In this document: one piece after another, positions 1-64,000 of the stretch
Position numbering within the stretch: the stretch's first letter is position 1
How the letters are laid out: each line of letters opens with the position of its first letter
Source: Natrialba swarupiae
Lineage (GTDB): Archaea; Halobacteriota; Halobacteria; Halobacteriales; Natrialbaceae
NCBI RefSeq assembly: GCF_008245225.1
Contig: NZ_VTAW01000004.1
Location: 62,001 to 126,000 of the forward strand
DNA length: 64,000 bases
Direction: 5' to 3'
The notes under the pieces: model-generated
What the model was told of the DNA's origin: nothing
Databases searched by the model: none
Seen by the model: the letters and a program-made list of their open reading frames with translations, nothing else
Translations under genes and position numbers: made by a program

Positions 1-132
1 CCGGTCGCCGGATGGCACAACCGCTCGGCGATCCGCGAAGCGACGTACGTCGTACACATCCCGCGCTCCCGCGAGTCCGTATCGTCCAGCGCGACGACGG
101 TCATCGTCGGTGGTTCGGTCGCGAAGACGTAA
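1..132 (+). CDS. 3' end of an unidentified gene (partial)
   Basis: Frame 1 is open from the window edge to a TAA at 130-132 and encodes 43 residues ending in VIVGGSVAKT. Third positions are mostly G or C, as in the real genes around it, which is why I read it as coding and not as a shadow frame. The start and most of the protein lie outside the window. The fragment carries no motif I recognise, so no function is proposed. It points the same way as the regulator at 287, which appears to have its own promoter. Confidence 0.5.
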   Translation, partial: PVAGWHNRSAIREATYVVHIPRSRESVSSSATTVIVGGSVAKT

Positions 133-189
133 CGCCTTTCGCACCGAGACGACGGTGCCCGCGACCCGAACGGTCCAGCCCGAAAGAAG

Positions 190-196
190 TATATAA
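190..196 (+). promoter_or_regulatory. TATA box candidate of the HTH regulator gene
   Basis: TATATAA in a short AT-rich stretch between the end of the upstream fragment (132) and the start codon at 287. If used, it would leave a leader of about 60-70 nt. A second AT-rich patch with a purine-rich run (TATAGGAGGAA) lies at 261-270 and could also matter. This is assignment by sequence only. Confidence 0.4.
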
Positions 197-286
197 CTGT
201 ATCCGTGCCTCGAGGCCGAAATTGCGATACAGCATCCGGGTCTCCTGGGGAAACACTGATATAGGAGGAATCGCTTACGTTTCCCT

Positions 287-1258
287 ATGTCTCGTTCCGC
301 ACTGGTCGGAAACGTAACCGCGATGTTAGAGGATGCGGGCTTCGTGGTGAGCGACCGGTGTGCGATCCGTCCGAAGAGTTTCGACGTCGCCGCACGGCGC
401 GGCGAGGATCTCATCCTCGTGAAAATCCTGGGGAACATCGACGCGTTCAACGAGGCGACCGGCCACGAGATGCGCCGGCTCGGCACGTACCTCCAGGCGA
501 CGCCACTGGTCATCGGCCTGCGCAGTCGCGACGAGGATCTCAAACCGGACGTGGTGTACTTCCGCCACGGCGTTCCCGTTTTCAGCCCCGATACGGCGTA
601 CAACCTGTTCATCGAGGACGTCCCGCCGCTGATCTACGCCGCCCCGGGCGGGCTCTACGTCAACATCGACGGCGACCTACTCGCCGACGAGCGCGAGGGT
701 CGCGACTGGAGTCTCGGTCGACTCGCGAACGAACTCGGCGTCTCTCGACGGACCGTCTCGAAGTACGAAGACGGAATGAACGCCTCCGTCGAGATCGCGA
801 TGGCGCTGCAGGAACTGTTCAACGCGCCGCTGACCAATCCCGTCGACGTCCTCGAGGGAGCCGACGACGTCCACGAGACCGAGGCGACTCCCGACGATCC
901 GGAAGCGGACCCGGACGACGAACAGGTCGTCACCGTGCTTACCCGGGCCGGCTACAGCGTTCACCCGACCGTCAGGTCGCCGTTCAAGGCAATCAGCCGG
1001 GACGAGGAAGACGTCGACGAGTCGGTCGTCCTCACCGGCCACTCGGAGTTTACCAAGACCGCCGAAAAACGCGCCCGCATCATGAGTTCGATCAGTCGGG
1101 TCACCCGAACGCGGTCGGTGTACGTCGTCGACCGCGCGAAACGCGACGCCGTCGACGGCACCGCACTCATCGAGCGCGAGGAACTCGAGCAGTTCCGCGA
1201 CGCCGACGACCTCCGGGACGTCATCCGGGAGCGCGCCGAGCGCGAAGAAGCGGTCTGA
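287..1258 (+). CDS. HTH-domain transcriptional regulator (COG1395-type)
   Basis: Predicted DNA-binding regulator of 323 residues. The first ~130 residues form an alpha/beta region of the kind found in archaeal COG1395 proteins. A clear Cro/C1-type helix-turn-helix follows around residues 140-185 ([20 protein letters not shown]), with the [10 protein letters not shown] recognition helix. After an acidic linker (~195-215) comes a second alpha/beta domain that recalls nuclease-fold ligand domains. The length and order match the archaeal family usually annotated as 'putative HTH-type transcriptional regulatory protein'. ATG at 287 is the first start after the promoter region. Family assignment is firm; the target genes cannot be told from the sequence. 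Confidence 0.85.
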
Positions 1259-1403
1259 CGCCCCGCAGTTTCCCGGTTTTCAGTTGCGTGGCTACGTCGT
1301 CGACGATTTCACTGGTACCCGGGGTTGCAGTTTGTACACCCTTCAGAAACTCGAGTCACTGCCGCTGCGAATGCCGGTACCGGGGTCGCAATCGATATCG
1401 GTG

Positions 1404-1649
1404 TTAGGCGTACGTCTCTTCGAGGTACTCGACGATATCGTCGCTCTCGGGCATCCCTTCGACGTCGTTTGCTTCGTCAGTGATAACCGGGACGCCCGTC
1501 TGTCCGCTCACGCGCTCGACTTCCGTCCGATCGCCGTGTGAGCGAGGGACTTCGATCACGTCGTACTCGAGGTCGAGTTCCTCGAGTTTCGAGCGGACTT
1601 TCGCACAGAACGGACAGCCGGGGAGGTCGTACATCGTGATATCTGCCAT
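1404..1649 (-). CDS. glutaredoxin-family protein
   Basis: Small thiol-disulfide oxidoreductase of 81 residues with a thioredoxin fold. The N-terminal strand runs into a C12-P-F-C15 active site, and the cis-proline loop is at G52-V-P54, both diagnostic of glutaredoxin/NrdH-like proteins. Haloarchaea generally use gamma-glutamylcysteine and not glutathione, so the physiological reductant is probably different from the bacterial textbook case. It is transcribed separately from the purine permease at 1719. No signal peptide, so cytoplasmic. Confidence 0.9.
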   Translation of the reverse strand: MADITMYDLPGCPFCAKVRSKLEELDLEYDVIEVPRSHGDRTEVERVSGQTGVPVITDEANDVEGMPESDDIVEYLEETYA

Positions 1650-1718
1650 AGGACGTGGTAGCTCGCTGAAACCTAAGAGCGCATCGGTCGGCGTCGAAAG
1701 CCGGCTGTCGTGTCTCGA

Positions 1719-3200
1719 TCAGAAGACGACCATTCCAGCCTCGACGGCGAAGTAGACGACGAAGTAGGCGACGAACGCGACCGCGAGAACCCACTGGCCG
1801 AGCGAGACGTCTCGGGCGTCGCCGGTCGCGGCTTTGACCAGCGGATAGCTGATGATCCCCGCCGCGAGGCCGTTTGCGATCGACGTAGTCAGCGGCATCA
1901 CCGTGATCGTCAACCCGGCGCTGATCGCCCACGCGGGATCCTGCCAGTCGATGTCGGCGACGCCCTGTAACATGATGATGCCGACGACGACCAGCGCGAG
2001 GTAGGTCGCGTACTGCGGGATCGCCTGGACGATCGGAACGATCAGCAACGCGAGGAAGAACAGTATACCCACGACGAGTGCGGTAAACCCGGTACGGCCG
2101 CCCTCTTCGATCCCGGTCGAGGATTCGATGTACGTCGTGACGGTCGAGGTTCCGATCATCGCACCGATGGTGGTGCCGACTGCGTCGGCCATCAGTGGCT
2201 TCTCGACGTCGGGGAGGTCACCCTCCTCGTCGAGGAAGCCGGCGATCTGAGAGACGCCGATGAGCGTCCCCGCGGTGTCGAAGAAGTCGACGAAGAAGAA
2301 CGTGAAGACGACCAGAACGAAGATGATCGGATCGTCGGTGATCATGCCGAGTCCCTCGACGAAGCCCCAGAACAGCGGCGTGAAGTCGTACTGGACGGAG
2401 AGAAGCATCGAGAGGATCCCGTCGTTCGTCGCCTGTTCGTAGGATCCGGGGGGCGTGAGAACGCCCGGCGTGACGATTCCGGCGAGCGTGAGCCCCCAGC
2501 CCGCGATCGCGGTCGTCACGATACCGATCACGATCGATCCGCGAACGCCGCGTGCGTACAACAGCAGTGTCAGGAACAGACCGGCCAGCGAGAGCGCCGC
2601 GACGGGACTCTCGAGGACGTTACCGAGCGTAACGAGGGTCGCGTCGTAGGGGACGACGACCTGCATCTCCTGTAGCCCGAGAAACAGCAAGAAGACACCG
2701 ATACCGGCCCCGACGGCGAACTTCACGGGTTCGGGAAACAGTTCGATGATGTACTTTCGGGCACCAACCGCGGTCAGCGCGATGAAGATGATCCCCTCGA
2801 CGAAGACGGCGGCGAGTGCGAGTTGCCACGGAACGCCGAGGATGACGACCACGGTGAACGTAAAGAAGGCGTTCAACCCCATTCCCGGCGCTAGTCCGAA
2901 CGGCCGGTTGGCATACAGCGCCATCACCAGTATCGCGACGATCGACGCGAGGATGGTGACGACGGTGAGCATCTGGACGACCTCGGCACCGGTGTAGGCC
3001 GTCCCGTTTATCACCGTCTCTGACTCGAACTCACCGGTCTCGTGGTTGAAGAGGATCGCATTGCTCAGGATCGCCGGATTGACGACGATGATGTACGCCA
3101 TCGCCAGAAACGTCGTCACGCCCGCGAGCGTCTCCCGCCCGTAATCTGTGCTGTACTCGTCGAACCCGAAGTAGTTCGCGATCGGATCGGATGCCCCCAT
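1719..3200 (-). CDS. NCS2-family purine (adenine/guanine-type) permease
   Basis: Integral membrane transporter of 493 residues with about 12-14 hydrophobic segments. The AzgA/PbuG branch of NCS2 is indicated by the conserved block around residues 300-370: FVDFFDTAGTLIG, then the TSTVTTYIESSTG stretch that contributes to the nucleobase site. Likely role: proton-coupled uptake of adenine, guanine or hypoxanthine. Substrate choice cannot be settled by reading alone. The N-terminus (YFGFDEYSTDYGRE) is typical of the branch, supporting the ATG at 3200. A TATA box lies about 35 nt upstream, which suggests a very short leader. Confidence 0.92.
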   Translation of the reverse strand: MGASDPIANYFGFDEYSTDYGRETLAGVTTFLAMAYIIVVNPAILSNAILFNHETGEFESETVINGTAYTGAEVVQMLTVVTILASIVAILVMALYANRPFGLAPGMGLNAFFTFTVVVILGVPWQLALAAVFVEGIIFIALTAVGARKYIIELFPEPVKFAVGAGIGVFLLFLGLQEMQVVVPYDATLVTLGNVLESPVAALSLAGLFLTLLLYARGVRGSIVIGIVTTAIAGWGLTLAGIVTPGVLTPPGSYEQATNDGILSMLLSVQYDFTPLFWGFVEGLGMITDDPIIFVLVVFTFFFVDFFDTAGTLIGVSQIAGFLDEEGDLPDVEKPLMADAVGTTIGAMIGTSTVTTYIESSTGIEEGGRTGFTALVVGILFFLALLIVPIVQAIPQYATYLALVVVGIIMLQGVADIDWQDPAWAISAGLTITVMPLTTSIANGLAAGIISYPLVKAATGDARDVSLGQWVLAVAFVAYFVVYFAVEAGMVVF

Positions 3201-3231
3201 GTTGGATGCTCGAGCATAGATAGAGTGACGG

Positions 3232-3239
3232 TTTAAAAG
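3232..3239 (-). promoter_or_regulatory. TATA box of the purine permease gene
   Basis: On the minus strand this reads TTTTAAAC, 32-39 nt before the start codon at 3200, where an archaeal TATA box is expected for a leaderless or nearly leaderless transcript. The rest of 3240-3469 holds nothing else recognisable. Confidence 0.5.
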
Positions 3240-3469
3240 TTTTTGTCCTGGCTCCGGTTTCGGTATACAAGCACGTGAATATATGCGGGTGTGTGAACAC
3301 CTCGGCCGGTGGCCGTGGCCCGATCGTGTCGGTCGTCACGACCGGTCCGAGGATGGATGATACTGACGGGTTGGTTCGCCCTTCGAACCGAACTGTCACA
3401 GGAGTTCGATCGTGGTAACTTCCCTCGGAACCGGAGCGTACTTTTCCCGCAGTTCCGTTCGACGAGACG

Positions 3470-3880
3470 ATGACCGAGAAGTTCACCGTCGAGGTTCCGC
3501 TCAGATACCGCGACCTCGACCCGTTCGACCACGTCAATCACGCCGTTTACGTGAGTTACCTCGAGGCGGCCCGCGTCGCATACATGGACGAGTTGTTCGA
3601 TCTCGCCGAGGACGACCTCCCGTTCGTCGTCGCGAACCTCGAGATCTCCTACGAGCAGCCGATCACGCTCGGGGACGAGCCGGTCGTCGCCATCTGGGTT
3701 TCCGAACTGGGGAAGACGAGCTGTACGATGGACTACGAGATCCGCGTCGACGGTGACGTCGTCTCGACCGCCCAGACGGTGATGGTTTACGTCGATCCCG
3801 AGACGAACCGGTCGGTGCCATACCCCGACGACGTTCGAAGCCGGATCGCCGAGTACGAGGGACTCGAGTCGGACGTCTGA
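3470..3880 (+). CDS. acyl-CoA thioesterase (4HBT hotdog fold)
   Basis: Hotdog-fold thioesterase of 136 residues. The signature block LDPFDHVNHAVYVSYLE (residues 16-32) holds the catalytic aspartate (D17) and the HVN helix start of the 4-hydroxybenzoyl-CoA thioesterase family. It should hydrolyse an acyl-CoA in the cytoplasm; chain length and partner are unknown. Full length for the family. It stands alone on the plus strand, facing the convergent methyltransferase gene at 3938. Confidence 0.9.
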   Translation: MTEKFTVEVPLRYRDLDPFDHVNHAVYVSYLEAARVAYMDELFDLAEDDLPFVVANLEISYEQPITLGDEPVVAIWVSELGKTSCTMDYEIRVDGDVVSTAQTVMVYVDPETNRSVPYPDDVRSRIAEYEGLESDV

Positions 3881-3937
3881 GATGGCCTGTTGTACGAGAC
3901 GATTCGCGTCGCTTCCACACCAATCTCACCGAACCCG

Positions 3938-4714
3938 CTACTCCGAGTCCGGTAGTCGTCCGCCGGTGAGCCGAACGACCCCGAAGACGTGCGTTTCGTC
4001 GGCGACGGCGACCGATCGTTCACGGAGGCGAGCGTGTGCGGCGTCGATCCGCTCGTCGAGACGGAGGTGGGGATCGTCCTCGTACCGGAGCTTCGCCGTC
4101 GGCGGCGTCGAGAGAACGACGATCGTCCTGAAGACGGCGTTGACCGGCGGCGCGTACCACTCGTCGCTTCGGGCGGCGTTCGCGAGGACGACGTGACCGC
4201 CCGGTCGGACGAACTCACACCAGTCGTCGACCGCGCCCGCGGGGTCCTCGAGCATGCCGACGACGAACGTCGCCAGAACCGCGTCGATCGGGCCTGGATC
4301 GACGCCAGCGACCTCCACGTCGCTTCGCCCGGTGTCGTCCACCGAAGCCTCGTCGTCGCTGGCCGCCGAACGGTCGCTCGAGGGAAGCGGCGGCGTCGTC
4401 GCGTCGGCGCGAAGGACGTGGACGTTGTCGTACGCAGCGGTCGCCTCCCGCGCCCGCTCGAGGACGGGACCGGTGAAGTCGATTCCAACTACCGTCCCCT
4501 CGGGACCGACCCGCTCGCGTAGGTACGGCAGGTTCGCGCCCGTCCCACAGCCCATCTCGACGACGGTGTCGCCGGGCTCGAGTTGACAGGCAGCAGCCAC
4601 CCGCCGACGGAGACGTTGGATCCCCGGCGTCCGTCGGGCGATCACGTCGTAGGGAGTTGCCCAGCGGCCGTAGAACTCCTGTGCGCCTTCCGTAGTCATC
4701 GATTCGAGAGTCAT
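3938..4714 (-). CDS. class I SAM-dependent methyltransferase
   Basis: Protein of 258 residues with a Rossmann-type methyltransferase core. Motif I is VVEMGCGTG near residue 55, followed by GTVVGIDFTGPVLERA, with an acidic residue at the ribose-binding position. Motif IV/V region DAVLATFVVGMLEDP lies around 145 and VRPGGHVVLANA around 170. The order resembles UbiE/methyltransferase-11 enzymes. An acidic serine-rich insert sits near 110-135. The substrate is unknown. ATG at 4714 is 17 nt after the stop of the HTH-ThiN gene, so the two are probably cotranscribed; an internal ATG at 4699 is an alternative start. Confidence 0.85.
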   Translation of the reverse strand: MTLESMTTEGAQEFYGRWATPYDVIARRTPGIQRLRRRVAAACQLEPGDTVVEMGCGTGANLPYLRERVGPEGTVVGIDFTGPVLERAREATAAYDNVHVLRADATTPPLPSSDRSAASDDEASVDDTGRSDVEVAGVDPGPIDAVLATFVVGMLEDPAGAVDDWCEFVRPGGHVVLANAARSDEWYAPPVNAVFRTIVVLSTPPTAKLRYEDDPHLRLDERIDAAHARLRERSVAVADETHVFGVVRLTGGRLPDSE

Positions 4715-4731
4715 GTGTTACTCGGTCCGTC

Positions 4732-5631
4732 TCAGGAGAGCGACCGGACGTCGTCGGCGACCGACTCGGCGTCCGAACCGAGCACGTAGATCAGCGGCTC
4801 GATTCCCATCCCGCCGGTCTGGTAGAGCACCGTCGCGTCTGGCTCGTCGTCGATCGCGGCGGCGACGCTCGAGGCGATGTCTTCAGACTCGTCGAACTCG
4901 GCGGCGACGTGGCCGCGTTCCTCGAGTGCCCCGAGCAGTTCGCGGTCGTAGGTGACGTTGATCGCCGCCGAGACCTCCGCGCCGCGGGATCTCGCTGCGA
5001 GCAACACGGTCGCGACGTGCTCGGAGACGCCGAACTCCGGGCTCGCCGGTACCGTCGTTTGCCCTTTGACGTCGAAGATTCGGCCCGGAACGCCGGCGAC
5101 GTCGTCGACGTCCTCTGCGCCCGGCGTGCAGGCGACCAGGTTCGAGCCGACGGCGGGGATCAACGTCGTAAAGCCGCTCGCGTTCTCCAGAATGCGCAGT
5201 CCCCGTCGGAGCGACGAGAGCACGCGCTCGCTCGTCCGGAGCTCGTTCTCCGGGTCGTGGACACGAAAGCTCGCGTCGTGTTCTCCGAGCTGGGGGACGG
5301 CCTCCTCGTGGAGCTGTGCGAGCAGGTCCCCGCCCCCCTCGAGTTCTCGAATGAGAATTTCGATCTCGATCAACGCTCGAACGGGTGTCACGTCACCGGC
5401 CGCCAGCCCGTCTGCGAGTTCCTCGACGAGAGCTTCGACTCGTTCGTCCGAGACAACCCGATCGTTGGTCGTCACGTCGCCGTGGGCGTACTTCGAGACG
5501 GCACTCTGGCTGATCCCGAGCATCTCTGCGACTTCGCTCTGGGTGAGTCCCCGCTCGCGGAGCGCTGCGGCCAGCATCGAGCGCACCGTCGGCAGGAACT
5601 CGTCGACGACGATCTCTTCGACGAATTGCAT
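4732..5631 (-). CDS. HTH-ThiN protein (ThiR-like regulator of thiamine metabolism)
   Basis: Protein of 299 residues joining an N-terminal helix-turn-helix (about 22-55: LRERGLTQSEVAEMLGISQS, then AVSKYAHGD) to a C-terminal ThiN domain (about 125-295). ThiN is the archaeal thiamine-phosphate synthase fold. The HTH-ThiN arrangement without a ThiD kinase is what has been proposed for the archaeal repressor ThiR, in which ThiN senses thiamine phosphate. Residues aligned with the ThiN active site (PGRIFDVKG and FGVSEHVA with its histidine) are kept, so residual catalysis cannot be excluded. No other thiamine gene is in the window, so the targets would be elsewhere. Confidence 0.82.
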   Translation of the reverse strand: MQFVEEIVVDEFLPTVRSMLAAALRERGLTQSEVAEMLGISQSAVSKYAHGDVTTNDRVVSDERVEALVEELADGLAAGDVTPVRALIEIEILIRELEGGGDLLAQLHEEAVPQLGEHDASFRVHDPENELRTSERVLSSLRRGLRILENASGFTTLIPAVGSNLVACTPGAEDVDDVAGVPGRIFDVKGQTTVPASPEFGVSEHVATVLLAARSRGAEVSAAINVTYDRELLGALEERGHVAAEFDESEDIASSVAAAIDDEPDATVLYQTGGMGIEPLIYVLGSDAESVADDVRSLS

Positions 5632-5745
5632 CTCTTACCGGTGCCTACGGCCTCACCGGGAATAACTTGTGGGTCCGTCGGTCTCTCCGCCGAAACGGAC
5701 CCTCGTGCTGGCCCGCGACGCTGATCACCCTCGAGATTCGACGAG

Positions 5746-6348
5746 TTACTCTTCGCGCTCGAGTTGGTCGCCGCCGAACTCGTCGTCGCTCTGGATGCGC
5801 GAGGCCTGTGGACCATCCTGGTCTTGGTACTTCGATCCGCGCTCGCTCCCGTAGGGCCGCTCGGCTTCGGTTTTGAGCTCGGTAAAGGTGAGCTGTGAGA
5901 TGCGCATACCCGGCGTCAGGGCGACTGGGGCAGTTCCGAGATTCGACAGCTCGAGGGTGATCTGACCCCGATACCCGGGATCGCAGAGCCCCGCAGTTGC
6001 ATGCACGACGACGGCGAGGCGTCCCAGCGACGACCGTCCCTCGACGTGGGCGATCAGGTCCGGCGGAATCTCGACCCGTTCGTACGTCGTCCCGAGGACG
6101 AAATCGCCCGGATGCAGGATGAAATCGTCGCCCTCCTCGACGACCGTCTCGGTCACGTATTCGTCGACTTCCCGTTCCGAGTTCGGATGGATACAGGGGA
6201 TGTTCGTCCGCTGGAACTCGAGGAACTCCCGGCCCAGTCGGAGGTCGACGCTCGCCGGCTGGATCTGTAACTCGAGGTCGTCTACGGGATCGACGACGAG
6301 ATCGCCGTCCTCGAGGCGCTTCAGGATGTCCGCGTCGGAGAGGATCAT
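5746..6348 (-). CDS. dcd: dCTP deaminase
   Basis: Nucleotide-pool enzyme of 200 residues that deaminates dCTP to dUTP for dTTP synthesis. The family blocks are present: N-terminal [41 protein letters not shown], the active-site stretch [12 protein letters not shown], and [19 protein letters not shown]. The frame is open a further 180 nt upstream, but homology begins at the ATG at 6348, which fixes the start. No dUTPase-specific motif is obvious, so a bifunctional DCD-DUT activity is possible but not shown. Confidence 0.95.
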
Positions 6349-6490
6349 TAGGCGGTCAGTGGAATCGGGCCGTCGTAAAACCCCACGAAACGTTGTGGCC
6401 CGCGACCGGCGTCCCAATCGACAGTCCCCGACGGGGTAGCCCGCGAGTCGGATCACCGGGATTATACTCGACGGCCGCGTCCGTTCGGCC

Positions 6491-6829
6491 ATGAAACAGG
6501 CCATCGTCGCCCGAACCGATATCGGCATGGGCCAGGGGAAACTCGCCGCACAGGTCGCTCACGCGTCGCTGTCCGCATACGAGAACGCCGACAGCCAGCT
6601 TCGAGACCAGTGGAAACGCGGCGGGCAGAAGAAAGTCGTCCTCAAAGGCGAAAGCGAGCGAGAGCTCCACGAACTCGCGGCGATCGCCGACAGCGAGGGC
6701 ATTCCACACGCCGTCGTCCGCGACGCCGGACACACCCAACTCGAGCCCGGCACCGTGACCACGCTGGCCGTCGGCCCGGCGGCGGACGACCGGGTCGATC
6801 GGGTTACGGGCGATCTCGCCCTGTTCTGA
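6491..6829 (+). CDS. pth2: peptidyl-tRNA hydrolase, archaeal/eukaryotic type
   Basis: Pth2 of 112 residues, which frees tRNA from prematurely released peptidyl-tRNA. The conserved start [20 protein letters not shown], the AHASL helix, and the C-terminal [18 protein letters not shown] block are all there. Length is normal. It is transcribed divergently from dcd, with about 140 nt between the start codons. Confidence 0.96.
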
Positions 6830-6871
6830 CTCCCGGAAATCGAAGACGATTATCGGTTCGAAAACACTCGA

Positions 6872-7246
6872 TTAGGCGTCTGCGTGCTCCGTAAGACGGA
6901 GGTACGGTGTGATTACACACCGATCGACCGCGAGCTCGACGAGTTCTTCCGACTCGTCGTAGCGTACGACTCCGAGTCCGGTCAGCCGTGGCAGGTGATT
7001 GTGGTAGAGATCGGTCAGAATCCGCTCGTATCGATCGTAGGAGGGTTCTCCCTCCTTCAGTGCGATATACTCGGCGAGGTCACCGATCGGAATCGCCGCC
7101 GGCTTCTGTCTGAGATACGCGAGGGCGTACTGACGGCGCTTTGCAGAGAAGATGCCGAACATATCCGTCGCATCGATCTGGGGTGTGTCTGTCTCTCCAC
7201 CGTTGGGATTGCGTGTCTGTGGCTTCATGGTCTCTCCGTACTTCAC
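6872..7246 (-). CDS. DUF7344-like haloarchaeal winged-helix protein
   Basis: Protein of 124 residues with the order typical of haloarchaeal DUF7344: a short polar N-terminus, then FGIFSAKRRQYALAYLRQ, a helix ending in AEYIALKEG, YDRYERILTDLYHNHLPRL, and GVVRYDE. This is a winged-helix-like fold in which the YHNHLPRL helix is the hallmark. Such proteins are abundant in haloarchaea and are presumed to be DNA-binding or interaction domains. No ligand or target is known. ATG at 7228 (MKPQTRN) is an alternative start. The gene converges on pth2 and stands alone. Confidence 0.8.
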   Translation of the reverse strand: MKYGETMKPQTRNPNGGETDTPQIDATDMFGIFSAKRRQYALAYLRQKPAAIPIGDLAEYIALKEGEPSYDRYERILTDLYHNHLPRLTGLGVVRYDESEELVELAVDRCVITPYLRLTEHADA

Positions 7247-7390
7247 CTACACGGCTCCCGGATACCGACAACTCTCGCGTTCCGACTTCAGCAGAGTACA
7301 GTTCTGGCTAGTCCGCAACGCTCATAATCTTTTCCCCACTTCGCTGGCTGGAATATACACATCAGTTGTTCTGAGTGACACTCGTTCGTG

Positions 7391-7612
7391 TTATTCTTCG
7401 AGAAACTGTGGTTCGAACTCCCCGTTCGTTTTCGTCGGTCGCTTTTCGACCGTGACGAGCCAGTCGGGAGCGCCCGAGACGGGTGTCGCGATCTCCCAGG
7501 TCGCCTCGATGCTGGCGCCTCGAGCGAACGCCGTGGTGACGAGCTGTTCTAGTTCCGTTTCGAAGGCGGTCGTCGCTTCAGTTCGGTTCGTCCGAGTGGG
7601 GTTCGAATCCAT
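7391..7612 (-). CDS. small conserved-type haloarchaeal protein, function unknown
   Basis: Acidic protein of 73 residues with a predicted helix (TTAFETELEQLVTTAFARGA) followed by two strands (ASIEATWEIAT, PDWLVTVEKRP). There are no cysteines or catalytic motifs. Codon usage matches the neighbouring genes, and a compact helix-strand-strand fold argues for a real gene. I do not recognise the family well enough to name it. It lies alone between the DUF7344-like gene and truD, 228 nt before the latter. Confidence 0.6.
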   Translation of the reverse strand: MDSNPTRTNRTEATTAFETELEQLVTTAFARGASIEATWEIATPVSGAPDWLVTVEKRPTKTNGEFEPQFLEE

Positions 7613-7840
7613 GATAGCACGAGTCGATCGAGACCGGTTCGATCTCGTGACGTCCGGAAGTCAGCAGCGATAATAACCGTGTCGGCGCGCCAAACTCGAC
7701 TGTCGGCGGCTGATACGGCCCGTCGACTCCGTCTCCGATCTGACCCCGATCGACCTGTGGATAAGCCATGACGCGCCAGAGCGCGTCCGGTCGGCCCGAA
7801 CCGCCGACTCTTTGCGCCGGCGGCCCGGAGTGTCCCACGA

Positions 7841-9202
7841 ATGCGCCCGGCACATCCCACAGAGCAGGCCGTCGGCATGCACTACTACGTCAGTGACGCC
7901 GACGGCGTCGGCGGCCGCTTGCGCGAGGACGACGAACAGTTTCGGGTGCGCGAACTCGAGCGCTTCGAAACGGAACCGATCGACGCCCCGACCGACGCCT
8001 ACCCCCACCTCGTCTTCCGGGCGACCCTTCGCGGCTGGGATACGAACGACTTCGCCGCTCGCCTCTCCGACGCGCTGGGCATCTCCCGTGAGCGGGTCAA
8101 CTGGGCCGGTACCAAGGACAAATACGCCGTGACGACACAGCTGTTCTCGGTCTACGGCGCCGATCCCGAGGAGCTCCCCGACGTCGACGGCGCGGATCTC
8201 GAGGTGCTCGGACGCGCCGGGCGAAACCTCGAGTTCGGCGACCTGGCGGGCAACGCCTTCACGCTTGTCGTTACCGATCTCGACCGTCCCGATAACGCCG
8301 CGGAAATTACTGAGGAATTGGCAGCGTTCGGCGACCTCGAGGACGCTTCCGGTTCCGAGGACGCAGCGGGAACGTCCGTCGGCGTCCCCAACTTCTTCGG
8401 CCAGCAGCGCTTCGGCAGTCGCCGGCCCGTCACCCACGAGGTCGGCCTCGAGATCGTCCGCGACGACTGGGAGGGCGCGGTGATGGCGTATCTGGGTCGT
8501 CCGACCGAGGCCGAACCCGAGGGGACACAGGAGGCCAGAACGTTCGTCGAGGAAACGCGTGACTGGCAAGAGGCCCTCGAGCGGTTTCCCAACCGTCTGC
8601 GGTACGAACGCTCGATGCTGCACGAACTCGCCGAGTGCGACGGCGAACCCGGTCCCGACGACTTTCGAGCCGCACTCGAGCGCGTCCCCTCGAATCTCCA
8701 GCGGCTGTTCGTCCACGCCGCCCAGTCCTACGCGTTCAACCTGATGCTCTCCGAGCGTCTCGAGCGCGGGCTGCCGTTCGACGAACCCGTCGCGGGGGAC
8801 GTCGTCTGCTTCGCCGACACCGACGCCCCCGACGGACTCGAGATGCCCGATACGGACCGTCTCCAGCGAGTCGACGAGCGTCGCCTGCGTTCAGTCACGC
8901 GCCACTGCGAGCGCGGCCGGGCGTTCGTCACCGCGCCGCTCGTGGGGACCGAGACTGAACTCGCCGACGGCGAGCAAGGCGAAATCGAGCGGAATGTGCT
9001 CGCGGACCTCGACCTCGGGCCCGCCGATTTCGATCTCCCTGGCGAGTTCTACTCCAGTGGGACCCGCCGGGCGATCCTGGTTCGGACCGACCTCGATATC
9101 GAGACCGAGCCGCTGTCGCTGTCCTTTGCGCTCCCGAAGGGGTCGTACGCGACCGTGGTTGCCCGGGAGTATCTGAAGGTCGACCCCGTTTCGCTCGGCT
9201 GA
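7841..9202 (+). CDS. truD: tRNA pseudouridine(13) synthase TruD
   Basis: TruD of 453 residues converts U13 of tRNA to pseudouridine. The catalytic block [14 protein letters not shown], with the catalytic aspartate at about D93, and the [19 protein letters not shown] block near 180 are unmistakable. The TRUD insertion domain lies around 230-380, and the protein ends with [20 protein letters not shown]. Length is normal for archaea. ATG at 7841 gives the typical [22 protein letters not shown]-terminus. Monocistronic. Confidence 0.96.
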
Positions 9203-9504
9203 TCTCGCGCTCGCGTCGTCGACCTCTCGAATCGAAGAGTTCGGCTCGGCGATCGCCTCGAGCGAGACGCGCCGTCGCGACTGGTTGGGTTCGTAGCCGG
9301 TGTCTTCATACGAGGCCGGTACAAAGGCCGGTATAAATAGATGGGAGGACTCTGCCAGTCGACCTGTGACACCAGCCATCGCCCGAGTCGCCGACCACCC
9401 TGCCGTACGGACCGCTATGTCTCAGTCCCGGTCGGTCGCAGACCGGCGAGCGGTCGACTGGGAGTCAGCCATCGCAGACCCGCTCACACGCCGGCGAGTA
9501 ACCG
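9203..9504 (+). promoter_or_regulatory. upstream region of the receiver/PAS kinase gene
   Basis: About 300 nt without a gene. A TATA-like TATAAATA at 9332-9339 follows a short direct repeat (AGGCCGGTACAA, AGGCCGGTATAA). If this is the promoter, the kinase mRNA has a leader of roughly 140 nt. The kinase frame has a TAA two codons before its ATG, so no upstream extension is possible. Nothing else was recognised here. Confidence 0.4.
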
Positions 9505-11373
9505 ATGACACCGTTTCACTCCTCGGTCAGACGGACCACGACGCCGATCGATTCGCTTCCCCACGATTCGTCGGGATTCGTGGAGTCGCCGACGGTGTTG
9601 CTCGTCGACGACGACGAGGCGTTCATCCAGCTCGTCGCGGACTATCTCGAGGACGAACACGGCTTCGAGACGGTAACCGTTACGCGCCCGACAGCGGCAC
9701 TCGACCACCTCGAGGACGACGAGACCGTCGACTGTGTCGTCAGCGACTACCAGATGCCCGACGCCGACGGGCTCGCGTTCCTCGAGATGATCACGGAGGC
9801 GTACCCGAGCCTTCCGTTCGTCATGTTTGCCGGGCAAGGATCGGAAGCGGTCGCGAGTCGGGCGATCCGGCAGGGGGCGGACGATTATCTGCAGAAAGAC
9901 ACCGGTGACGCCAGATACGATCTACTCGCCAACCGGATCCGCCACTGCGTGACGATCGCCAGACAGCGACGCCAGCTCGACGAACTCTACGACGCGATCG
10001 AGGACGCCGGGCACGCGATCTTCGTGACCGACGAAACGGGACAGATCACCTACGCTAACCCGACGATGAGCGACCTATCGGGATACGAGAAGTCAGAATT
10101 GCTCGGGGAGACGCCGGCACTCCTCCAGTCGGGCGAACACGACGACGCGTTCTACGAGGGGCTGTGGGAGACCATCCGCAACGGCGAGGTCTGGCACGGC
10201 GAGGTGATCAACGAGCGCAAAGACGGCACTCAGTACGTGATCGACCAGACGATCTCTCCGATCACCGACGGCCGATCGACCGATGGCTACGTCGCGATCA
10301 ACCGCGACGTCACCGAACGCAAGGAACGCGAACAGGAACTCGAGCGGTTCCGCAGCGCCGTGAAACACGCCGGCCACGGCGTCCTCATCACCGACGTCGA
10401 CGCGACGATCGAGTACGCCAACGAGGCCTTCGAGGAGATCACGGGCTACGCGGCGAGCGAGGTCGTCGGCGAGACGCCGGCGATGTTGAATTCCGGCGAA
10501 CACGACGACGCGTTCTACGAGGAACTGTGGGAAACGATCCTCGAGGGTGGCGTCTGGCACGGAGAGGTAATAAACCAGCGCAAAGACGGGAGTCACTTCG
10601 CGGTCGACCAGACGATCGCGCCAATCACCGACAGAGACGGCGACATCGACGGCTTCGTCGCGATCAACCGCGACGTGAGCCAACTCAAAGCCTACCGGGC
10701 GGAACTCGAGGCCCAGAACGAGCGACTCGAACAGTACGGCGAGACGGTCGCACACGACCTGCGAAATCCGCTCACGCTGCTCGAGGGCGACCTCGAGAAT
10801 CTGGCACACGTCGCGAAGACGGCTGACGACGACGTCGAGTCTGCAACCGTCCTCGAGGCCTGTTCGAACCTCTCGGAGACGGTCGATCGGATGCGAGAGC
10901 TGATCGACGACCTTCTCACGATGGCCGAACAGGGACAGCTCGTCCTCGATCCGGAACCGGTCTCACTCGAAGCCACGGCCGAAGACGCCTGGCGACAGGT
11001 CGATGCAGCGGACGCCTCGCTGGCGATCGAGGAGACGACCGTCGAGGCCGATCCCGCCCGGCTGCGAGAACTCCTCTCGAATCTGTTTCGAAACGCGGTC
11101 GAACACGCCGGAGCAGACGTCGACGTCCGGGTCGGCCCCCTCGAGCGAGTCGCGGGCTTCTACGTCGAAGACGACGGGCCGGGAATCGCGCCCGACGATC
11201 GCGAAACCGTCCTCGAACGCGGCTATACGACCGACGAGAGCGGCACCGGGTTCGGACTCGCGATCGTCGACCAGATCGCCAACGCCCACGGTCTCACTGT
11301 CTCGGTCACAGAGGGATCGACAGGCGGCGCGCGGTTCGAGTTCCGGCCTGCAGACGCTCACCAACGACACTGA
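9505..11373 (+). CDS. hybrid receiver-PAS-PAS histidine kinase
   Basis: Soluble signalling kinase of 622 residues. A receiver domain (about 30-150) has acidic pocket D35-D37, phosphoacceptor D81 (VVSDYQMPDADG) and K131. Two PAS/PAC units follow (about 155-280 and 285-405). They resemble each other closely (GETPALLQSGEHDDAFYEGL against GETPAMLNSGEHDDAFYEEL) and look like an internal duplication. A HisKA helix with H417 (ETVAHDLRNPLTLL) and an HATPase with DDGPGIAPDD and GTGFGLAIVDQIA complete it. No membrane segment is present, so it senses a cytoplasmic signal. The N-terminal receiver suggests it sits downstream in a phosphorelay. It converges on the second kinase gene at 11431. Confidence 0.93.
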   Translation: MTPFHSSVRRTTTPIDSLPHDSSGFVESPTVLLVDDDEAFIQLVADYLEDEHGFETVTVTRPTAALDHLEDDETVDCVVSDYQMPDADGLAFLEMITEAYPSLPFVMFAGQGSEAVASRAIRQGADDYLQKDTGDARYDLLANRIRHCVTIARQRRQLDELYDAIEDAGHAIFVTDETGQITYANPTMSDLSGYEKSELLGETPALLQSGEHDDAFYEGLWETIRNGEVWHGEVINERKDGTQYVIDQTISPITDGRSTDGYVAINRDVTERKEREQELERFRSAVKHAGHGVLITDVDATIEYANEAFEEITGYAASEVVGETPAMLNSGEHDDAFYEELWETILEGGVWHGEVINQRKDGSHFAVDQTIAPITDRDGDIDGFVAINRDVSQLKAYRAELEAQNERLEQYGETVAHDLRNPLTLLEGDLENLAHVAKTADDDVESATVLEACSNLSETVDRMRELIDDLLTMAEQGQLVLDPEPVSLEATAEDAWRQVDAADASLAIEETTVEADPARLRELLSNLFRNAVEHAGADVDVRVGPLERVAGFYVEDDGPGIAPDDRETVLERGYTTDESGTGFGLAIVDQIANAHGLTVSVTEGSTGGARFEFRPADAHQRH

Positions 11374-11430
11374 GTTCGACCCGCGAGGGGGCGTTTCGTC
11401 GGGACACACGTTTCCACGTCCCGGTCTATC

Positions 11431-13800
11431 CTACCCCGACGTGAGTCCCTTGCTCGAGCGTGCCCGATCGAGTTTGATCGTCACGATGCTCCCGCGCGGG
11501 TCGTTCTCCTCGAACTCGAGCTGACCGCCGGATTTGCGGACGACCCAGTAGACGAACCAGAGGCCGAGCCCGCTCCCGTGGTAGAGGTCGTCTTCGGACC
11601 TGACCTCGTCGAGAATTTCGCGTTCCATCTCGGGAATTCCGGGACCGTCGTCCGCGACGCGAATTCGAACCGTCTCGTCGACGTCGACTGAAACCGTAAC
11701 GCTCGGGCGCTCCCGATCGGTGTGACGGATCGCGTTCTCGAGCAGTTCCGCGACGGCGTCGGCGATCCGTTCCGTGGCGGTCCCAACCGCCTGACTGGGC
11801 GCGTCGACGATCACGTCCGCCTCTGGCTCCGCGTCGGCGACGGCCGCGGCCGTGTTCTCGACGGCCGCGGCGACGTCGATCGGTTTCTTCCGATCCGGTT
11901 CGAGAAGCACCGTCGTCACCTTCCGCCCCTTGGTCGCAGTCTCGAGGAGTTCGGTCGTGTTCTCGAGGATGGCCGTCGCGTGAGATTTGACGTCGTCGGA
12001 GCCATCTGCCTGAATGACCTCCGCGTGGCCGTTGACCACGTTGAGTCCGTTCCGGAGGTTGTGACGGAGGACGCGATCCAGCGTGTTCAGCTGCTGTTCC
12101 TGTTCGATCCGTTCGGTGATGTCCGTCTGGATCGAAACGAACCCGGTCACTGTGGGGCCACCGTCGGTGCCGTCACTACCCCCCTCATCCTCGTCCTCGG
12201 CGTCCCCGTCCGTAATCGGGGCGATCGTCTGGTGGGCGTGGTACGTCCCCCCCGATCTGCGCCGGTTGATTATCTGTTCGTCCCACTGTTCGCCCGCGAG
12301 GATCGTCTCCCACTGTTCCCGGTAGTATCGTTCGTCCATCCGTCCGGAGTTCAAAATCGACGGCGTCTCGCCGACGGCCTCGCTCGCCGCGTAGCCCGTG
12401 ATCTCCTCGAAGGCAGGGTTGACGTACTCGATCGTTCCCTCTTGATCGGTCAGGAAGATCGCGTGGCCAGCCGATTCGATCGCCTTGCGGAACTGTTCGA
12501 GTTTTCGCTCCCTGCGCTTTCGCTCCGAAATGTCGCGACTGACGGCCAGGATCCGTTCCTCGCCGTCGATCTCGATCTTGTTCAACCAGACCTCGACCGG
12601 GAACGTCGATCCGTCCTTTCGTCTGTGATGACCTCTCAGCTCCCGATGCGAGCCGACGTCCATCTCCCGCCACAGCTGTTCGAGTTCCTCCCTCGAGGTC
12701 CCCGTCTCGAACTCGCTGACGTGCATCGAGAGTACTTCCTCTCGGTCGTAGCCCAGGTTCTCGAGATGTTTCTGGTTGACGTCGATTACGTTGCCCTCGA
12801 GGTCGTGGACGATTATCACGTTCGGCGATTCGTCGAACAGCACCTCGAGCCGTTCCCGGTCTCGCTCTCGCTCGCGCTCGCGAGCCTTCCTGTCGGTGAC
12901 GTCGTGGATCGTCCCACAGATCAGTGAAGTGGAGCCGGCGTCGATATCGCCCACCGACCGAGACTCGGCTTTGGCACGAACCCAGCGAGTCTCGCCGTCG
13001 TCGGTTACGATCCGCACGACGACGTCGTACGGCTCGCCGTCCTCGATCGCCCCTTCGATCGCTTCCCTGACCGTCGACCGATCCTCCGGGTGAAACCCCT
13101 CGAGTGCTTCCTCGAGGTCGGGGTGAGACACCGACTCGTCGTCGGCCGATCGGCCGAACAGTTCGAACACGTGATCGCTCCACCACAGCGACTCCGACTC
13201 GATGTCGTACAGCCAAACGCCGACGTCGACGACTTCCTGGAGCGTCTCGAACAGGTGTGATCGCCGTTCGACTGCATCGAGTTGCGACCAGCTAGCCTCG
13301 GATGTGTGTCCTGTTTCTCCGACCGACGACGGTCGGTCGACCGACGCGACTCCCGCAGGCGGCCCGTTATCCGCGTGGCTCGGACCATCTCCGCCGGTAC
13401 TCTCGTCACTGTCCGCGTATCGCTCGTCGCCGTCGCTGTGAACGTCCAACCATCGGACGACCAGCCCCTCGTCGTGATCCACGCGAGTCGTTCGGACGCT
13501 CACCCGCTTGCGGCCGTCACCACACTCGACCGAAAGGGATGATCCGTCCGGCAGTCGCTCGACTTTCCCCTCAGTTGCGAGTGCGCGCCGGTACGCTTTA
13601 CGCTCCTCGGCCGGGTGAACCGAGAGCAATGATCGGTCGGTCAGCTCCGCCGCCGGCCGGTCGAACAAGGCCCCTGCAGCCTCGTTCGCCCAGACGATCC
13701 GCCGATCGGTCGCCGTCGCGACCAGACACGGCTGATCCGTCGCCTCGAGAAGGGAACGCGCCGAAAGCGACGAGAGTATGTCGGCAGTATTATCAATCAT
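11431..13800 (-). CDS. multi-PAS soluble histidine kinase
   Basis: Kinase of 789 residues without membrane helices. PAS-type domains: a divergent first one (about 10-110), an acidic serine/glycine linker (115-165), then three PAS/PAC units up to about 560. The third of these (ESAGHAIFLTDQEGTIEYVNPAFEEITGYAASE in pattern) matches the PAS units of the kinase at 9505, suggesting duplication between neighbours. The kinase core has LRHNLRNGLNVVNGHAEVI with the phosphorylatable histidine and an HATPase with DDGPGIPEMER and GSGLGLWFVYWVV. The HNLRN H-box marks a common haloarchaeal kinase class. No response regulator is adjacent. Confidence 0.92.
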   Translation of the reverse strand: MIDNTADILSSLSARSLLEATDQPCLVATATDRRIVWANEAAGALFDRPAAELTDRSLLSVHPAEERKAYRRALATEGKVERLPDGSSLSVECGDGRKRVSVRTTRVDHDEGLVVRWLDVHSDGDERYADSDESTGGDGPSHADNGPPAGVASVDRPSSVGETGHTSEASWSQLDAVERRSHLFETLQEVVDVGVWLYDIESESLWWSDHVFELFGRSADDESVSHPDLEEALEGFHPEDRSTVREAIEGAIEDGEPYDVVVRIVTDDGETRWVRAKAESRSVGDIDAGSTSLICGTIHDVTDRKARERERERDRERLEVLFDESPNVIIVHDLEGNVIDVNQKHLENLGYDREEVLSMHVSEFETGTSREELEQLWREMDVGSHRELRGHHRRKDGSTFPVEVWLNKIEIDGEERILAVSRDISERKRRERKLEQFRKAIESAGHAIFLTDQEGTIEYVNPAFEEITGYAASEAVGETPSILNSGRMDERYYREQWETILAGEQWDEQIINRRRSGGTYHAHQTIAPITDGDAEDEDEGGSDGTDGGPTVTGFVSIQTDITERIEQEQQLNTLDRVLRHNLRNGLNVVNGHAEVIQADGSDDVKSHATAILENTTELLETATKGRKVTTVLLEPDRKKPIDVAAAVENTAAAVADAEPEADVIVDAPSQAVGTATERIADAVAELLENAIRHTDRERPSVTVSVDVDETVRIRVADDGPGIPEMEREILDEVRSEDDLYHGSGLGLWFVYWVVRKSGGQLEFEENDPRGSIVTIKLDRARSSKGLTSG

Positions 13801-14092
13801 CCGTAGGGTTCCCCTCCATCATTACGGCATCCAATTCCGGTCGTAAATCGGCTCTCATGTCCATATAATGCGGCAAAACTCACTTTAGTTACTGTATCTT
13901 ACAGGTTGGGGAGCGGCACCGATGAATGTTCTGGCCGGAGCCACGACTGCGACGGGTCTCGCCGTCCCAACTGGGCGACGACCACCCAACTCACGGCCGT
14001 TCAGTTCAACACGCCGTGTGGTCAGGGGTACACGACGAGTGGTCCCACACTCGATCGGTACCGGAGGATCGGTGTGGGTCCACTGGTCGAGT

Positions 14093-14734
14093 TCAGTCGT
14101 CTGTCGCGACTTCCTCTTCGTCGACGTCGACGGAGGTCGCCTCCTCTTCGGCGACTTCTTCGGGGTGAGCCTCGAGCGTCGCTTTCTGGATCTCGACGCG
14201 TCGAAGCGGGTAGATCGTCTTCGATTCGCCGTAGATCGCCGAGGAGAGTCGACCCTCGACGACGCTCGAGATGAGCTCCTCGAACGTTCGCTCCGCGGCG
14301 GCCTCTTCGACCATCTCGACCATCTGCTCGCGGATGGCTCGTTCCTGGCTCGCGTCTGCCTTCTTGGTCGTGAACGCGACCGGCTGGATCTGGACGCGGT
14401 AGTCGTCCGTCGTGAGGACGGTGACGTAGGCCTCGACCTTCGAAGCGCCGCGTCGGACCAGCGAACGCAGGTAATCGCGAGTCAGCGAGTGCGATTTGAA
14501 CTCGGTGTACGCCGAGTCGCTGCCGACATCGGTCACCTTGAAGGTGAGCTTCGTGTTGTTCTCGCTGGCGTTGTTGGTCAACTCGCCGAGCGTCGTTTCG
14601 ATCGTTCGGTCGTATACTTTCTCCGGTTCGTCAGCGGGTGTCTCACCGAGTTCCTGGCGGTCGAACTGCTCGGGTGCCAGGATGGTGTACCACCGCTTTT
14701 CCTGTTTCGCACGTGAAACTGATCGTTCACTCAT
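14093..14734 (-). CDS. rps1e: 30S ribosomal protein eS1 (S3Ae)
   Basis: Ribosomal protein eS1 of 213 residues, a component of the archaeal small subunit platform. Recognised by the N-terminus RAKQEKRWYTILAPEQFD, TLGELTNNASENNTKLTFKV, the basic LTRDYLRSLVRRGASKVEAY stretch and IYPLRRVEIQKATLEAHPEE. The acidic tail after about 195 is a halophilic addition. The frame stays open upstream, but the family N-terminus fixes the ATG at 14734. That codon overlaps the stop of pcc1 by 4 nt, so translation is probably coupled. Confidence 0.96.
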   Translation of the reverse strand: MSERSVSRAKQEKRWYTILAPEQFDRQELGETPADEPEKVYDRTIETTLGELTNNASENNTKLTFKVTDVGSDSAYTEFKSHSLTRDYLRSLVRRGASKVEAYVTVLTTDDYRVQIQPVAFTTKKADASQERAIREQMVEMVEEAAAERTFEELISSVVEGRLSSAIYGESKTIYPLRRVEIQKATLEAHPEEVAEEEATSVDVDEEEVATDD

Positions 14735-15066
14735 TGTGTATCGTGTTCGTATTTGTTGTCGGACACAGATCCCGTGTCCGTCGGTCGGTCGCTCTGTCCC
14801 TCGAATCGATCGTCCTCCGATCGGTCGTCCCGCGTCTCTCGTCCGTGCCGGACGACATCCATCGCCACCTCGAGGTTGACCACGTAGTCGTCGACCGTCG
14901 AGTGCAATCCGGCGATCGTCTCGCGCTCGATCAGGGTGACGACCGCAGCAGCGTCGCCCGTTCGATCGACGCTCGTCTCCATCTCGTCGGTGTTGTCCGG
15001 ACGCAGTGTCCGGGCGAGGAGTTCGGGCTCGTCGTGTCTCGTCCGGATCGTCGCTCGCCGGCTCAT
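14731..15066 (-). CDS. pcc1: KEOPS complex subunit Pcc1
   Basis: Small dimerising subunit of the KEOPS complex, which makes t6A37 in ANN-decoding tRNAs. It has 111 residues; the core (5-80) has the alternating strands and the VDDYVVNLEVAMDVV helix typical of Pcc1, and the last 30 residues are an acidic polar tail. It overlaps the recJ-like gene by 4 nt and rps1e by 4 nt, so it sits inside a translational unit with ribosomal proteins. The family is short and divergent; the position between these genes strengthens the call. Confidence 0.85.
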   Translation of the reverse strand: MSRRATIRTRHDEPELLARTLRPDNTDEMETSVDRTGDAAAVVTLIERETIAGLHSTVDDYVVNLEVAMDVVRHGRETRDDRSEDDRFEGQSDRPTDTGSVSDNKYEHDTQ

Positions 15067-16286
15067 AGAACACCCCGTACCGTCTCGATGACCGTCGAAT
15101 CGTCCAGCGACCCGTCGTATCTCAGATAGCCCCGACGACGTCCGACGTCGTACTCGACGGTCGGCTCGCTCCCGTCGCCCGCTTCGCTCGAGTCGAGCGT
15201 CGCGTCCGCGAGATCGCGGGCAATGCGTTCGACGGTCGCCGCGATCGAATCGCGAGCGCGGGTAACGAGCCCTACCTCGCCGTTGCCGACCGCGAGAGCG
15301 GCCGGCTCCGGTGAGCGGTAGGCGGCGGCGATCCGTGCCACCGTCTCGACCGGGCCGTCGTCGACGCCGACGACGAACAGACCATCGTACCGGCCAGTCG
15401 ACGCTGCCGAGAGTGCGTCGTGGGCGTTTCGCCCGTGTTCACGCCAAGCGTCGAGCGTCGGTTCGCGAGCCCCGTGTCCCATCGCGAACGCGGCACCCGT
15501 TCCGGGTTCCGTTCGTGCGCTCGCCTCCAGGACGTCGGCGTAGCCGCCGACCGTCTCGAACGGCCCGTCGGGCGTCGCGTACGGCCGTAAGACTCGTTCG
15601 ACCGACTCGGCGGCAGTCGCCGTCGCCTCGTCGGTGCCAACCGCGTCGAGTGCGACGAGCGAGCCGATTGCCCGCTGATCGTCGCCGTCGAGATCCGTGA
15701 CCGAGTCGACCGGTACGTCGGCGGACTCGAGCGTCTCTCGAACCGCGTCCGGATCGCCAGACCACGGCGCGCAGAGACGCGTCGAGTGTGTGATTCCGTC
15801 GACCGGATCCCGAGTTGGAACTGCGACCCCCGGCCGTTGCTCGACGAGTCCCCGCTCCTGGGCAGTCTCGAGGATCCACTCGCTTTCGCCAGCCCCAGGA
15901 TCGACCCCGGCGGCCACCAGTCCGGCGAGCGCCAGGACCGGATCGGGATCGACGTCGAGAACACGGACCAGATCGACGGCCGCGAGCGTCGCGGGACGAT
16001 CCGTTGTGTCGAGTCGGGGAACGTCCGCATCGACCGCGCCGACGACCAGCGTCAGGTCGCGACCGGCGGCGGATTCGTCCGCCACTGCCTGCGATCGATG
16101 GGTTCGTTCCGCGACGGTCCTCCCAACGGTCAGCTGAAACGGCGTTCCACGCTCAGCGAGCGCTCTCGCGACGAGGCCACTCGCCGCCAGCGCGTCACCG
16201 TCCGCTCGGGTGACGAGTCGAACGAAGTTCGCACTCCCCACGTCGAAACCGGCGGACGCGTCCGTGGAACGACCGTCTGTAGACAT
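15063..16286 (-). CDS. RecJ-like DHH-superfamily protein, probably without nuclease activity
   Basis: Protein of 407 residues with the two-domain layout of archaeal RecJ/Cdc45-like proteins. The expected metal motifs are degraded. The first motif reads TRADGDALAASG, without the leading histidine of HxDxDG. The second is VVGAVDADVPR, and no DHH triplet is present where it should be (about 105-125). The C-terminal half keeps the DHHA1-like strand region (YDGLFVVGVDDG, GNGEVGLVTRARD). The RecJ-like fold is supported; loss of catalysis is inferred from the missing ligands. It lies between rps15 and pcc1 with essentially no spacing. Such inactive paralogues can act as Cdc45-like replication factors bound to GINS. 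Confidence 0.78.
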   Translation of the reverse strand: MSTDGRSTDASAGFDVGSANFVRLVTRADGDALAASGLVARALAERGTPFQLTVGRTVAERTHRSQAVADESAAGRDLTLVVGAVDADVPRLDTTDRPATLAAVDLVRVLDVDPDPVLALAGLVAAGVDPGAGESEWILETAQERGLVEQRPGVAVPTRDPVDGITHSTRLCAPWSGDPDAVRETLESADVPVDSVTDLDGDDQRAIGSLVALDAVGTDEATATAAESVERVLRPYATPDGPFETVGGYADVLEASARTEPGTGAAFAMGHGAREPTLDAWREHGRNAHDALSAASTGRYDGLFVVGVDDGPVETVARIAAAYRSPEPAALAVGNGEVGLVTRARDSIAATVERIARDLADATLDSSEAGDGSEPTVEYDVGRRRGYLRYDGSLDDSTVIETVRGVL

Positions 16287-16757
16287 CTAGTTCTCGTCTA
16301 GAATCTCCGTCGCGACCTCGTAGGAGTACGTGAAGTCGGGATCGAGTTCGTCGCCACGGTAGTAGTCGACGAGGCGTCGAACCTTCGACTCGGCGTTTTG
16401 CAGGGCGCGTTTGTTCTGATAGTCCTGCGGGTTCGCTCGGACGTGCTCGCGCAGACGCACTGCGCGCTCCATCAGGTTCCGAATATCCTCGGGAACGTCC
16501 GGTCGCGCGTCGTTTTCCTCGAGAATCTCGGTGATCTTCTTCCCAGTTGCCAGCTTGACGTCCGGGACGGGCGTTCCCGTCACGCCCTCGTCGCGAAGCT
16601 TGATCCCGATCTGACTCGGATCGTGACCCTGCTCCGCCAGTTCGACGACCCGCTGTTCTACGTTCTCTGGGTCGACGTCGCTCCACTCCGGTGGTTCGTC
16701 TGCCGTCGGCTTGTCCGAACCGGACGAGCCGCGACGGCGCGTGTGCATTCGTGCCAT
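16287..16757 (-). CDS. rps15: 30S ribosomal protein uS15
   Basis: Ribosomal protein uS15 of 156 residues, the archaeal form with an N-terminal extension (MARMHTRRRGSSGSDKP). The body contains VVELAEQGHDPSQIGIKLRD, the LMERAVRLREHVRANPQDYQ helix and ALQNAESKVRRLVDYYR. It binds 16S rRNA early in assembly of the small subunit. The open frame continues upstream, but the family start is the ATG at 16757. First gene of the rps15 - recJ-like - pcc1 - rps1e operon; the next ATG follows its stop directly. Confidence 0.96.
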   Translation of the reverse strand: MARMHTRRRGSSGSDKPTADEPPEWSDVDPENVEQRVVELAEQGHDPSQIGIKLRDEGVTGTPVPDVKLATGKKITEILEENDARPDVPEDIRNLMERAVRLREHVRANPQDYQNKRALQNAESKVRRLVDYYRGDELDPDFTYSYEVATEILDEN

Positions 16758-16974
16758 ATATCGAGGATAGGAATCGCACTGACCGCTCGACTGTGCGACA
16801 GCCGACTCACGGCTGCCGGTGCACTTCCGCAATCCCAAGCCGCCCGAAAGAGTGGACAGCGAGTCAGATTTGCGGCCGTGCGCTTCCCAACGTGGGATAC
16901 CGTCGGCGCGGACTAAAGCGTTGTCATGTGGGTCGCCCTGTGGCTCCGTGTCGCGGCTCGAGCGTTTCGAGGGG

Positions 16975-16984
16975 TTTATTTATT
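16975..16984 (+). promoter_or_regulatory. TATA box of tRNA-Ala(GGC)
   Basis: TTTATTTATT ends 28 nt before the first base of the tRNA, the standard spacing for an archaeal TATA box. It is the only AT-rich patch in the 250 nt between the divergent rps15 gene and the tRNA. Confidence 0.6.
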
Positions 16985-17012
16985 CGCCCGGGAAAGAAGT
17001 GAGTACGAACGA

Positions 17013-17084
17013 GGGCTCGTAGATCAGAGGTAGATCACTCCCTTGGCATGGGAGAGGCCCCGGGTTCAAATCCCGGCGAGTCCA
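17013..17084 (+). tRNA. tRNA-Ala (anticodon GGC)
   Basis: Folds as a full cloverleaf without intron. The acceptor stem GGGCTCG pairs with CGAGTCC, including the G3-U70 wobble pair that is the universal alanine identity element. The anticodon stem CTCCC/GGGAG encloses loop TTGGCAT with anticodon GGC. The T-arm is CCGGG-TTCAAAT-CCCGG, and the discriminator base is A at 17084. CCA is not encoded. Its 3' end is repeated about 83 nt downstream. Confidence 0.96.
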
Positions 17085-17140
17085 CTTCTTCACGTCGTGA
17101 CGCTCGTTCAGTCGCGGACTCGCCGAACATCGCAAACCCT

Positions 17141-17168
17141 GTCGGGTTTGCTCAATCCCGACGAGTCC
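17141..17168 (+). repeat. tRNA-Ala 3'-end repeat, candidate attachment-site remnant
   Basis: TCAATCCCGACGAGTCCACT at 17150-17169 repeats the last bases of tRNA-Ala (AAATCCCGGCGAGTCCACT at 17069-17087) with two small differences. Just before it GTCGGG (17138-17143 or so) can pair with CCCGAC, mimicking a T-arm. A direct copy of a tRNA 3' end downstream of the intact gene is the usual footprint of a site-specific integrase. The 80 nt between copies are too short for an element, so this would be a scar or one end of a decayed island. Confidence 0.55.
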
Positions 17169-17337
17169 ACTCGAATTTTACTGCCGTTCCGAGGGTTACT
17201 ACACTTCGAGTAGCGACGCTGTTCTTTCCGGTATCGTCGAAACTCCCGTTTGAAGACGGTCCATTTGCAGAAGAGTTCATCCGGATCCCGCACGCGCCCT
17301 TCCGCTGTCTTGCGATTAGTAGAGGGAGGTGGTCGGC

Positions 17338-17781
17338 GTGACGGTCGCGGAGAACCGCGAGCGGGGCCACTATGTCGATACCGCGGCTTGCGACCGCTGG
17401 CCACTCGAGCGAGTCGACGACGATCGGGCTGAGTGGTACGACCTCGAGTACATCCAGGACGTCGGCGGTGAGCACGCGGGCGTGATCGCGACGGCGGACG
17501 AGGTCGCCGAGGCGAAGTCCTGTGACGAGACGTACGACGGCCGCGCCGGTCGCTGGTGGATCCGCCGAGAAAACCACGAGCGGCTCGTCGAGGCCGACGG
17601 CTGGTACGTCCTCGTTGTCCTCGAGTGCGACGACCTCACGATAGAGCAGCGCCAGGAGATCGCCGAGACGGTCTCGACTCGAGTACCGAGTTTCGAGGTC
17701 GAGCAGACGGTGACCGTCGATCAGGAGTCGATCGAAGCCGCGATTCGAATCACCAGTAGGCTTTTGCAATCAGGTCGGTAA
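17338..17781 (+). CDS. PD-(D/E)XK-nuclease-like protein of unknown role
   Basis: Protein of about 147 residues. The region around 35-80 reads WYDLEYIQ, then EVAEAKSC, then GRWWIRRENHERLVEADGWY. An aspartate strand, an E-x-K strand and a following basic helix recall the PD-(D/E)XK nuclease fold seen in many haloarchaeal accessory proteins. This is an inference from pattern, not an established activity. I chose the GTG at 17338 because a good ribosome binding site (GGGAGGTGG) lies 7 nt upstream; GTG at 17329 is also possible. It is followed 9 nt later by the antitoxin-like gene. Confidence 0.6.
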   Translation: MTVAENRERGHYVDTAACDRWPLERVDDDRAEWYDLEYIQDVGGEHAGVIATADEVAEAKSCDETYDGRAGRWWIRRENHERLVEADGWYVLVVLECDDLTIEQRQEIAETVSTRVPSFEVEQTVTVDQESIEAAIRITSRLLQSGR

Positions 17782-17790
17782 TTGGTCTGT

Positions 17791-17943
17791 ATGGGCCTCA
17801 CAACCGACGACTTCGCCGAATTCATGGCTGGTGACCCCGAGGACGACGAAGACGTTCCGCTCGGCGATGCGCTCCAAGAGTTAGCTGTCGACGAGGAAGT
17901 GGACTCCGTTGAAGCGGTCCGTGATGTCCGCGAACGGTTATGA
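17791..17943 (+). CDS. VapB-like antitoxin
   Basis: Acidic protein of 50 residues (begins MGLTTDDFAEFMAGDPEDDE, ends VRDVRERL). The small acidic form and the 4 nt ATGA overlap with a PIN-domain toxin frame downstream are the classic VapBC arrangement. It lacks an obvious DNA-binding N-terminus, so either autoregulation is weak or the protein is shortened at the front. It would bind and neutralise the PIN toxin if that were made. Too short to be recognised except by its context. Confidence 0.65.
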   Translation: MGLTTDDFAEFMAGDPEDDEDVPLGDALQELAVDEEVDSVEAVRDVRERL

Positions 17944-18329
17944 AACTCTTTCTCGATACAAACGTTATCGTCGCAGCCGTTACAAAGGATACTGAGCGCT
18001 CTGAAACCGGTGTTCGTGTTCTCAACGACTTCGACGAAACCTATACCTCGGTACTCAATCTCATGGAACTGCGCACAGTGCTCACAAAAAAGAAATAGTT
18101 CGAACGCGAGCGCGTCGAGCAAATCGAGCAGCGAGTTAGTTCCAGAACAACTGTGACATTTCCCGACGCGTCAGATATGGTGAACGCGAATCACCTCCAA
18201 GACGAGACCCTTCTCTATCCAATGGATGCTCTCGTATTAGCCGCGTCGGACGCCATCGATGCAACACTCGTTTCGTTTGACGACGAACTGAGAGACCACG
18301 GTGCGGAACGGCCGCAAGATCTTATCTAA
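17940..18329 (+). pseudogene. VapC-like PIN-domain toxin interrupted by an amber codon
   Basis: A 130-codon frame encodes a PIN ribonuclease: MKLFLDTNVIVAAVT with the first catalytic aspartate (D6), NLMELRTVLTKKK with the conserved glutamate, and YPMDALVLAASDAIDATLVS with the later aspartates. Codon 53 (18096-18098) is TAG, right after KKK, and the same frame continues with clear homology to its TAA at 18327. One substitution thus splits the toxin before half of its active site. The 52-residue N-terminal piece should be inactive. Either the locus is dead or the base is a sequencing error. Readthrough has no precedent in haloarchaea that I know of. Confidence 0.8.
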
Positions 18330-18342
18330 ATCGGACTGTATT

Positions 18343-18585
18343 TCAAAAAATATCGTCGATTGGGATCTTCGGCTGCTCGGTCTCGCGGTAATCGCCGCCG
18401 CCGTACCACCGGAGCAGTGGGAGATCGCACGCTCGAGTCATCTTGTCCCGAACGACCGTCAGTCCCGAGCATCCATGCGGTCGATAGACGACGAAACAGT
18501 ACCACCCGTCGTGCCGTCGGAGTTTCTCGTGGTACTCGCGATAGATCTTGACGGTCCCCGGCTGACCGTTGCTGTGCTCGAGCAT
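18343..18585 (-). pseudogene. C-terminal fragment of a PD-(D/E)XK-like protein
   Basis: The last 80 residues of a minus-strand frame contain VKIYREYHEKLRRHDGWYCF, VVYRPHGCSGLTVVRDKM and a C-terminal PKIPIDDIF. The pattern basic strand - helix with HEKL - DGWY strand parallels the 17338 protein (WWIRRENHERLVEADGWYVL). The N-terminal half with the acidic catalytic strand is missing: upstream residues are arginine-rich and lack protein-like pattern. I read it as a decayed relative and not a full gene; a short intact protein from the ATG at 18585 cannot be ruled out. Confidence 0.5.
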
Positions 18586-18696
18586 GGGACGCGTAATCTC
18601 GGGAGTCGGAACCGTCACTCGAGGAGACCGGCGCGGTTGCGTCGCGGTGTCACGTCGCTGACTCGGCGGCCACCGCGACAGAGTTCGACGACGCAA

Positions 18697-19319
18697 CCGA
18701 CCCCGAGAAGCGGACGCACTGAAGAATCATCCGTGACAGAACAGACGTCACGATCGTCGGCAGTGGCCGGTTGCGAGTGCTGAGCCGGGAGAGTTCCCGT
18801 CATATCGGTCACTGCCACCGGAGACAGTTGTTGTCCGCAGACAGGACCACCTCGAGCGTCCTCATCTTTGACCGCCAACGACCGCTCGAGAGACGGACCC
18901 ATCGCTACCGAACCCATCGAACAGCCGCGGTCTGCTGGGGGAGTGCGTGCCGAACGAGATCAGAGACCTCTCTCGAGGGGGTTCTCGAGCGTGTGGACAG
19001 ACCTAGCCGTGGACGTCAGTTGTCTCCGGGTTCGGGTCGGAATCCCGGTCGGTCGAGGGATCCCGTGTTGATCGACTCGAGTCGCCCAGAATCGATGCGT
19101 CGGCGGGCAGGACGAGTCGTCCTGATGTACCGAACGGGGATAATAATGGGGAGAGATAACTGAATCACGCTGGAGATCTGATCTCATAGGAAAACAGTAC
19201 ATGAGAGTATGTCATGGAATCGATCTCGTGGGATTGTGTTCCCGCTGTCTTGACCTGACCAACTGTTGGATATGAGTGTATACGTAACGAGCAATTCTCC
19301 TGATCGCTCTGGAATCACT
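18697..19319. other. gene-poor decayed DNA
   Basis: About 620 nt with several open frames on both strands, all arginine- and serine-rich with no domain pattern, overlapping one another. No frame shows a consistent third-position GC signal. I see no gene, tRNA or terminator. It lies inside the accessory stretch behind tRNA-Ala and is best read as eroded sequence. Confidence 0.55.
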
Positions 19320-19581
19320 ACCACCTCCGAAGCCCTCGCGTCGCTTCAGTCGCGCGCCTCGCTGCGCTCCTCGCTTGCGCTGCGGTGCTTACGTCGTCGT
19401 GCTTCCCGAAGCGACGCTCGCCCTTCGAGTCCGCCAGGTGTCGGCTGACCAATCCATGCTCCTGGTGGACTCGAAGGGCGAGGCGCTCTCGGTGGCTCCC
19501 GGACGACGCAAGCACGCGACCGAAGGGAGCGAGCGCAGCGAGGCCCGGTGTCACGAGAGCGCCGAGGGCTTCGGAGGTGGT
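19320..19581. repeat. 262 bp imperfect palindrome
   Basis: Nested arms share one centre near 19450. A 19 bp perfect outer arm (19320-19338 with 19563-19581) is followed by a 14 bp arm (19356-19369 with 19531-19544), a 16 bp arm (19417-19432 with 19467-19482) and an apical CCAGG/CCTGG. The whole could fold into one long interrupted hairpin as RNA or as a cruciform. No open frame fits it. It could be a non-autonomous mobile element or a strong bidirectional terminator. Confidence 0.75.
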
Positions 19582-19756
19582 TCTACTGGGGTAGTCTCCT
19601 ACTGGCAGGCCTATATTGTACGGTAAATAAGAAAGTACTCTCCTTCTATACTAATGTTCGATATAGATAAACTATAAAGCGATAGTTGGATATATAACCA
19701 ATAATATACGTTCTTCTCAAACAGATTTATCTACAATACGGAATATGCTGTGAGTC
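19582..19756. other. AT-rich upstream region of the HNH endonuclease gene
   Basis: After the palindrome, 19620-19745 is strikingly AT-rich for this genome (runs such as GATATAGATAAACTATAAAG and TTGGATATATAACC). Several TATA-like boxes are available for the gene at 19757. Low GC here fits acquired DNA. No coding frame is seen. Confidence 0.5.
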
Positions 19757-21070
19757 ATGACTCGAATGACCGCTGAACGATTTTTCGGCGGCACGGACCA
19801 ACGAATTGAAAATCTCCATTCTACCCTCCAATTTGTCTCGAGGCAGAACCCAACAGATCATGAACTAATCGACTGGATACTCGAGAACACACCCGCAAAC
19901 ACAACAGCAACCATCGAGAGAAATATCTCCTTCCTCGAGTCGATCGATCTCCTCGACCACACCGCCGACGGTTACCAGCCCACGAACAAGGGCGAGGCCT
20001 TCTGGCGACACGACGAGCCCCTGGTCATGTACGAGGGGCTCGCAACGGCTGTCGACGGCTTCCGAGAAATCGCTCGAGCGATCCCGAACGGCCATCGAAC
20101 AATCGAAGCCATCCAAGACCAACTCCAGCAAGCCTATCCCGACCACGTACTTCCGAAAGGCGTCGTCTCGCGCCATCTCGAGTGGCTCGAGGCCCTCAAC
20201 GTAGTCACCAACCGAGACGGAACCTATTCCATCCCGATCGAGGACGGCACGTTCGAGGTCGGAGAGACCTACAGCCGGTGGTTCATCCACGATGTCCTCG
20301 GGGGCGAGCGATACAGAGGAATCTCGAGAACGAACGACCAGCCACTACTGTTCATCTTCACTGGTGACGCCGGACACGACCACGGCTACGAGGACGAGTT
20401 CCTCGAGGACGATACCTTCCTCTACACGGGTGAGGGAACCGAAGGCGACATGACGATGGACGACGGGAACGAAGCGATCCGCACCCACAAAGCGAACGAC
20501 AATAAACTCCATCTCTTCGAGGATACCGACCGGCCCTGGATCGTCACCTACCTCGGCGAGTACGAGTACGTCGGCCACCGCACGACGGAGTTACCCGACG
20601 AGAACGGCGACCTGCGAGAGGCGTTCCGGTTCCAGTTAGCTCCCGTCGACGGCACGGACATCGAACTCGAGGTCACCCCAAACTCACTCTCGGAGCAGGA
20701 ACTCTTCGAAAAAGCAACGCAGAGCGCACCCACGACCACAGCAAACGCACCCACGTCGACGTCCTCGAGCACCCGATCCTACCCTCGATCCGATATCGTC
20801 CGCAAATTCGCACTGCGAGTCGCGGACGGCGTCTGCCAGGGCTGTGAGGAAGACGCCCCCTTCCTGAACAAAAAAGAAGAGCCCTTCCTCGAGGTGCACC
20901 ACCTCACGCGGCGGAGCGATGGCGGCCCGGACGACCCGGCGAACGTGATCGCGCTGTGTCCGAACTGTCACCGACGGGTCCACGAGGGCTGTGATGGCGA
21001 CGAGTTCAACCGTCGACTGAAAGCAAAAGTCTCAGCGCGAACCGAGAAATACCGCTATCGTAACACCTGA
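19757..21070 (+). CDS. winged-helix / SRA-like / HNH endonuclease (probable modification-dependent restriction enzyme)
   Basis: Protein of 437 residues with three parts. Residues ~1-150 are two winged-helix-like units (ILENTPANTTATIERNISFL; VLPKGVVSRHLEWLEALNVV). Residues ~165-300 have the SRA/YDG-like pattern of McrA-type enzymes (YRGISRTNDQPLLFIFTG, TFLYTGEGTEGDMTMDDGNE, LGEYEYVGH). A polar serine/threonine linker leads to an HNH nuclease with zinc cysteines C360, C363, C401, C404 and catalytic VHHL (H381/H382), ending CPNCHRRVHEG. The order recognises modified DNA and cuts it. Which modification (methylcytosine or phosphorothioate) cannot be told. No partner methylase is nearby, as expected for a type IV enzyme. 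It lies in the tRNA-Ala-linked accessory DNA. Confidence 0.8.
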   Translation: MTRMTAERFFGGTDQRIENLHSTLQFVSRQNPTDHELIDWILENTPANTTATIERNISFLESIDLLDHTADGYQPTNKGEAFWRHDEPLVMYEGLATAVDGFREIARAIPNGHRTIEAIQDQLQQAYPDHVLPKGVVSRHLEWLEALNVVTNRDGTYSIPIEDGTFEVGETYSRWFIHDVLGGERYRGISRTNDQPLLFIFTGDAGHDHGYEDEFLEDDTFLYTGEGTEGDMTMDDGNEAIRTHKANDNKLHLFEDTDRPWIVTYLGEYEYVGHRTTELPDENGDLREAFRFQLAPVDGTDIELEVTPNSLSEQELFEKATQSAPTTTANAPTSTSSSTRSYPRSDIVRKFALRVADGVCQGCEEDAPFLNKKEEPFLEVHHLTRRSDGGPDDPANVIALCPNCHRRVHEGCDGDEFNRRLKAKVSARTEKYRYRNT

Positions 21071-21139
21071 AACGAGTCACATACCCATCGACGATCCGTC
21101 TGGCGATCGGATGTGCAATGACGTCCAGTGGCTACTATC
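21055..21139 (+). repeat. dispersed ~85 bp element, copy 1
   Basis: The stretch CTATCGTAACACCTGAAACG through TGGCGATCGGATGTGCAATG to GTGGCTACTA recurs in inverted orientation at 39319-39400. The best-conserved cores are TGGCGATCGGATGTGCAATG with ACGT following, AGTGGCTACTA and CTATCGTAACA-CTGAAACGA. This copy starts inside the last codons of the HNH gene and covers its stop codon. It could be a shared 3' processing or termination signal, or a small mobile element. Confidence 0.7.
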
Positions 21140-21326
21140 GGACGGTCTCGAGCCGGAACTCGTGTACAGACTGAAGAGACGCAGGTCGAGCGGATGGCTA
21201 GCTCGGTTGGAACGAACCTCCCGGTGGACGACGGTGACGTTCTCGGTCGAACGACCGTCAGTTCTCGACGAAGTACACGAATGCGCTCACGAGGATTGAA
21301 GGGACGGTCATCCCAATATCGACCGG

Positions 21327-21479
21327 GTGATTGCCTTGCGCGACCACAACCGTGTTGTGGGCGTGTGCGATCGCTGTGGCACAGTGTATGCAGCAAAGAA
21401 ACTCTTGGACGGGCGTATTCGCCCGATCGGAACCGAGCAATGTTCCTGCGGGTCGAACCAGTTCCAAGCGGTTCAGTGA
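21327..21479 (+). CDS. 50-residue zinc-finger microprotein
   Basis: A short frame from GTG at 21327 to TGA at 21477 encodes VIALRDHNRVVGVCDRCGTV, continues YAAKKLLDGRIRPIGTEQCS and ends CGSNQFQAVQ. The CxxC pair (CDRC) and the CxC pair (CSC) fit a single zinc site, a common plan for haloarchaeal one-domain zinc-finger microproteins. An in-frame TGA eight codons upstream of the GTG and no ATG mean the GTG must be the start. Function unknown; this class has been linked to regulation in haloarchaea. Confidence 0.7.
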   Translation: MIALRDHNRVVGVCDRCGTVYAAKKLLDGRIRPIGTEQCSCGSNQFQAVQ

Positions 21480-21627
21480 ATCGGGCCACGCTCGATCGAT
21501 GCAGTCGCCCGTTCTTTCCACTCCTATCGAATCGCAGTGACACCTGAGACGGTTCGCTGTACTTGTGTCCCGCCGTTCCCGGAGAACGGGTCCCGGGCCC
21601 AGCGGTACTGACGGACAGTAACCCGTC

Positions 21628-22098
21628 TCAGTACTCGATCGAATCGCCGACTGCGATCGTCCCCGAGTCGACGACGTTGGCGTTGAGTCCGCCGCGGTGG
21701 ACCAGCGCACTGACGGCACCGTCGGTCTCGGCCAGCGACTCCATGTAACTGCACGGTTCACAGAGGCGAACGCCGACGAGCGTCGTCTCCCCGACTCGAA
21801 ACTCGCGGTCGACAAGGTGGTTCAACGGAACGCCTCGTGTCAGGATGTTACGCCGCGTTTGTCGCGGCTGCATCGCCGTGTTCTCGTCGCGAATCGCGGC
21901 CTCGAGCGCTTCGGCTTCGACGAGCGTCACGTCGGTGGCCTCCGGGAGGTCCTCGCGGCGATCGTACAGACCCTGCTCGCGGAAGTATCGGTCACCGCGA
22001 AGTCCTCGTCCGGCGACGGCCTCGACGGTTTCGACGTGGGCCATTGGTTCGCCGGAATCCGGTGCCGTATAGATTCCCTCGACAGTTCCGTCGGCCAT
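21628..22098 (-). CDS. MOSC-domain protein
   Basis: Protein of 156 residues with the MOSC beta-barrel pattern: GRGLRGDRYF near 30, TLVEAEALEAA, RRNILTRGVPLNHLVDREF, and VRLCEPCSYM, which has the cysteine expected to bind sulfur or a molybdopterin ligand. Stand-alone MOSC proteins carry sulfur or handle N-hydroxylated compounds with molybdenum cofactor; the exact role is unknown. The C-terminus RGGLNANVVDSGTIAVGD is typical. No molybdenum-cofactor gene is adjacent. It diverges from the HTH regulator at 22190. Confidence 0.9.
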   Translation of the reverse strand: MADGTVEGIYTAPDSGEPMAHVETVEAVAGRGLRGDRYFREQGLYDRREDLPEATDVTLVEAEALEAAIRDENTAMQPRQTRRNILTRGVPLNHLVDREFRVGETTLVGVRLCEPCSYMESLAETDGAVSALVHRGGLNANVVDSGTIAVGDSIEY

Positions 22099-22189
22099 AC
22101 GCGCTGGTTAGGTTTCATCGACAAAGCTGTTTTGACGCGTCCGCTCGTCACGAGGAAACCATTTGGTCGACGAGTCCCTCCCTCCACGT

Positions 22190-22948
22190 ATGAGAGAGTT
22201 CGTGTTCGCCCTCGAGTACGAGCCGGGGACGAATCCGGTCGCCGACGTACTCGCCGACTATCCGGGGACGTCGATTCGGTCGCTGTCGTGTCACGTCAGC
22301 GCGGACAGCCTCTGGCGGGTCGATCACGCCAGCGGGTCCGCCGAGGCACTCGAGGCGCTCGAGCGGGCCTACGAGACGGCCGACTACTTCGCCGACTGTC
22401 TGGTCAAAGACGACTGCGGCGCGGACTGCGAGGTGCAGGTACTCGACCGGTCGAACGACACGCTCGTGGTCTACACCTACTGGGAGCGAACTGACGTCTG
22501 TACGTCCATCCCTCACGTCGCCCTCGAACACCTCGGCGAGGGGCTGCTGTTCGAGACCTACCGCGAGGGTCGCCGGTATCGCTGGCGGATCGTCCTCGGC
22601 AACGACGCGCCGATCCACGACTTTTTCGACGCACTCGGCGACGAGGTCGGCGAGTGTACGGGGATCGAGATGCTCCGACTGACCGAACTCGATCCGGCGC
22701 GCAACGGTATCGAGCCCGACTCCGACCGCGACGAATCGTTGCCCGCCGAGCAGCGGGAGGCGTTGCAGGCGGCGGTCGAATACGGCTACTACGAGACGCC
22801 CCGTGAGATCGAACTCTCGGAGCTCGCCGATCGGCTCGAGGTCCCCCGGTCGACGCTCTCTTACCGGCTCCGGCGCGCTGAATCCACCCTCGCGAGGACG
22901 TTCGTCGACGCGGACGACGCGATCGAACAGTTGGTGGCGGGTCTCTAG
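22190..22948 (+). CDS. bacterio-opsin-activator-type HTH regulator
   Basis: Regulator of 252 residues. An N-terminal sensory alpha/beta region (1-150) contains a cysteine cluster DCLVKDDCGADCEV near 65-78 that could bind metal. The C-terminal HTH_10 (about 185-245) reads LPAEQREALQAAVEYGYYET, then ELADRLEVPRSTLSYRLRRA, the haloarchaeal Bat-type helix-turn-helix. The gene ends 77 nt before the Zn/Cd-type P-type ATPase on the same strand, so I infer that it controls that exporter in response to metal. ATG at 22190 is preferred over an upstream in-frame ATG at 22163 because the family starts MREFVFALEYEPG. Confidence 0.85.
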   Translation: MREFVFALEYEPGTNPVADVLADYPGTSIRSLSCHVSADSLWRVDHASGSAEALEALERAYETADYFADCLVKDDCGADCEVQVLDRSNDTLVVYTYWERTDVCTSIPHVALEHLGEGLLFETYREGRRYRWRIVLGNDAPIHDFFDALGDEVGECTGIEMLRLTELDPARNGIEPDSDRDESLPAEQREALQAAVEYGYYETPREIELSELADRLEVPRSTLSYRLRRAESTLARTFVDADDAIEQLVAGL

Positions 22949-23025
22949 GTCCGAATCGGACCGCGACGACGCCCGGGTTGGCGCACGCCAAATAACCCGT
23001 ATCACGATCCGTCGTCTAGTGACGG

Positions 23026-25566
23026 GTGATGAGCGAGTCGCCCCCCACCAGGGACTCGAGTCGCACGCTGGAACTGCGCGTACCCGAGATGGACTGTCCG
23101 TCCTGTGCCGGAAAAGTACGAAACAGCGTCGACCGTCTCGACGGGATCGATCGGATCGAACCGCGAGTGACCAGCGGCCGGCTGATCGTCGACTACGAGC
23201 CGGCAGTCACGACTGAGGGCGCGATCCGAGAGCGCGTTCGGGCTGCGGGGTACACGATCGAGAGCGACGCGTCGGAACTGACGCTGTCGGTGCCCGAGAT
23301 GGACTGTGCCTCGTGTGCGAACAAGGTCAAAAACGCCCTCGAGGAAACCGATGGCGTCGAGGAAATCGAGACCCGGCCGGCGTCGGGGCGCGTAACGGTA
23401 ACGACGACGGAGGCCGACGCCGGGAACGTCACGACCGCAATCGAAGCTGCCGGCTACGAGGCCACCGCGACCGGCGACGACACTCAGCTCGCCGACCAGC
23501 GGGCCGTCTGGAAGAGCCGCCGCGCCGCCGGCACCGCGATCGGAGCCGTGCTCGTCGCCGCCGGGATGGCCCTCGAGTTCGTCTTCTCGGCTGCCGATCC
23601 GACGCTGGTTTCGATCGCCGCCGGGCCCGTCGACCGAACGTACGAACTCTCACATCTCCTGTTCGTTACGGCGGTAGTCGTTGCCGGCACGCCGATTTTG
23701 CGGAACGGCTACTACTCCGTGCGCAATCGGAGTCTCGACATCGATTTCCTGATGAGCGTCGGGATCGTCGCGAGCGTCGCCGCCCACCATCCCTTCGAGG
23801 GGGCGATGCTCGCCGTGTTGTTCTCGGTCGCCGAGTTGCTCGAGCGGTTCTCGATGGACCGCGCTCGGGACTCCTTGCGGGAGTTGATGGATCTCTCTCC
23901 CGACACCGCAACCGTCCGGCGCGCGGACGGCAGCGAGGAGACGATACCGGCCGACGAACTCGTAGTTGGCGACACCGTCGTCGTCCGCCCGGGAGAGAAG
24001 ATCCCGGCAGACGGCACCGTCCTCGAGGGCGAAAGCGCGGTGGACCAGTCGCCGATCACGGGCGAGAGCGTTCCCGAGGACAAGATCGAAGGCGACGAGG
24101 TCTACGCGGGGACGATCGCCGAGTCGGGCTATCTCGAGATCGACGTCGAGAGCGCGGCGGAGGACTCGACGCTGGCCCGCATTATCCGCATGGTCGAGGA
24201 CGCAGAACGCGAGAAGACCGACCGCGAGCAGTTCATCGACCGCTTCGCGAGCGTCTACACGCCGATCGTGGTCGTCCTCGCTGTCGCGGCCGCCGTCGTC
24301 CCGCCCCTGCTCGTCGGCGCGTCCTGGAGCTACTGGTTTATCGTCGGCCTGACGTTGCTGGTGATCTCCTGTCCCTGCGCATTGGTCATCTCGACACCCG
24401 TCAGCGTCGTCTCCGGGATCACGAGCGCCGCCCGAAACGGTGTCCTGATCAAGGGCGGCAAACACCTCGAGGCGGTCGGCGACAGCGACGTCCTCGCGGT
24501 GGACAAGACGGGGACGCTGACCACGGGCGACCTCTCGGTGACCGACGTGATCGGACTCGAGGTGGCCGATAAGGAAGATGTTCTTCGCCGCGCGGCCGCC
24601 GCGGAGCGACGCAGCGAGCACCCGATCGGGGAGGCGATCGTCGGCTACGCCGAGGAACAGGGCGTCGCGGGAGACGACCACGACGTCTCCGAGTTCGAAG
24701 CCCTGACCGGCAAGGGCGTCCGCGCCGAGATCGACGGCGACACCCACTACGTCGGCAAGCCGGACCTGTTCGACGGGCTCGCGGACCTCGAGCACGTCCA
24801 CGCAACGACGGACGGGGGAGTCAGCCTCGCAGAGATGGGGTACGAGACGACGCCCCAGTGCGAACGCGGCCGCTGTCTGGACGTCCTCGAGGACGTCGTC
24901 CCCGACCTCGAGTCCGAGGGGAAGACAGTCGTGATCGTCGGGACGAAAGACCGACCGCTCGGTGTCGTCGCCGTCGCGGACCGCGTTCGGCCGGCGGCGA
25001 CGTGGGCCGTCTCGCAGCTGCACGAGCAGGGCGTCCGCGTCGTGATGCTCACCGGCGACAACGAGGGCACGGCCCGTGCGATCGCCGACGAGGTCGGGAT
25101 CGACGAGTATCACGCCGAACTCCTGCCCGACGAGAAACTCGAGTGGATCCAGCGGTTAGAAGAGACACACGGCGACGAGGGAGACGACGCTCACGTCGCC
25201 ATGGTCGGCGACGGGATCAACGACGCGCCCGCGCTCGCGACCGCGACCGTCGGCATCGCGATGGGTGCCGCGGGGACCGACACGGCCCTCGAGACGGCCG
25301 ACGTGGCGCTGATGGGCGACGACCTGACTCGTCTCCCGTACCTCTACGATCTCTCGGGGAAGGCAAACGGCGTCATTCGCCAGAACATCTGGACGAGCCT
25401 GGCCGTCAAGGCCGTCCTCGCCGCGGGTGCACCGCCCGGATTCGTCACGGTGATCCACGCCGTCGTCATCGGCGATATGGGGATGAGCCTCGGCGTGACC
25501 GGGAACGCGATGCGACTGGCGAACGTCGAACCCGAGACGCCGGACCCGGAGTCGCTCCAGAAGTAG
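23026..25566 (+). CDS. heavy-metal P1B-type ATPase, Zn2+/Cd2+ type
   Basis: Membrane exporter of 846 residues. Two N-terminal metal-binding HMA domains carry MDCPSC (C24, C27) and MDCASC (C94, C97). The core has the TGES actuator motif (SPITGESVPEDK), the CPC metal site in membrane helix 6 (C449, C451), phosphorylated D493 (DKTGT), SEHP, and GDGINDAPAL. The last helices (AVKAVLAA and VVIGDMGMSLG) have the lysine and DxG pattern of the Zn/Cd/Pb subgroup and not the copper one. An extra cysteine pair (QCERGRC) lies in the nucleotide-binding domain near 608-614. Likely function: ATP-driven zinc or cadmium efflux, probably controlled by the regulator just upstream. MSESPP at 23029 is an equally possible start. 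Confidence 0.92.
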   Translation: MMSESPPTRDSSRTLELRVPEMDCPSCAGKVRNSVDRLDGIDRIEPRVTSGRLIVDYEPAVTTEGAIRERVRAAGYTIESDASELTLSVPEMDCASCANKVKNALEETDGVEEIETRPASGRVTVTTTEADAGNVTTAIEAAGYEATATGDDTQLADQRAVWKSRRAAGTAIGAVLVAAGMALEFVFSAADPTLVSIAAGPVDRTYELSHLLFVTAVVVAGTPILRNGYYSVRNRSLDIDFLMSVGIVASVAAHHPFEGAMLAVLFSVAELLERFSMDRARDSLRELMDLSPDTATVRRADGSEETIPADELVVGDTVVVRPGEKIPADGTVLEGESAVDQSPITGESVPEDKIEGDEVYAGTIAESGYLEIDVESAAEDSTLARIIRMVEDAEREKTDREQFIDRFASVYTPIVVVLAVAAAVVPPLLVGASWSYWFIVGLTLLVISCPCALVISTPVSVVSGITSAARNGVLIKGGKHLEAVGDSDVLAVDKTGTLTTGDLSVTDVIGLEVADKEDVLRRAAAAERRSEHPIGEAIVGYAEEQGVAGDDHDVSEFEALTGKGVRAEIDGDTHYVGKPDLFDGLADLEHVHATTDGGVSLAEMGYETTPQCERGRCLDVLEDVVPDLESEGKTVVIVGTKDRPLGVVAVADRVRPAATWAVSQLHEQGVRVVMLTGDNEGTARAIADEVGIDEYHAELLPDEKLEWIQRLEETHGDEGDDAHVAMVGDGINDAPALATATVGIAMGAAGTDTALETADVALMGDDLTRLPYLYDLSGKANGVIRQNIWTSLAVKAVLAAGAPPGFVTVIHAVVIGDMGMSLGVTGNAMRLANVEPETPDPESLQK

Positions 25567-25603
25567 GGTGTCAGGCGGCGCGTTCGCCGTGTTTTCCCCT
25601 CCG

Positions 25604-26137
25604 CTATCGCCCAACCCTACGCCGAATCGGCTCGAGTCCCGGTCGGCCGTGTCGCCACCACAACCCGACGCCAGCGACGAGGATGACCGCCTCGAGCCAG
25701 AGCGTCGTCACCGTCACCTCGAGCCCTGGCACGGTTCCGAGCGGCTTCGTGCCGGTGTACTCCGGCATCGGCGTGATCGGCCACAGGAGAAAGCCGAGTT
25801 CGTGGTAGTCACCGGAGAGTACGTGCCAGGGGACGTCCGTCGCGACGTGTGAGAGGTAGCCGATGGCGAACGCGACGCCGAGCAGTTCCCGACCGCGCGA
25901 TCGCGCGACCGCCCACGCGAGGACGACGAGCGGAACCGCGAACAAAAGCGAGTGCCCGATCGTTCGACCGACGTCGACGACACCAACGAACCAGATCGGT
26001 TTGTCGATCAGATCGGGTAGCGCCGCCCCGAAAACCGCGGCCAGTGCAGGGCCTTCGCCCGGCGACGTGCCCCCTCTCCACCGGACGTAGCCCGCATAAC
26101 AGAGGTAGCCGACGGCGAGGTGAACGACCGGCTGCAT
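25604..26137 (-). CDS. DUF457/YdjM-type membrane metal-dependent hydrolase
   Basis: Membrane protein of 177 residues with about four helices and the family pattern HLAVGYLCYAG, then FGAALPDLIDKP, GRTIGHSLLF and AIGYLSHVATDVPWHVLSG. The histidine and aspartate residues (H6, D42/D45, H60, H96, D100) are the putative metal ligands of this family, annotated as membrane-bound metal-dependent hydrolases. The substrate is unknown, possibly lipid-related. It converges on the P-type ATPase gene with a 37 nt gap. Confidence 0.85.
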   Translation of the reverse strand: MQPVVHLAVGYLCYAGYVRWRGGTSPGEGPALAAVFGAALPDLIDKPIWFVGVVDVGRTIGHSLLFAVPLVVLAWAVARSRGRELLGVAFAIGYLSHVATDVPWHVLSGDYHELGFLLWPITPMPEYTGTKPLGTVPGLEVTVTTLWLEAVILVAGVGLWWRHGRPGLEPIRRRVGR

Positions 26138-26294
26138 TCGGTCGTCTTACGTCTCCCCGACGGGAAAATCCTCGCCCACGCCGCTCGAAGTGACTCGGTT
26201 CGAGGCGAATCGACTCGAGCCGACTGGTACGTTCCGACGGCAGGTCCGGTTGAGCGACAGATACGTTTTTGTGACTGTCTCCTCGTCGTTCAGT

Positions 26295-26774
26295 ATGCCC
26301 TCGAACGGTTCCATCGGCGCGTTCGGCGTTGCGGTGATCGCCGGCGTAGTCGAGGTCTTTCCTCGCCAGGCGACGGTGATCGGACACACGTACTTCGAGT
26401 TTGGCGTCGAGATGCTCGGTCTGTTCACCCTCGGCGCGAGCCTCGGATCGGTACTCGTCACGCCGGTCGGGGTCTTCGCAGCCGGCTACCTGATCGCCGA
26501 TTCCGTCGACGTGGCGCGATCGTACGCCGCGCTCGCGTTCGCTCTCTTCGTCGGAGCGGCCCTCGGAAGCGTACTGGCGCAGTTGGCCCTCGCGACGACA
26601 CTCGGCGGGGAGTACGGCTCGCTCGCCCAGGCCGGGCTGGCGTTTCTCGAGACGGGTGTCTCGGCTAGTCTAGCGGTGACAGTCGCCGGAATCGCTGGTC
26701 TCGGGACGTACGTCATTCGCGAGTCGGCGACCGGGGTCGACGGCAGTCGGCAGTCGTCGGGGATCGGCGAGTAG
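26295..26774 (+). CDS. small haloarchaeal membrane protein, function unknown
   Basis: Protein of 159 residues with four predicted membrane segments (about 8-24, 35-65, 75-100, 115-140), rich in Ala, Gly, Leu and Val, without charged catalytic residues. It resembles many unnamed haloarchaeal membrane proteins. The frame is open to 26190, but the hydrophobic pattern and a T-rich promoter-like tract (ATACGTTTTTGTG, about 26262-26274) support the ATG at 26295. No operon partner. Confidence 0.7.
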   Translation: MPSNGSIGAFGVAVIAGVVEVFPRQATVIGHTYFEFGVEMLGLFTLGASLGSVLVTPVGVFAAGYLIADSVDVARSYAALAFALFVGAALGSVLAQLALATTLGGEYGSLAQAGLAFLETGVSASLAVTVAGIAGLGTYVIRESATGVDGSRQSSGIGE

Positions 26775-26783
26775 AGTTAGAAA

Positions 26784-26871
26784 CTAGTACTTCGGCAACC
26801 GTCGACTGCAGCGTTGACTCGAACCACACCATCGAATTCGACGCTGTAGTGCAGGCGTGCCAAAGCACTAG
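26784..26871. repeat. 88 bp CTAG-bounded palindromic element A
   Basis: Begins CTAGTACTTCGGCA and ends TGCCAAAGCACTAG, arms that are inverted repeats with two mismatches. Inner stretches (GCAGCGTTGACTCGAA against TTCGACGCTGT) also pair. It abuts element B and the two share one CTAG at 26868-26871. CTAG is rare in haloarchaeal DNA, so a CTAG at each end is notable. It looks like a non-autonomous mobile palindrome. Confidence 0.75.
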
Positions 26872-26955
26872 TACCGTCCCAAGCGTCGACTGATGAGTGA
26901 AATCAGTCACCCACACACGGTTTCACCCATCAGTGCAGGCTTGGGACGCCACTGG
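26868..26955. repeat. 88 bp CTAG-bounded palindromic element B
   Basis: Begins CTAGTACCGTCCCAAGC and ends GCTTGGGACGCCACTGG, so its right CTAG has decayed to CTGG. The inner arms ACTGATGAGTGAAA (26889-26902) and TTTCACCCATCAGT (26921-26934) pair with one mismatch. It has the same length as element A. The terminal pieces of A and B recur together in a 45 bp element at 33102-33146. Confidence 0.75.
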
Positions 26956-26996
26956 ACGTGTCGCTGTGTGCCGGGAATGACGTACGACAGCCCGTA

Positions 26997-27605
26997 TTAG
27001 GCCTCGTACTCCGCCCAGATGTACCGCGTCGCGAGACTGCGGTAGGGCCGCCACGGCTCGGCGATCTCGCGCATCTCGGCTCGAGTTAGTTCCTCGCCGT
27101 TGTTGTAGAGCCGTTCGATTCCGCGACGAACCGCGAGGTCACCCAGCGGGAGGACATCCGGACGCTGAAGGACGAACACGAGGTACATGTTCGCGGTCCA
27201 CTCGCCGACGCCCGTAATCTGGGTCAGTTCGGCGATCACCTCGTCGTTCGTCCGGTCGGTCAGACCCCTACGGGTCAGATCCCGTTTCTGGAACGCGCGA
27301 GCCACGTTCCTGACGTAGTCGACTTTCGACCGGGAGAGGCCGGCCCCGAGGAGGTCGTCGCGGTCGGCTGCGAGGACAGTATCGGGAGTGACAGTCCCCT
27401 CGAGCACCTCGAACATCCGTTCGCGAACGGCCGTTGCGCTCGCCGTCGAGAGCTGCTGGTTGACGATCGAGACACACAGGCGCTCGAACTCGTCGACGTT
27501 CGGATCGATCTGGTGTGGGTCGCGGCGTTCGACGACCAGCGCCATCACGGGGTCGGCTCGGAGGACGGATTCGGGATCGGTGTCTGCGGCGGAATCGACC
27601 GTCAT
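26997..27605 (-). CDS. DNA-3-methyladenine glycosylase-like (AlkA / HhH-GPD)
   Basis: Base-excision repair glycosylase of 202 residues. The helix-hairpin-helix is ITGVGEWTANMYLVFVL (about 135-150), followed by the catalytic aspartate in PLGDLAVRRGIERLY. The N-terminal block FERLCVSIVNQQLSTASATA is typical of the AlkA branch. Predicted to remove alkylated purines. There is no 4Fe-4S cysteine loop, which argues against the Nth/MutY branch. Separated by about 70 nt from katG, which lies upstream on the same strand. Confidence 0.9.
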   Translation of the reverse strand: MTVDSAADTDPESVLRADPVMALVVERRDPHQIDPNVDEFERLCVSIVNQQLSTASATAVRERMFEVLEGTVTPDTVLAADRDDLLGAGLSRSKVDYVRNVARAFQKRDLTRRGLTDRTNDEVIAELTQITGVGEWTANMYLVFVLQRPDVLPLGDLAVRRGIERLYNNGEELTRAEMREIAEPWRPYRSLATRYIWAEYEA

Positions 27606-27678
27606 TCGCGTTCGACGGGAGGTGGACTCGAGTGAACAAAAACGCGTCGACCAAGGGACGCAGCGAGCGTCTCGAGCG

Positions 27679-29865
<2,187 letters not shown>

Positions 29866-29886
29866 CTACCAATTGCTGGGTTTCCC

Positions 29887-29941
29887 TATTAAGATTGTCT
29901 AACTCGGTAACGAACTCTTCGGCTTAAAGAAAACTTTCTTT
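29887..29941 (-). promoter_or_regulatory. katG promoter with upstream palindrome
   Basis: On the minus strand a TTAATA box (29887-29892) stands 25-30 nt before the katG ATG. About 34 nt further upstream lies a perfect inverted repeat, AAAGAAA-AC-TTTCTTT (29926-29941), in an otherwise GC-rich genome. Position just upstream of a TATA box suits an activator site. It lies in the divergent katG/proC region, nearer to katG. Confidence 0.45.
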
Positions 29942-30045
29942 CACATCAGCGAACCCTCGTCGTCGATAGGTTCGAGCGGGCAGGCCGCGGTTCGGGGCGA
30001 AATCAAAGTTGCTATGTCCCCCTCGATCCGTGTGGTGTATATAGA

Positions 30046-30822
30046 ATGGTACGTGCCAGCGTCATTGGGTGTGGCAACATGGGGAGCGCCCTGATACGGG
30101 GGCTCTCGAGAACTGGAGAGCACACGGTTATCGCGTGCGACGTCGATCAGGCGGCGCTCGAGGCGGTGTCGGACGACTGTGCGGAGACCACGACCGATCC
30201 CGCGGTCGCCACCGAGGCCGACGTCGTCGTCGTCGCCGTCAAACCGGGGCTCGTCGTCGACGTCGTGAGCGATCTCGATCTCTCGCCGGAGCAGACGCTC
30301 GTCTCGATCGCCGCCGGCGTCCCGACGTCGACCCTCGCGGAGTACACCGACGCGACGGTCGTCCGAATCATGCCGAACCTCGCCGCGGAGACGGGGAATA
30401 TGGCGGCCGCGGCGACGGGAGCGGAGATCCCCGACGAGGTCAGGACGCTCCTCGACGACGTCGGCGAGTTCGTCGAGGTCGAGGAGACCCAGATGGATAT
30501 TGCGACCGCCGTCAACGGAAGCGGCCCGGCGTTCGTCTTCTATCTGATCGGCGCGATGCGCGACGCCGGCGTCGACGCCGGACTCGAGCCCGACGATGCG
30601 GCAGTGCTCGCCGCCCAGACGTTCAAGGGGGCCGCGGAGACGGTCCTGCGCTCGGAGCGGGATATCGACGAGTTGATCGATGCGGTCTGTTCGCCGAAGG
30701 GGACGACCATCGAGGGGATGGAAGTCCTCTGGGAGAGTACGGCCGACGAGGCGGTCGCCGAAGCGGTATCGGCCGCCGAAGAACGATCCGCGGAGTTAGC
30801 ACGAGAGTTCGACGATGACTGA
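30046..30822 (+). CDS. proC: pyrroline-5-carboxylate reductase
   Basis: Last enzyme of proline synthesis, reducing pyrroline-5-carboxylate with NAD(P)H. It has 258 residues: a Rossmann start [28 protein letters not shown], the central [12 protein letters not shown] block, and the signature region around 150-205 ([28 protein letters not shown]). It overlaps proB by 8 nt, starting a compact proCBA operon. ATG at 30046 fits the conserved N-terminus. Confidence 0.96.
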
Positions 30823-31648
30823 CGCCGTCGAACTGAGCGTCGTCGAAGAGGCCCGACAGCTCGCAGCCGACGCCGATCGCGTCGTCGTCAAAGCCGGGAC
30901 GAACTCCTTGACTGACGACGAGTCGAATCTGGACGACGAGAAACTCGACAAGCTCGTGGACGACGTCGTCGATCTGCTCGAACGCGAGAAGGAAGTCGTC
31001 CTCGTCTCCTCCGGTGCGGTCGGCGCCGGAAAGGGACGGGTCGGCTACACCGACGAGACCGTCGAGGAATCCCAGGCGCTGTCGACGGTCGGGCAATCTC
31101 ACCTGATGCGTCGGTACACGGAAAGCTTCGAGCGCTACGACCGGAAGGTCGCCCAGATCCTGTTGACACAGAACGATCTCGACAACCCCGATCGGTTCAC
31201 GAACTTCAAGAACACGATCGAGACGTTGCTCGAGTGGGATATCGTCCCGATCATCAACGAGAACGACGCCGTCGCGACCGAGGAGATCCGGATCGGCGAC
31301 AACGACATGCTCTCCTCGTCGGTCGCCGTCGGCGTCGACAGCGAGTTGCTCGTCACGCTCACCGACGTCGGCGGGGTCTACACGGGCAACCCGAAGGAAG
31401 ACCCGGACGCAGAACGCATCGAGGCCGTCGGCCGCAACTACGCCGACGTTCAGGAAATCGTCGACGGCAGTGCGAGCGCGACCTTCGGTGGCATCCAGAC
31501 GAAGGTAGCCGGCGCGCGCTCGGTCAGCGAACACGGCATCCCCGCCGTCATCGCGAAGTCGACCGAGGAAGACGTCCTCGAAAAAATCGCTGGTGGGAAG
31601 GCGGTCGGGACCATATTCGTTCCAACGAACGGTGTCATCGATGACTGA
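30815..31648 (+). CDS. proB: glutamate 5-kinase
   Basis: First enzyme of proline synthesis, phosphorylating glutamate on its gamma-carboxyl. It has 277 residues of amino-acid-kinase fold: [55 protein letters not shown] and [16 protein letters not shown]. The C-terminal PUA domain found in most bacterial ProB (about 367 residues) is absent. It overlaps proC and proA by 8 nt each. Confidence 0.96.
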
Positions 31649-32969
31649 GAAATCGACGGAGACGAAAGTCGAGGAGGCACAGGCCGCGGCCCTGGAGCTC
31701 GCGAAGTACTCCGACGACCGACGCTCGGAGGCGTTACACGCGATCGCCGACGCGATCGACGAAAGCCACGACGAGATCCTCGAGGCCAACGAAGTCGACG
31801 TCCGCGAGGGCGAGAAACTGCTCGAGGCCGGCGAGTACAGCCAGGCGCTGGTCGACCGGCTGAAGCTCTCACCGGCAAAACTCGAGAGCATCACGGAGAT
31901 GGTCCGGAGCGTCGCCGGGCAGGACGATCCCCTGGGGCGGACGCGGACCGCGCGGAAACTCGACGACGGGCTCGAACTGTACGAACAGACCGTCCCGATC
32001 GGCGTCGTCGGGACGATCTTCGAGTCCCGGCCCGACGCGCTCGTCCAGATCGCCGCACTCAGTCTGAAGTCCGGAAACGCGGCCATCCTGAAAGGCGGCA
32101 GCGAGGCGAGCGAGTCCAACCGGGTCCTGTACGAGATCATCCGCGAGGCGACGGCAGACGCACCCGACGGCTGGGCACAGCTCATCGAGGCCCGCGCAGA
32201 CGTCGATACGATCCTCAAGATGGACGACGCCATCGACCTCGTCATGCCCCGCGGGAGTTCCCAGTTCGTCTCCTACATCCAGGACAACACGAGCATCCCC
32301 GTCCTCGGCCACACCGAGGGCGTCTGTCACGTCTACGTCGACAGCGAGGCCGACCTCGGCATGGCCGAGGAGATCGCCTACGACGCGAAGGTGCAGTATC
32401 CCGCGGTCTGTAACGCCGTCGAGACGATGCTCGTCCACGAGGACGTCGCCGAGGAGTTCCTGCCCGCGATCGCCGAGCGCTACGCCGAGGCGGACGTCGA
32501 GGTCCGTGGCGACGAGGCTACGCGATCGATCGTCGACGTCGGAGCCGCCACGGACGAGGACTGGTCGACCGAGTACGGCGACCTGATTCTTTCCGTTCGC
32601 GTCGTCGACTCCCTCGAGACTGCACTCGAGCACGTCACCACCTACGGCTCGAAACACACCGAGTCGATCGTCACCGACGACGCCGACCGTGCGGGGACGT
32701 TCATGCGGAGTCTCGACTCCGCCTCGGTGTTTCACAACGCCTCGACCAGATTCAGCGACGGCTACCGGTTCGGCCTGGGGGCCGAGGTCGGCATCAGCAC
32801 CGGCAAGATCCACGCCCGCGGCCCGGTCGGCCTCGAGGGGCTGACCACCTACCAGTACTACCTCCAAGGTGATGGCCACTGCGTCGGCACCTACGCGGGC
32901 GCCGACGGGACGGAGTACCGTCACGAGGACTTCGACGGATCGTGGACTCCGGGTTCGCTCTCCGAGTAA
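31641..32969 (+). CDS. proA: glutamate-5-semialdehyde dehydrogenase
   Basis: Second proline-synthesis enzyme, reducing glutamyl-5-phosphate with NADPH. It has 442 residues of aldehyde-dehydrogenase fold: [20 protein letters not shown] near 120, [28 protein letters not shown], the catalytic cysteine in [14 protein letters not shown], and the C-terminal [20 protein letters not shown]. The start at 31641 overlaps the proB stop; the longer GTG-initiated reading from 31593 lacks homology. It completes the proCBA operon. Confidence 0.96.
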
Positions 32970-33101
32970 CGAGTATCGATACTGCTCTTTTACGGATCCG
33001 GACTGGTCGCGGGAATCGGGGCGGACCCGGAACCGCGGCGAGGGTCGTGGCCGACCGCTATGGCGGTCGCTACCCCAAACGGGTTTCGCCAACCACTCCG
33101 G

Positions 33102-33146
33102 CTAGTGCTTTGGCGCGCCTGCAGTCGACGCTTGGGAGGGTACTAG
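33102..33146. repeat. 45 bp shortened CTAG-bounded element
   Basis: CTAGTGCTTTGGC at the left matches the inverted right end of element A (26858-26871). GCTTGGGAGGGTACTAG at the right matches the inverted left end of element B (26868-26884) with one mismatch. Both ends carry CTAG facing outward, so this copy looks like an internally deleted member of the same family. Confidence 0.7.
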
Positions 33147-33174
33147 GTTCCGCCAGGCGTCTACGGGCCGTCGG

Positions 33175-33408
33175 TCACTCGACCATCAGGTAGTCGTCGA
33201 CGTTCTGGATCTTGTCGGCGGGAACGAGCAACGTCCCGTCGTCGTCCGTCTCGAAGCGGTGAACGTCGTCCGCTTTCGGCGTTACGAGGACGTACTCGAG
33301 TGCACCGGTCTCGACGTTCATCGTGACGTTGTGCACCGTTCCGAGTTCTTTGCCGTCCGATCCCATCACCGGTTTGTTGGAGAGCGTGGATGCGAGGACC
33401 GTCGTCAT
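33175..33408 (-). CDS. PRC-barrel domain protein
   Basis: Protein of 77 residues consisting of one PRC-barrel: TVLASTLSNKPVMGSDGKEL, GTVHNVTMNVETGALEYVLV and LVPADKIQNVDDYLMVE. In haloarchaea stand-alone PRC-barrels occur as RNA- or protein-binding adaptors; one is a paralogue of the CdpB cell-division proteins. Assignment to the latter is not possible from sequence alone. The frame extends upstream, but the family starts at the ATG at 33408, with an AT-rich promoter (AACAATAAAATAACC, 33430-33444) just before it. Confidence 0.85.
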   Translation of the reverse strand: MTTVLASTLSNKPVMGSDGKELGTVHNVTMNVETGALEYVLVTPKADDVHRFETDDDGTLLVPADKIQNVDDYLMVE

Positions 33409-33501
33409 GCGCCTACGTGTTAGCACAACTGAACAATAAAATAACCGGTGGGAACAGTCATCCATCGGTAACCCGGGACTGGCCCCACGTAATGCGGTCC
33501 G

Positions 33502-34845
33502 TTACTCCTCCTCTTCGGGCGTGTCGGCGGGATTGCCGTCGATTCGTCGGCTGACGTCGACCTGGTAGTTCTCGAGGATGTCCCGGCCGAGGAGGACGGG
33601 GTAATCCATGTGGCTTCGGTCCTCGACGCTCGCGGTGACGGTGTGCTGGTTGCCACCGACGCCGACGACGACGTCGACGACGGGACGACTCTTCGCGGTC
33701 TTCGAACTCCCGGATCGGATCCGTGTGATCGATTTGATCGGACCGGCGCCGATGTCGGCGGCGAGCGCCGTGTCGATGCTCGTCCGCGTCGCACCGGTGT
33801 CGGACTTCGCGATGATCGACTTCGACCCGCTCGTCCCCGAGAGGACGACCTCCTCGGTGTAGCCGATCACGGCCGTTTCCTCGCTCGGCTGTGTGGTCTG
33901 TACCGGCTGTGCCGTGGGCTGTGAGTCGTCGAGCACCGCGGACAGCTCCTCGACCCGCTGGTCGTCGACCTCACCGCCAGCACGTTCGATCGCGAGTTTC
34001 GCGATGTAGGGGGCGGGACTGATGTGGGTCGCCTCGTAGAGCCCCTTGAAGCCGGCGGTCGGATTGACCTCGAGGACGAACCAGCCCTCTTCACTCTCGA
34101 CGAGGTCGACGCCAGCGTAGTCGAGCCCGACAGCGTCGGCCGCTCGCTGGGCCATCTCTCGAACATCGTCGGGGAGGTCGTCGGTCGCGTTCTCGACGGT
34201 GCCGCCGAGAGCGACGTTCGTCCGCCAGTCGTTGTCCGGCGCGTACCGGTACATCGCGCTGATGACTTCGCCGTCGACGACGTAGACTCTGACGTCCCGG
34301 TGTCTGAGGTCGTCGTGGTCGACGAGTTCCTGTAAGAACGCGTATCGGTTCCCGACCTTGGCGTTGACCGGCTCGTCCCGGCCAACCTTCCAGGTGCCGC
34401 CGCCGTGTGTGCCGATCGCGGTCTTGTACACCGCTTCCTCGCCGTACCGTTCTCGAGCGGCGTTTAACCCTTCGCTGTTGAGCGCGAGGGTGACGTCGGG
34501 GGTCCGGACGTCGTTAGCCGCGAGCGTCGTGGCCGTCGAGAGCTTGTGAATCGCCGTGAGGACGGACTTCGGCTCGTTGAGCGTCGGCACGAGCTGGGCG
34601 AACGTGTTCGCAAGTCCGAGCTCTTCGGCCGGCTGTTCGGTGTTCGAGAGCAACATCCGGTTTGCGATCACGTCGACCGCCGGCTCGAGGACGACGCTCC
34701 CGTCGGTGACGCTGATCGCGGTGTTCTCGGTTCGAAGCCACTCGGTGTCGTGACCTAACGCCTCGACAGCGTTGAGAATGGCCTTGGTTTCCTTGCTCGT
34801 GTGTAAACTCAATACCCCGACCGTGACGGCGTCAGCATCGCTCAT
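33502..34845 (-). CDS. RimK-family ligase fused to a retropepsin-like domain
   Basis: Protein of 447 residues with two enzyme domains. Residues ~1-290 are an ATP-grasp RimK-type amino-acid ligase: VYKTAIGTHGGGTWKV, AFLQELVDHDDLRHRDVRVY, and the metal/ATP block VDLVESEEGWFVLEVNPTAG. After a glutamine/threonine-rich linker (~300-320), residues ~325-430 match the PF05618 family ('ATP-dependent zinc protease', RimB-like), a retropepsin fold with the aspartyl signature SDTGATRTSID and DYPVLLGRDIL. RimK adds glutamates to a carboxyl end, and RimB-type proteins are reported to remove them, so this chain may both write and erase. Substrate unknown here. I chose the ATG at 34845 (MSDADAV); ATG at 34860 adds five residues. 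Confidence 0.85.
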   Translation of the reverse strand: MSDADAVTVGVLSLHTSKETKAILNAVEALGHDTEWLRTENTAISVTDGSVVLEPAVDVIANRMLLSNTEQPAEELGLANTFAQLVPTLNEPKSVLTAIHKLSTATTLAANDVRTPDVTLALNSEGLNAARERYGEEAVYKTAIGTHGGGTWKVGRDEPVNAKVGNRYAFLQELVDHDDLRHRDVRVYVVDGEVISAMYRYAPDNDWRTNVALGGTVENATDDLPDDVREMAQRAADAVGLDYAGVDLVESEEGWFVLEVNPTAGFKGLYEATHISPAPYIAKLAIERAGGEVDDQRVEELSAVLDDSQPTAQPVQTTQPSEETAVIGYTEEVVLSGTSGSKSIIAKSDTGATRTSIDTALAADIGAGPIKSITRIRSGSSKTAKSRPVVDVVVGVGGNQHTVTASVEDRSHMDYPVLLGRDILENYQVDVSRRIDGNPADTPEEEE

Positions 34846-34929
34846 ACGTATCCAACACAAAGCTGGCGGATAAGTATTCGTAGTTAATCCGACGGAAGCG
34901 AGCCAGTGGCGGGCGACACACCGTCTCGA

Positions 34930-36399
34930 TCAGCCGACGACCGATCTGACGTCGCGCAGATCGACGAATCCGCTGACCAGGACGAGCACGGCCCAGACGA
35001 GGCCACCCAGGCCGATGGTGGCAAACAGCATGAGGACGGTCGAAACCATCGGCGTCACCAGCAAGACGGCGACAGCCATCGCACCAGTGATCGAGCAGAT
35101 GATCGCCATCGAGCGCCCGAGACGAGCGAGTCGAAGCGAGAGCTCCGTGTGGACGATGTAGAGGTTCACCGCCACGTACACCGAGTGCGTTGCGACCGTG
35201 GCGAGGGCGGCACCGACGACGCCGATCGTCGGAATCAACAGCAGGTTCAACCCGAGATTAGCCGCCGCAGTCACGCCTTTCGCGACGGCGCGAGCCCGCG
35301 CCCGGCCCAGGTAGTCGAGACTGTCACTCGTCAGGTTCGTAATCGCCTGGAGGACGACGAACGCCGCGAGGATCTGGAGCACCGGAACGGCTCCCGCGTA
35401 GTCCCCCCCGAAGACGAGCGTGATGAACGGTTCGGCGACGATCGCCAGGCCGGCCGCCGCCGGCACGTACACCAACATCGTGTGGGTCAGCGACGTCTCG
35501 TAGATCCGACGGGCCTCCTCGAGTTTCCCGGCGGCTTTCTGTTCGCCGAAGTTCGGCGAGATCGTGAAACCGAGCGATTCGGCCGGCGCGAGAACGAAGT
35601 CGGTAATCTGTTTGCCCAGGGTGTAGAAGGCGACGGCCGCGGGTGTGAGAAAGACGCCGACGAGAACGGTGTCGATCTGCTTGTCGACCACGTTGGCGCT
35701 TCTGGTCGCGGTAAGCGGCACGCTGTACTCGGCGAGGCGTCTCGAGAGTCCCTCCTCGTACGTCGGCGCGGGATCCGTGGGACGATAGAACCGGTAATAG
35801 AGGACGGCCATCCCGAAGACGGCGGCGATCGCGTAGCCGACGATGTAGCCGAACAGGGCTCCGAGCGCGCCGAGGCCCATGAGTACGAACAGAACCGCAA
35901 AGACGAGACGGGCTGTGCCGCCGATAGCCTGGACCGCCGCGCTGTACTCGAGGCGGTTGAATCCCTGGAAGGCGATCTGACTGAAGACGTTAAAGGAGTT
36001 GACCGTGATGTAGAGGACGCCGGCCGCGAGAAACGGGGCGGCGCTCGGGTCGCCGAGGAGGACTGCGATCCGTTCGTGAAATACCAACAGGGCGGAGGCG
36101 ACGACGGTGAGCACAACGAGTTTGAACGCGACCGTCGACCGTAGCAGGTGTGGGATCTGGCCGGGATCGGTCTCGCGATACTCGGAGATGTATCGCGCGG
36201 CCGACTTCCCGAGACCGACGTCGGCAAACAGTTGGACGACGGCCAGGATACCGATCGCCCAGTACAGCGCGCCGTAGCCGTCCGGGTCGAGCAGGTAGCG
36301 TGCGAGAACGAACATCAACAGCGCGCTCGAGATCATATAAATCGCTCGAGCGACGAGCGTCGCTTTGAATCCGCGGACGATATGTTCTCGTGTACTCAT
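34930..36399 (-). CDS. oligosaccharide flippase (Wzx/MATE-like)
   Basis: Membrane protein of 489 residues with 12-14 helices. The N-terminal KATLVARAIYMISSALLMFV, ARYLLDPDGYGALYWAIGI, the mid-protein LTATRSANVVDKQIDTVLVG and AEPFITLVFGGDYAGAVPVL are typical of polysaccharide biosynthesis flippases, which move lipid-linked sugars across the membrane for surface glycans. No glycosyltransferase is adjacent, which is unusual for such genes. It ends 85 nt before the RimK fusion gene on the same strand, so the pair may be cotranscribed. Confidence 0.9.
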   Translation of the reverse strand: MSTREHIVRGFKATLVARAIYMISSALLMFVLARYLLDPDGYGALYWAIGILAVVQLFADVGLGKSAARYISEYRETDPGQIPHLLRSTVAFKLVVLTVVASALLVFHERIAVLLGDPSAAPFLAAGVLYITVNSFNVFSQIAFQGFNRLEYSAAVQAIGGTARLVFAVLFVLMGLGALGALFGYIVGYAIAAVFGMAVLYYRFYRPTDPAPTYEEGLSRRLAEYSVPLTATRSANVVDKQIDTVLVGVFLTPAAVAFYTLGKQITDFVLAPAESLGFTISPNFGEQKAAGKLEEARRIYETSLTHTMLVYVPAAAGLAIVAEPFITLVFGGDYAGAVPVLQILAAFVVLQAITNLTSDSLDYLGRARARAVAKGVTAAANLGLNLLLIPTIGVVGAALATVATHSVYVAVNLYIVHTELSLRLARLGRSMAIICSITGAMAVAVLLVTPMVSTVLMLFATIGLGGLVWAVLVLVSGFVDLRDVRSVVG

Positions 36400-36849
36400 G
36401 GTAGGTGCCAGTCTCGTGTACTCGACGGCGGTCGGCGTGGGGATGTGACCTAACTAAGGCGGATTCGGACGGTCCGACCAGTAGGGGAGAAAGCGCAATC
36501 GGACAATTGTAATGTGGATACAACAGTCGAGTGAGGCTCGACAGCGAACGATAGTCGACGATTACAGTGAGACGGTTTACTGTCGTCGGTACCGCCGAAT
36601 CCGCGACCCGTCTGCGGTTTCAGCGGTACAACGGTACAGCAATCCGTCCGAACCCGTCCCGAACGCGTCGACGGTCGAACCCGGCGACGTCCACCGACCC
36701 TGTGTCGACTCGGGAGGTAAGGATCACCTACAGAGTGCTGTACCTCGAGAGACGACCCTGATTGGGACGGTCACGGTACGACTGTGTCCCGTCCGATCGT
36801 GAATATCGTCCCAGACTAGCTGGCTCGGAACGCGACTCGGGAGGCTGGA
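36400..36849. other. intergenic region with several hairpins
   Basis: 450 nt with no convincing gene. Two adjacent hairpins occur: ACAGT (36564-36568) with ACTGT (36579-36583), and a two-tier one with GTACCGC (36589-36595) against GCGGTAC (36623-36629), enclosing CCGC/GCGG (36601-36604, 36614-36617). They sit downstream of the GNAT gene and upstream of the flippase gene, so a 3' untranslated structure, terminator or small RNA are all possible. Confidence 0.4.
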
Positions 36850-37599
36850 CTAGAGATACGAGGCGTCCCATCGGGTCGCCTTCCGGCGGTTGCCACAGGT
36901 GTTACACTCGATCCGGCCCATCGCATCCATCGCGTTGTCGATCGAATCGCAGTGGCCACAGAGCCACGCGTAGCGTTCGTCCCGGTCGGCTGTCTCGTAG
37001 ACCGTGTAAAACGGAGACTTCGAGCCGCGAGCCGCCTCACCGTAGCTGACGTACAGTCGCTGGCCGTCGACCTCGAGTTCGTCGGTCGCGCCCCAGCCTT
37101 CGCCGTCGATCTCACTCTCGGCGTAGACGTTCTCGACGAACGTCTCCTCGCCGATGTCGACCTCGCGCTGTCCGGCTTGCTCGAAGCCGTGCTCGCGGTA
37201 GAACTCGTTTCCGCCCTCGTTGTCCTCGAGGACGAAACAGTGGATCCGTTCGGCACCCTCCTGAAGCAGTTTCTCGCGGGTGCGTACGAGCAGACGAACC
37301 CCGGTTCCGCTTCCCCGCTGGTCGGGGTCGACGTGCAACCAGAGGATCCGACCTGTGCGATGTTGCTGGCCGATCAGATCGCTCTGGGAGAACGCGACGA
37401 TCGTTCCGTCGCGCTCGACGACCAGAACGAGCGAGTGATCGTCGATCAGTTCTTCGGCGAACGATTCGCCGTACCACTGCTCGATCGCATCGTCGACGGT
37501 ATCCTCGTCGAGAAAGTCGGTGTAGGTCGATCGGAGCGACTGACTGGCGATCGAGCGGATTGCATCGACGTCCGACTCGGTGGCCTCACGGATGTCCAT
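36850..37599 (-). CDS. GNAT acetyltransferase with C-terminal zinc ribbon (DUF5816-like)
   Basis: Protein of 249 residues. The first ~160 form a GNAT domain (MDIREATESDVDAIRSIASQ; the acetyl-CoA loop DQRGSGTGVRLLV; EDNEGGNEFYREHGFEQAGQ). A beta-rich part (about 175-210) follows, then a ribbon with CGHC and CNTC pairs near the C-terminus. This GNAT-plus-ribbon plan is a haloarchaeal family. The acceptor is unknown. The frame runs on upstream antisense to the desuccinylase gene, but homology starts at the ATG at 37599 (MLQLR at 37614 is an alternative). Confidence 0.85.
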   Translation of the reverse strand: MDIREATESDVDAIRSIASQSLRSTYTDFLDEDTVDDAIEQWYGESFAEELIDDHSLVLVVERDGTIVAFSQSDLIGQQHRTGRILWLHVDPDQRGSGTGVRLLVRTREKLLQEGAERIHCFVLEDNEGGNEFYREHGFEQAGQREVDIGEETFVENVYAESEIDGEGWGATDELEVDGQRLYVSYGEAARGSKSPFYTVYETADRDERYAWLCGHCDSIDNAMDAMGRIECNTCGNRRKATRWDASYL

Positions 37600-37749
37600 G
37601 CGTAGCTGTAACATGGCAAAGTACAAAACGTATGCCCACGGTTTGATTGTCCAGTTACGGATCAGCGTCGTCACGGAGTCACCTTCGCCATGGGGAGTGA
37701 GAGGCAGCGAACGAAAGACGGATCGCGGTTGCACCAGGGCGTCGGTGCA

Positions 37750-38094
37750 GTGAAGTACCGCGGGGGCAAGCCCCGCGGCTTCACCGTTTTGACCGCACGT
37801 CCCAAAACGGGCCGTGCTGTCGCAGGCGAATTTAATTCCCCTCGTCCTCCCCGCGATGGGTCGGTTGGAATTAACACCCGAACGCCCGGCGCGTCCGTGA
37901 GGGTCGACGGCTCCACCCCGCCCGACAACACCCGTCTCACCGCCATAGCGGGTTTTGAGAGGTGTCGCATTCCTCGCAACTGCCAGCAGTTGCTTCGGAT
38001 TGAGGTCTTCAATCCCCGTCGCAACTGTATCCTTCAGTACGGTTGGATGAGTAGTAAAGCTTACGCGATTCACCCTCGGGGTCAAGCCCCGAGG
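37750..38094. mobile_element. mini IS200/IS605-like element (PATE-like), no transposase
   Basis: About 345 nt bounded by two very stable hairpins with related loops. Left: GTGAAG and CCGCGGGG (37750-37765) pair with CCCCGCGG and CTTCAC (37771-37784), with a TA bulge and loop GCAAG. Right: CCTCGGGG (38074-38081) pairs with CCCCGAGG (38087-38094) around loop TCAAG. Subterminal hairpins with short loops are the recognition signals of IS200/IS605 transposases, and haloarchaea carry transposase-less derivatives called PATEs. No coding frame fits the interior, which also holds a GCAACTG/CAGTTGC hairpin. Exact ends are not defined. Confidence 0.5.
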
Positions 38095-38202
38095 CACTCT
38101 CGCTGTCTCTCTGTAGAACCCATCACCAACCCGCGCCAGCAGTCGTCGGTCGAGGCGATCCGTAACGACAAGGTTCTCGTCGTTGCTCTCCGAGAGTGGT
38201 GT

Positions 38203-39279
38203 ATGAACGACGACTCGAGCGACGAACCGCCCGACGAACGTACAGACGTCGACGACGAGGCGTTTACGTACAACGGTGGACGGGTCGACCCAGGCGAGTC
38301 GGCAAACATCCGGTACAGCATCAGTGAAACGTATCTCGGCGATCCCGTCAAGATCCCTGTGACAGTCATCAACGGCTCGAAGCCGGGACCGACGGTCTTT
38401 CTGTCGGCGGCGGCACACGGCGACGAACTCAACGGGATCGAAGTCGTCCGCGAAGTCGCCCACGACTGGGATCACTCCGAACTCCACGGGACGCTCGTCT
38501 GTCTGCCCGTGATGAACGTTCCCGGCTTTCTGGCCCAGGAACGGTACCTCCCGATCTACGACCGGGATCTGAATCGATCGTTTCCCGGACGCGAGGGATC
38601 GACGAGCGCTCGACGAATGGCCAATCGGATCTTCACGAACTTCATCGAGCCCTGTGACCTCGGGATCGACTTTCACACGTCGACGCGCGGACGAACGAAC
38701 ATGCTCCACGTCCGCGCGTCAGTCGACGATCCGACAGTCGGTCGTCTCGCTAAGGCGTTCAGTTCGAACGTCATCATCGGTGGTGAGGGTCCGTCCGGAA
38801 CCCTTCGACGGGAGGCAACAGAGGCGGGCGTTCCGACGATCACCGTCGAGATGGGTGAGGCACACCGCTTCCAGCGCCCGTTGATCGACCGTGCGCTGAC
38901 CGGCGTCGCCAGCGTGCTCGCGGAGTTCGGCTGTCATCCGGAGTCGTCGGTCCACTGGCCCGGCTGGCGGACGATCATTCGCGACGAAGACGAGAAAACC
39001 TGGCTTCGCGCTGACGCGGGCGGAATCGTCGATATGAAGCGGGGGCGTGGCGCGCTCGTCGAGGAGGATGAGGTAATCTGTACGATCACCAACCCGTTCA
39101 AAGAGGACGACGACATCGTCACCGTCGACGCTCCGTTTACCGGGCTCATCGTCGGTGTCCTCGAGAATCCCGTGGTCTACCCCGGAAACCCATTGTGTCA
39201 CCTCGTCGGTCTCTCCTCGGATACGCTGACGGCACTCGAGCGCGAACGAACGATGGAGCGGTCCCAATCCGAACTGTGA
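38203..39279 (+). CDS. succinylglutamate desuccinylase/aspartoacylase-family protein
   Basis: Zinc hydrolase of 358 residues in the M14-related AstE/aspartoacylase family. Metal ligands are in AAAHGDELNGIE (His and Glu) and GIDFHTSTRGRTN (His), and the catalytic glutamate is in TVEMGEAH. The C-terminal ~90 residues form a biotinyl-lipoyl-like beta domain (GGIVDMKRGRGALVEEDEVI). Predicted to cut an acyl or amino-acid amide bond; the true substrate is unknown. It lies 3.3 kb from the RimK fusion gene; families like these often cluster in bacteria. ATG at 38203 is where homology starts; the upstream extension reads through the mini-element. Confidence 0.88.
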   Translation: MNDDSSDEPPDERTDVDDEAFTYNGGRVDPGESANIRYSISETYLGDPVKIPVTVINGSKPGPTVFLSAAAHGDELNGIEVVREVAHDWDHSELHGTLVCLPVMNVPGFLAQERYLPIYDRDLNRSFPGREGSTSARRMANRIFTNFIEPCDLGIDFHTSTRGRTNMLHVRASVDDPTVGRLAKAFSSNVIIGGEGPSGTLRREATEAGVPTITVEMGEAHRFQRPLIDRALTGVASVLAEFGCHPESSVHWPGWRTIIRDEDEKTWLRADAGGIVDMKRGRGALVEEDEVICTITNPFKEDDDIVTVDAPFTGLIVGVLENPVVYPGNPLCHLVGLSSDTLTALERERTMERSQSEL

Positions 39280-39318
39280 CCGTGGTAGCTAATGACACCA
39301 CGAGTATTCGATCGTTGG

Positions 39319-39400
39319 TAGTAGCCACTGCACGTCATTGCACATCCGATCGCCAGGGAGTCGGAGATCGGTGTGTAAATCGTTTCAGTTGTTACGATAG
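39319..39400 (-). repeat. dispersed ~85 bp element, copy 2 (inverted)
   Basis: TAGTAGCCACTGCACGTCAT through TTGCACATCCGATCGCCAG to GTTTCAGTTGTTACGATAG is the reverse-complement counterpart of 21055-21139. It begins 40 nt after the stop of the desuccinylase-family gene; copy 1 likewise sits at the 3' end of a gene. Middle bases differ while both ends are conserved. No frame inside is convincing. Confidence 0.7.
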
Positions 39401-39547
39401 AGCCACACGGCTGTGGCGATCAGACAACTTGGTGTTTTGTTAGCGAGACCGATTCATTCCTTTCCGAATGAATATTCTCGCCACTCTCTACCAGGAGTGA
39501 CAAAAGTAACTTCTATACCTCCACGGTCTAACCGTCCACACGAGCGC

Positions 39548-40012
39548 ATGAGTCAGTCTTACAATCGCGGCCTTATCGAGGACTACGGCCGCTGGAAAGA
39601 GTTCTCGGCCGGCATGTGGGCGTGGATCTTCCACAAGTTCACCGGGTGGATGTTGATCGGCTATCTGTTCACTCACATCGCCGTGTTGAGTACGGCAATC
39701 GGGGCAGCACAGGGCGAGACGGTCGAAGTGTTCGCGGAGGATCTGCCGAACGTCGAGGGGACCGGCCTCACCGAGGTCGACATCTACACGGCGACGCTTG
39801 GCGGGCTCGAGGGCCTGTTCATCGTTCGGCTCCTCGAGGTCGGCCTGCTCGCGGTGGCAGTCTTCCACATCCTGAACGGGCTCCGTCTGTTGATGATCGA
39901 CCTCGGAATCGGACTCGAGGCCCAGGACAAGAGCTTCTACGCCTCGTTGATCCTGACGGGGATCATCACCGTTGCGAGCGTTCCGACCTTCCTGAAAGGG
40001 GTGGGCTTTTAG
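39548..40012 (+). CDS. sdhC: succinate dehydrogenase cytochrome b subunit
   Basis: Membrane anchor of complex II, 154 residues. The N-terminal [20 protein letters not shown], then [12 protein letters not shown] and the late [19 protein letters not shown] contain the histidines expected to bind haem b and the signature of SdhC. About three membrane helices. The frame opens upstream, but the subunit starts at the ATG at 39548. First gene of sdhCDBA; sdhD starts on the next base after its stop. Confidence 0.93.
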
Positions 40013-40378
40013 ATGGCTGAACGATACTCCTCGTTCGCGCCGGGCGGAACCGCGTGGCTGCTCCAGCGCATCACGGCAGCGTTTCTCGTCGTCGTTCTCG
40101 CTTTCCACTTCTTTCAGCTTCACTTCGTTAACCACGCGGCCGAGGTTACGTTCATGGGTACGCGAGCCCGGATGGAGAACGTCGGCTACTTCCTGACGAT
40201 GGTGCTGTTTCTCATCGCCGGAACGTTCCACGGCGTCAACGGCGTTTACAACGCACTCGTCAATCAGGGTCTCAGCGGCACCCCCAAGAAGGTAGTGCTC
40301 GCGGTCCTGACGATTGCAAGTGTGGCACTGATCGTCCAGGGAATCTGGGTTGCACTCGCGATGGCGGGGATGATCTAA
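40013..40378 (+). CDS. sdhD: succinate dehydrogenase membrane anchor subunit
   Basis: Second membrane anchor of complex II, 121 residues with three helices: WLLQRITAAFLVVVLAFHFF, FLTMVLFLIAGTFHGVNGVY and VVLAVLTIASVALIVQGIWV. Histidines in the first and second helices could ligate haem or line the quinone site. Its identity rests partly on its place between sdhC and sdhB. One base separates its stop from sdhB. Confidence 0.92.
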   Translation: MAERYSSFAPGGTAWLLQRITAAFLVVVLAFHFFQLHFVNHAAEVTFMGTRARMENVGYFLTMVLFLIAGTFHGVNGVYNALVNQGLSGTPKKVVLAVLTIASVALIVQGIWVALAMAGMI

Positions 40379-40379
40379 C

Positions 40380-41270
40380 ATGAGCACGCAACAACAGGAG
40401 CCGGAAACCCAAGAACCGGAGACGCAAGAAGCACCGGAAGACCCCGAGATGAAAGGGGCGGAGTCGCCACAGCAGCGGCGACTCGACGAAAAACAGGAAC
40501 GAATGGTCGACGAGCGATCGGAATCGGAAGCCGAAGCCGAGGGCGAGACGGTTCACATCAAGGTGTTCCGCTACGACCCCGAAGTCGAAGGAAAACAGGA
40601 ACCGCGTTTCGACGACTTCTACGTCCCCTTCGAGAAGGGGATGACCGTCCTCGACGCGGTGATGTACGCCCGCGACGAGTTCGACTCCTCGCTGACGTTC
40701 CGACACTCCTGTCGCCAGGCCGTCTGTGGCTCCGATGCCTTCTTCGTCAACGGCAGACAGCAACTCGGCTGTAAGACCCAGATTTCGGAACTCGAGCAGC
40801 CGGTTCGGATCGAACCGCTTCCCCACCAGGAGGTCGTCAAGGATCTGGTCGTCGACATGGATCACTTCTACGACCAGATGCACGCCGTCGAGCCGTACTT
40901 CCAGCAAGAAGATCTTCCCGAGGGAGAACTCGAGGAACAGCGCCAGAGCCGGGAGAACCGCGAGAACGTCAAGATGTCGACGCGGTGTATCTGGTGTGGT
41001 GCGTGTATGTCTAGTTGTAACGTCGCGGCGGGAGACAACCAGTATCTCGGGCCGGCGGCGATCAACAAGGCCTACCGGTTCGCGATGGACGAACGCGAAG
41101 ACGAGGAGATCAAAGAACACCGGCTCCGGCTCTTAGAGCAGGAACACGGCGTCTGGCGGTGTCAGACCCAGTTCTCCTGTACCGAAGTGTGTCCGAAGGA
41201 CATTCCGCTCACCGAGCACATCCAGGAGCTCAAGCGCGAAGCAGTCAAGAAGAACCTGAAATTCTGGTAA
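40380..41270 (+). CDS. sdhB: succinate dehydrogenase iron-sulfur subunit
   Basis: Electron-transfer subunit, 296 residues. The [2Fe-2S] site is SCRQAVCGSDAFFVNGRQQL followed by GC; aspartate replaces one cysteine (CGSD), as in the E. coli enzyme. The [4Fe-4S]/[3Fe-4S] sites are CIWCGACMSSC and CQTQFSCTEVCP. An N-terminal extension of about 55 residues rich in Glu and Gln (TQQQEPETQEPETQEAPEDP) is a halophilic addition. It passes electrons from SdhA to the membrane quinone. Confidence 0.96.
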   Translation: MSTQQQEPETQEPETQEAPEDPEMKGAESPQQRRLDEKQERMVDERSESEAEAEGETVHIKVFRYDPEVEGKQEPRFDDFYVPFEKGMTVLDAVMYARDEFDSSLTFRHSCRQAVCGSDAFFVNGRQQLGCKTQISELEQPVRIEPLPHQEVVKDLVVDMDHFYDQMHAVEPYFQQEDLPEGELEEQRQSRENRENVKMSTRCIWCGACMSSCNVAAGDNQYLGPAAINKAYRFAMDEREDEEIKEHRLRLLEQEHGVWRCQTQFSCTEVCPKDIPLTEHIQELKREAVKKNLKFW

Positions 41271-41271
41271 T

Positions 41272-43107
41272 ATGTACGAACACGACGTCATCGTGGTCGG
41301 CGCTGGCGGCGCCGGCCTCCGGGCGGCAATCGCAGCGAACGAGGCGGGGGCCGATACGGCCATCGTTTCGAAACTCCATCCAGTTCGCAGTCACACTGGC
41401 GCGGCCGAAGGCGGGATCAACGCCGCGCTTCGGGAGGGCGACGACTGGGAACTCCACGCCTACGACACGATGAAGGGGTCGGACTACCTGGGTGACGCTC
41501 CGGCGGTCGAAACCCTCGCACAGGACGCCCCCGACGAGACGATCCAGCTGGAACACTGGGGAATGCCGTTCTCCCGCGAGGACGACGGTCGAGTCTCCCA
41601 GCGGCCGTTCGGCGGTCTCTCGTTCCCGCGGACGACTTACGCCGGTGCCGAGACCGGCCACCACCTCCTTCACGTGATGTACGAACAGGTCGTCAAACGC
41701 GGCATCCAGGTCTACGACGAGTGGTACGTGATGAACCTGGCGACGAGCGACGAGGCCGACCCGAACGACCGCGAGTGCCACGGAGTCGTCGCCTACGACG
41801 TCCAGTCCGGAAACATTGAAGGGTTCAAGGCAAACAACGGTGTCGTTCTCGCGACCGGCGGCCCCGGTCAAGCGTTCGATCACACCACCAATGCCGTCTC
41901 CTGTACGGGCGACGGTCACGCGATGGCCTATCGCGCCGGCGCACCACTCGAGGACATGGAGTTCATCCAGTTCCACCCGACTTCGCTGCCGTCGACGGGT
42001 GTCCTCATCTCCGAGGGTGTCCGCGGCGAGGGTGGCATCCTCTACAACAACGACGGCGAGCGGTTCATGTTCGAGTACGGCTACGCGAACAACGACGGCG
42101 AACTCGCCTCTCGTGACGTCGTTGCGCGGGCCGAACTCACGGAAGTGAACGAAGGACGCGGCGTCGACGACGAGTACGTCCACCTCGACATGCGCCACCT
42201 GGGCGAGGAACGCATCATCGACCGCTTAGAGAACATCCTTCACCTCGCAGAGGACTTCGAGGGCGTCGACGGTCTCGTCGAGCCGATGCCGGTCAAACCC
42301 GGTCAACACTACGCGATGGGCGGCATCGATGTCGACGAGAACGGACAGACCTGCATCAACGGCCTCTACGCAGCCGGCGAGTGCGCTTGCGTCTCCGTCC
42401 ACGGCGGGAATCGCCTGGGCGGCAACGCCCTTCCTGAGCTCATCGTCTTCGGAAAACGCGCGGGTCGTCACGCGGCCGGCGAGACCCTCGGTGAACCCGA
42501 GATCGAGACGGGATACGGCGACGATGTCGAGGACGAGACCGACGCCGACCTCCCCGTCCAGCCCGGCGCAACCGGTCTCGAGACGAGCGGCGACGTCGCC
42601 GCAGACGGTGGCGTCACGGCCAGCGTTGACTCCCTCGAGCGCGCCGTCGAACGCGAACGCGAGCGCGTCGAGCGGCTGATGGAGAAAGACAGCGGCATCC
42701 AGCACGCCGAGATCCGCTCGAGGCTCCAGAACGCAATGACCGACTACGTCAACGTCTTCCGGACCGAAGAGGGCATCAAGAAGGCACTCCGGATCATTCG
42801 CGACTGCCGCGAGCAGTACCAGGACGTCTACGTCGACGACCCCTCGCGGACGTTCAACACCGACCTCCAGCAGACCTACGAGACGCGCAACCTGATCGAC
42901 GTCGCCGAGACGATCGCACTCGGTGCGCTCGTGCGCAACGAGTTCCGTGGCGCTCACTGGCGTCAGGAGAACCAGGTTCGCGACGACGAGAACTGGCTCA
43001 AACACACGCTCATCTCCTGGGACGGCGGCGAACCGAATATTTTCTACCGCCCAGTCATCCTCGAGGGCGAGGAGAAGACCTACGAGCCGAAAGTTCGGAG
43101 CTACTGA
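41272..43107 (+). CDS. sdhA: succinate dehydrogenase flavoprotein subunit
   Basis: Catalytic subunit of complex II, 611 residues, oxidising succinate to fumarate. The FAD-binding VIVVGAGGAGLRAAIAANEA, the SHTGAAEGGINAAL flavinylation region with its histidine, the active-site stretch around 230-290 (HPTSLPSTGVLISEGVRGEG) and the HGGNRLGGNALPELIVFGKR block are all present. A ~45-residue acidic insert near 420-465 is a halophile feature. Last gene of sdhCDBA, 1 nt after sdhB. Confidence 0.97.
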   Translation: MYEHDVIVVGAGGAGLRAAIAANEAGADTAIVSKLHPVRSHTGAAEGGINAALREGDDWELHAYDTMKGSDYLGDAPAVETLAQDAPDETIQLEHWGMPFSREDDGRVSQRPFGGLSFPRTTYAGAETGHHLLHVMYEQVVKRGIQVYDEWYVMNLATSDEADPNDRECHGVVAYDVQSGNIEGFKANNGVVLATGGPGQAFDHTTNAVSCTGDGHAMAYRAGAPLEDMEFIQFHPTSLPSTGVLISEGVRGEGGILYNNDGERFMFEYGYANNDGELASRDVVARAELTEVNEGRGVDDEYVHLDMRHLGEERIIDRLENILHLAEDFEGVDGLVEPMPVKPGQHYAMGGIDVDENGQTCINGLYAAGECACVSVHGGNRLGGNALPELIVFGKRAGRHAAGETLGEPEIETGYGDDVEDETDADLPVQPGATGLETSGDVAADGGVTASVDSLERAVERERERVERLMEKDSGIQHAEIRSRLQNAMTDYVNVFRTEEGIKKALRIIRDCREQYQDVYVDDPSRTFNTDLQQTYETRNLIDVAETIALGALVRNEFRGAHWRQENQVRDDENWLKHTLISWDGGEPNIFYRPVILEGEEKTYEPKVRSY

Positions 43108-43238
43108 CGACGCTCCGTCGACTCGTTTTCGCGGCCGTTCCCGATCGGTCTCCGGAGGTTCCGCCCGAGAAACCGGTCCCATCGCCGGAATACGACGCGA
43201 TCAGCGTGTACAGCGGTTATAGGGTGTCTCGGAGACGG

Positions 43239-43433
43239 TCAGGCACCGAGTAACTCGAGGAAATCGACACCGACTTCGAAGTGGTCGATAATCTTGTATC
43301 CCACGTAGATCCCGATGATACCCATCACGCCGGGGAGCTCCGGTGGTGCGGGGATCGGGATATTCAGAAACCGAAACAGGGCACCGGTCAGCAATCCGGT
43401 CAAGAGTGCGAGGATGGTAATCTGGGTCGACAT
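43239..43433 (-). CDS. XapX-domain membrane protein
   Basis: Protein of 64 residues with two membrane helices: ILALLTGLLTGALFRFLNIP and PPELPGVMGIIGIYVGYKII. The 'GALF...IPxPAPPELPGVMGIIGIY' layout is the XapX signature, a small family of unknown function. The family length supports the ATG at 43433. It converges on sdhA. Confidence 0.85.
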   Translation of the reverse strand: MSTQITILALLTGLLTGALFRFLNIPIPAPPELPGVMGIIGIYVGYKIIDHFEVGVDFLELLGA

Positions 43434-43630
43434 CGTGTCTCCTGTCCCAGGGGACGTACAAAAACGATACGACGATCGGTACAACGCGACGAAATCGGTC
43501 GTATCGCTCCGAATCGGTGTCGTTTCGGATCGGTCGTCGCTGTTCGGCTCGTCGAAACACGGTGACGGGGTCCCATTATCGACGATCGTTGAAACACAGA
43601 TTTATTATCGTCGAACTTCAGAGATCGAAT

Positions 43631-43858
43631 ATGACCTCGACAGTGGAGCAGGGAACCGACGTGTCAGTGCCAACTGATGTTACTACGCCGCGAGCGAAAT
43701 TAGTCTACTACTATCTCGCGACGAAAGACGGCGCGACGGCTGACAACCTTCGGTCGGATCTCGCCATCAGCAAGGGGAACGTTCTCTCGATCGTTGGAAC
43801 GTTACGGGAGCGCGGCCACGTCAAACGGGTTGATGGACGGTACGAACTCGCCGACTAA
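43631..43858 (+). CDS. small winged-helix DNA-binding protein
   Basis: Protein of 75 residues that is essentially one winged helix: TPRAKLVYYYLATKDGATAD, NLRSDLAISKGNVLSIVGTL and RERGHVKRVDGRYELAD. The pattern resembles TrmB/MarR-type wings found as one-domain haloarchaeal regulators. An AT-rich promoter-like segment (TTTATTATCG, 43600-43609) precedes it. It overlaps the HD gene tail to tail by 4 nt. Targets unknown. Confidence 0.82.
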   Translation: MTSTVEQGTDVSVPTDVTTPRAKLVYYYLATKDGATADNLRSDLAISKGNVLSIVGTLRERGHVKRVDGRYELAD

Positions 43859-44670
43859 AGCTCGATCCGTTCGACGAGTTGTTCGTGGTTTTCGTTCGTG
43901 TTGACGGCCACGATACGGATATCGTCCTCGAGTCCGGAGCCACGGAGTTTCGCCTTCAAGAGATTGTCCACCTGGTAGACGCCTGCCGCGTTCGTCATTG
44001 CTATTTCGACCATCACTGGACTGGTCTCGCCCTCGTACAGCGAGACCCGTTTGATCGCCTGGCTCGAGAGGGTGTTGATCCCGCGGCCGCCGTGTTCGTA
44101 GGGAATCCGTGAACGGCCACTTTCCATGTCGAGTGCGTCGGCGACGCGGATGATACCGGCTTCCGTCGTCAGCGGCGTCTCGGCCGTGTGGTGACAGAGA
44201 ATTGCGTGGAGTACCTCGCCTTTCATTCGCACGACGTCGGGGAGGTCGTAGAACTCCGCTAAGACTCGATCGAGGATGTCGGCGGCCAGCGGGATCGAGT
44301 AGTAGACGTGTTCGTTGCGGTGGACGACGTGGCCGACGTCGTGGAGTGTCGCCGCGAGCGCGATGATTACCGACTCGTCTTCCTCGTCGAGCCCTTGCTG
44401 GCGTGCACCGTTGAAATCGACGTCACCGGCTTTGAGGAGATCGTACAGACAGAGCGCCCGATTTCGGACGATCTCGATGTGTTTGGTCCCGTGATCGTTG
44501 TACTGCATCCGATCGACCGCATTGATGTTCTGTGCTTCGAGGTAGGTCGTGATCTCCTCGTCCTCGTCGACGAACTCGAGGATGGCGTTCAGTTTCTCGT
44601 CGGGGAACTCGTGTTCTTCAGTAGGATCGTAGACGCGCTTGGAATCAGTCCCAGGGTCGGGTTCGTTCAT
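43855..44670 (-). CDS. HD-domain metal-dependent phosphohydrolase
   Basis: Protein of 271 residues with an HD domain in the middle: NDHGTKHIEIV near 58-68, ATLHDVGHVVHRNEHVYYSI (the HD pair), ILCHHTAETPL and RVADALDME. The spacing of the metal ligands fits the HD superfamily. The C-terminal ~80 residues (RVSLYEGETSPVMVEIAM and beyond) form a beta-rich part seen in archaeal members. Substrate could be a nucleotide or cyclic nucleotide; not decidable here. Confidence 0.88.
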   Translation of the reverse strand: MNEPDPGTDSKRVYDPTEEHEFPDEKLNAILEFVDEDEEITTYLEAQNINAVDRMQYNDHGTKHIEIVRNRALCLYDLLKAGDVDFNGARQQGLDEEDESVIIALAATLHDVGHVVHRNEHVYYSIPLAADILDRVLAEFYDLPDVVRMKGEVLHAILCHHTAETPLTTEAGIIRVADALDMESGRSRIPYEHGGRGINTLSSQAIKRVSLYEGETSPVMVEIAMTNAAGVYQVDNLLKAKLRGSGLEDDIRIVAVNTNENHEQLVERIEL

Positions 44671-44796
44671 ACGTAGTCGTCAGTCGGTAACGTAAAAAAC
44701 GATGCGGCGAGGCAATCGCTTGCCAGAGTGGCGTCGGTTCCGTCGACCGTTCGTCCGGGATCATCGATTACCGGTACCGAACGAGAACGATCCGTA

Positions 44797-45276
44797 TCAG
44801 GCCGCGTCCTCGGCCGCAGCTTCGACTTCGACGTACTCCGGTTCGACGCCTGGGTCGTCGCTCACCCACGAGTAAACGATCTCACCGCTGTCGTCGACGA
44901 CGAACACCGAGCGCTTGGCGACGCCGTAGACGCCGAGGTCCTCGAAGTCCATCTCGATACCGTAGTCGGTGATGATCTCGGCGTTGAAGTCGCTTATCAG
45001 CCCGAACTCGAGGTCGTTCTGGTCGCGGAACTCGTTGAGCGTGAACGGGGAGTCTCGGCTGACGCCGTAGACCGACGCGTTTACGTTTTCGAACTCCGCG
45101 AGGCGCGATTGAAACGTACACATCTCGTCCGTACAGACGCCGGTGAACGCGGCAGGGAAGAACGCGAGGACGATCGGTGCCTCCTCCTCAAGGCGTTCGG
45201 AGAGCGTAAAAGAATCGACGTCGCCGTTTGCGAGCGGTGCGGTAAAATCGGGTGCGCTGTCGCCAGTTTCAGACAT
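44797..45276 (-). CDS. peroxiredoxin (Bcp/PrxQ-like)
   Basis: Thiol peroxidase of 159 residues. The peroxidatic cysteine C48 lies in FFPAAFTGVCTDEMCTFQ, and C53, five residues on, is placed as the resolving cysteine of Bcp/PrxQ enzymes. Thioredoxin-fold strands FTLNEFRDQNDLEFGLISDF and AKRSVFVVDDSGEIVYSWVS complete it. It reduces hydrogen peroxide or organic peroxides. The frame opens far upstream, but the family begins at the ATG at 45276. Confidence 0.92.
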   Translation of the reverse strand: MSETGDSAPDFTAPLANGDVDSFTLSERLEEEAPIVLAFFPAAFTGVCTDEMCTFQSRLAEFENVNASVYGVSRDSPFTLNEFRDQNDLEFGLISDFNAEIITDYGIEMDFEDLGVYGVAKRSVFVVDDSGEIVYSWVSDDPGVEPEYVEVEAAAEDAA

Positions 45277-45518
45277 CGTCTGTCCCTTACGTATACGTCG
45301 GAAAGATTGTTTCGTTCCCAGAACGGTTCGGTCCCGGAACGGACCGGCCACGCTAAGCGCAAACACGAGCCGCTCTCGACCGTGGATACCGATTTCCAAC
45401 TCGGTAACTCGGGGATCAATTTCGGCGTGTTCGGGTTCGAACAACTTTTTCGGACGTTCTTCGATAGCTGTCCGAGGCAAAAAGGTTATAATTGCCAGCC
45501 GGTAAGCCACGCATAGAG

Positions 45519-45821
45519 ATGGTAGCCGAAATTGCACCGTTGTTCATCCCTGGTGCACCCGGGGGTCCGGAATTACTGATCATCCTTTTCATCGCCATCT
45601 TGCTGTTCGGGGCAAACAAAATCCCCAAGCTGGCTCGATCGACGGGTGAGGCAATGGGGGAGTTCCAGAAAGGGCGTGAAAAGGTCGAAACGGAACTGGA
45701 GGAGATGCGTGATGGAGATTTCGAGGAGGACGAAGAGGCCGACTTCGTCGATACGGAGCCGGTGACGACCGAGGAGACGGACGCTGAAACCGAAACCGAA
45801 ACTGAAACCGAATCGAACTGA
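45519..45821 (+). CDS. Sec-independent translocase subunit TatA-like
   Basis: Protein of 100 residues: one N-terminal membrane helix (PELLIILFIAILLFGANKIP), an amphipathic helix (KLARSTGEAMGEFQKGREKV) and a long acidic, ET-repeat tail. This is the TatA/TatE plan. Haloarchaea export most proteins folded through Tat, so TatA proteins form the pore around TatC. No tatC is in the window. The hinge FGANKIPKLAR is diagnostic. Start ATG at 45519. Confidence 0.92.
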   Translation: MVAEIAPLFIPGAPGGPELLIILFIAILLFGANKIPKLARSTGEAMGEFQKGREKVETELEEMRDGDFEEDEEADFVDTEPVTTEETDAETETETETESN

Positions 45822-45836
45822 CGTATTTTCTCGGAA

Positions 45837-45909
45837 GGGCGTGTGGCCTAGCGGAGAGGGCAGGAGGTTCCTAACCTTCTGATCGTGGGTTCGAATCCCG
45901 CCACGCCCG
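45837..45909 (+). tRNA. tRNA-Arg (anticodon CCT)
   Basis: 73 nt cloverleaf without intron. The acceptor stem GGGCGTG/CACGCCC is perfect. The anticodon stem GGAGG/CCTTC holds the loop TTCCTAA with anticodon CCT, and the T-arm is GTGGG-TTCGAAT-CCCGC with discriminator G. It lies 15 nt after the tatA-like stop. I looked for a repeat of its 3' end downstream and found none that is convincing. Confidence 0.95.
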
Positions 45910-46529
45910 TGCAGCGAGCCACGCAATGGCGAGCGAACCGGCACGGCGGATTCGAATCAGGGAGAGGAGAAGCGCAACGACCGTGATTCGAGTCCAGTCG
46001 TACGGACTGTTGTCTCGTTCTACCGGATATTGCCGACTCTGTCCGAGCGATCACCAGTAACTGTCATGAGTTCGGCAGCGAGCGCCGCATGCGACGAGTG
46101 GACTATCCCGGGTTGCCCCCGACTGAGAGTGGACTACGATGAAGGAGAAACGGCGGTTCCAGGTACCGTGTCGACGGTACTTCCTCGAGCCGATGGACGA
46201 CTTCGGTTTTCCGTAATCGCGGGCGAGTCGTCTCGAGACCGACAGCCAGATACCGTCTCACAGATATTCGGGTCACGTTCGTCCGACAAACATTACAATT
46301 AAACAACAAAATCCCACATGTGAATTTATCACCGCCAAATATGTATTTTCGACTTCTAAATAGGAAATTATATAATGTGTCGGTTACTGGAACAATATTT
46401 GTTCAGGTAATTGTAGGATAGTGGCCCCACTCTGTAACTATGGCTCGTCAAAATGAGGTTTTAGTCCAATTATCATGGGTGATAATAGGCGCATGAATTT
46501 TTTGAAGGGTGGGAGTTTGGGTGGTACCA
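45910..46529. other. intergenic region before the pilus operon
   Basis: 620 nt without a convincing gene. The first ~350 nt are ordinary GC-rich sequence with small shadow frames only. From about 46290 base composition turns AT-rich and contains TATATAAT at 46369-46376 and a perfect inverted repeat GAACAA-TAT-TTGTTC at 46390-46404, both upstream of the secretion ATPase gene. These are promoter and operator candidates for the pilus operon. Confidence 0.45.
46369..46404 (+). promoter_or_regulatory. TATA box and palindrome of the pilus operon
   Basis: TATATAAT (46369-46376) is the best TATA box before the operon. The dyad GAACAA-TAT-TTGTTC (46390-46404) would sit near the start of transcription, a position that suits a repressor. 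The leader would then be about 125 nt. Confidence 0.4.
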
Positions 46530-49500
46530 ATGGCTATTGATGAGGCCGACCAGTCGGATGCCGGGGAATTTTCCGAGGGCGAGGCATCCGATCCCGCGTC
46601 GGAGGAACGATCGGATTCTGGTGTGGGCTCACACGTCCGGGTTGGCGAGTATACGTGGGCCGATTTCATGGAGGAGTACGGGTACGGTGACGAGGTTTCG
46701 ACCCTGTATTCTGGAGCCGGTTCCAGAGATCCCAGCGACCAACTCGGGTTGGATACCGACGAAGGCAGTGGCGCGGTTCCACGCGCCGACGACTGGGACC
46801 GCGTGACGTTCGATCCCGAGGCATATCTCGGGTATCAACCGGACGAGCTTCCTGAACAGGTTCTCCCGATCTGTGGAACCAAATCCGAACGCCTTCAGGA
46901 CCAGTTTCTCGAGCATTGCGATCCCGAGACGACACCGGTCGTCAAGGATGTCTGGTCGTGGGAACACTACAAGTGGGAAACGTACTACGACGAAAACGGC
47001 AACCGACCACGCGACAGTAGCGGTGAGATCGTCCCGTTCGACGGGGAAGAAGCGCTCGGATTCGACCCCGACCACGTCGAGGAACAGCTCTCGCTCGGCG
47101 ACGATATCGCGATGGCCTTAGACGAGGTCATCGAGGAACGGACGGTTTCCATCCAGGAGGAGATCGACGAAGACGAGTTCTTCTCGACCGACGCCGGTAA
47201 CACGACCGTCACCAACCGGTACGACCTCGAGAAGGCAGTTCCACTCGAGAAAAAGAGCCACTTCAGGGAAGTCGAGCGCTACTGGGTGAACAAACCCTAC
47301 GCTTGTGTTATCATCTTCCATTCCGAACGGGAAAACGAGAAGAAGTACTACGTTATCGAACCGTACTTAAACGAGATCGAACTGGAACTCAAGGAGTTTC
47401 TCACCGGAAAACTCCGACGAGCGATCAAGTACTCCGAGGAGGGTGTCAAAGAAAAGACGAGCGAGGACGGCCGTCGAACCGTCATCGAAGACGAAACGAG
47501 AAAGCTCCTCAAGCGGTACGACCTCTTCGAAGCGATGGGAGGGAACACGAAAGCCGGGTTCCTCGCCTCGCTGCGGTCGGCGCTTTCGAGTGACGGCGAC
47601 ATCGACGGCGAAGCTGATGAACTCCAAGGGATCGAGGTTCGCCCTGAACCGCTCATCCTCGATGAGGACCCAGACACGTTAAACGAGTACCAGGTCGAGA
47701 AGCTGCTGTACCTACTCAAGCGCGACTTCATCGGCTACGAGCGAATCGACGGGATCAAACACGACATCAACGTCGAGGACATCTCCTGTGACGGCTACAA
47801 CTCGCCGGTGTTCGTCTACCACTCCGAGTACGAGCAGATCATCTCCAACATCTACCACGGTGAGGACGAACTCGACGATTTCGTCGTCAAACTTGCCCAG
47901 CGATCCGGGAAAGGGATCAGTAAACGACTGCCACAGGTCGACGCGACGCTCCCGGACGGCTCTCGTGCACAACTGACACTCGGCAAGGAGGTTTCCGACC
48001 ACGGAACCAACTACACCATCCGTCAGTTCAAAGACGTTCCGTTTACCCCGATCGACCTCATCAACTGGAACACGTTCAGCTTAGACGAGATGGCGTTTCT
48101 CTGGTTGGCGATCGAGAACCACAAGAGCCTGATCTTCGCTGGCGGTACTGCATCCGGGAAAACGACCTCGCTGAACGCCGTCTCGCTGTTCATCCCGAGT
48201 AACGCGAAGATCGTCTCCATCGAGGACACCCGCGAGGTCGAACTCCCACAGCGAAACTGGATCGCGAGCGTCACACGCCCGTCGTTCAACGACGATGCAC
48301 AGGGTGACGTCGACGAGTTCGACCTCCTCGAGGCCGCGCTTCGTCAACGCCCCGACTACATCGTGATGGGTGAGATCCGTGGTGAGGAGGGTCGAACGCT
48401 GTTCCAGGTCATGTCGACGGGTCACACTACGTACACGACGTTCCACGCTGACTCCGTCGACGAGGTCCTCAAACGGTTCACGACGGATCCGATCAACGTC
48501 TCGAAGACGATGTTCACCGCGTTGGATCTGGTCTCGATTCAGACGCAGACGCGAGTCCAGGGGACGAAAGTCCGTCGAAACAAGTCACTTACCGAGATCA
48601 ACCACTACGAGGCCGAACACGACGAGATCAACGTTCAGGACGTCTACCAGTGGCAGGCCGAAACCGACGAGTTCCTCAAGATGGGGGACTCGAACACCTT
48701 AGAGGAGGTCCAGTTCGACCGTGGATGGAGTACGGAGAAACTGCAGGAAGAACTGTTCAAACGCGAAGTGATCCTCGCGTACCTCATCAAAAACGAACTC
48801 AACACCTACGCCGAGGTCGCGGCGACCGTTCAGGCGTTTATCAACGACCCCGACACGATCCTCACACTCATCGCCAACGGCCAACTCGAGGACAGCCTGA
48901 ACGACCTCCGGGAGATGGAAAGCGTGTTGATCGACGTCGACCAGGAGAAAGAGGAACTGGTTCCCCGCCCATCCGCGACGAGCGAGACGTACAATCTCTC
49001 GATGGATATCCTGGAGCGAGCGGAGGAGTCGTTGTTCGACGAGTACCGCGGAAAGGTTCCGAGCGGGCTCGCGAGTGCACTCGGCGACGTCGAAGCCGAG
49101 GAAACAGTCGAGGTCGAGTCGGACGACGAGTTCGACTTCACGAGCGGACTCGACGAGGCGGAGTGGGCGTTCGAAGACGAGAGTTCCGATGCCGACTCGA
49201 ACGCAGGCATTGACGACGAGGGCGAACCGGAGTGGTTCGGCGAGGACGATGGGGTCGGATCGCCGGCCGACACCGAGGCACTCGAGCCGGTCGATGGATC
49301 GGCTGATCGCTCGACCGGGGAACCAGCGGCGGCGTCGACCGAAACGGATCCCGCCGATGTATCCGAATCCGGCGACACAGCACGCGCTGATTCACCGAGT
49401 TGGGAATCCGACGACACGAAACCGACGTCCGGGGAGACGACCGGCAAAGCGGACGTTCCTGACGACGAAACGCTGGGCGGCCTGTTCGACGACATGGACG

Positions 49501-49880
49501 AGACGTTGGAATCGATGGGTGACCGTCGTTCCGACGACGATCCGAACACCGGTGAGAGCGATCCGATGTTCCCCGAGGGAGAACTTGACGCTGTCTTCGA
49601 TCCAGAGCAAGACGGCGAAGAGACATCCGCCGACTTCAGCAGCGAACTCGACGATACGCCCGCTGGAAATACTGGACGGGCGGAGACGGATCAATCGGAG
49701 GCTGTCGAGGGATCGGATCCCGAATCAATCTTCGGGACGCATCCGAGTTCACCGTTCAGCGACGACGTAGACGACGGTGCTGGCGACGAAGGCTCTCTGT
49801 TCGGAGATGATTCGGACGACGACGAATCGCTGTTCGGCCGCGGGAACGGTACGACTGACGACGAGGAGACCGACACATGA
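46530..49880 (+). CDS. type II/IV secretion system ATPase (TadA/PilB-like) with acidic tail
   Basis: Assembly motor of 1116 residues. The ATPase core covers about 330-740: an N-terminal domain, Walker A FAGGTASGKTTSLNAV (from about residue 538), Walker B/Asp box around EIRGEEGRTLFQV and His box STGHTTYTTFHADS. After about residue 850 comes a ~265-residue tail rich in Asp, Glu and Ser, ending with repeated xFG motifs (ESIFG, GSLFG, ESLFG). The tail is not needed for the fold and is unusual. It overlaps the TadC-like gene by 4 nt. ATG at 46530 is preferred over the GTG at 46509. Confidence 0.93.
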   Translation: MAIDEADQSDAGEFSEGEASDPASEERSDSGVGSHVRVGEYTWADFMEEYGYGDEVSTLYSGAGSRDPSDQLGLDTDEGSGAVPRADDWDRVTFDPEAYLGYQPDELPEQVLPICGTKSERLQDQFLEHCDPETTPVVKDVWSWEHYKWETYYDENGNRPRDSSGEIVPFDGEEALGFDPDHVEEQLSLGDDIAMALDEVIEERTVSIQEEIDEDEFFSTDAGNTTVTNRYDLEKAVPLEKKSHFREVERYWVNKPYACVIIFHSERENEKKYYVIEPYLNEIELELKEFLTGKLRRAIKYSEEGVKEKTSEDGRRTVIEDETRKLLKRYDLFEAMGGNTKAGFLASLRSALSSDGDIDGEADELQGIEVRPEPLILDEDPDTLNEYQVEKLLYLLKRDFIGYERIDGIKHDINVEDISCDGYNSPVFVYHSEYEQIISNIYHGEDELDDFVVKLAQRSGKGISKRLPQVDATLPDGSRAQLTLGKEVSDHGTNYTIRQFKDVPFTPIDLINWNTFSLDEMAFLWLAIENHKSLIFAGGTASGKTTSLNAVSLFIPSNAKIVSIEDTREVELPQRNWIASVTRPSFNDDAQGDVDEFDLLEAALRQRPDYIVMGEIRGEEGRTLFQVMSTGHTTYTTFHADSVDEVLKRFTTDPINVSKTMFTALDLVSIQTQTRVQGTKVRRNKSLTEINHYEAEHDEINVQDVYQWQAETDEFLKMGDSNTLEEVQFDRGWSTEKLQEELFKREVILAYLIKNELNTYAEVAATVQAFINDPDTILTLIANGQLEDSLNDLREMESVLIDVDQEKEELVPRPSATSETYNLSMDILERAEESLFDEYRGKVPSGLASALGDVEAEETVEVESDDEFDFTSGLDEAEWAFEDESSDADSNAGIDDEGEPEWFGEDDGVGSPADTEALEPVDGSADRSTGEPAAASTETDPADVSESGDTARADSPSWESDDTKPTSGETTGKADVPDDETLGGLFDDMDETLESMGDRRSDDDPNTGESDPMFPEGELDAVFDPEQDGEETSADFSSELDDTPAGNTGRAETDQSEAVEGSDPESIFGTHPSSPFSDDVDDGAGDEGSLFGDDSDDDESLFGRGNGTTDDEETDT

Positions 49881-51949
49881 GCCTTCAAACCGACGACGCA
49901 GGGATCGGTGAGAGCGACGGTCTCTCCGGCGGGACGGATGCACTCGGCGACGCGTTCTTCCCGCTGTATCGTCGCCTGTTCGACGAGAACAGCGAGTTCG
50001 TCGCCGACGTCGAGACAAAACTCTCTCAGGCCCGAATGACCGATACAGTCGAGCTCTACCTCTCACGGGCGCTCGGTATCGGCGTCATTTCTGGATTTGC
50101 CCTCTGGCTGATCGGGCTGGTCCTCGGCTGGGCCGTCTTCGGAACAGGTCTAGTCCAGGTCGACTACCTCATCGGCATTCCGGTCGGAAACGAAACTGCA
50201 CTTACACTCATCGACCTGCTCCGTGCACCCGCGCTCGTGATCATCGTTGGACTCGTATTCGGGACGGTCGGGTTCGTCCTCGGGTTTGGCTCGCTCGTTG
50301 CTATCCCCTACTCGCGCGTCTCGAATCGCAAACGCGAGATCAACATGTTGCTCACCGATTCGGTCTCGTTTATGTACGCGCTGTCGGTCGGCGGACTCAA
50401 TCAACTCGAGATCATCGAGGCGATGGCTGAAGCTGACGACACCTACGGTGAGGTATCAAAGGAGTTCCAAAGCATCGTCAAGGAGACCGACTACTTCGGC
50501 GTCGACTACCGGACTGCCATTCGGAAACAGGCGATCGAGACGCCGAGCGACGAACTGTCGCAGTTTTTGACGGACATGCTCTCGATCGTCAACAGCGGCG
50601 GTGACATGCAGAGTTTCCTCGAGGACAAGAAAGAAAAGCATATGCGAACCGCCAAACAGGAACAGGAAATCACACTCGAGACGCTCGAACTGTTCGGTGA
50701 GATGTATATGACGCTGTCGCTGTTCCCGTTGCTGTTGATCATCATCATGGTCGTCATGCAGATGATTCCCCAGGCCGACGTGGCGGATAGTCTGCTCTTT
50801 ATGACCGTCTACGCGTTGATTCCGTTGATCGGTGTCGCGTTCATCGTTCTCGTCTCAACGGTCAAACACGACGAGCCCGGCGACGGCTACCTGACGATGG
50901 GTGGCACCGGTCGACGCGTACAGGATCCCCGCGATCAAGGCGTGCTCAACCTCGGTCTGATCAACCAGTTTGCCGGCGAGCGAAGCGTCTTCGACCGGAT
51001 CAAAAACCGGGAAGGCGCACACGAGACGGTGAACGTCTTGCGACGGCCGCATATTTTCTTCCGTGACAATCCACTCTACACGCTCGCGTTGACTGCGCCG
51101 ATCTCGATTGCGATCATCGCCGTCGCGGTCGTCATCGGATCCGCGCCCACGACATGGAGTGGAACGGATGGACTGCTAGACCATCCCATCTGGGGAACGG
51201 TCATCTACGTCTATATCCCCCTGTACGTTATGGCGATCCCACTCGCCATCTTCAGCGAGTGGAACCTCAGACACCGAAACGCGGTCGTCAGCCAACTGTC
51301 CGAGGACCTTCGAAAGCTCTCGAGTTCGAACGACACCGGACTGACCCTGCTCGAGTCCCTCAAGACGGTCTCGGATACGACCAGCGGAAAACTGGCCCAG
51401 GAGTTCGAGACGATGCACGCGAAGGTCAACTACGGGATGAGCCTGAAGGAGTCGCTCATCGAGTTCAACAACAAGTATCACATTCCGAGACTCGCCCGGA
51501 CGACTCGACTCATCACCGAAGCACAGGAGGCGTCCAATCAGATCTCCGACGTGCTTCGGACGGCCGCCCAGGCCAGCGAGAACCACGACGATCTGGAGCG
51601 AGAACGGCGCTCTCGAACCCGGATGCAGGTCGTCATCATCATCATGACGTTTATTACGGTTCTGGCCGTGATCGCGATCCTCAAGACGCAGTTCATCGAC
51701 ACGATGGCCGGCCTCGAGACGGGTAACGGCGGTGCATCCGGTGGCGACGGCGAACTCGCGGACGCCGACCTGAGCGAGAACGTCGACGTTCGGATGCTGT
51801 CGGTGTTGTTCTTCCACGCGATTACGCTCCAGGGAATTATCTCCGGATTCATCTGTGGGTATATCCGGAACGCGGATCTCACGAGCGGGTTGAAATACGT
51901 GGTAATCCTGTCGACGGTCGCGCTGTTTGGCTGGTCGATGGTGGCTTGA
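49877..51949 (+). CDS. TadC-like (type II secretion F family) pilus platform protein
   Basis: Membrane platform of 690 residues, double length. Two GspF-type domains are seen: one around 165-285 (SVSFMYALSVGGLNQLEIIE; LDMLSIVNSGGDMQSFL in pattern) and one around 470-580 (LRKLSSSNDTGLTLLESLKT; VNYGMSLKESLIEFNNKYH). About nine membrane helices, at 55-85, 115-140, 275-300, 310-330, 405-425, 440-465, 590-610, 640-660 and 670-690. It receives force from the ATPase encoded just upstream and assembles pilins. Archaeal homologues of this length are usual in Tad-like systems. Confidence 0.93.
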   Translation: MSLQTDDAGIGESDGLSGGTDALGDAFFPLYRRLFDENSEFVADVETKLSQARMTDTVELYLSRALGIGVISGFALWLIGLVLGWAVFGTGLVQVDYLIGIPVGNETALTLIDLLRAPALVIIVGLVFGTVGFVLGFGSLVAIPYSRVSNRKREINMLLTDSVSFMYALSVGGLNQLEIIEAMAEADDTYGEVSKEFQSIVKETDYFGVDYRTAIRKQAIETPSDELSQFLTDMLSIVNSGGDMQSFLEDKKEKHMRTAKQEQEITLETLELFGEMYMTLSLFPLLLIIIMVVMQMIPQADVADSLLFMTVYALIPLIGVAFIVLVSTVKHDEPGDGYLTMGGTGRRVQDPRDQGVLNLGLINQFAGERSVFDRIKNREGAHETVNVLRRPHIFFRDNPLYTLALTAPISIAIIAVAVVIGSAPTTWSGTDGLLDHPIWGTVIYVYIPLYVMAIPLAIFSEWNLRHRNAVVSQLSEDLRKLSSSNDTGLTLLESLKTVSDTTSGKLAQEFETMHAKVNYGMSLKESLIEFNNKYHIPRLARTTRLITEAQEASNQISDVLRTAAQASENHDDLERERRSRTRMQVVIIIMTFITVLAVIAILKTQFIDTMAGLETGNGGASGGDGELADADLSENVDVRMLSVLFFHAITLQGIISGFICGYIRNADLTSGLKYVVILSTVALFGWSMVA

Positions 51950-51950
51950 G

Positions 51951-52487
51951 ATGAGCCGAGAACGATCACGAACCGTTTCGGTCGGGCTCGACGAACGCGG
52001 GCAGACGACCCAGGATTTCGTCGTCGGACTGGGGCTGTTCGTCCTCGCCGTCGCGTTCGTCTTCATGACGGTTCCGAACTTCATCGCAACCCCGACGGGA
52101 TCGATCGACGGAGGGGATCTCGCTCAAGGCGACCGAGTTGCGGCGACGATCGTCGACGACACCGAAACGGAAACACCGAACGAACTCGACGGGAGGGACA
52201 TCCTCGAATACGACAGCGGTGACTTGCACAAAGATCTCGGATTGCGGGAAACCAGCGACAACGATCGGTTCGATAGAGTGAACGTGACGGTCAGGGCGCT
52301 GAACGCGACGGCGGACGATGGCCCCCTAGAGGCGGATCTTCCGGGTGCTATGGATGGCGAGCAACTTGCATTCGGGGACGAGTACAACAACCAATCTGCC
52401 GTACAGGTGAACCGAATCGTCACGGTTCGGGACATCGAGGAGGATTACGACGGAAAACCGGTGAGACTCGAGGTGCGGATGTGGTAA
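51951..52487 (+). CDS. pilin-like protein 1 (DUF7287-like)
   Basis: Protein of 178 residues with a type IV pilin-like N-terminus: basic-acidic leader, then LDERG-QTTQDFVVGLGLFV. The predicted prepilin peptidase site is after RG, with Gln at +1 and an acidic residue at +5, followed by one hydrophobic helix (to about residue 42). The rest is hydrophilic and acidic, so it is expected outside the cell. Family number is from memory. It starts 1 nt after the TadC-like stop, second of five such proteins' common operon. Confidence 0.75.
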   Translation: MSRERSRTVSVGLDERGQTTQDFVVGLGLFVLAVAFVFMTVPNFIATPTGSIDGGDLAQGDRVAATIVDDTETETPNELDGRDILEYDSGDLHKDLGLRETSDNDRFDRVNVTVRALNATADDGPLEADLPGAMDGEQLAFGDEYNNQSAVQVNRIVTVRDIEEDYDGKPVRLEVRMW

Positions 52488-52488
52488 C

Positions 52489-53136
52489 ATGAACGGGAAA
52501 CGACGATCACGAAACGACGACGGCGACGACCGCGGACAGATGTACACCCTCGAGGGGTTCGCCGCGGCTGCGGTCGTACTGTTCGCACTGTTGTTCGCGA
52601 TGCAGTCGGTAGTCATCGCACCGGGGACCGGTGGTGCGGTCGACCGGACGGCCCAGGCACAACAGCAACAGCAACTGCAGGACGGCCTCGTCGTCTCGGC
52701 ACACGCCGAGGAAGGAAATCTTTCGTCGATGGTTCTGTACTGGGCACAGAACGGATACCTCGAGAACGAACACTTCGAGGACGAAAACCAGAGCGGCGAG
52801 TACCCGTTCGCCCTGGCTGAAGTTCTCGAGGAGGAGTTCTCGGGGTCCGGAATTGGCGATGATTACACGATCGAGTTCGTCTACCAAAACGAAAGTACGG
52901 GAAACACGGAATCTGACTACATAAAGGAAGATACGTACACATCGGACGATCCGGGTGCCGTAACTGCGAGTTACATGATAACGATACACGAGGACCAGAA
53001 TATGACCGAAATGGATAACGGGACGCTCAGGGATAGTGATGAACCGATCCACACAGTGGACAGCGAACTCCCAAGGGGCGATCCGAATTCGGATCCTATC
53101 TACAACGTCGTGGAGGTGCGGGTGACGTCATGGTGA
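52489..53136 (+). CDS. pilin-like protein 2 (DUF7288-like)
   Basis: Protein of 215 residues. A charged leader ends in DDRG-QMYTLEGFAAAAVVLF, again a cut after RG with Gln at +1 and Glu at +6, then one hydrophobic helix. The extracellular part is acidic, with a glutamine run (AQAQQQQQLQD) just behind the helix. One nt after gene 1 and 7 nt overlap with gene 3. Archaeal class III signal peptides (Q-x-S-x-E type) are the nearest match. Confidence 0.75.
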   Translation: MNGKRRSRNDDGDDRGQMYTLEGFAAAAVVLFALLFAMQSVVIAPGTGGAVDRTAQAQQQQQLQDGLVVSAHAEEGNLSSMVLYWAQNGYLENEHFEDENQSGEYPFALAEVLEEEFSGSGIGDDYTIEFVYQNESTGNTESDYIKEDTYTSDDPGAVTASYMITIHEDQNMTEMDNGTLRDSDEPIHTVDSELPRGDPNSDPIYNVVEVRVTSW

Positions 53137-54062
53137 CGAACAAATCCCACGACCGGGCGCAGATGATCCTCATAGGCGGTATCGTCATCGCGTTTGTCAT
53201 CCTCGCGACGATCGTCGCGTTTAACGGGTTAGTTCACACCGAAGAACTTTCTTCGAGTTCGACGGGCCAGAGCGCAACCGACGTATCGGTAATGAATAGC
53301 GAAATCACGCAGGATCTTCAGACGATTGCCGTCAAGAGTCCCGAAATTGACGAAGATGACGACATCGGAGAGGTCCTCGAAAACGAAGACGCGGAGGACG
53401 TGTTCTTAACGGAAGCCGAATGGCAGAGCATGGTCGAGGATAACTACGAACCCGAATACCGATCAGCGAAAGCCCAGAATCGCTCAGTTGTCTTCGATAT
53501 AGAGAGTGCGAATGAGGGGGCAACTCTTGGTGTGAATTTAGATGGCAGAAACACAGGTGGTGGCACTACTGGTACCTTCGACATTTTTGATGCAGATGAT
53601 TTTGACAGAGGGAAGGTTTATCACTTCAGCCTCACGGGTTCCACGTCTGCCAACGTCGCTGGGGAATACGAAATTAATAATGAAAGCGGTGCTGACGTCA
53701 CGGTAGAGTACTCCAGGGGTGGCGGAACCGATCCGTTCGAGGTGACTGTTGACGGAGAAACGTGTTCGTTCGATAGCGATACTGGTGAGATCGATTTAGT
53801 AACCGGTGAGGTAACAGATCAGGTTGGGGGATCCTGTGATGAGGATGATTTTTCGGTAATCGACCCTGACGCCATCTACAATTCGATCGATGTACACATT
53901 AGTATGCCCGGGAATCCCGAGTACGAAATCATCGGCCTTGGCGAGGTTCCCGAGGCAGACAATGAGGTCCCCGGAACCCTGGAGATTGAGTACACGTACG
54001 AGTCGATGGAGGTCCAGACAGAACAGGCGATTGAAGTCGATCTGTACCGTGATCTGTTATGA
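53130..54062 (+). CDS. pilin-like protein 3 (DUF7261-like), mosaic middle
   Basis: Largest of the five, 310 residues. Leader HDRA-QMILIGGIVIAFVILA gives a site after RA with Gln at +1. The C-terminal ~60 residues and the first ~120 have normal GC-rich codons. The middle (about residues 118-245, nt 53480-53870) uses many A/T-ending codons (GGT, GAT, TTT, AAT, TTA, AGA), unlike neighbours, and adds two cysteines. That patch looks acquired or fast evolving in the exposed domain. 4 nt overlap with gene 4. Confidence 0.75.
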   Translation: MVTNKSHDRAQMILIGGIVIAFVILATIVAFNGLVHTEELSSSSTGQSATDVSVMNSEITQDLQTIAVKSPEIDEDDDIGEVLENEDAEDVFLTEAEWQSMVEDNYEPEYRSAKAQNRSVVFDIESANEGATLGVNLDGRNTGGGTTGTFDIFDADDFDRGKVYHFSLTGSTSANVAGEYEINNESGADVTVEYSRGGGTDPFEVTVDGETCSFDSDTGEIDLVTGEVTDQVGGSCDEDDFSVIDPDAIYNSIDVHISMPGNPEYEIIGLGEVPEADNEVPGTLEIEYTYESMEVQTEQAIEVDLYRDLL

Positions 54063-54535
54063 AACGCAACCAATTCACAGACGACCGTGCCCTCTCGAGT
54101 GCCATCACCCACGTCCTCACGATGGCGATGACGACAATTCTCATCGCCGGACTCTTCTTGAGTTCGGGTGCGATGCTCGAGACCCAGACCGAAATGAGTA
54201 CCGAGCAGTCACTCGAGACGATCGGCGAGCGGTTGGCGGGCGAAATCGCCCACGTCGATCGGTTGGCTGACGATGGCGGTGCGGTGAATGTTACGACCGA
54301 GCATCCCCGAACGATCGCGGGGTCGACGTATCGCGTCCACCCATCGGGGGACTGTGGGAGTGATCCGTTGCTGAGAGACGACGTACAGTGTCTCAACCTG
54401 ACGACGGGAAGCGGGGGGACGCAAGTACTCGTTCCACTCCCGGAGGACCTCGAGATCGATTACGATAGTTCGGCATCGTCCGGAACCATCGAAATCGGGT
54501 ACGACCAGAGCGAGGATGAAATCCGCCTGCAATGA
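54059..54535 (+). CDS. pilin-like protein 4 (DUF7266-like)
   Basis: Protein of 158 residues. The leader TDDRA-LSSAITHVLTMAMT resembles the archaeal pilin start (RAVSPVIG type): cut after RA, then one hydrophobic helix to about residue 42. The remainder is an acidic beta-rich domain with two cysteines (SGDCG and DVQCLN) that could form a disulfide. Overlaps neighbours by 4 nt on both sides. Confidence 0.75.
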   Translation: MKRNQFTDDRALSSAITHVLTMAMTTILIAGLFLSSGAMLETQTEMSTEQSLETIGERLAGEIAHVDRLADDGGAVNVTTEHPRTIAGSTYRVHPSGDCGSDPLLRDDVQCLNLTTGSGGTQVLVPLPEDLEIDYDSSASSGTIEIGYDQSEDEIRLQ

Positions 54536-55353
54536 TCCGAAATTCGCCACCGAGAATCAATCAAGGGAGCCAGGACGAGCGAGGAGTTACCGAACTGCTC
54601 AGCTTCATCCTGATCTTCGCGATCGTCCTCACGTCAGTCGTTCTCGTCGGACTCGTCGGGTTTCAGGCCGTCGAGGACTATCACGAAAACGAACGACTCG
54701 CGAACGCGGAGCGCGCCGTCGATACCTTCGCCACCAACGGTAACGAATTTGTGCGAAGTGACGCCGTGACACACCGATCCGGTGACGTCAGGGTCAGAGG
54801 CGGGACGATCTCACCGGGTGAGGAAGGGACGGATCTCGACGTTACGGTTCAGGACAACTCTGGAGCCGAACTCTGGTCGTGGAACGACGAATACGGCTCC
54901 GACGACCTCGGTGCGTTCGTCTACGATAGCGGTGACGCCTCCGAAACGATCGCGTACGTCGGTGGCGGCGTCTTCCGCCAGAGCGACGGCTCGAGTGCAG
55001 TCGTCTCGGAACCGATGTTCACCTGCCGCGAGGAGACGGACACGGCGATGATATCGCTCGTGAAAATCGACGACGATAGCCGATCGATCCAGAGCGCCGA
55101 AGCGACCGAGTTCGAGATAGAACACCGAGACAGTACGAGAGAGTTCTTCGACGAGGATATCGATTCCGTCGAAATCGAGGTCAACGACGGCCCGTATGCA
55201 GACGGCTGGGAAATGTACTTCGAGAACGACGATAGTTGGGAGTCGATGGGTTCGAACCAGTGGCGATGTGGTGATCCATCTAATGATCTCGACCGCGTCT
55301 CAATCGATATCGTCGAGATCGACATCGACTACGAATCGCCGGACGACGATTGA
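54532..55353 (+). CDS. pilin-like protein 5 (DUF7289-like)
   Basis: Protein of 273 residues. The leader QDERG-VTELLSFILIFAIVL has Glu at +3 after the cut behind RG and one hydrophobic helix (to about residue 45). The C-terminal domain is acidic, with cysteines in FTCREE and WRCGD. This is the last gene of the operon and overlaps the HsdR-N-like gene on the other strand by 25 nt. A class with a single helix and a larger domain could cap the pilus tip. Confidence 0.75.
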   Translation: MIRNSPPRINQGSQDERGVTELLSFILIFAIVLTSVVLVGLVGFQAVEDYHENERLANAERAVDTFATNGNEFVRSDAVTHRSGDVRVRGGTISPGEEGTDLDVTVQDNSGAELWSWNDEYGSDDLGAFVYDSGDASETIAYVGGGVFRQSDGSSAVVSEPMFTCREETDTAMISLVKIDDDSRSIQSAEATEFEIEHRDSTREFFDEDIDSVEIEVNDGPYADGWEMYFENDDSWESMGSNQWRCGDPSNDLDRVSIDIVEIDIDYESPDDD

Positions 55354-56594
55354 TCCCAGTCACCGGTCAACAACACGCGCAGGCCCGCTCGAGCGGTGAG
55401 CGCTTCGACACGAGCCGAGTGATCGTCGACGTCGCCGCCGGTCTCGAGGTAGAGTCCGTTCGAGAGCTGTCGGTCGGCGTCCATCGGCGTGTCGTCGGCT
55501 CGCCGTGGCTCGTCGTTGACGACTGTGTTACCGTCGTCGGGTCCCCAGGGAAGCCTGATTCCGGAGAGTCCGCGTTCGAAGAGGTACTCCGCCGCGTGGA
55601 CGAGCGCCCGATCGGATCGCGAGTGGCCGATCGCCCCGATCGAACCGCGCTCGTTGAAAAAGCGCGCGACGTACTCGCCGTCGCCCTCCACGGACGTTTC
55701 CTCGTCGTCTTCGGTCGCATTCCCGTCGGCACTGTCGCTTTGCTCGTGCGTTCCGACGTCGGTTCGGTCGTTCGCCTGGTCGGCGGACTCAGACTCGACG
55801 TACTGCGTTTCGCCGTCGTCCGACCGATCGATCGTCGGTGGCGTCGAGTCCTCGGGAGACGGTCCATCTTGGCCGGTTCCCGCTTCTGGCGGCAGGTGCC
55901 CGTCGTCCGAGTCCGTCGGTTCGGTAAATCGCAACGAGACAGCCTCGGGTTCGGGATCGAACCGATCGTTCTCGTCGCCGGAAAACGAGACGACCAGCCG
56001 GTCGAGAAACCGATTGGTCGCGGACTGAATCTCCCCGTCGTACGCCCCACCGTTCCGGAGCGTCGACGTTACCTGGTCGACGATCGATTCGACGAGTTCG
56101 TCGCGCTCGAGTGCGAGTTGCCGGGCGACGTCTTCGCGGGAGTGACGCTCGAGACGCCGTCTCGCAGCATCCCGCGAGAAGTGTGCAAGCGACGATTCGT
56201 GGTCGGCCAACGACGGGAGACGACAGGCGAGTCGGTCGACGTCGGTCGTCCCCGCGAGCAAGAAGAACTCGCGTCCGTTCGTGTAGACGGTCCTGTCGAC
56301 GCCGGTCCACGACATCGCCTCGAGAAGGTTCCGTGCTCGGGGTTCTTCGAGGGGCTCTCCGTAGGGTTCGATGGCGACGAATACGGCTGGAATCGAGTCC
56401 GCCGAGAGGACGTATTCGATCCGAACGTCCTCGATACTGACGTCCGTCGTCGAATCCGCACGGACGTCCCAGCCGAGCGTCTCGAGGAGGGGTTCGACGA
56501 TCCAGGTTCGCGTTTCGCGTTCGGTCGTCGGCGGCGAGGAGTCGATCACCGTCCGCGAGCGAGCGACGAACGAAGGGAGGTCCGGGCCGGTCAT
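55329..56594 (-). CDS. HsdR-N-like (PD-(D/E)XK) domain protein with disordered middle
   Basis: Protein of 421 residues. The first ~115 residues follow the type I restriction R-subunit N-terminal pattern (TERETRTWIVEPLLETLGWD; VRIEYVLS; VFVAIEPYGEPLEEPRARNL; VYTNGREFFLLAG). The catalytic E-x-K strand reads IEPYG, so the lysine is absent and nuclease activity is doubtful. Residues ~215-300 are a long acidic disordered stretch. The C-terminal part (about 305-415) has strand-helix pattern of no known family. It lies 70 nt downstream of cheR on the same strand. It could be part of the che transcript, but its role is unknown. Confidence 0.65.
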   Translation of the reverse strand: MTGPDLPSFVARSRTVIDSSPPTTERETRTWIVEPLLETLGWDVRADSTTDVSIEDVRIEYVLSADSIPAVFVAIEPYGEPLEEPRARNLLEAMSWTGVDRTVYTNGREFFLLAGTTDVDRLACRLPSLADHESSLAHFSRDAARRRLERHSREDVARQLALERDELVESIVDQVTSTLRNGGAYDGEIQSATNRFLDRLVVSFSGDENDRFDPEPEAVSLRFTEPTDSDDGHLPPEAGTGQDGPSPEDSTPPTIDRSDDGETQYVESESADQANDRTDVGTHEQSDSADGNATEDDEETSVEGDGEYVARFFNERGSIGAIGHSRSDRALVHAAEYLFERGLSGIRLPWGPDDGNTVVNDEPRRADDTPMDADRQLSNGLYLETGGDVDDHSARVEALTARAGLRVLLTGDWDQSSSGDS

Positions 56595-56664
56595 CGTCCA
56601 CCGATAGATGGTCGACGATCATGTAATGGTCGGTCGTCATTCACGGGGAGAGAGCGAGCTATAC

Positions 56665-57516
56665 TCAGCGACTCGCATCCGGTTCGGCGCGATCGGCCGA
56701 CGATTCGGGTGTTGGTTCCCGTTGATAGATCCGAAGCCGTGCATCGCGGACGGCGAACTGGGAGTTCAGGGTCGGAGGAATCGTTTCGGCCTTGCCGATC
56801 ACGAGATATCCGTTCGACCGGAGCGACTGGGCGATGGTCTCGAGCATGGGCTGTTTGTACTCGTTGTCGATGTAGATAAACAGGTTGCGACAGACGACCA
56901 GGTCGAATCCCGATTTCGGATCGTCGTTGATCAGGTCGTGGCGTTCGAACGAGACGTTTCGCTTCGTGTCGTCGCTGATCCGGTAGGTACTGTCGTCTCC
57001 GACCTCGACGTACTGGTCGTACTCGTCGAGAAACTCGAGTTGATCCTGGATGTCAACGGTCCGTGATTCGGTGTAGACGCCACGACGAGCCGTCTCGAGT
57101 GCCGGTTCGCTGATGTCCGTCCCGAGAATCCGAACCGTCGACGCGTCGATTGCTGGATCGTCGTGCGCTAACATCGACAGCGAGTAGGGTTCCCGACCGT
57201 CGGCACACGCGGCGCTCCAGACCGTGATCTCGTCGTCGGATCCGGCGACGTTCCTGAGGATGGTTCGAATCCCTGCCCAGACATCCGGATTTCTGAAAAA
57301 TCCCGTAACGTTGATGCTCATCGCCTCGAGAAGCGCCGTCTGTTCGTCGGCGTCCGTCCGGAGGACTTCGAAGTACTCCTCGTACGTCTCACACTGCGTT
57401 CGACGCATTCGAGAGGAGACGCGCCGGTCGAGGTAGCTATCGTTGTAATGACTCGTCGCGAACGCGAGTTCGTCCTCGACGAACGCGAGAAGATCCTCCA
57501 GTGTGTCCTCGCTCAC
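56665..57516 (-). CDS. cheR: chemoreceptor methyltransferase CheR
   Basis: Enzyme of 283 residues that methylates glutamates on transducers using SAM. The all-helical N-domain includes HYNDSYLDRRVSSRMRRTQC, then SINVTGFFRNPDVW, and the SAM fold has VWSAACADGREPYSLSMLAH and RNLFIYIDNEYKQPMLETIA. It overlaps cheD by 4 nt. Works with CheB (at 63333) in adaptation. Full length. Confidence 0.95.
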   Translation of the reverse strand: MSEDTLEDLLAFVEDELAFATSHYNDSYLDRRVSSRMRRTQCETYEEYFEVLRTDADEQTALLEAMSINVTGFFRNPDVWAGIRTILRNVAGSDDEITVWSAACADGREPYSLSMLAHDDPAIDASTVRILGTDISEPALETARRGVYTESRTVDIQDQLEFLDEYDQYVEVGDDSTYRISDDTKRNVSFERHDLINDDPKSGFDLVVCRNLFIYIDNEYKQPMLETIAQSLRSNGYLVIGKAETIPPTLNSQFAVRDARLRIYQREPTPESSADRAEPDASR

Positions 57517-58031
57517 AACTCCGTCACTCCGTTTTCCTCCTCGTCGGACGTCTTGACGAGAAGCCGTCCCGTCCCCGGAGTGAACTCGACGGTTCGCCCG
57601 TGGTCACCGCCGACGTCCTCCGCAACGAGCGGTACGCCGAGTTTCTCGAGTTCCTCCCTGGCGGCGTCGGCGTTTCGTTGTCCGACTCCCTCTCCGAAGC
57701 TATCGAACTCGAACATGTCGCTTCCGCCGGCGATCTTCGCCTCGACGGAGGTGTAGCTTGCACCACGTTCGACCATTCGTCGGAGGAGCGCTCTGATTGC
57801 GGTGTCCGCGTACTTTCCGGGTTTTCTGTCGCTGTTGTCGGCTGCGTCGCCGTCAGGCAACATCGCGTGTGCGAGCCCGCCGATCTCGTCTTCGGGATCG
57901 TACAACGCGATCGCGAGACACGATCCCAGGCCGTAGGACTTGAGTGTGTCGTCGCCGTCGCTGACGGCCAGTTCGGAGATACCGACCTGGACTGGAGACG
58001 GCGCGCCCGGTTCGCTTCCGTACGTCTTCAT
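57513..58031 (-). CDS. cheD: chemoreceptor glutamine deamidase CheD
   Basis: Deamidase of 172 residues acting on transducer glutamines and able to bind CheC-type proteins. The catalytic cysteine is in YGLGSCLAIALYDP and the histidine in GGLAHAMLPDG; a later conserved block is AKIAGGSDMFEFDSFGEGVG then QRNADAAREELEKL. It overlaps cheR and the double CheC gene by 4 nt each. Confidence 0.95.
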   Translation of the reverse strand: MKTYGSEPGAPSPVQVGISELAVSDGDDTLKSYGLGSCLAIALYDPEDEIGGLAHAMLPDGDAADNSDRKPGKYADTAIRALLRRMVERGASYTSVEAKIAGGSDMFEFDSFGEGVGQRNADAAREELEKLGVPLVAEDVGGDHGRTVEFTPGTGRLLVKTSDEEENGVTEL

Positions 58032-59287
58032 GCGTTATCGACTTCCTGAAACTCCGCCGTCGTCGGCGTCTCCTCGATTCGATCGACGTCGAGATCGTTC
58101 AATGCGCGTTCGAGGTCCGATTCGTCCGCGATCGCGTACACTTCACAGTCGAACTCCCGGCCGTCGGCAACGACGACGGTGTCGAAGACGAACGCGAACT
58201 CCTGGTTCGAACCGAGTTTGACGATGACGGGATCGACGGCTGCAGCGCCCATATCGTGGACAAATTCGGGAGTCGAGTGATCGATCGCGGTATCGAGGAC
58301 GTTCGCCCAGCCGTCGAGAAAGCCACTGGCCATGATGTTTCCCAGTTCCTTGATCGCGCTTGTTCCCATCTCTCCGAACCCGTCCTCGTCGACCGACGAC
58401 GGAACCATCGCGTCGACGATCTCGTGTGCGGACTCCTCGTCGAACAGAAAGATGAGGTATCCGCTTGGGACGCCCTCGAACTCGAACGCGACGCTTACCA
58501 GTTTCTCGTCGGGAACCTGTTCCGGGATCGTTTCGAGGGAGACGAAGTTTAGCCGGCGGATCTCTACGTTGGTTTCGATACCGGTAAGCGTCGTCGCGGT
58601 TTTGGCGACTTCCTCGGCACCACGTTCGGCCATTCGATCGAACCCATCGAGTTTGTCGTACTCGATACCCTCACTCGTTCGAAGCTGATCGAGTAGCGCT
58701 CCCATCGACTCGCGTTTCGGAAACAGGTAGTGGTTGAAGCCGATTTCGGTGTCGACTGCCTCGATCCGACTCTGAAAGAGCAATGCGAGGTCGTCGTCCC
58801 CAGGAGAACCGGATACCCCGTCGAAGAACGGTTCGGCGGACTCTCCTTCGATGAACTCGGGAGTCGAGACGTCGATGACTGTCTCTAATACGTCGGCCCA
58901 GCCGTCGATGAAGCCGCTGTTCATGATGTGGCCGACCTCGGTCGTTGCGCTCCGACTCATTCGATCGAACTCGTCAGTTTCGACGTCGAGTTCGGCATCC
59001 GAGTCAGCTTCGTCGAGGAGTGTTTCGACGATCCGAATCGCGTTCTCGCGGTCGAAGACGATCAACGAGTACCCCTCGATCGCACCGGTGAGTTCGACCC
59101 GGACACCCACTTTCGTTTTCGATGTTCGAAAATCTCGGCGAATCTCCTGACCGCGCATGAAGTTCAATTTCGTCACTCCGACCCGGGTCTCGACGCCAGT
59201 CATGTGGGTCAACCGACCCGCAGCGAGTCCCGTCCCTTCCCGGGCCATTCGATAGAACGTTCCGAGTGCGTTGACGTCGAGTCTCAT
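58028..59287 (-). CDS. cheC: double CheC-type CheY phosphatase
   Basis: Protein of 419 residues made of two CheC domains in tandem (about 1-200 and 215-410), each near the length of an ordinary CheC. The phosphatase signature E-x-x-N is intact in the second half (KELGNIMASGFLDGWANVL), but the first half reads TEVGHIMNSGFIDGWADVL, with His for Asn. So the first site is probably weak or structural. It overlaps cheD and the single CheC gene by 4 nt. Confidence 0.9.
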   Translation of the reverse strand: MRLDVNALGTFYRMAREGTGLAAGRLTHMTGVETRVGVTKLNFMRGQEIRRDFRTSKTKVGVRVELTGAIEGYSLIVFDRENAIRIVETLLDEADSDAELDVETDEFDRMSRSATTEVGHIMNSGFIDGWADVLETVIDVSTPEFIEGESAEPFFDGVSGSPGDDDLALLFQSRIEAVDTEIGFNHYLFPKRESMGALLDQLRTSEGIEYDKLDGFDRMAERGAEEVAKTATTLTGIETNVEIRRLNFVSLETIPEQVPDEKLVSVAFEFEGVPSGYLIFLFDEESAHEIVDAMVPSSVDEDGFGEMGTSAIKELGNIMASGFLDGWANVLDTAIDHSTPEFVHDMGAAAVDPVIVKLGSNQEFAFVFDTVVVADGREFDCEVYAIADESDLERALNDLDVDRIEETPTTAEFQEVDNA

Positions 59288-59889
59288 GCAGTTTGAACTT
59301 CGATACCGTTGACCATTTCGACGAACTCCTCGAGGTCGGGAAACGCGTAAATTTCGGCCTCGATCTGGTAACTCGGGACTGTCAGATCCGAGTCGAAAAA
59401 GAGGGCGAGGTCGTCGCCCCCGAGACCGGCCGTTCGAGTAACGATGTCGCCGCCGGGTGCGTAGACGAGCTGTGGCGCGGCGATATCGATTACCCGCCCG
59501 AGTACGTCGGCCCAGCCGTCGATAAAGCCACTTGCCATCATGTTCCCCATCTCCTCGACGGCGCTTCTGGCCATCTTGCCGGAGACGTCGGACATGTCGT
59601 CGACGACGTCGCTGAGCATGATCGCCGTGATCTTCTTCGCGCTCGCCTCGGGAAACAGGATAAGGATGTGACCGTGTGGAGGATCGAGTAGACGAACTCG
59701 AACGCCGACGCGTTTGCCGGGATCGAGCTGTGTCTCGATATCGTCGACGTCGACGAAGTTCGTCTTCGTCACCTCCATCTGGGCGTTCTCGCCGGTCAAC
59801 TTGCTCATGTTGTCGGCGACGCCGTTCGTCCCGACTTTCGCCATTTCGTTAATGAAACTCAACTTTCGGATGTCGACCATCAACGTCAT
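59284..59889 (-). CDS. cheC: CheC-type CheY phosphatase
   Basis: Single-domain CheC of 201 residues. MTLMVDIRKLSFINEMAKVG leads the protein, and EEMGNMMASGFIDGWADVL carries the E-x-x-N phosphatase site. GYSLIVF-like strands of the other copy correspond to GHILILFPEASAKKITAIML here. It removes phosphate from CheY and binds CheD. It lies 28 nt after cheA and overlaps the double CheC gene. Confidence 0.93.
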   Translation of the reverse strand: MTLMVDIRKLSFINEMAKVGTNGVADNMSKLTGENAQMEVTKTNFVDVDDIETQLDPGKRVGVRVRLLDPPHGHILILFPEASAKKITAIMLSDVVDDMSDVSGKMARSAVEEMGNMMASGFIDGWADVLGRVIDIAAPQLVYAPGGDIVTRTAGLGGDDLALFFDSDLTVPSYQIEAEIYAFPDLEEFVEMVNGIEVQTA

Positions 59890-59917
59890 TGGATACTCCG
59901 TGAATGTTCGTACTCGT

Positions 59918-62900
59918 TCATAGTGTTGTTACGTCTATGATATTGACGACTTTTCCTCTGCCTCGGACGGTCGCGCCGCTGAGGCCGGGAACGTCGCTCA
60001 TGAATCCCTCGAAGGGTTTGACGACGACCTCCTGTTGTCCGTACACGTCGTCACAGTGAAGGACAACCGGGCGGACGGAGTCTCGAATGCGAACCGCGAC
60101 GCCGTCGCCGTTTGCGTGGCTCCCCGGCGTCTCGAGGCGCTCCTCGAGATCGATCACCGGATACATCTCGTCACCGACGGGGAACACCCGCTCGTCACCG
60201 GTCGTTTCGATTTGGTTCGCCGTTTCGATGTCGTGAACGGCCTCGGTCGGGATGCCGAACTCCTCGTCGCCGCTCTGGACGAACAGGACGTCGTCGATCG
60301 CGATCGAGACGGGAAGCGTCATCGTAACCGTCGTCCCGTCTCCGGGTTTGCTGTCGATCGAGACCGTTCCTTCCATATCCTCGATCGTTCGTTTCACGAC
60401 GTCCATCCCGACGCCGCGGCCGCTGACGTCGGTCACTTCCGACGCCGTCGAGAGGCCCGACTGGAAGATGAGACGTGCTGTCTGTTCGTCTTTGAGCTCA
60501 TTGGCTTCCTCGGCCGAGAGGACGCCGGCTTCGATCGCTTCCGACCGAAGTCGATCGGGGTCGAGACCGCTTCCATCGTCGGAGACCGTGATCGTCACCC
60601 GGTTTCGTGATCGACTAGCCGTGAGTTCGACGCTGCCTTCGCGTGGCTTTCCGGCCGCTTCCCGTTCGTCCGGCGGTTCGATACCGTGGTCGACCGCGTT
60701 TCTGACCAGGTGAATCAACGGATCGCGAATCCGATCGAGAATGCTCCGGTCGAGTTCGACGTCCTCGCCGCGTATCTCGAAAGCGACTTCCTTGTCCTGT
60801 TCACGTGCGATATCTCGGACGATCCGCGGAAGCCGATTGACGACCGTCTCGAGTGGGATGAGCCGGACGTCCATAACGGTCTCCTGGAGCTCCGTCGTCA
60901 GCCCTTCCAGATCGTCGAGTTCGGCCTCGATCGCCTGGAAGTCACGGTCGGATTCGACCTCGTGACGGAGTCGAACGCGACTCGTAACCAGCCCCTCGAC
61001 GAGCGTCATCAGTTCGTCGATCTGATCGACGTCGATTCGGACCGACTGGATAGCGTCGTCGTCACGATCACGATCGGGGTCCTCGGACGTGTCCGGAACC
61101 GTGATATCCGGGATCTCGAGTGACGGCTCGTCGACGATCCGGGGCACTTCTTCGTCGGTTCCGTCCTCGCTTTCGTCCGTCTGTTCGGTCGATTTACTCG
61201 AGTCCTCGGCGGGGTGGAACTCGTCGTCGATTCCGACTCCGAACTCCGTATCGTCGACCTCGTCGAAGGCGTCTTCACCGAAGGTTTCTTCGAAGGAGTC
61301 TTCGGTGTCGTCGACGAGATCGAGCGGATCGACTGCCTCGTCGGCCGGTTCGTTCGAGTCGGTCGATCCGCCCGAATCCGCGGTGGCCGATTCGTCGAAC
61401 TCATCGTCAACTGATGCCGAAGAGACAGTACTATCGCCGAAGCCGTCGTCTTCGATTTCGCCGAAGTCGTCGTCGACGCTCGAGAACTCGTCAGCGGGTT
61501 CGCCGAAGCCGCCGTCTTCGATGTCGCTTACGGACTCGTCACCGAATTCGGCATCGTCCCCGAACCCACTACCGACGTCTTCGAACGCATCGTCCTCGAT
61601 GTAGCCGACGGAGTCATCGGGTGAGTCGATTGGCGAGTGTGTCGTCTCCTCTTCGTCGTCGAACGACACCGTCGTATCGACGGGTTCGGGGTCGTAGGTG
61701 TCTTGGACGTCCGTGAACTCCTCGTCCGCTAACTCGTCTTCGACTGACGTGTCGGATTCATCCGACTCCTCGAGATCCGCTGGCTCTTCGGACTCCTTGA
61801 GATCCGTTGGCTCTTCGGACTCCTCGCTTTCGTCGTGGTCGCTCGAGTCGATATCGGCCTCGACCAGGGTTTCTCCGGCCGGTTCGTCGTCGACCGGGCC
61901 GTCGTCGGCCGGATCGGTTTCGAGGGGATCGTCCTGGACCGTCGAATCCGCGGAGACCGAGTCGTCGCGTACTGTCCACTCGTCAGCCGCTTTCGTGGAC
62001 GGTTCTGATGGCGATTCAGCAGTTTCCACATCGACCGGCTCGTCCAGCGCTCCATCGTCGCCGAGATCTTCCTCGAGCGTCTCGTCGAGAGCGTCGTCGT
62101 CTTCCTCGAGTTCGTCGCCGAGGAGTTCGTCCATGCTGACTTCCTCTTCGTCGTCGAACTCGTCGAACTCGAGTTCGTCGAGTTCGTCCTGGAGTTCGTC
62201 GAACCCGACCGTATCGACCTCTTCTTTCAGTTCCGCGAAGACGGACTCGGCGTCCTCGACCTCTTCATCTGAGCTGGTGTCGGCGGCCGAAGTGGCGTCG
62301 GCGGCGGACGTCTCGTCTCGAGTGGTAGGGTCGCTAGCCCCGCTTGACTCGTCTTCGGCCTGTTCGTCCGCCTGGTCGAACAGGTCATCGAACGAACCGG
62401 CCTCGCCCATCTCGTCGAAGACGTCGAGATCCTCGTCGGCTTCGACTTCCTTGATTTTCTCGTCTAAGTCGTCGAACTCGTCGAACTCATCGAGAAGTTC
62501 GTCGACGCCGAGATCTCGAGCTTCGTCCGAGGAGATGTCCGCGCGGTCGACGTCTTCGGCGAGCATTCCAGCTTCGGTTGGCAGATCCAGATCACCGTCT
62601 TCTCGAGACGCGGTCTCGAACTCGACGGTTACCTCGCGGATCCCGAAGGCGGTCACCTCCTCGACGGACTCGAGGCCTGAGACGATCGCCTGCTCACCGA
62701 CGGCACAGCCGAAGACCGCGTCGAACTGGCCGCCGTACGTTCCATCGTCGATCCGGTCGGCGGACGGAACCGTTCCGATCAGGTCGAAGGCGTCGATCAA
62801 CGCGTCGACGACTAACGATCCGTTCGTCGGTCCCTCGTCCACGCCGGCTTCGTCGATCGCGATCCGGGCGAGATACGCATCGTGGTTCTCGTCTGCCGGC

Positions 62901-63340
62901 GGATCGAACCGCGACAGAATCGACGGGACTTCCTCGTCCGACGGCGCGTCGACCGACGTCGTCACCGACGTCTCGAGGTGGTCGCGAAGCGTTCGAATCG
63001 TCGCTGACGGGTCCGTCTCGATTTCGCCGTCGGCGTCGACCTCGTCGACCATCGTCTCGAGTTGGTCGACGGCGTCGAAGACGTCGTCCATCAGTTCGGC
63101 CGTGACGTCGATATCGCCAGCACGGACCGCATCGAGGAGGTCCTCTATGCCGTGTGCGAGGTCACTTGCCGACTCGAGCCCGGCCGCACCGCAGTTGCCT
63201 TTGAGCGTGTGGGCGATCCGAAAGATGTTCTCGATCGCATCCTCGTCGTCGGGGTTCCGCTCGAGAGTCAACAGCGCGTTGTTCAACTGCGTGATTCGTT
63301 CGTGACTCTCCTGTACGAACTCCGTCCAGTACTCAGTCAT
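59918..63340 (-). CDS. cheA: chemotaxis histidine kinase CheA with very long acidic linker
   Basis: Kinase of 1140 residues, nearly twice the usual length. The Hpt domain has phosphorylated H44 (NIFRIAHTLKGNCGAAGLES). A P2-like alpha/beta domain covers about 150-265. Then comes a linker of about 480 residues (~285-765) rich in Asp, Glu and Ser, with repeated xFxD/FGD/FGE motifs. Dimerisation, HATPase (HLVRNAVDHGIEPPDERE; GRGVGMDVVKRTIEDMEGTV) and CheW-like P5 (VLFVQSGDEEFGIPTEAVHD) complete it. The start at 63340 (MTEYWTEFVQ) is set by the Hpt fold and overlaps the cheB stop region by 8 nt. Confidence 0.95.
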   Translation of the reverse strand: MTEYWTEFVQESHERITQLNNALLTLERNPDDEDAIENIFRIAHTLKGNCGAAGLESASDLAHGIEDLLDAVRAGDIDVTAELMDDVFDAVDQLETMVDEVDADGEIETDPSATIRTLRDHLETSVTTSVDAPSDEEVPSILSRFDPPADENHDAYLARIAIDEAGVDEGPTNGSLVVDALIDAFDLIGTVPSADRIDDGTYGGQFDAVFGCAVGEQAIVSGLESVEEVTAFGIREVTVEFETASREDGDLDLPTEAGMLAEDVDRADISSDEARDLGVDELLDEFDEFDDLDEKIKEVEADEDLDVFDEMGEAGSFDDLFDQADEQAEDESSGASDPTTRDETSAADATSAADTSSDEEVEDAESVFAELKEEVDTVGFDELQDELDELEFDEFDDEEEVSMDELLGDELEEDDDALDETLEEDLGDDGALDEPVDVETAESPSEPSTKAADEWTVRDDSVSADSTVQDDPLETDPADDGPVDDEPAGETLVEADIDSSDHDESEESEEPTDLKESEEPADLEESDESDTSVEDELADEEFTDVQDTYDPEPVDTTVSFDDEEETTHSPIDSPDDSVGYIEDDAFEDVGSGFGDDAEFGDESVSDIEDGGFGEPADEFSSVDDDFGEIEDDGFGDSTVSSASVDDEFDESATADSGGSTDSNEPADEAVDPLDLVDDTEDSFEETFGEDAFDEVDDTEFGVGIDDEFHPAEDSSKSTEQTDESEDGTDEEVPRIVDEPSLEIPDITVPDTSEDPDRDRDDDAIQSVRIDVDQIDELMTLVEGLVTSRVRLRHEVESDRDFQAIEAELDDLEGLTTELQETVMDVRLIPLETVVNRLPRIVRDIAREQDKEVAFEIRGEDVELDRSILDRIRDPLIHLVRNAVDHGIEPPDEREAAGKPREGSVELTASRSRNRVTITVSDDGSGLDPDRLRSEAIEAGVLSAEEANELKDEQTARLIFQSGLSTASEVTDVSGRGVGMDVVKRTIEDMEGTVSIDSKPGDGTTVTMTLPVSIAIDDVLFVQSGDEEFGIPTEAVHDIETANQIETTGDERVFPVGDEMYPVIDLEERLETPGSHANGDGVAVRIRDSVRPVVLHCDDVYGQQEVVVKPFEGFMSDVPGLSGATVRGRGKVVNIIDVTTL

Positions 63341-64000
63341 ATGTCTCACCCGTGAACGTGGCGGTGATCTTCTCGACGAGTTCCGTTGCAGGAACGATGT
63401 CGTCGACGCAGCCGGTCCGAATTGCCTGACAGGGGATTCCGAACACTGGACTCGTTTCTTCGTCCTGTGCGATCGTGTATCCGCCGGCGGCGTCGATCGC
63501 TTCGATTCCGGCCGCACCGTCCCGTCCCATGCCGGTTAGGACGACGCCACAGATCGGGTCGGCGACCCGATCTGCGACGCTTTGCATCGTGACGTCGATC
63601 GACGGCTTGACGCCGTGGACGGGATCGTCGTCGTCGAGACGGAGCCGAAGGTTCCCGCCGACGTTGTTCGATACCTGGAGGTGTGCCCCTCCTGGGGCGA
63701 CCGCCACCTCTCCTGGGCCGATTCTGTCGCCGTCGGCCGCTTCTCGAACGTCGTACTCGCTGACCGTCTCGAGTCGCTGTGCGAACCGCTCGGTAAACGC
63801 CGCCGGCATGTGCTGGACGATCAGCAGTTTCGCCCCCAGTTCCAGGGGGAGTCGTTCGAGCACGTGTTCGACGATCTTCGGACCGCCAGTCGATGCGCCG
63901 ACGACAATCGTTGGCTCGGCGTCGGATTCCGTGGGAACGTCGACGGGGCGAACCGTCGGCGTCTGAGCTGACTGCGTTCCGGTTGGACTGGCACTCGGTT
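63333..64000 (-). CDS. cheB: protein-glutamate methylesterase CheB (5' end outside window)
   Basis: The C-terminal methylesterase domain and part of the linker are present; the receiver domain lies beyond the window edge. The catalytic triad is visible: Ser in VVGASTGGPKIV, His in LLIVQHMPAAFTERF, Asp in VLTGMGRDGAAG. The linker (PTGTQSAQTPTVRPVDVPTE) reads in frame to the edge. It removes methyl groups from transducers when phosphorylated by CheA. First visible gene of cheB-cheA-cheC-cheC-cheD-cheR. Confidence 0.94.
   Translation of the reverse strand, partial: PSASPTGTQSAQTPTVRPVDVPTESDAEPTIVVGASTGGPKIVEHVLERLPLELGAKLLIVQHMPAAFTERFAQRLETVSEYDVREAADGDRIGPGEVAVAPGGAHLQVSNNVGGNLRLRLDDDDPVHGVKPSIDVTMQSVADRVADPICGVVLTGMGRDGAAGIEAIDAAGGYTIAQDEETSPVFGIPCQAIRTGCVDDIVPATELVEKITATFTGETYD

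Follow-up and report, generated by a model that had tools for sequence, protein, structure and literature searches.

A RimK-retropepsin fusion conserved in haloarchaea, with a glutamate-ended tail and a linked AstE/AspA-type hydrolase: a candidate one-chain glutamylation switch

The window analyzed here is a stretch of 64,000 nucleotides from Natrialba swarupiae (contig NZ_VTAW01000004.1, positions 62,001 to 126,000), and two of its genes are the subject of this report. The first is a single open reading frame at 33502-34860(-), with a probable ATG start at 34845 that gives a protein of 447 amino acids; an alternative TTG lies ahead of this likely ATG at 34860. Profile searches of the encoded chain (33502-34845(-)) identified a RimK-type ATP-grasp ligase first and a PF05618 retropepsin at the C-terminus. 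The second gene, encoded divergently at 38203-39279(+), specifies an AstE/AspA-type zinc hydrolase. A sequence-only reading of this DNA had noted the fusion of the two domains and the desuccinylase-family gene nearby, and this observation is confirmed. A scan for a promoter or terminator 3' of the fusion gene found nothing, and no relative of the fusion was found in viral contigs. Among the 60 of 70 plasmid records listed, RefSeq labels several such proteins 'RimK/LysX family protein'. For comparison, 80 stretches from 72 genomes of Halobacteria were examined, 79 of which carry the fusion. The set of 78 proteins used for residue counts excludes L256, which has an in-frame stop and a short frame, and L266, which has no fusion.

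The ligase domain (residues 1-290; 33976..34845(-)) scored 81.1 bits against PF08443 (RimK; cut-off 21) and 156.3 bits against TIGR00768 (cut-off 143.4), so that by score it belongs to the RimK family of alpha-L-glutamate ligases. Its candidate active-site residues, K141, R186, R208, N210, D247, E259 and N261, are invariant in 78/78 haloarchaeal fusions. No narrower equivalog model reached its cut-off: E. coli-type RimK (NF007764) gave 58.7 bits against 331, LysX 123.1 against 275.6, MptN 126.4 against 350 and CofF 56.2 against 300. Since the MptN and LysX profiles match the domain much better than the E. coli RimK profile does, glutamate is a somewhat uncertain substrate. These scores, together with the known involvement of archaeal RimK homologues in coenzyme biosynthesis (PMC11957791), could mean that the enzyme is a ligase of the MptN, CofF or LysX kind, acting on a coenzyme or another small molecule, and that the protease and the hydrolase process the product. 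However, the MptN and LysX scores are far under their own cut-offs, and a retropepsin requires a peptide substrate. In addition, the ArgX of this genome is another gene, adjoining argC (names assigned from the sequences), and a LysX/ArgX identity for the fusion was rejected. We consider the small-molecule ligase quite improbable.

The ligase is followed by a linker (residues 291-327; 33865..33975(-)) of weak conservation, and the confidence (pLDDT) of the full-length model is low from residue 311 onward. The retropepsin domain had low confidence in that model because its alignment held RimK rows only. The domain itself (residues 328-430; 33556..33864(-), with D349 as the catalytic residue) scored 42.4 bits against PF05618 (cut-off 27), as the sequence-only reading had proposed. 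Only profile positions 66-132 were aligned; the half of the domain that contains SDTGA was picked up by the sub-threshold retropepsin models PF13975 and PF13650. The RimB equivalog NF052261 gave 17.2 bits, below its cut-off of 200. Because PF05618 aligned by its second half only, the C-terminal domain was modelled separately, using 42 RimB rows from bacteria and methanogens, and the resulting model had a pLDDT of 86.7. Its best solved matches were RloA2 (Z 12.8, rmsd 2.6, 106 aligned residues, 32% identity), Lpg0085 (DUF785) and RloA (Z 12.0, 32% identity), followed by Ddi1 and retroviral proteases. The domain is thus predicted to adopt a retropepsin fold, and the SDTGATRTSID segment singled out earlier is its catalytic loop.

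Several positions of this domain do not vary in the 78 fusions: K347, D349, G351, A352, R387, R410, G420, R421 and D422. Position 350, the middle of the DTG motif, is T in 74 and S in 4. In the published model of RloA, residues K46, R114 and R137 contact polyglutamate, and the R114A and R137A changes caused the strongest loss of cleavage (PMC12239564). By our own alignment, and not by that paper, these three residues would correspond to K347, R387 and R410 of the fusion, all of them invariant.

The hydrolase scored 162.3 bits against PF24827, the AstE/AspA catalytic domain (cut-off 25). It fell below the equivalog cut-offs of the AstE succinylglutamate desuccinylase (25 bits against 305.65) and of DoeB (90 bits against 402.7). 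A longer frame for this gene, from 37690, passes through a repeated element of about 370 bp. The motifs HGDE, DxHT and RDLNR, which we take to be the zinc and substrate motifs of the family, are common to this protein and to the copies found beside rim genes in bacteria and methanogens. The N. swarupiae genome holds six PF24827 genes, and therefore nearness to the fusion alone proved nothing.

The association was examined at the other haloarchaeal loci. PF05618 matches were obtained by profile search in 222/242 Halobacteria genomes, Haloferax volcanii among them. A rim-type hydrolase lies within the stretch at 65/79 fusion loci. It is on the same side and in divergent orientation at 64 of the 79, and is the immediate divergent neighbour at 43. 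In the present window a flippase gene, a GNAT-DUF5816 gene and the repeated element of about 370 bp sit between the two genes; the flippase and GNAT genes occur in this place only in the window's own family (f1), and in other haloarchaeal families the fusion and the hydrolase are mostly head-to-head neighbours. By genome, the hydrolase is linked to the fusion in 61/72 and is lacking near it in 11/72. Among the 20 PF05618-less genomes, 17 have no rim-type hydrolase (best match at most 142 bits), and the remaining three (G110, G167 and G183; 70-75% identity) have the hydrolase with fragments of the fusion directly adjacent. The difference between the fusion-bearing and the PF05618-less genomes corresponds to a Fisher p of about 1e-8 with relatedness ignored. 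Both genes were lost within five genera that keep fusion-bearing members (g9, g26, g29, g42 and g43). The fusion and the hydrolase tend toward joint loss. A chance neighbourhood was rejected on the linkage at 65/79 loci and on this co-loss. The neighbourhood is therefore not peculiar to one genome, and the fused domain pair is found at 79 of the 80 haloarchaeal loci sampled. Neither of the two outcomes that would have spoken against the earlier reading, a failed PF05618 match and a neighbourhood confined to this genome, was obtained.

The hydrolase might also stand beside the fusion through an inherited gene order that travels with the succinate dehydrogenase block and has no functional meaning, since SdhA is near 52/79 fusion loci. 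However, the hydrolase is present without SdhA at 14 loci and the reverse holds at 1. Sdh genes are missing from the surroundings of seven diverged copies of the fusion, which are less than 52% identical to that of the window; five of these copies have their own divergent hydrolase. For these reasons a pure synteny effect was rejected. The co-loss described above and the occurrence of the same three families together in bacteria and methanogens, described below, also oppose it, and we consider this explanation very improbable.

Outside Halobacteria, a phylum sample of 392 genomes returned 30 loci, with stand-alone PF05618 frames of about 160-200 amino acids. RimB adjoins RimK in 20 of these loci, 19 of which also show the start of a hydrolase gene; the other ten have a partial PF05618 match and neither RimK nor hydrolase. 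In longer stretches the hydrolase is directly 3' of RimK at 17/19 RimB-RimK loci, and the RimK proteins are 72-78% identical to that of Salinivibrio. For example, Methanolobus profundi (L167) is one genome with all three genes. Plasmids of Salinivibrio and Acaryochloris are annotated with a zinc protease, rimK and a succinylglutamate desuccinylase in a row. For the 80 closest relatives that the rim-linked hydrolase has in genome contigs, RimK and RimB both lie within 5 kb in 52 cases, RimK only in 9, RimB only in 2 and neither in 17, some contigs being cut. The order of the three genes varies and none are fused. The hosts include cyanobacteria, proteobacteria, actinobacteria, planctomycetes, Latescibacterota, Nitrospirota, Nitrospinota and others, which agrees with the earlier remark that desuccinylase/aspartoacylase-family genes accompany rimK and rimB in bacteria. 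With all three genes in 52/80 neighbourhoods, the hydrolase looks like an overlooked third component.

The haloarchaeal hydrolase and the copy beside RimK and RimB were reciprocal best matches in 16/17 haloarchaeal and 16/17 trio-bearing genomes; both sets were chosen for a linked hydrolase copy, and the result bears on orthology rather than on presence. In the two exceptions a second copy was ahead by 1.5 and 4.1 bits. The best match outside haloarchaea was a Photobacterium copy beside RimK at 200 bits, the next being 122 (among 60 of 575 plasmid records listed). These matches indicate that the haloarchaeal hydrolase is orthologous to the rim-linked bacterial one. In the hydrolase tree the split that separates the haloarchaeal and bacterial rim-linked copies from the outgroup has low support (33/44), on long branches. 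This tree used 71 of 129 rows, each of at least 250 amino acids: 16/20 haloarchaeal, 30/66 rim-linked, 8/17 methanogen, 8/17 without RimK or RimB and 9/9 others. L205, whose stretch shows no fusion, was counted in the tree group 'halo_KBlinked', and E. coli AstE is absent because it gave no match to the hydrolase profile.

In bacteria, RimK and RimB tune ribosomes through polyglutamylation of bS6, and the sequence-only reading had suggested a ribosomal or other target. In its classical form this target does not apply here: bS6 (PF01250) was found in 0/14 archaeal genomes tested, comprising four haloarchaea and ten methanogens of family f13. A control search with PF01250 gave matches in 10/14 named genomes. 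The known RimK target is thus absent from the tested archaea, and bS6 was rejected as the archaeal target for these 14 genomes.

A search for a protein with an extendable acidic C-terminus led to the fusion itself. In the 78 fusions the final conserved strand is followed by a tail of 3-24 residues (median 18), and these tails do not align with each other; in the window the tail is encoded at 33505..33555(-) and ends ...TPEEEE. Glu is the final residue in 76/78, and 63/78 end in Glu-Glu. Among other genes of the same loci, Glu is last in 157/1053 (15%) and Glu-Glu in 15/1053 (1.4%). The hydrolase ends in Glu in 10/66 and in Glu-Glu in 1/66, and KatG ends in Glu in 11/13 and never in Glu-Glu. 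Apart from the fusion, no window family that was checked across the loci has a conserved Glu-Glu end. This Glu-ended tail is a new observation. Acidic composition was rejected as its cause, for genes with acidic tails end in Glu in 27/167 and in Glu-Glu in 6/167. Codon context was rejected also: the terminal codon is GAG in 136/157 of the other Glu-ended genes, so this codon bias is general.

We propose that in haloarchaea a single chain acts as a glutamylation switch: the fusion would extend and trim its own tail, with the hydrolase as a third component. We give this reading a probability of roughly 0.4. The N-terminal domain would ligate glutamate, its presumed substrate, onto a C-terminal glutamate at the expense of ATP. 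The acceptor would most likely be the terminal Glu-Glu of the flexible tail that the fusion itself carries, either in cis or on a dimer partner. The retropepsin domain, which would require a dimer for activity, may shorten the tail after the stretch of glutamates has reached a sufficient length. The zinc hydrolase would most likely remove single C-terminal glutamates or degrade released oligo-glutamate. If tail length is controlled in this way, it could determine which state the enzyme is in or how firmly it binds a partner. The earlier proposal of a plausible writer-eraser pair in one chain is supported by the domain identities. The stricter form of the mechanism, in which writer, eraser and substrate share one polypeptide, tail length acts as an internal counter of self-polyglutamylation and clipping, and the hydrolase is a second eraser, is possible and we hold it with some doubt.

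For cleavage, bacterial RimB requires about five to six Glu in a row, and an all-Asp tail was not visibly cut (PMC11957791). Within the final 26 residues of the fusion no Glu run exceeds five in 74/78, so that the addition of a few residues would render the tail cleavable if the archaeal domain behaves like RimB. Two kinds of exception speak against the switch, namely the two of 78 fusions that do not end in Glu and the 11/72 genomes without a linked hydrolase. The profile scores of the ligase domain and the missing RpsF glutamylation by the bacterial hybrid, described below, also count against it.

Another possibility is that the fusion and its tail serve a different substrate. A second Glu-tailed protein could be modified and de-modified as bS6 is by RimK, while the tail of the fusion would mimic the substrate and so inhibit one of the two active sites. 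The bS6 proteins of the trio-bearing bacteria give this some weight: among 16 such genomes bS6 is Glu-ended in 9, again with variable tails, so that a tail with a Glu end fits a RimK acceptor. Bacterial RimB, moreover, cuts poly-Glu on any fold (PMC11957791). However, bS6 is absent from the archaea tested and the loci offered no second candidate among the window families checked, and we regard another protein target as unlikely.

The Glu-Glu end is rare in the unfused systems. In methanogens it was found in RimB 0/19, RimK 0/19 and hydrolase 0/17, and in bacteria in RimB 3/56, RimK 0/63 and hydrolase 1/80. Because these trios lack a Glu-ended member, self-acceptance cannot be the ancestral role. 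The same absence is in keeping with a cycle of free poly-alpha-glutamate, in which the ligase makes the polymer, the retropepsin cuts it and the hydrolase frees glutamate, the Glu end of the fusion being at most a primer. The polymer could serve as a glutamate store, an osmolyte or a potassium counter-ion. RimK is reported to make free poly-alpha-glutamate and to be stimulated by RimB (PMC11957791), and the related RloA proteases to be needed under hypoosmotic stress (PMC12239564). Haloarchaea and, by impression rather than count, many other carriers of the trio come from salt water. However, such a cycle does not require that tails which otherwise vary should almost always end in Glu-Glu, and we judge it unlikely.

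If the switch in one chain is correct, it would be a case of RimK-type polyglutamylation independent of bS6, and would suggest that the RimB-RimK-hydrolase trio is an older, target-neutral core system. The fusion, with RimK before the RimB-like domain, is kept across nearly all sampled haloarchaea, which lack bS6 where tested. Since it is class-wide in this group and carries a Glu-ended tail, the role of RimK-type enzymes without bS6 becomes directly testable. Haloarchaea are genetically tractable, and the PF05618 match in H. volcanii lies within reach of such work.

No description of the haloarchaeal fusion, and no joint mention of RimK and succinylglutamate desuccinylase, was found in the literature searched, a search that most subscription journals lay outside. 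Papers naming both RimK and aspartoacylase were medical or neurochemical by appearance. Amidoligase gene neighbourhoods were reportedly treated by Iyer et al. in 2009, which may describe parts of this network. In eukaryotes, tubulin is glutamylated by TTLL ligases, which are ATP-grasp writers, and trimmed by CCP carboxypeptidases, which are zinc erasers. The likeness of these enzymes to the haloarchaeal set is one of analogy only, as they belong to other subfamilies and have no retropepsin.

Closer comparisons are found among prokaryotes. The RimB and RimK of Pseudomonas (RimABK; PMC11957791, PMC7343187) share with the fusion an ATP-grasp glutamate ligase, a DTG retropepsin and conserved polyglutamate-contacting positions. 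However, they are separate proteins with bS6 as the target, the enzymes have no Glu-ended tail, and the accessible portions of those papers do not mention a zinc hydrolase. The two proteins are not always separate in bacteria, as had been assumed earlier: a RimBK hybrid of Desulfotalea and relatives has been published with protease activity, although glutamylation of SBW25 RpsF was not seen (Little et al. 2025, PMC11957791). It resembles the fusion in having both domains in one chain, but RimB is N-terminal in the hybrid and the RimB-like domain is C-terminal in haloarchaea. In the ligase tree, which was unrooted with long branches and was built from 13 of the 60 RimK rows of genome contigs together with two plasmid rows, the haloarchaeal ligase domains form a separate clade (100/100) and the Thioclava RimBK ligase domain groups with bacterial RimK. 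On our reading of this tree, the haloarchaeal and bacterial proteins probably represent two independent fusions.

The RloA retropepsins, found with the ATP-grasp protein RloC (PMC12239564), provide the closest solved structures for the protease domain, and RloA cleaves polyglutamate. Unlike the fusion, RloA is secreted, belongs to its own operon, acts in osmotic stress and is unfused. Lastly, the RimB-RimK-AstE/AspA clusters of Salinivibrio (L063), Acaryochloris (L066) and Methanolobus (L167) consist of the same families as the haloarchaeal pair and have a hydrolase that appears orthologous, but they are three separate genes in variable order, and their ligase falls into the clade of E. coli RimK.

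The fusion of a RimK-type ligase with a RimB-like retropepsin seems to decay earlier than its partner, the AstE/AspA-type zinc hydrolase, because three fragments of the fusion gene (G110:C1:472782-473027, G183:C2:243987-244109 and G167:C44:204641-204766, given as genome, contig and position) each adjoin an intact gene for this rim-type hydrolase. A fourth fragment lies at G179:C3:236099-236206. Rim-type hydrolases were also present at two loci without the fusion nearby (L205 and L266), the first directly after a copper P-type ATPase gene on a Haladaptatus plasmid.

In distant haloarchaeal families an HhH-GPD base-excision-repair glycosylase (PF00730; window 26997-27605) is often encoded near the fusion, on the side away from the hydrolase, and it gave 55 matches above 100 bits across the fetched haloarchaeal fusion loci. 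A PRC-barrel protein gene (PF05239; window 33175-33408) lies directly downstream of the fusion and on the same strand, an arrangement seen in some members of the window's own family and not found outside that family among the fetched loci. Between the GNAT-DUF5816 gene and the hydrolase, an element of about 370 bp (window 37748-38117) with G+C-rich, hairpin-like ends occurs at three sites in the Natrialba swarupiae genome with 99-100% identity, the other copies being on contigs C32 and C8. It is probably a small non-autonomous mobile element.

Outside the haloarchaea, a second type of stand-alone PF05618 protein was observed in Methanosarcina-like genomes (L088-L097), in frames of about 180-196 aa that matched profile positions 25-138; neither RimK nor the hydrolase was found within 1.5 kb of these genes. 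Where RimB, RimK and the hydrolase are separate, clustered genes (L098-L117 and L118-L197), RimK has a conserved C-terminal Gly, often as ...RGKG (all 19 methanogen proteins and 47 of the 63 bacterial proteins).

Follow-up and report, generated by a model that had tools for sequence, protein, structure and literature searches.

What kind of machine is encoded by seven tightly packed genes of Natrialba swarupiae, an assembly ATPase and a membrane platform followed by five predicted pilins, and which part of that row is conserved as a unit? The row lies at 46530-55353 of the window, the stretch of 64,000 nucleotides analyzed here (contig NZ_VTAW01000004.1, positions 62,001 to 126,000), whose closest named relative is Natrarchaeobius chitinivorans. 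A preliminary description had called it a Tad-like operon of five unlike subunits sharing one processing site, and had taken it to encode one machine. Our analysis indicates that the row is quite probably a type IV pilus locus of the PilB4-PilC4 kind, from a haloarchaeon of the Natrialbaceae that is close to Natrarchaeobius; it is known here from its genes and matched by a published description.

Gene content and identity of the row

All seven open reading frames were recovered on the forward strand, in the tight arrangement previously described. The intergenic spacings are -4, +1, +1, -7, -4, and -4 nt; with distances of -7 to +1 nt, one transcript is likely for the seven genes. The first gene (46530..49880) encodes a PilB4-type assembly ATPase of 1116 aa (PF00437, E 1.1e-31; PilB3_C, 29.5 bits). 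Its VirB11/T2SSE core occupies residues 463-681, with about 460 residues on the N-terminal and about 430 on the C-terminal side of PF00437; the C-terminal tail is long and acidic, and the extended N-terminal region recurs in most genomes of a set of 126 Halobacteriales. The second gene (49877..51949), which overlaps the first by 4 nt, encodes a PilC4/TadC-family membrane platform of 690 aa, a single protein carrying both T2SSF domains (PF00482, two stretches, E 1.2e-28). The pilin genes that follow encode a DUF7287 protein (pilin 1, 51951..52487; PF23958, E 2.2e-34), a DUF7288 protein (pilin 2, 52489..53136; PF23959, E 3.6e-46), a DUF7261-like protein (pilin 3, 53130..54062), a DUF7266 protein (pilin 4, 54059..54535; PF23928, E 6.8e-17), which is the smallest, and a DUF7289 protein (pilin 5, 54532..55353; PF23960, E 3.2e-47). 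The match of pilin 3 to PF23922 (E 4.6e-4) is below the curated cut-off; it is the most variable member of the cassette, and its family profile was built from relatives.

The Tad label was not retained. Tad pili are thought to have descended from archaeal type IV pili (PMC6668835), and they use related ATPase and platform families. However, the Tad platform is made of separate TadB and TadC proteins (PMC6668835) with one T2SSF domain each, whereas both domains are found here in one 690-aa protein, the usual form of archaeal type IV pili. No TadZ, secretin, or other Tad-specific gene was found within the seven-gene operon.

The machine type has already been published and is not a new kind of device. 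Makarova et al. (2016; Figure 4B, PMC4858521) described the PilB4 (HVO_1160) locus of Haloferax volcanii, with an ATPase bearing Halobacteria-specific extra N- and C-terminal domains and with its own pilins. The row in the window has the same features: the extended ATPase, an adjoining TadC-like platform, and a prepilin set of its own, encoded alongside and bearing class III signal motifs. Within the PilB4 system the same authors predicted a major pilin (arCOG03926) and a minor pilin (arCOG02911), doubted that the system depends on PilA, since it has a predicted major pilin of its own, and called the roles of the other pilins unclear (PMC4858521). DUF7289 is probably the arCOG02911 minor-pilin family, as its copy number and variable length fit. 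That DUF7266, which is small and PilA-like, corresponds to the arCOG03926 major pilin is a guess. The haloarchaeal PilB1/PilB2 systems (subclade 4C; pil-2 of Halobacterium salinarum, PMC4292770) are also arranged as ATPase-platform-pilin operons, and according to Makarova et al. some of their pilin families are common to the PilB4 system; unlike PilB4, however, their ATPases have been placed in the literature in a different clade thought to derive from Crenarchaeota.

The pilB4-C4 genes are transcribed in H. volcanii (PMC4371748), where the PilB4 protein was detected only in cells grown in GMM medium (PMC7305310). In H. gibbonsii, pilB4-C4 decrease together with archaellum genes during virus infection (PMC12542753). 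In the literature searched, no phenotype, established function, or filament was linked to a PilB4 locus.

Prepilin motifs and differences among the five pilins

An acidic-Arg-Gly/Ala prepilin site had been proposed for all five pilins. A FlaFind-type rule, [KRDE][GA][ALIFQMVED][ILMVTAS] immediately on the N-terminal side of a charge-free hydrophobic stretch, was passed by 5 of the 220 open reading frames of at least 100 aa in the window, and these are exactly the five cassette proteins. The predicted cuts adjoin the N-terminal helix in each: ERG/QTTQDF in pilin 1, DRG/QMYTLEG in pilin 2, DRA/QMILIG in pilin 3, DRA/LSSAIT in pilin 4, and ERG/VTELLS in pilin 5. When the residues N-terminal to the helix were shuffled, the motif arose by chance at 4-10% per protein for four of the pilins, and the same null was uninformative for DUF7288 (P = 1); the real evidence for a prepilin motif is therefore its conservation within the families. 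Motif statistics were drawn from 40 and 80 loci, giving 118-176 members per family, with large paralogues included in the DUF7289 set. The strict motif stands beside the helix in 92-100% of the members of each of the five families, as had been expected of their alignments, and position -2 is arginine in 96-100% of these strict-motif members. The cleavage site is thus a conserved feature of all five pilin families.

It does not follow that the five pilins serve one machine. One prepilin peptidase of type A24 (PF01478) is recognizable in the genome, and in most archaea a single PibD-type enzyme processes every prepilin of the cell (PMC4371748). The common site is therefore no proof of a single machine, and we do not use it as such. 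By itself the motif would also suit five independent proteins with only a secretion route and a neighborhood in common (PMC4371748), a reading to which gene order is more relevant (see below).

The pilins differ in nearly everything beyond the cleavage site. Their N-terminal helices are of two types: a glutamine type in DUF7287, DUF7288, and DUF7261, with glutamine at +1 in 98-100% of the members, versus a PilA-like V-S type in DUF7266 and DUF7289, where +1 is mostly valine. The helix regions of DUF7266 and DUF7289 are related at 92% probability in profile-profile comparison, and they match the PilA-type pilins of the same genome at 51-54% probability. A stronger similarity between DUF7266 and DUF7289 in iterated searches was discarded, since the iterations had mixed the families and clean profiles relate the helix only. 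Conserved acidic residues are placed differently in three families: aspartate at +5 in 100% of DUF7287, glutamate at +6 in 97% of DUF7288, and either of these two residues at +3 in 78% of DUF7289 including the large paralogues. The window pilins 1, 2, and 5 carry these acids, which recur in many cassette sequences outside Halobacteriales. DUF7261 and DUF7266 have no comparable conserved acid, and pilin 3 has none. Nearly all bacterial pilins have an acid at +5; among archaeal pilins only a subset does (PMC4371748).

After the predicted cut, pilins 1-5 would be 161, 199, 300, 147, and 255 aa long. The preliminary description had noted cysteines in several subunits, and there are two each in pilins 3, 4, and 5 and none in pilins 1 and 2. 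It had also judged the exposed domains to be unrelated; in agreement with this, profile-profile comparison of the heads detected no relationship between any pair of the five. AlphaFold2 models based on alignments of relatives predict that DUF7289 has a helix of 60 residues and a beta domain (pLDDT 91.6, pTM 0.82) and that DUF7288 has helices and a beta sheet (pLDDT 79.9). Foldseek searches of these two models against the PDB returned no significant fold match; sequence searches of solved structures gave no match for DUF7289 and implausible ones for DUF7287. As modeled, the DUF7288 and DUF7289 heads have no recognizable solved relative, and neither matched a solved T2SS pseudopilin in sequence or fold.

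One ATPase, one platform, and five distinct pilins are also the complement of the type II secretion (T2SS) pseudopilus (PMC6211770) and of the competence (Com) pilus. This parallel, together with the want of a clearly abundant major pilin among the cassette members, could suit a device of pseudopilus type, working to push or secrete proteins and not as an adhesion pilus. We consider such a device distinctly unlikely. Neither a T2SS secretin nor GspC/L/M is encoded within the operon, and the acid at +5 occurs only in DUF7287. Moreover, haloarchaea of this kind have no outer membrane to cross.

Conservation of the pilin cassette

Strict co-occurrence of all seven families had been proposed as a mark of one machine. 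It was examined in two ways, by profiling the 126 Halobacteriales genomes, and by comparing 80 haloarchaeal loci fetched through DUF7288, a sample conditioned on that family. DUF7287 and DUF7288 are present above their family cut-offs in the identical 101 of the 126 genomes (a 102nd DUF7287 match, in G016, is a fragment), and DUF7289 is found in 115, often in multiple copies. The control genome of H. volcanii was matched by all three. The order of the five pilins is kept in 77 of the 80 loci, and the full order of ATPase, platform, and five pilins is intact in 72, among them the loci of Haloferax elongans and H. mucosum (L115, L131). Outside Halobacteriales, DUF7287 matches were used to pick 12 loci in further families of the phylum. 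Their pilin order is the same up to the point where each contig ends; only one of them (L190) has an ATPase and platform nearby, and on the opposite strand. Two cassettes stand in tandem in L181 and L182, and two are found per single ATPase-platform pair in the haloarchaeal loci L053 and L054. The strict co-occurrence, an order kept both in haloarchaea and in further families of archaea, and the duplication of entire blocks make it very improbable that the five pilins are independent proteins.

The extended ATPase occurs without DUF7287 or DUF7288 in nine genomes that belong to a single genus (G005, G034, G053, G061, G069, G077, G085, G093, and G105). A single large DUF7289-like pilin comes after the ATPase and platform in G105 and G005 (L056, L057), and G053 has a broken platform (L055). 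Elsewhere, the ATPase gene is broken in G057 (L058), and four genomes (G009, G011, G025, and G037) have the pilins and only weak matches to the N-terminal region of the ATPase. Pairing of motor and cassette is thus not obligatory, as cassettes often have no adjacent ATPase and some ATPase-platform pairs have no cassette (L055-L057). Among the cassette pilins, DUF7261 is missing most often (L052, L069, L071, and L122, which are otherwise intact). The conserved unit is the pilin cassette and not the seven-gene operon: breaks fall where the motor genes meet the pilin genes and hardly within the cassette. Co-occurrence is accordingly nearly strict for the cassette but not for the seven-gene set, and the earlier idea of one machine stands as a coherent gene unit, held together by order and co-occurrence, but not on the strength of the shared processing site.

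The count of five pilins is correct for the window and for Natrialbaceae but does not extend to many relatives. A large DUF7289 paralogue is encoded convergently to the cassette in 28 of the 80 haloarchaeal loci, and in none of the 41 Natrialbaceae loci among them (family assigned from organism names). The Haloferax loci, unlike the window and Natrialbaceae, have this large convergent pilin beside the cassette. In loci outside Halobacteriales another DUF7289 protein, larger than the first, mostly comes after the cassette. Elsewhere in the genome of the window there is one further DUF7289 match, which is weak. As the large sixth pilin is absent from the Natrialbaceae loci and present beside the cassette in many relatives, the five-subunit picture is specific to Natrialbaceae.

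Proposed working of the system

From gene content, gene order, cleavage motifs, and co-occurrence, we infer the following working for the PilB4-PilC4 pilus. The five prepilins would be inserted in the membrane and cut after R-G/A by the PibD-type peptidase. The platform, driven by the ATPase, would then extract the pilins one at a time into a single filament with a core of N-terminal helices. A fixed one-copy cassette with unrelated heads resembles a priming or tip set plus a shaft subunit. As the repeating subunit of the shaft we would guess DUF7266, or else a PilA-type pilin from an unlinked gene; DUF7287, DUF7288, DUF7261, and DUF7289 would then be low-copy subunits with a set order, placed in priming, at the tip, or interspersed. 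The role of the filament is likely attachment or surface contact. The preliminary description had recognized no major pilin; indeed none is clearly abundant, but the helices of DUF7266 and DUF7289 are of the PilA type, and arCOG03926 was predicted as the major pilin by Makarova et al.

The cassette might instead be a minor-pilin priming or tip module only, with a shaft built of PilA-type pilins encoded elsewhere and with more than one ATPase-platform pair able to serve it. We regard this as a serious possibility, though not the expected one. The genome has nine PilA-like (Pilin_N) matches elsewhere, counted by family searches as were all genome-wide pilin numbers, and these could supply the shaft. 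The cassette is collinear in the 12 loci outside Halobacteriales with a motor near only L190, the two cassettes of L053 and of L054 have a single ATPase between them, and PilB1-C1 of H. volcanii is replaceable by PilB3-C3 (PMC6491452). However, motor and cassette lie side by side in 72 of the 80 haloarchaeal loci, and Makarova et al. judged dependence on PilA unlikely given the predicted major pilin of the system (PMC4858521).

The conserved acids at differing positions hint at an ordered hetero-oligomer, in which they may define the order of stacking. In a bolder form of this idea, the five or six pilins of the cassette would assemble obligately into a hetero-oligomer of set order, kept in much of the phylum, with D+5, E+6, and E/D+3 setting the place of each in the stack, and would act as a tip or pseudopilus complex driven by different ATPase-platform pairs; we consider this conceivable but rather doubtful. 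It is less probable still, and in our view unlikely, that the whole filament is a heteropolymer in which all five subunits alternate or keep to a constant ratio and no major pilin is used. The genes are single-copy, collinear, and co-retained, and the family-specific acids at +5, +6, and +3 could fix the order of neighbors; against this, head size varies strongly, and the absence of DUF7261 from otherwise intact cassettes indicates that not every subunit is needed.

With the row read as a PilB4-PilC4 pilus, the question of what the PilB4 system builds is narrowed to a conserved cassette, often with a sixth large member, in which three families carry differently placed conserved acids. The genomes with only an ATPase, a platform, and one large pilin are a natural reduced version of the system.

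Minus-strand neighbours of the pilin operon

The 3′ end of the pilin operon is overlapped by a convergent gene of unknown function on the minus strand (55329-56594). It is followed on the same strand by CheR-, CheD-, two CheC-, CheA- and CheB-like genes (region 55329-63863), names that were assigned by eye from the sequence. Among the pil loci compared, the gene of unknown function was found beside the locus in 46 and CheR in 33, nearly all of them in Natrialbaceae.

Acidic tail of the ATPase

The C-terminal tail of the PilB4-type ATPase (48870-49880) is acidic, with 33% D/E. Short [SG][LI]F[DEG] motifs were observed 195 times in the ATPase tails of 99 haloarchaeal relatives, versus about four in shuffled tails. 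Among the examples listed, the tails with many such motifs belong to Natrialbaceae; the Haloferax tails have none. The motifs could form an array of binding peptides.

Duplicated pilins and cassettes, and reduced pil systems

Both DUF7287 and DUF7288 end in a conserved V-R-V-x-W-like tail (52470-52487 and 53110-53136, respectively), and the two align weakly across most of their length (46% probability). The common tail and this weak alignment suggest that the two pilins are products of an old duplication.

Reduced or decaying forms of the pil system were also observed: two loci (L056 and L057) retain the ATPase and platform with a single large DUF7289-like pilin, the platform is broken in L055, and the ATPase is broken in L058.

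Whole-block duplication has given two pilin cassettes per locus in L053, L054, L181 and L182, with one ATPase-platform pair common to both cassettes in L053 and L054. In each of the latter, a very long ORF (L053:5219-9127, 1302 residues; L054:8937-15827, 2296 residues) sits between the duplicated cassettes. Both ORFs have a pilin-type start and show a DUF7289-like match, and they possibly encode giant pilin-anchored surface proteins.
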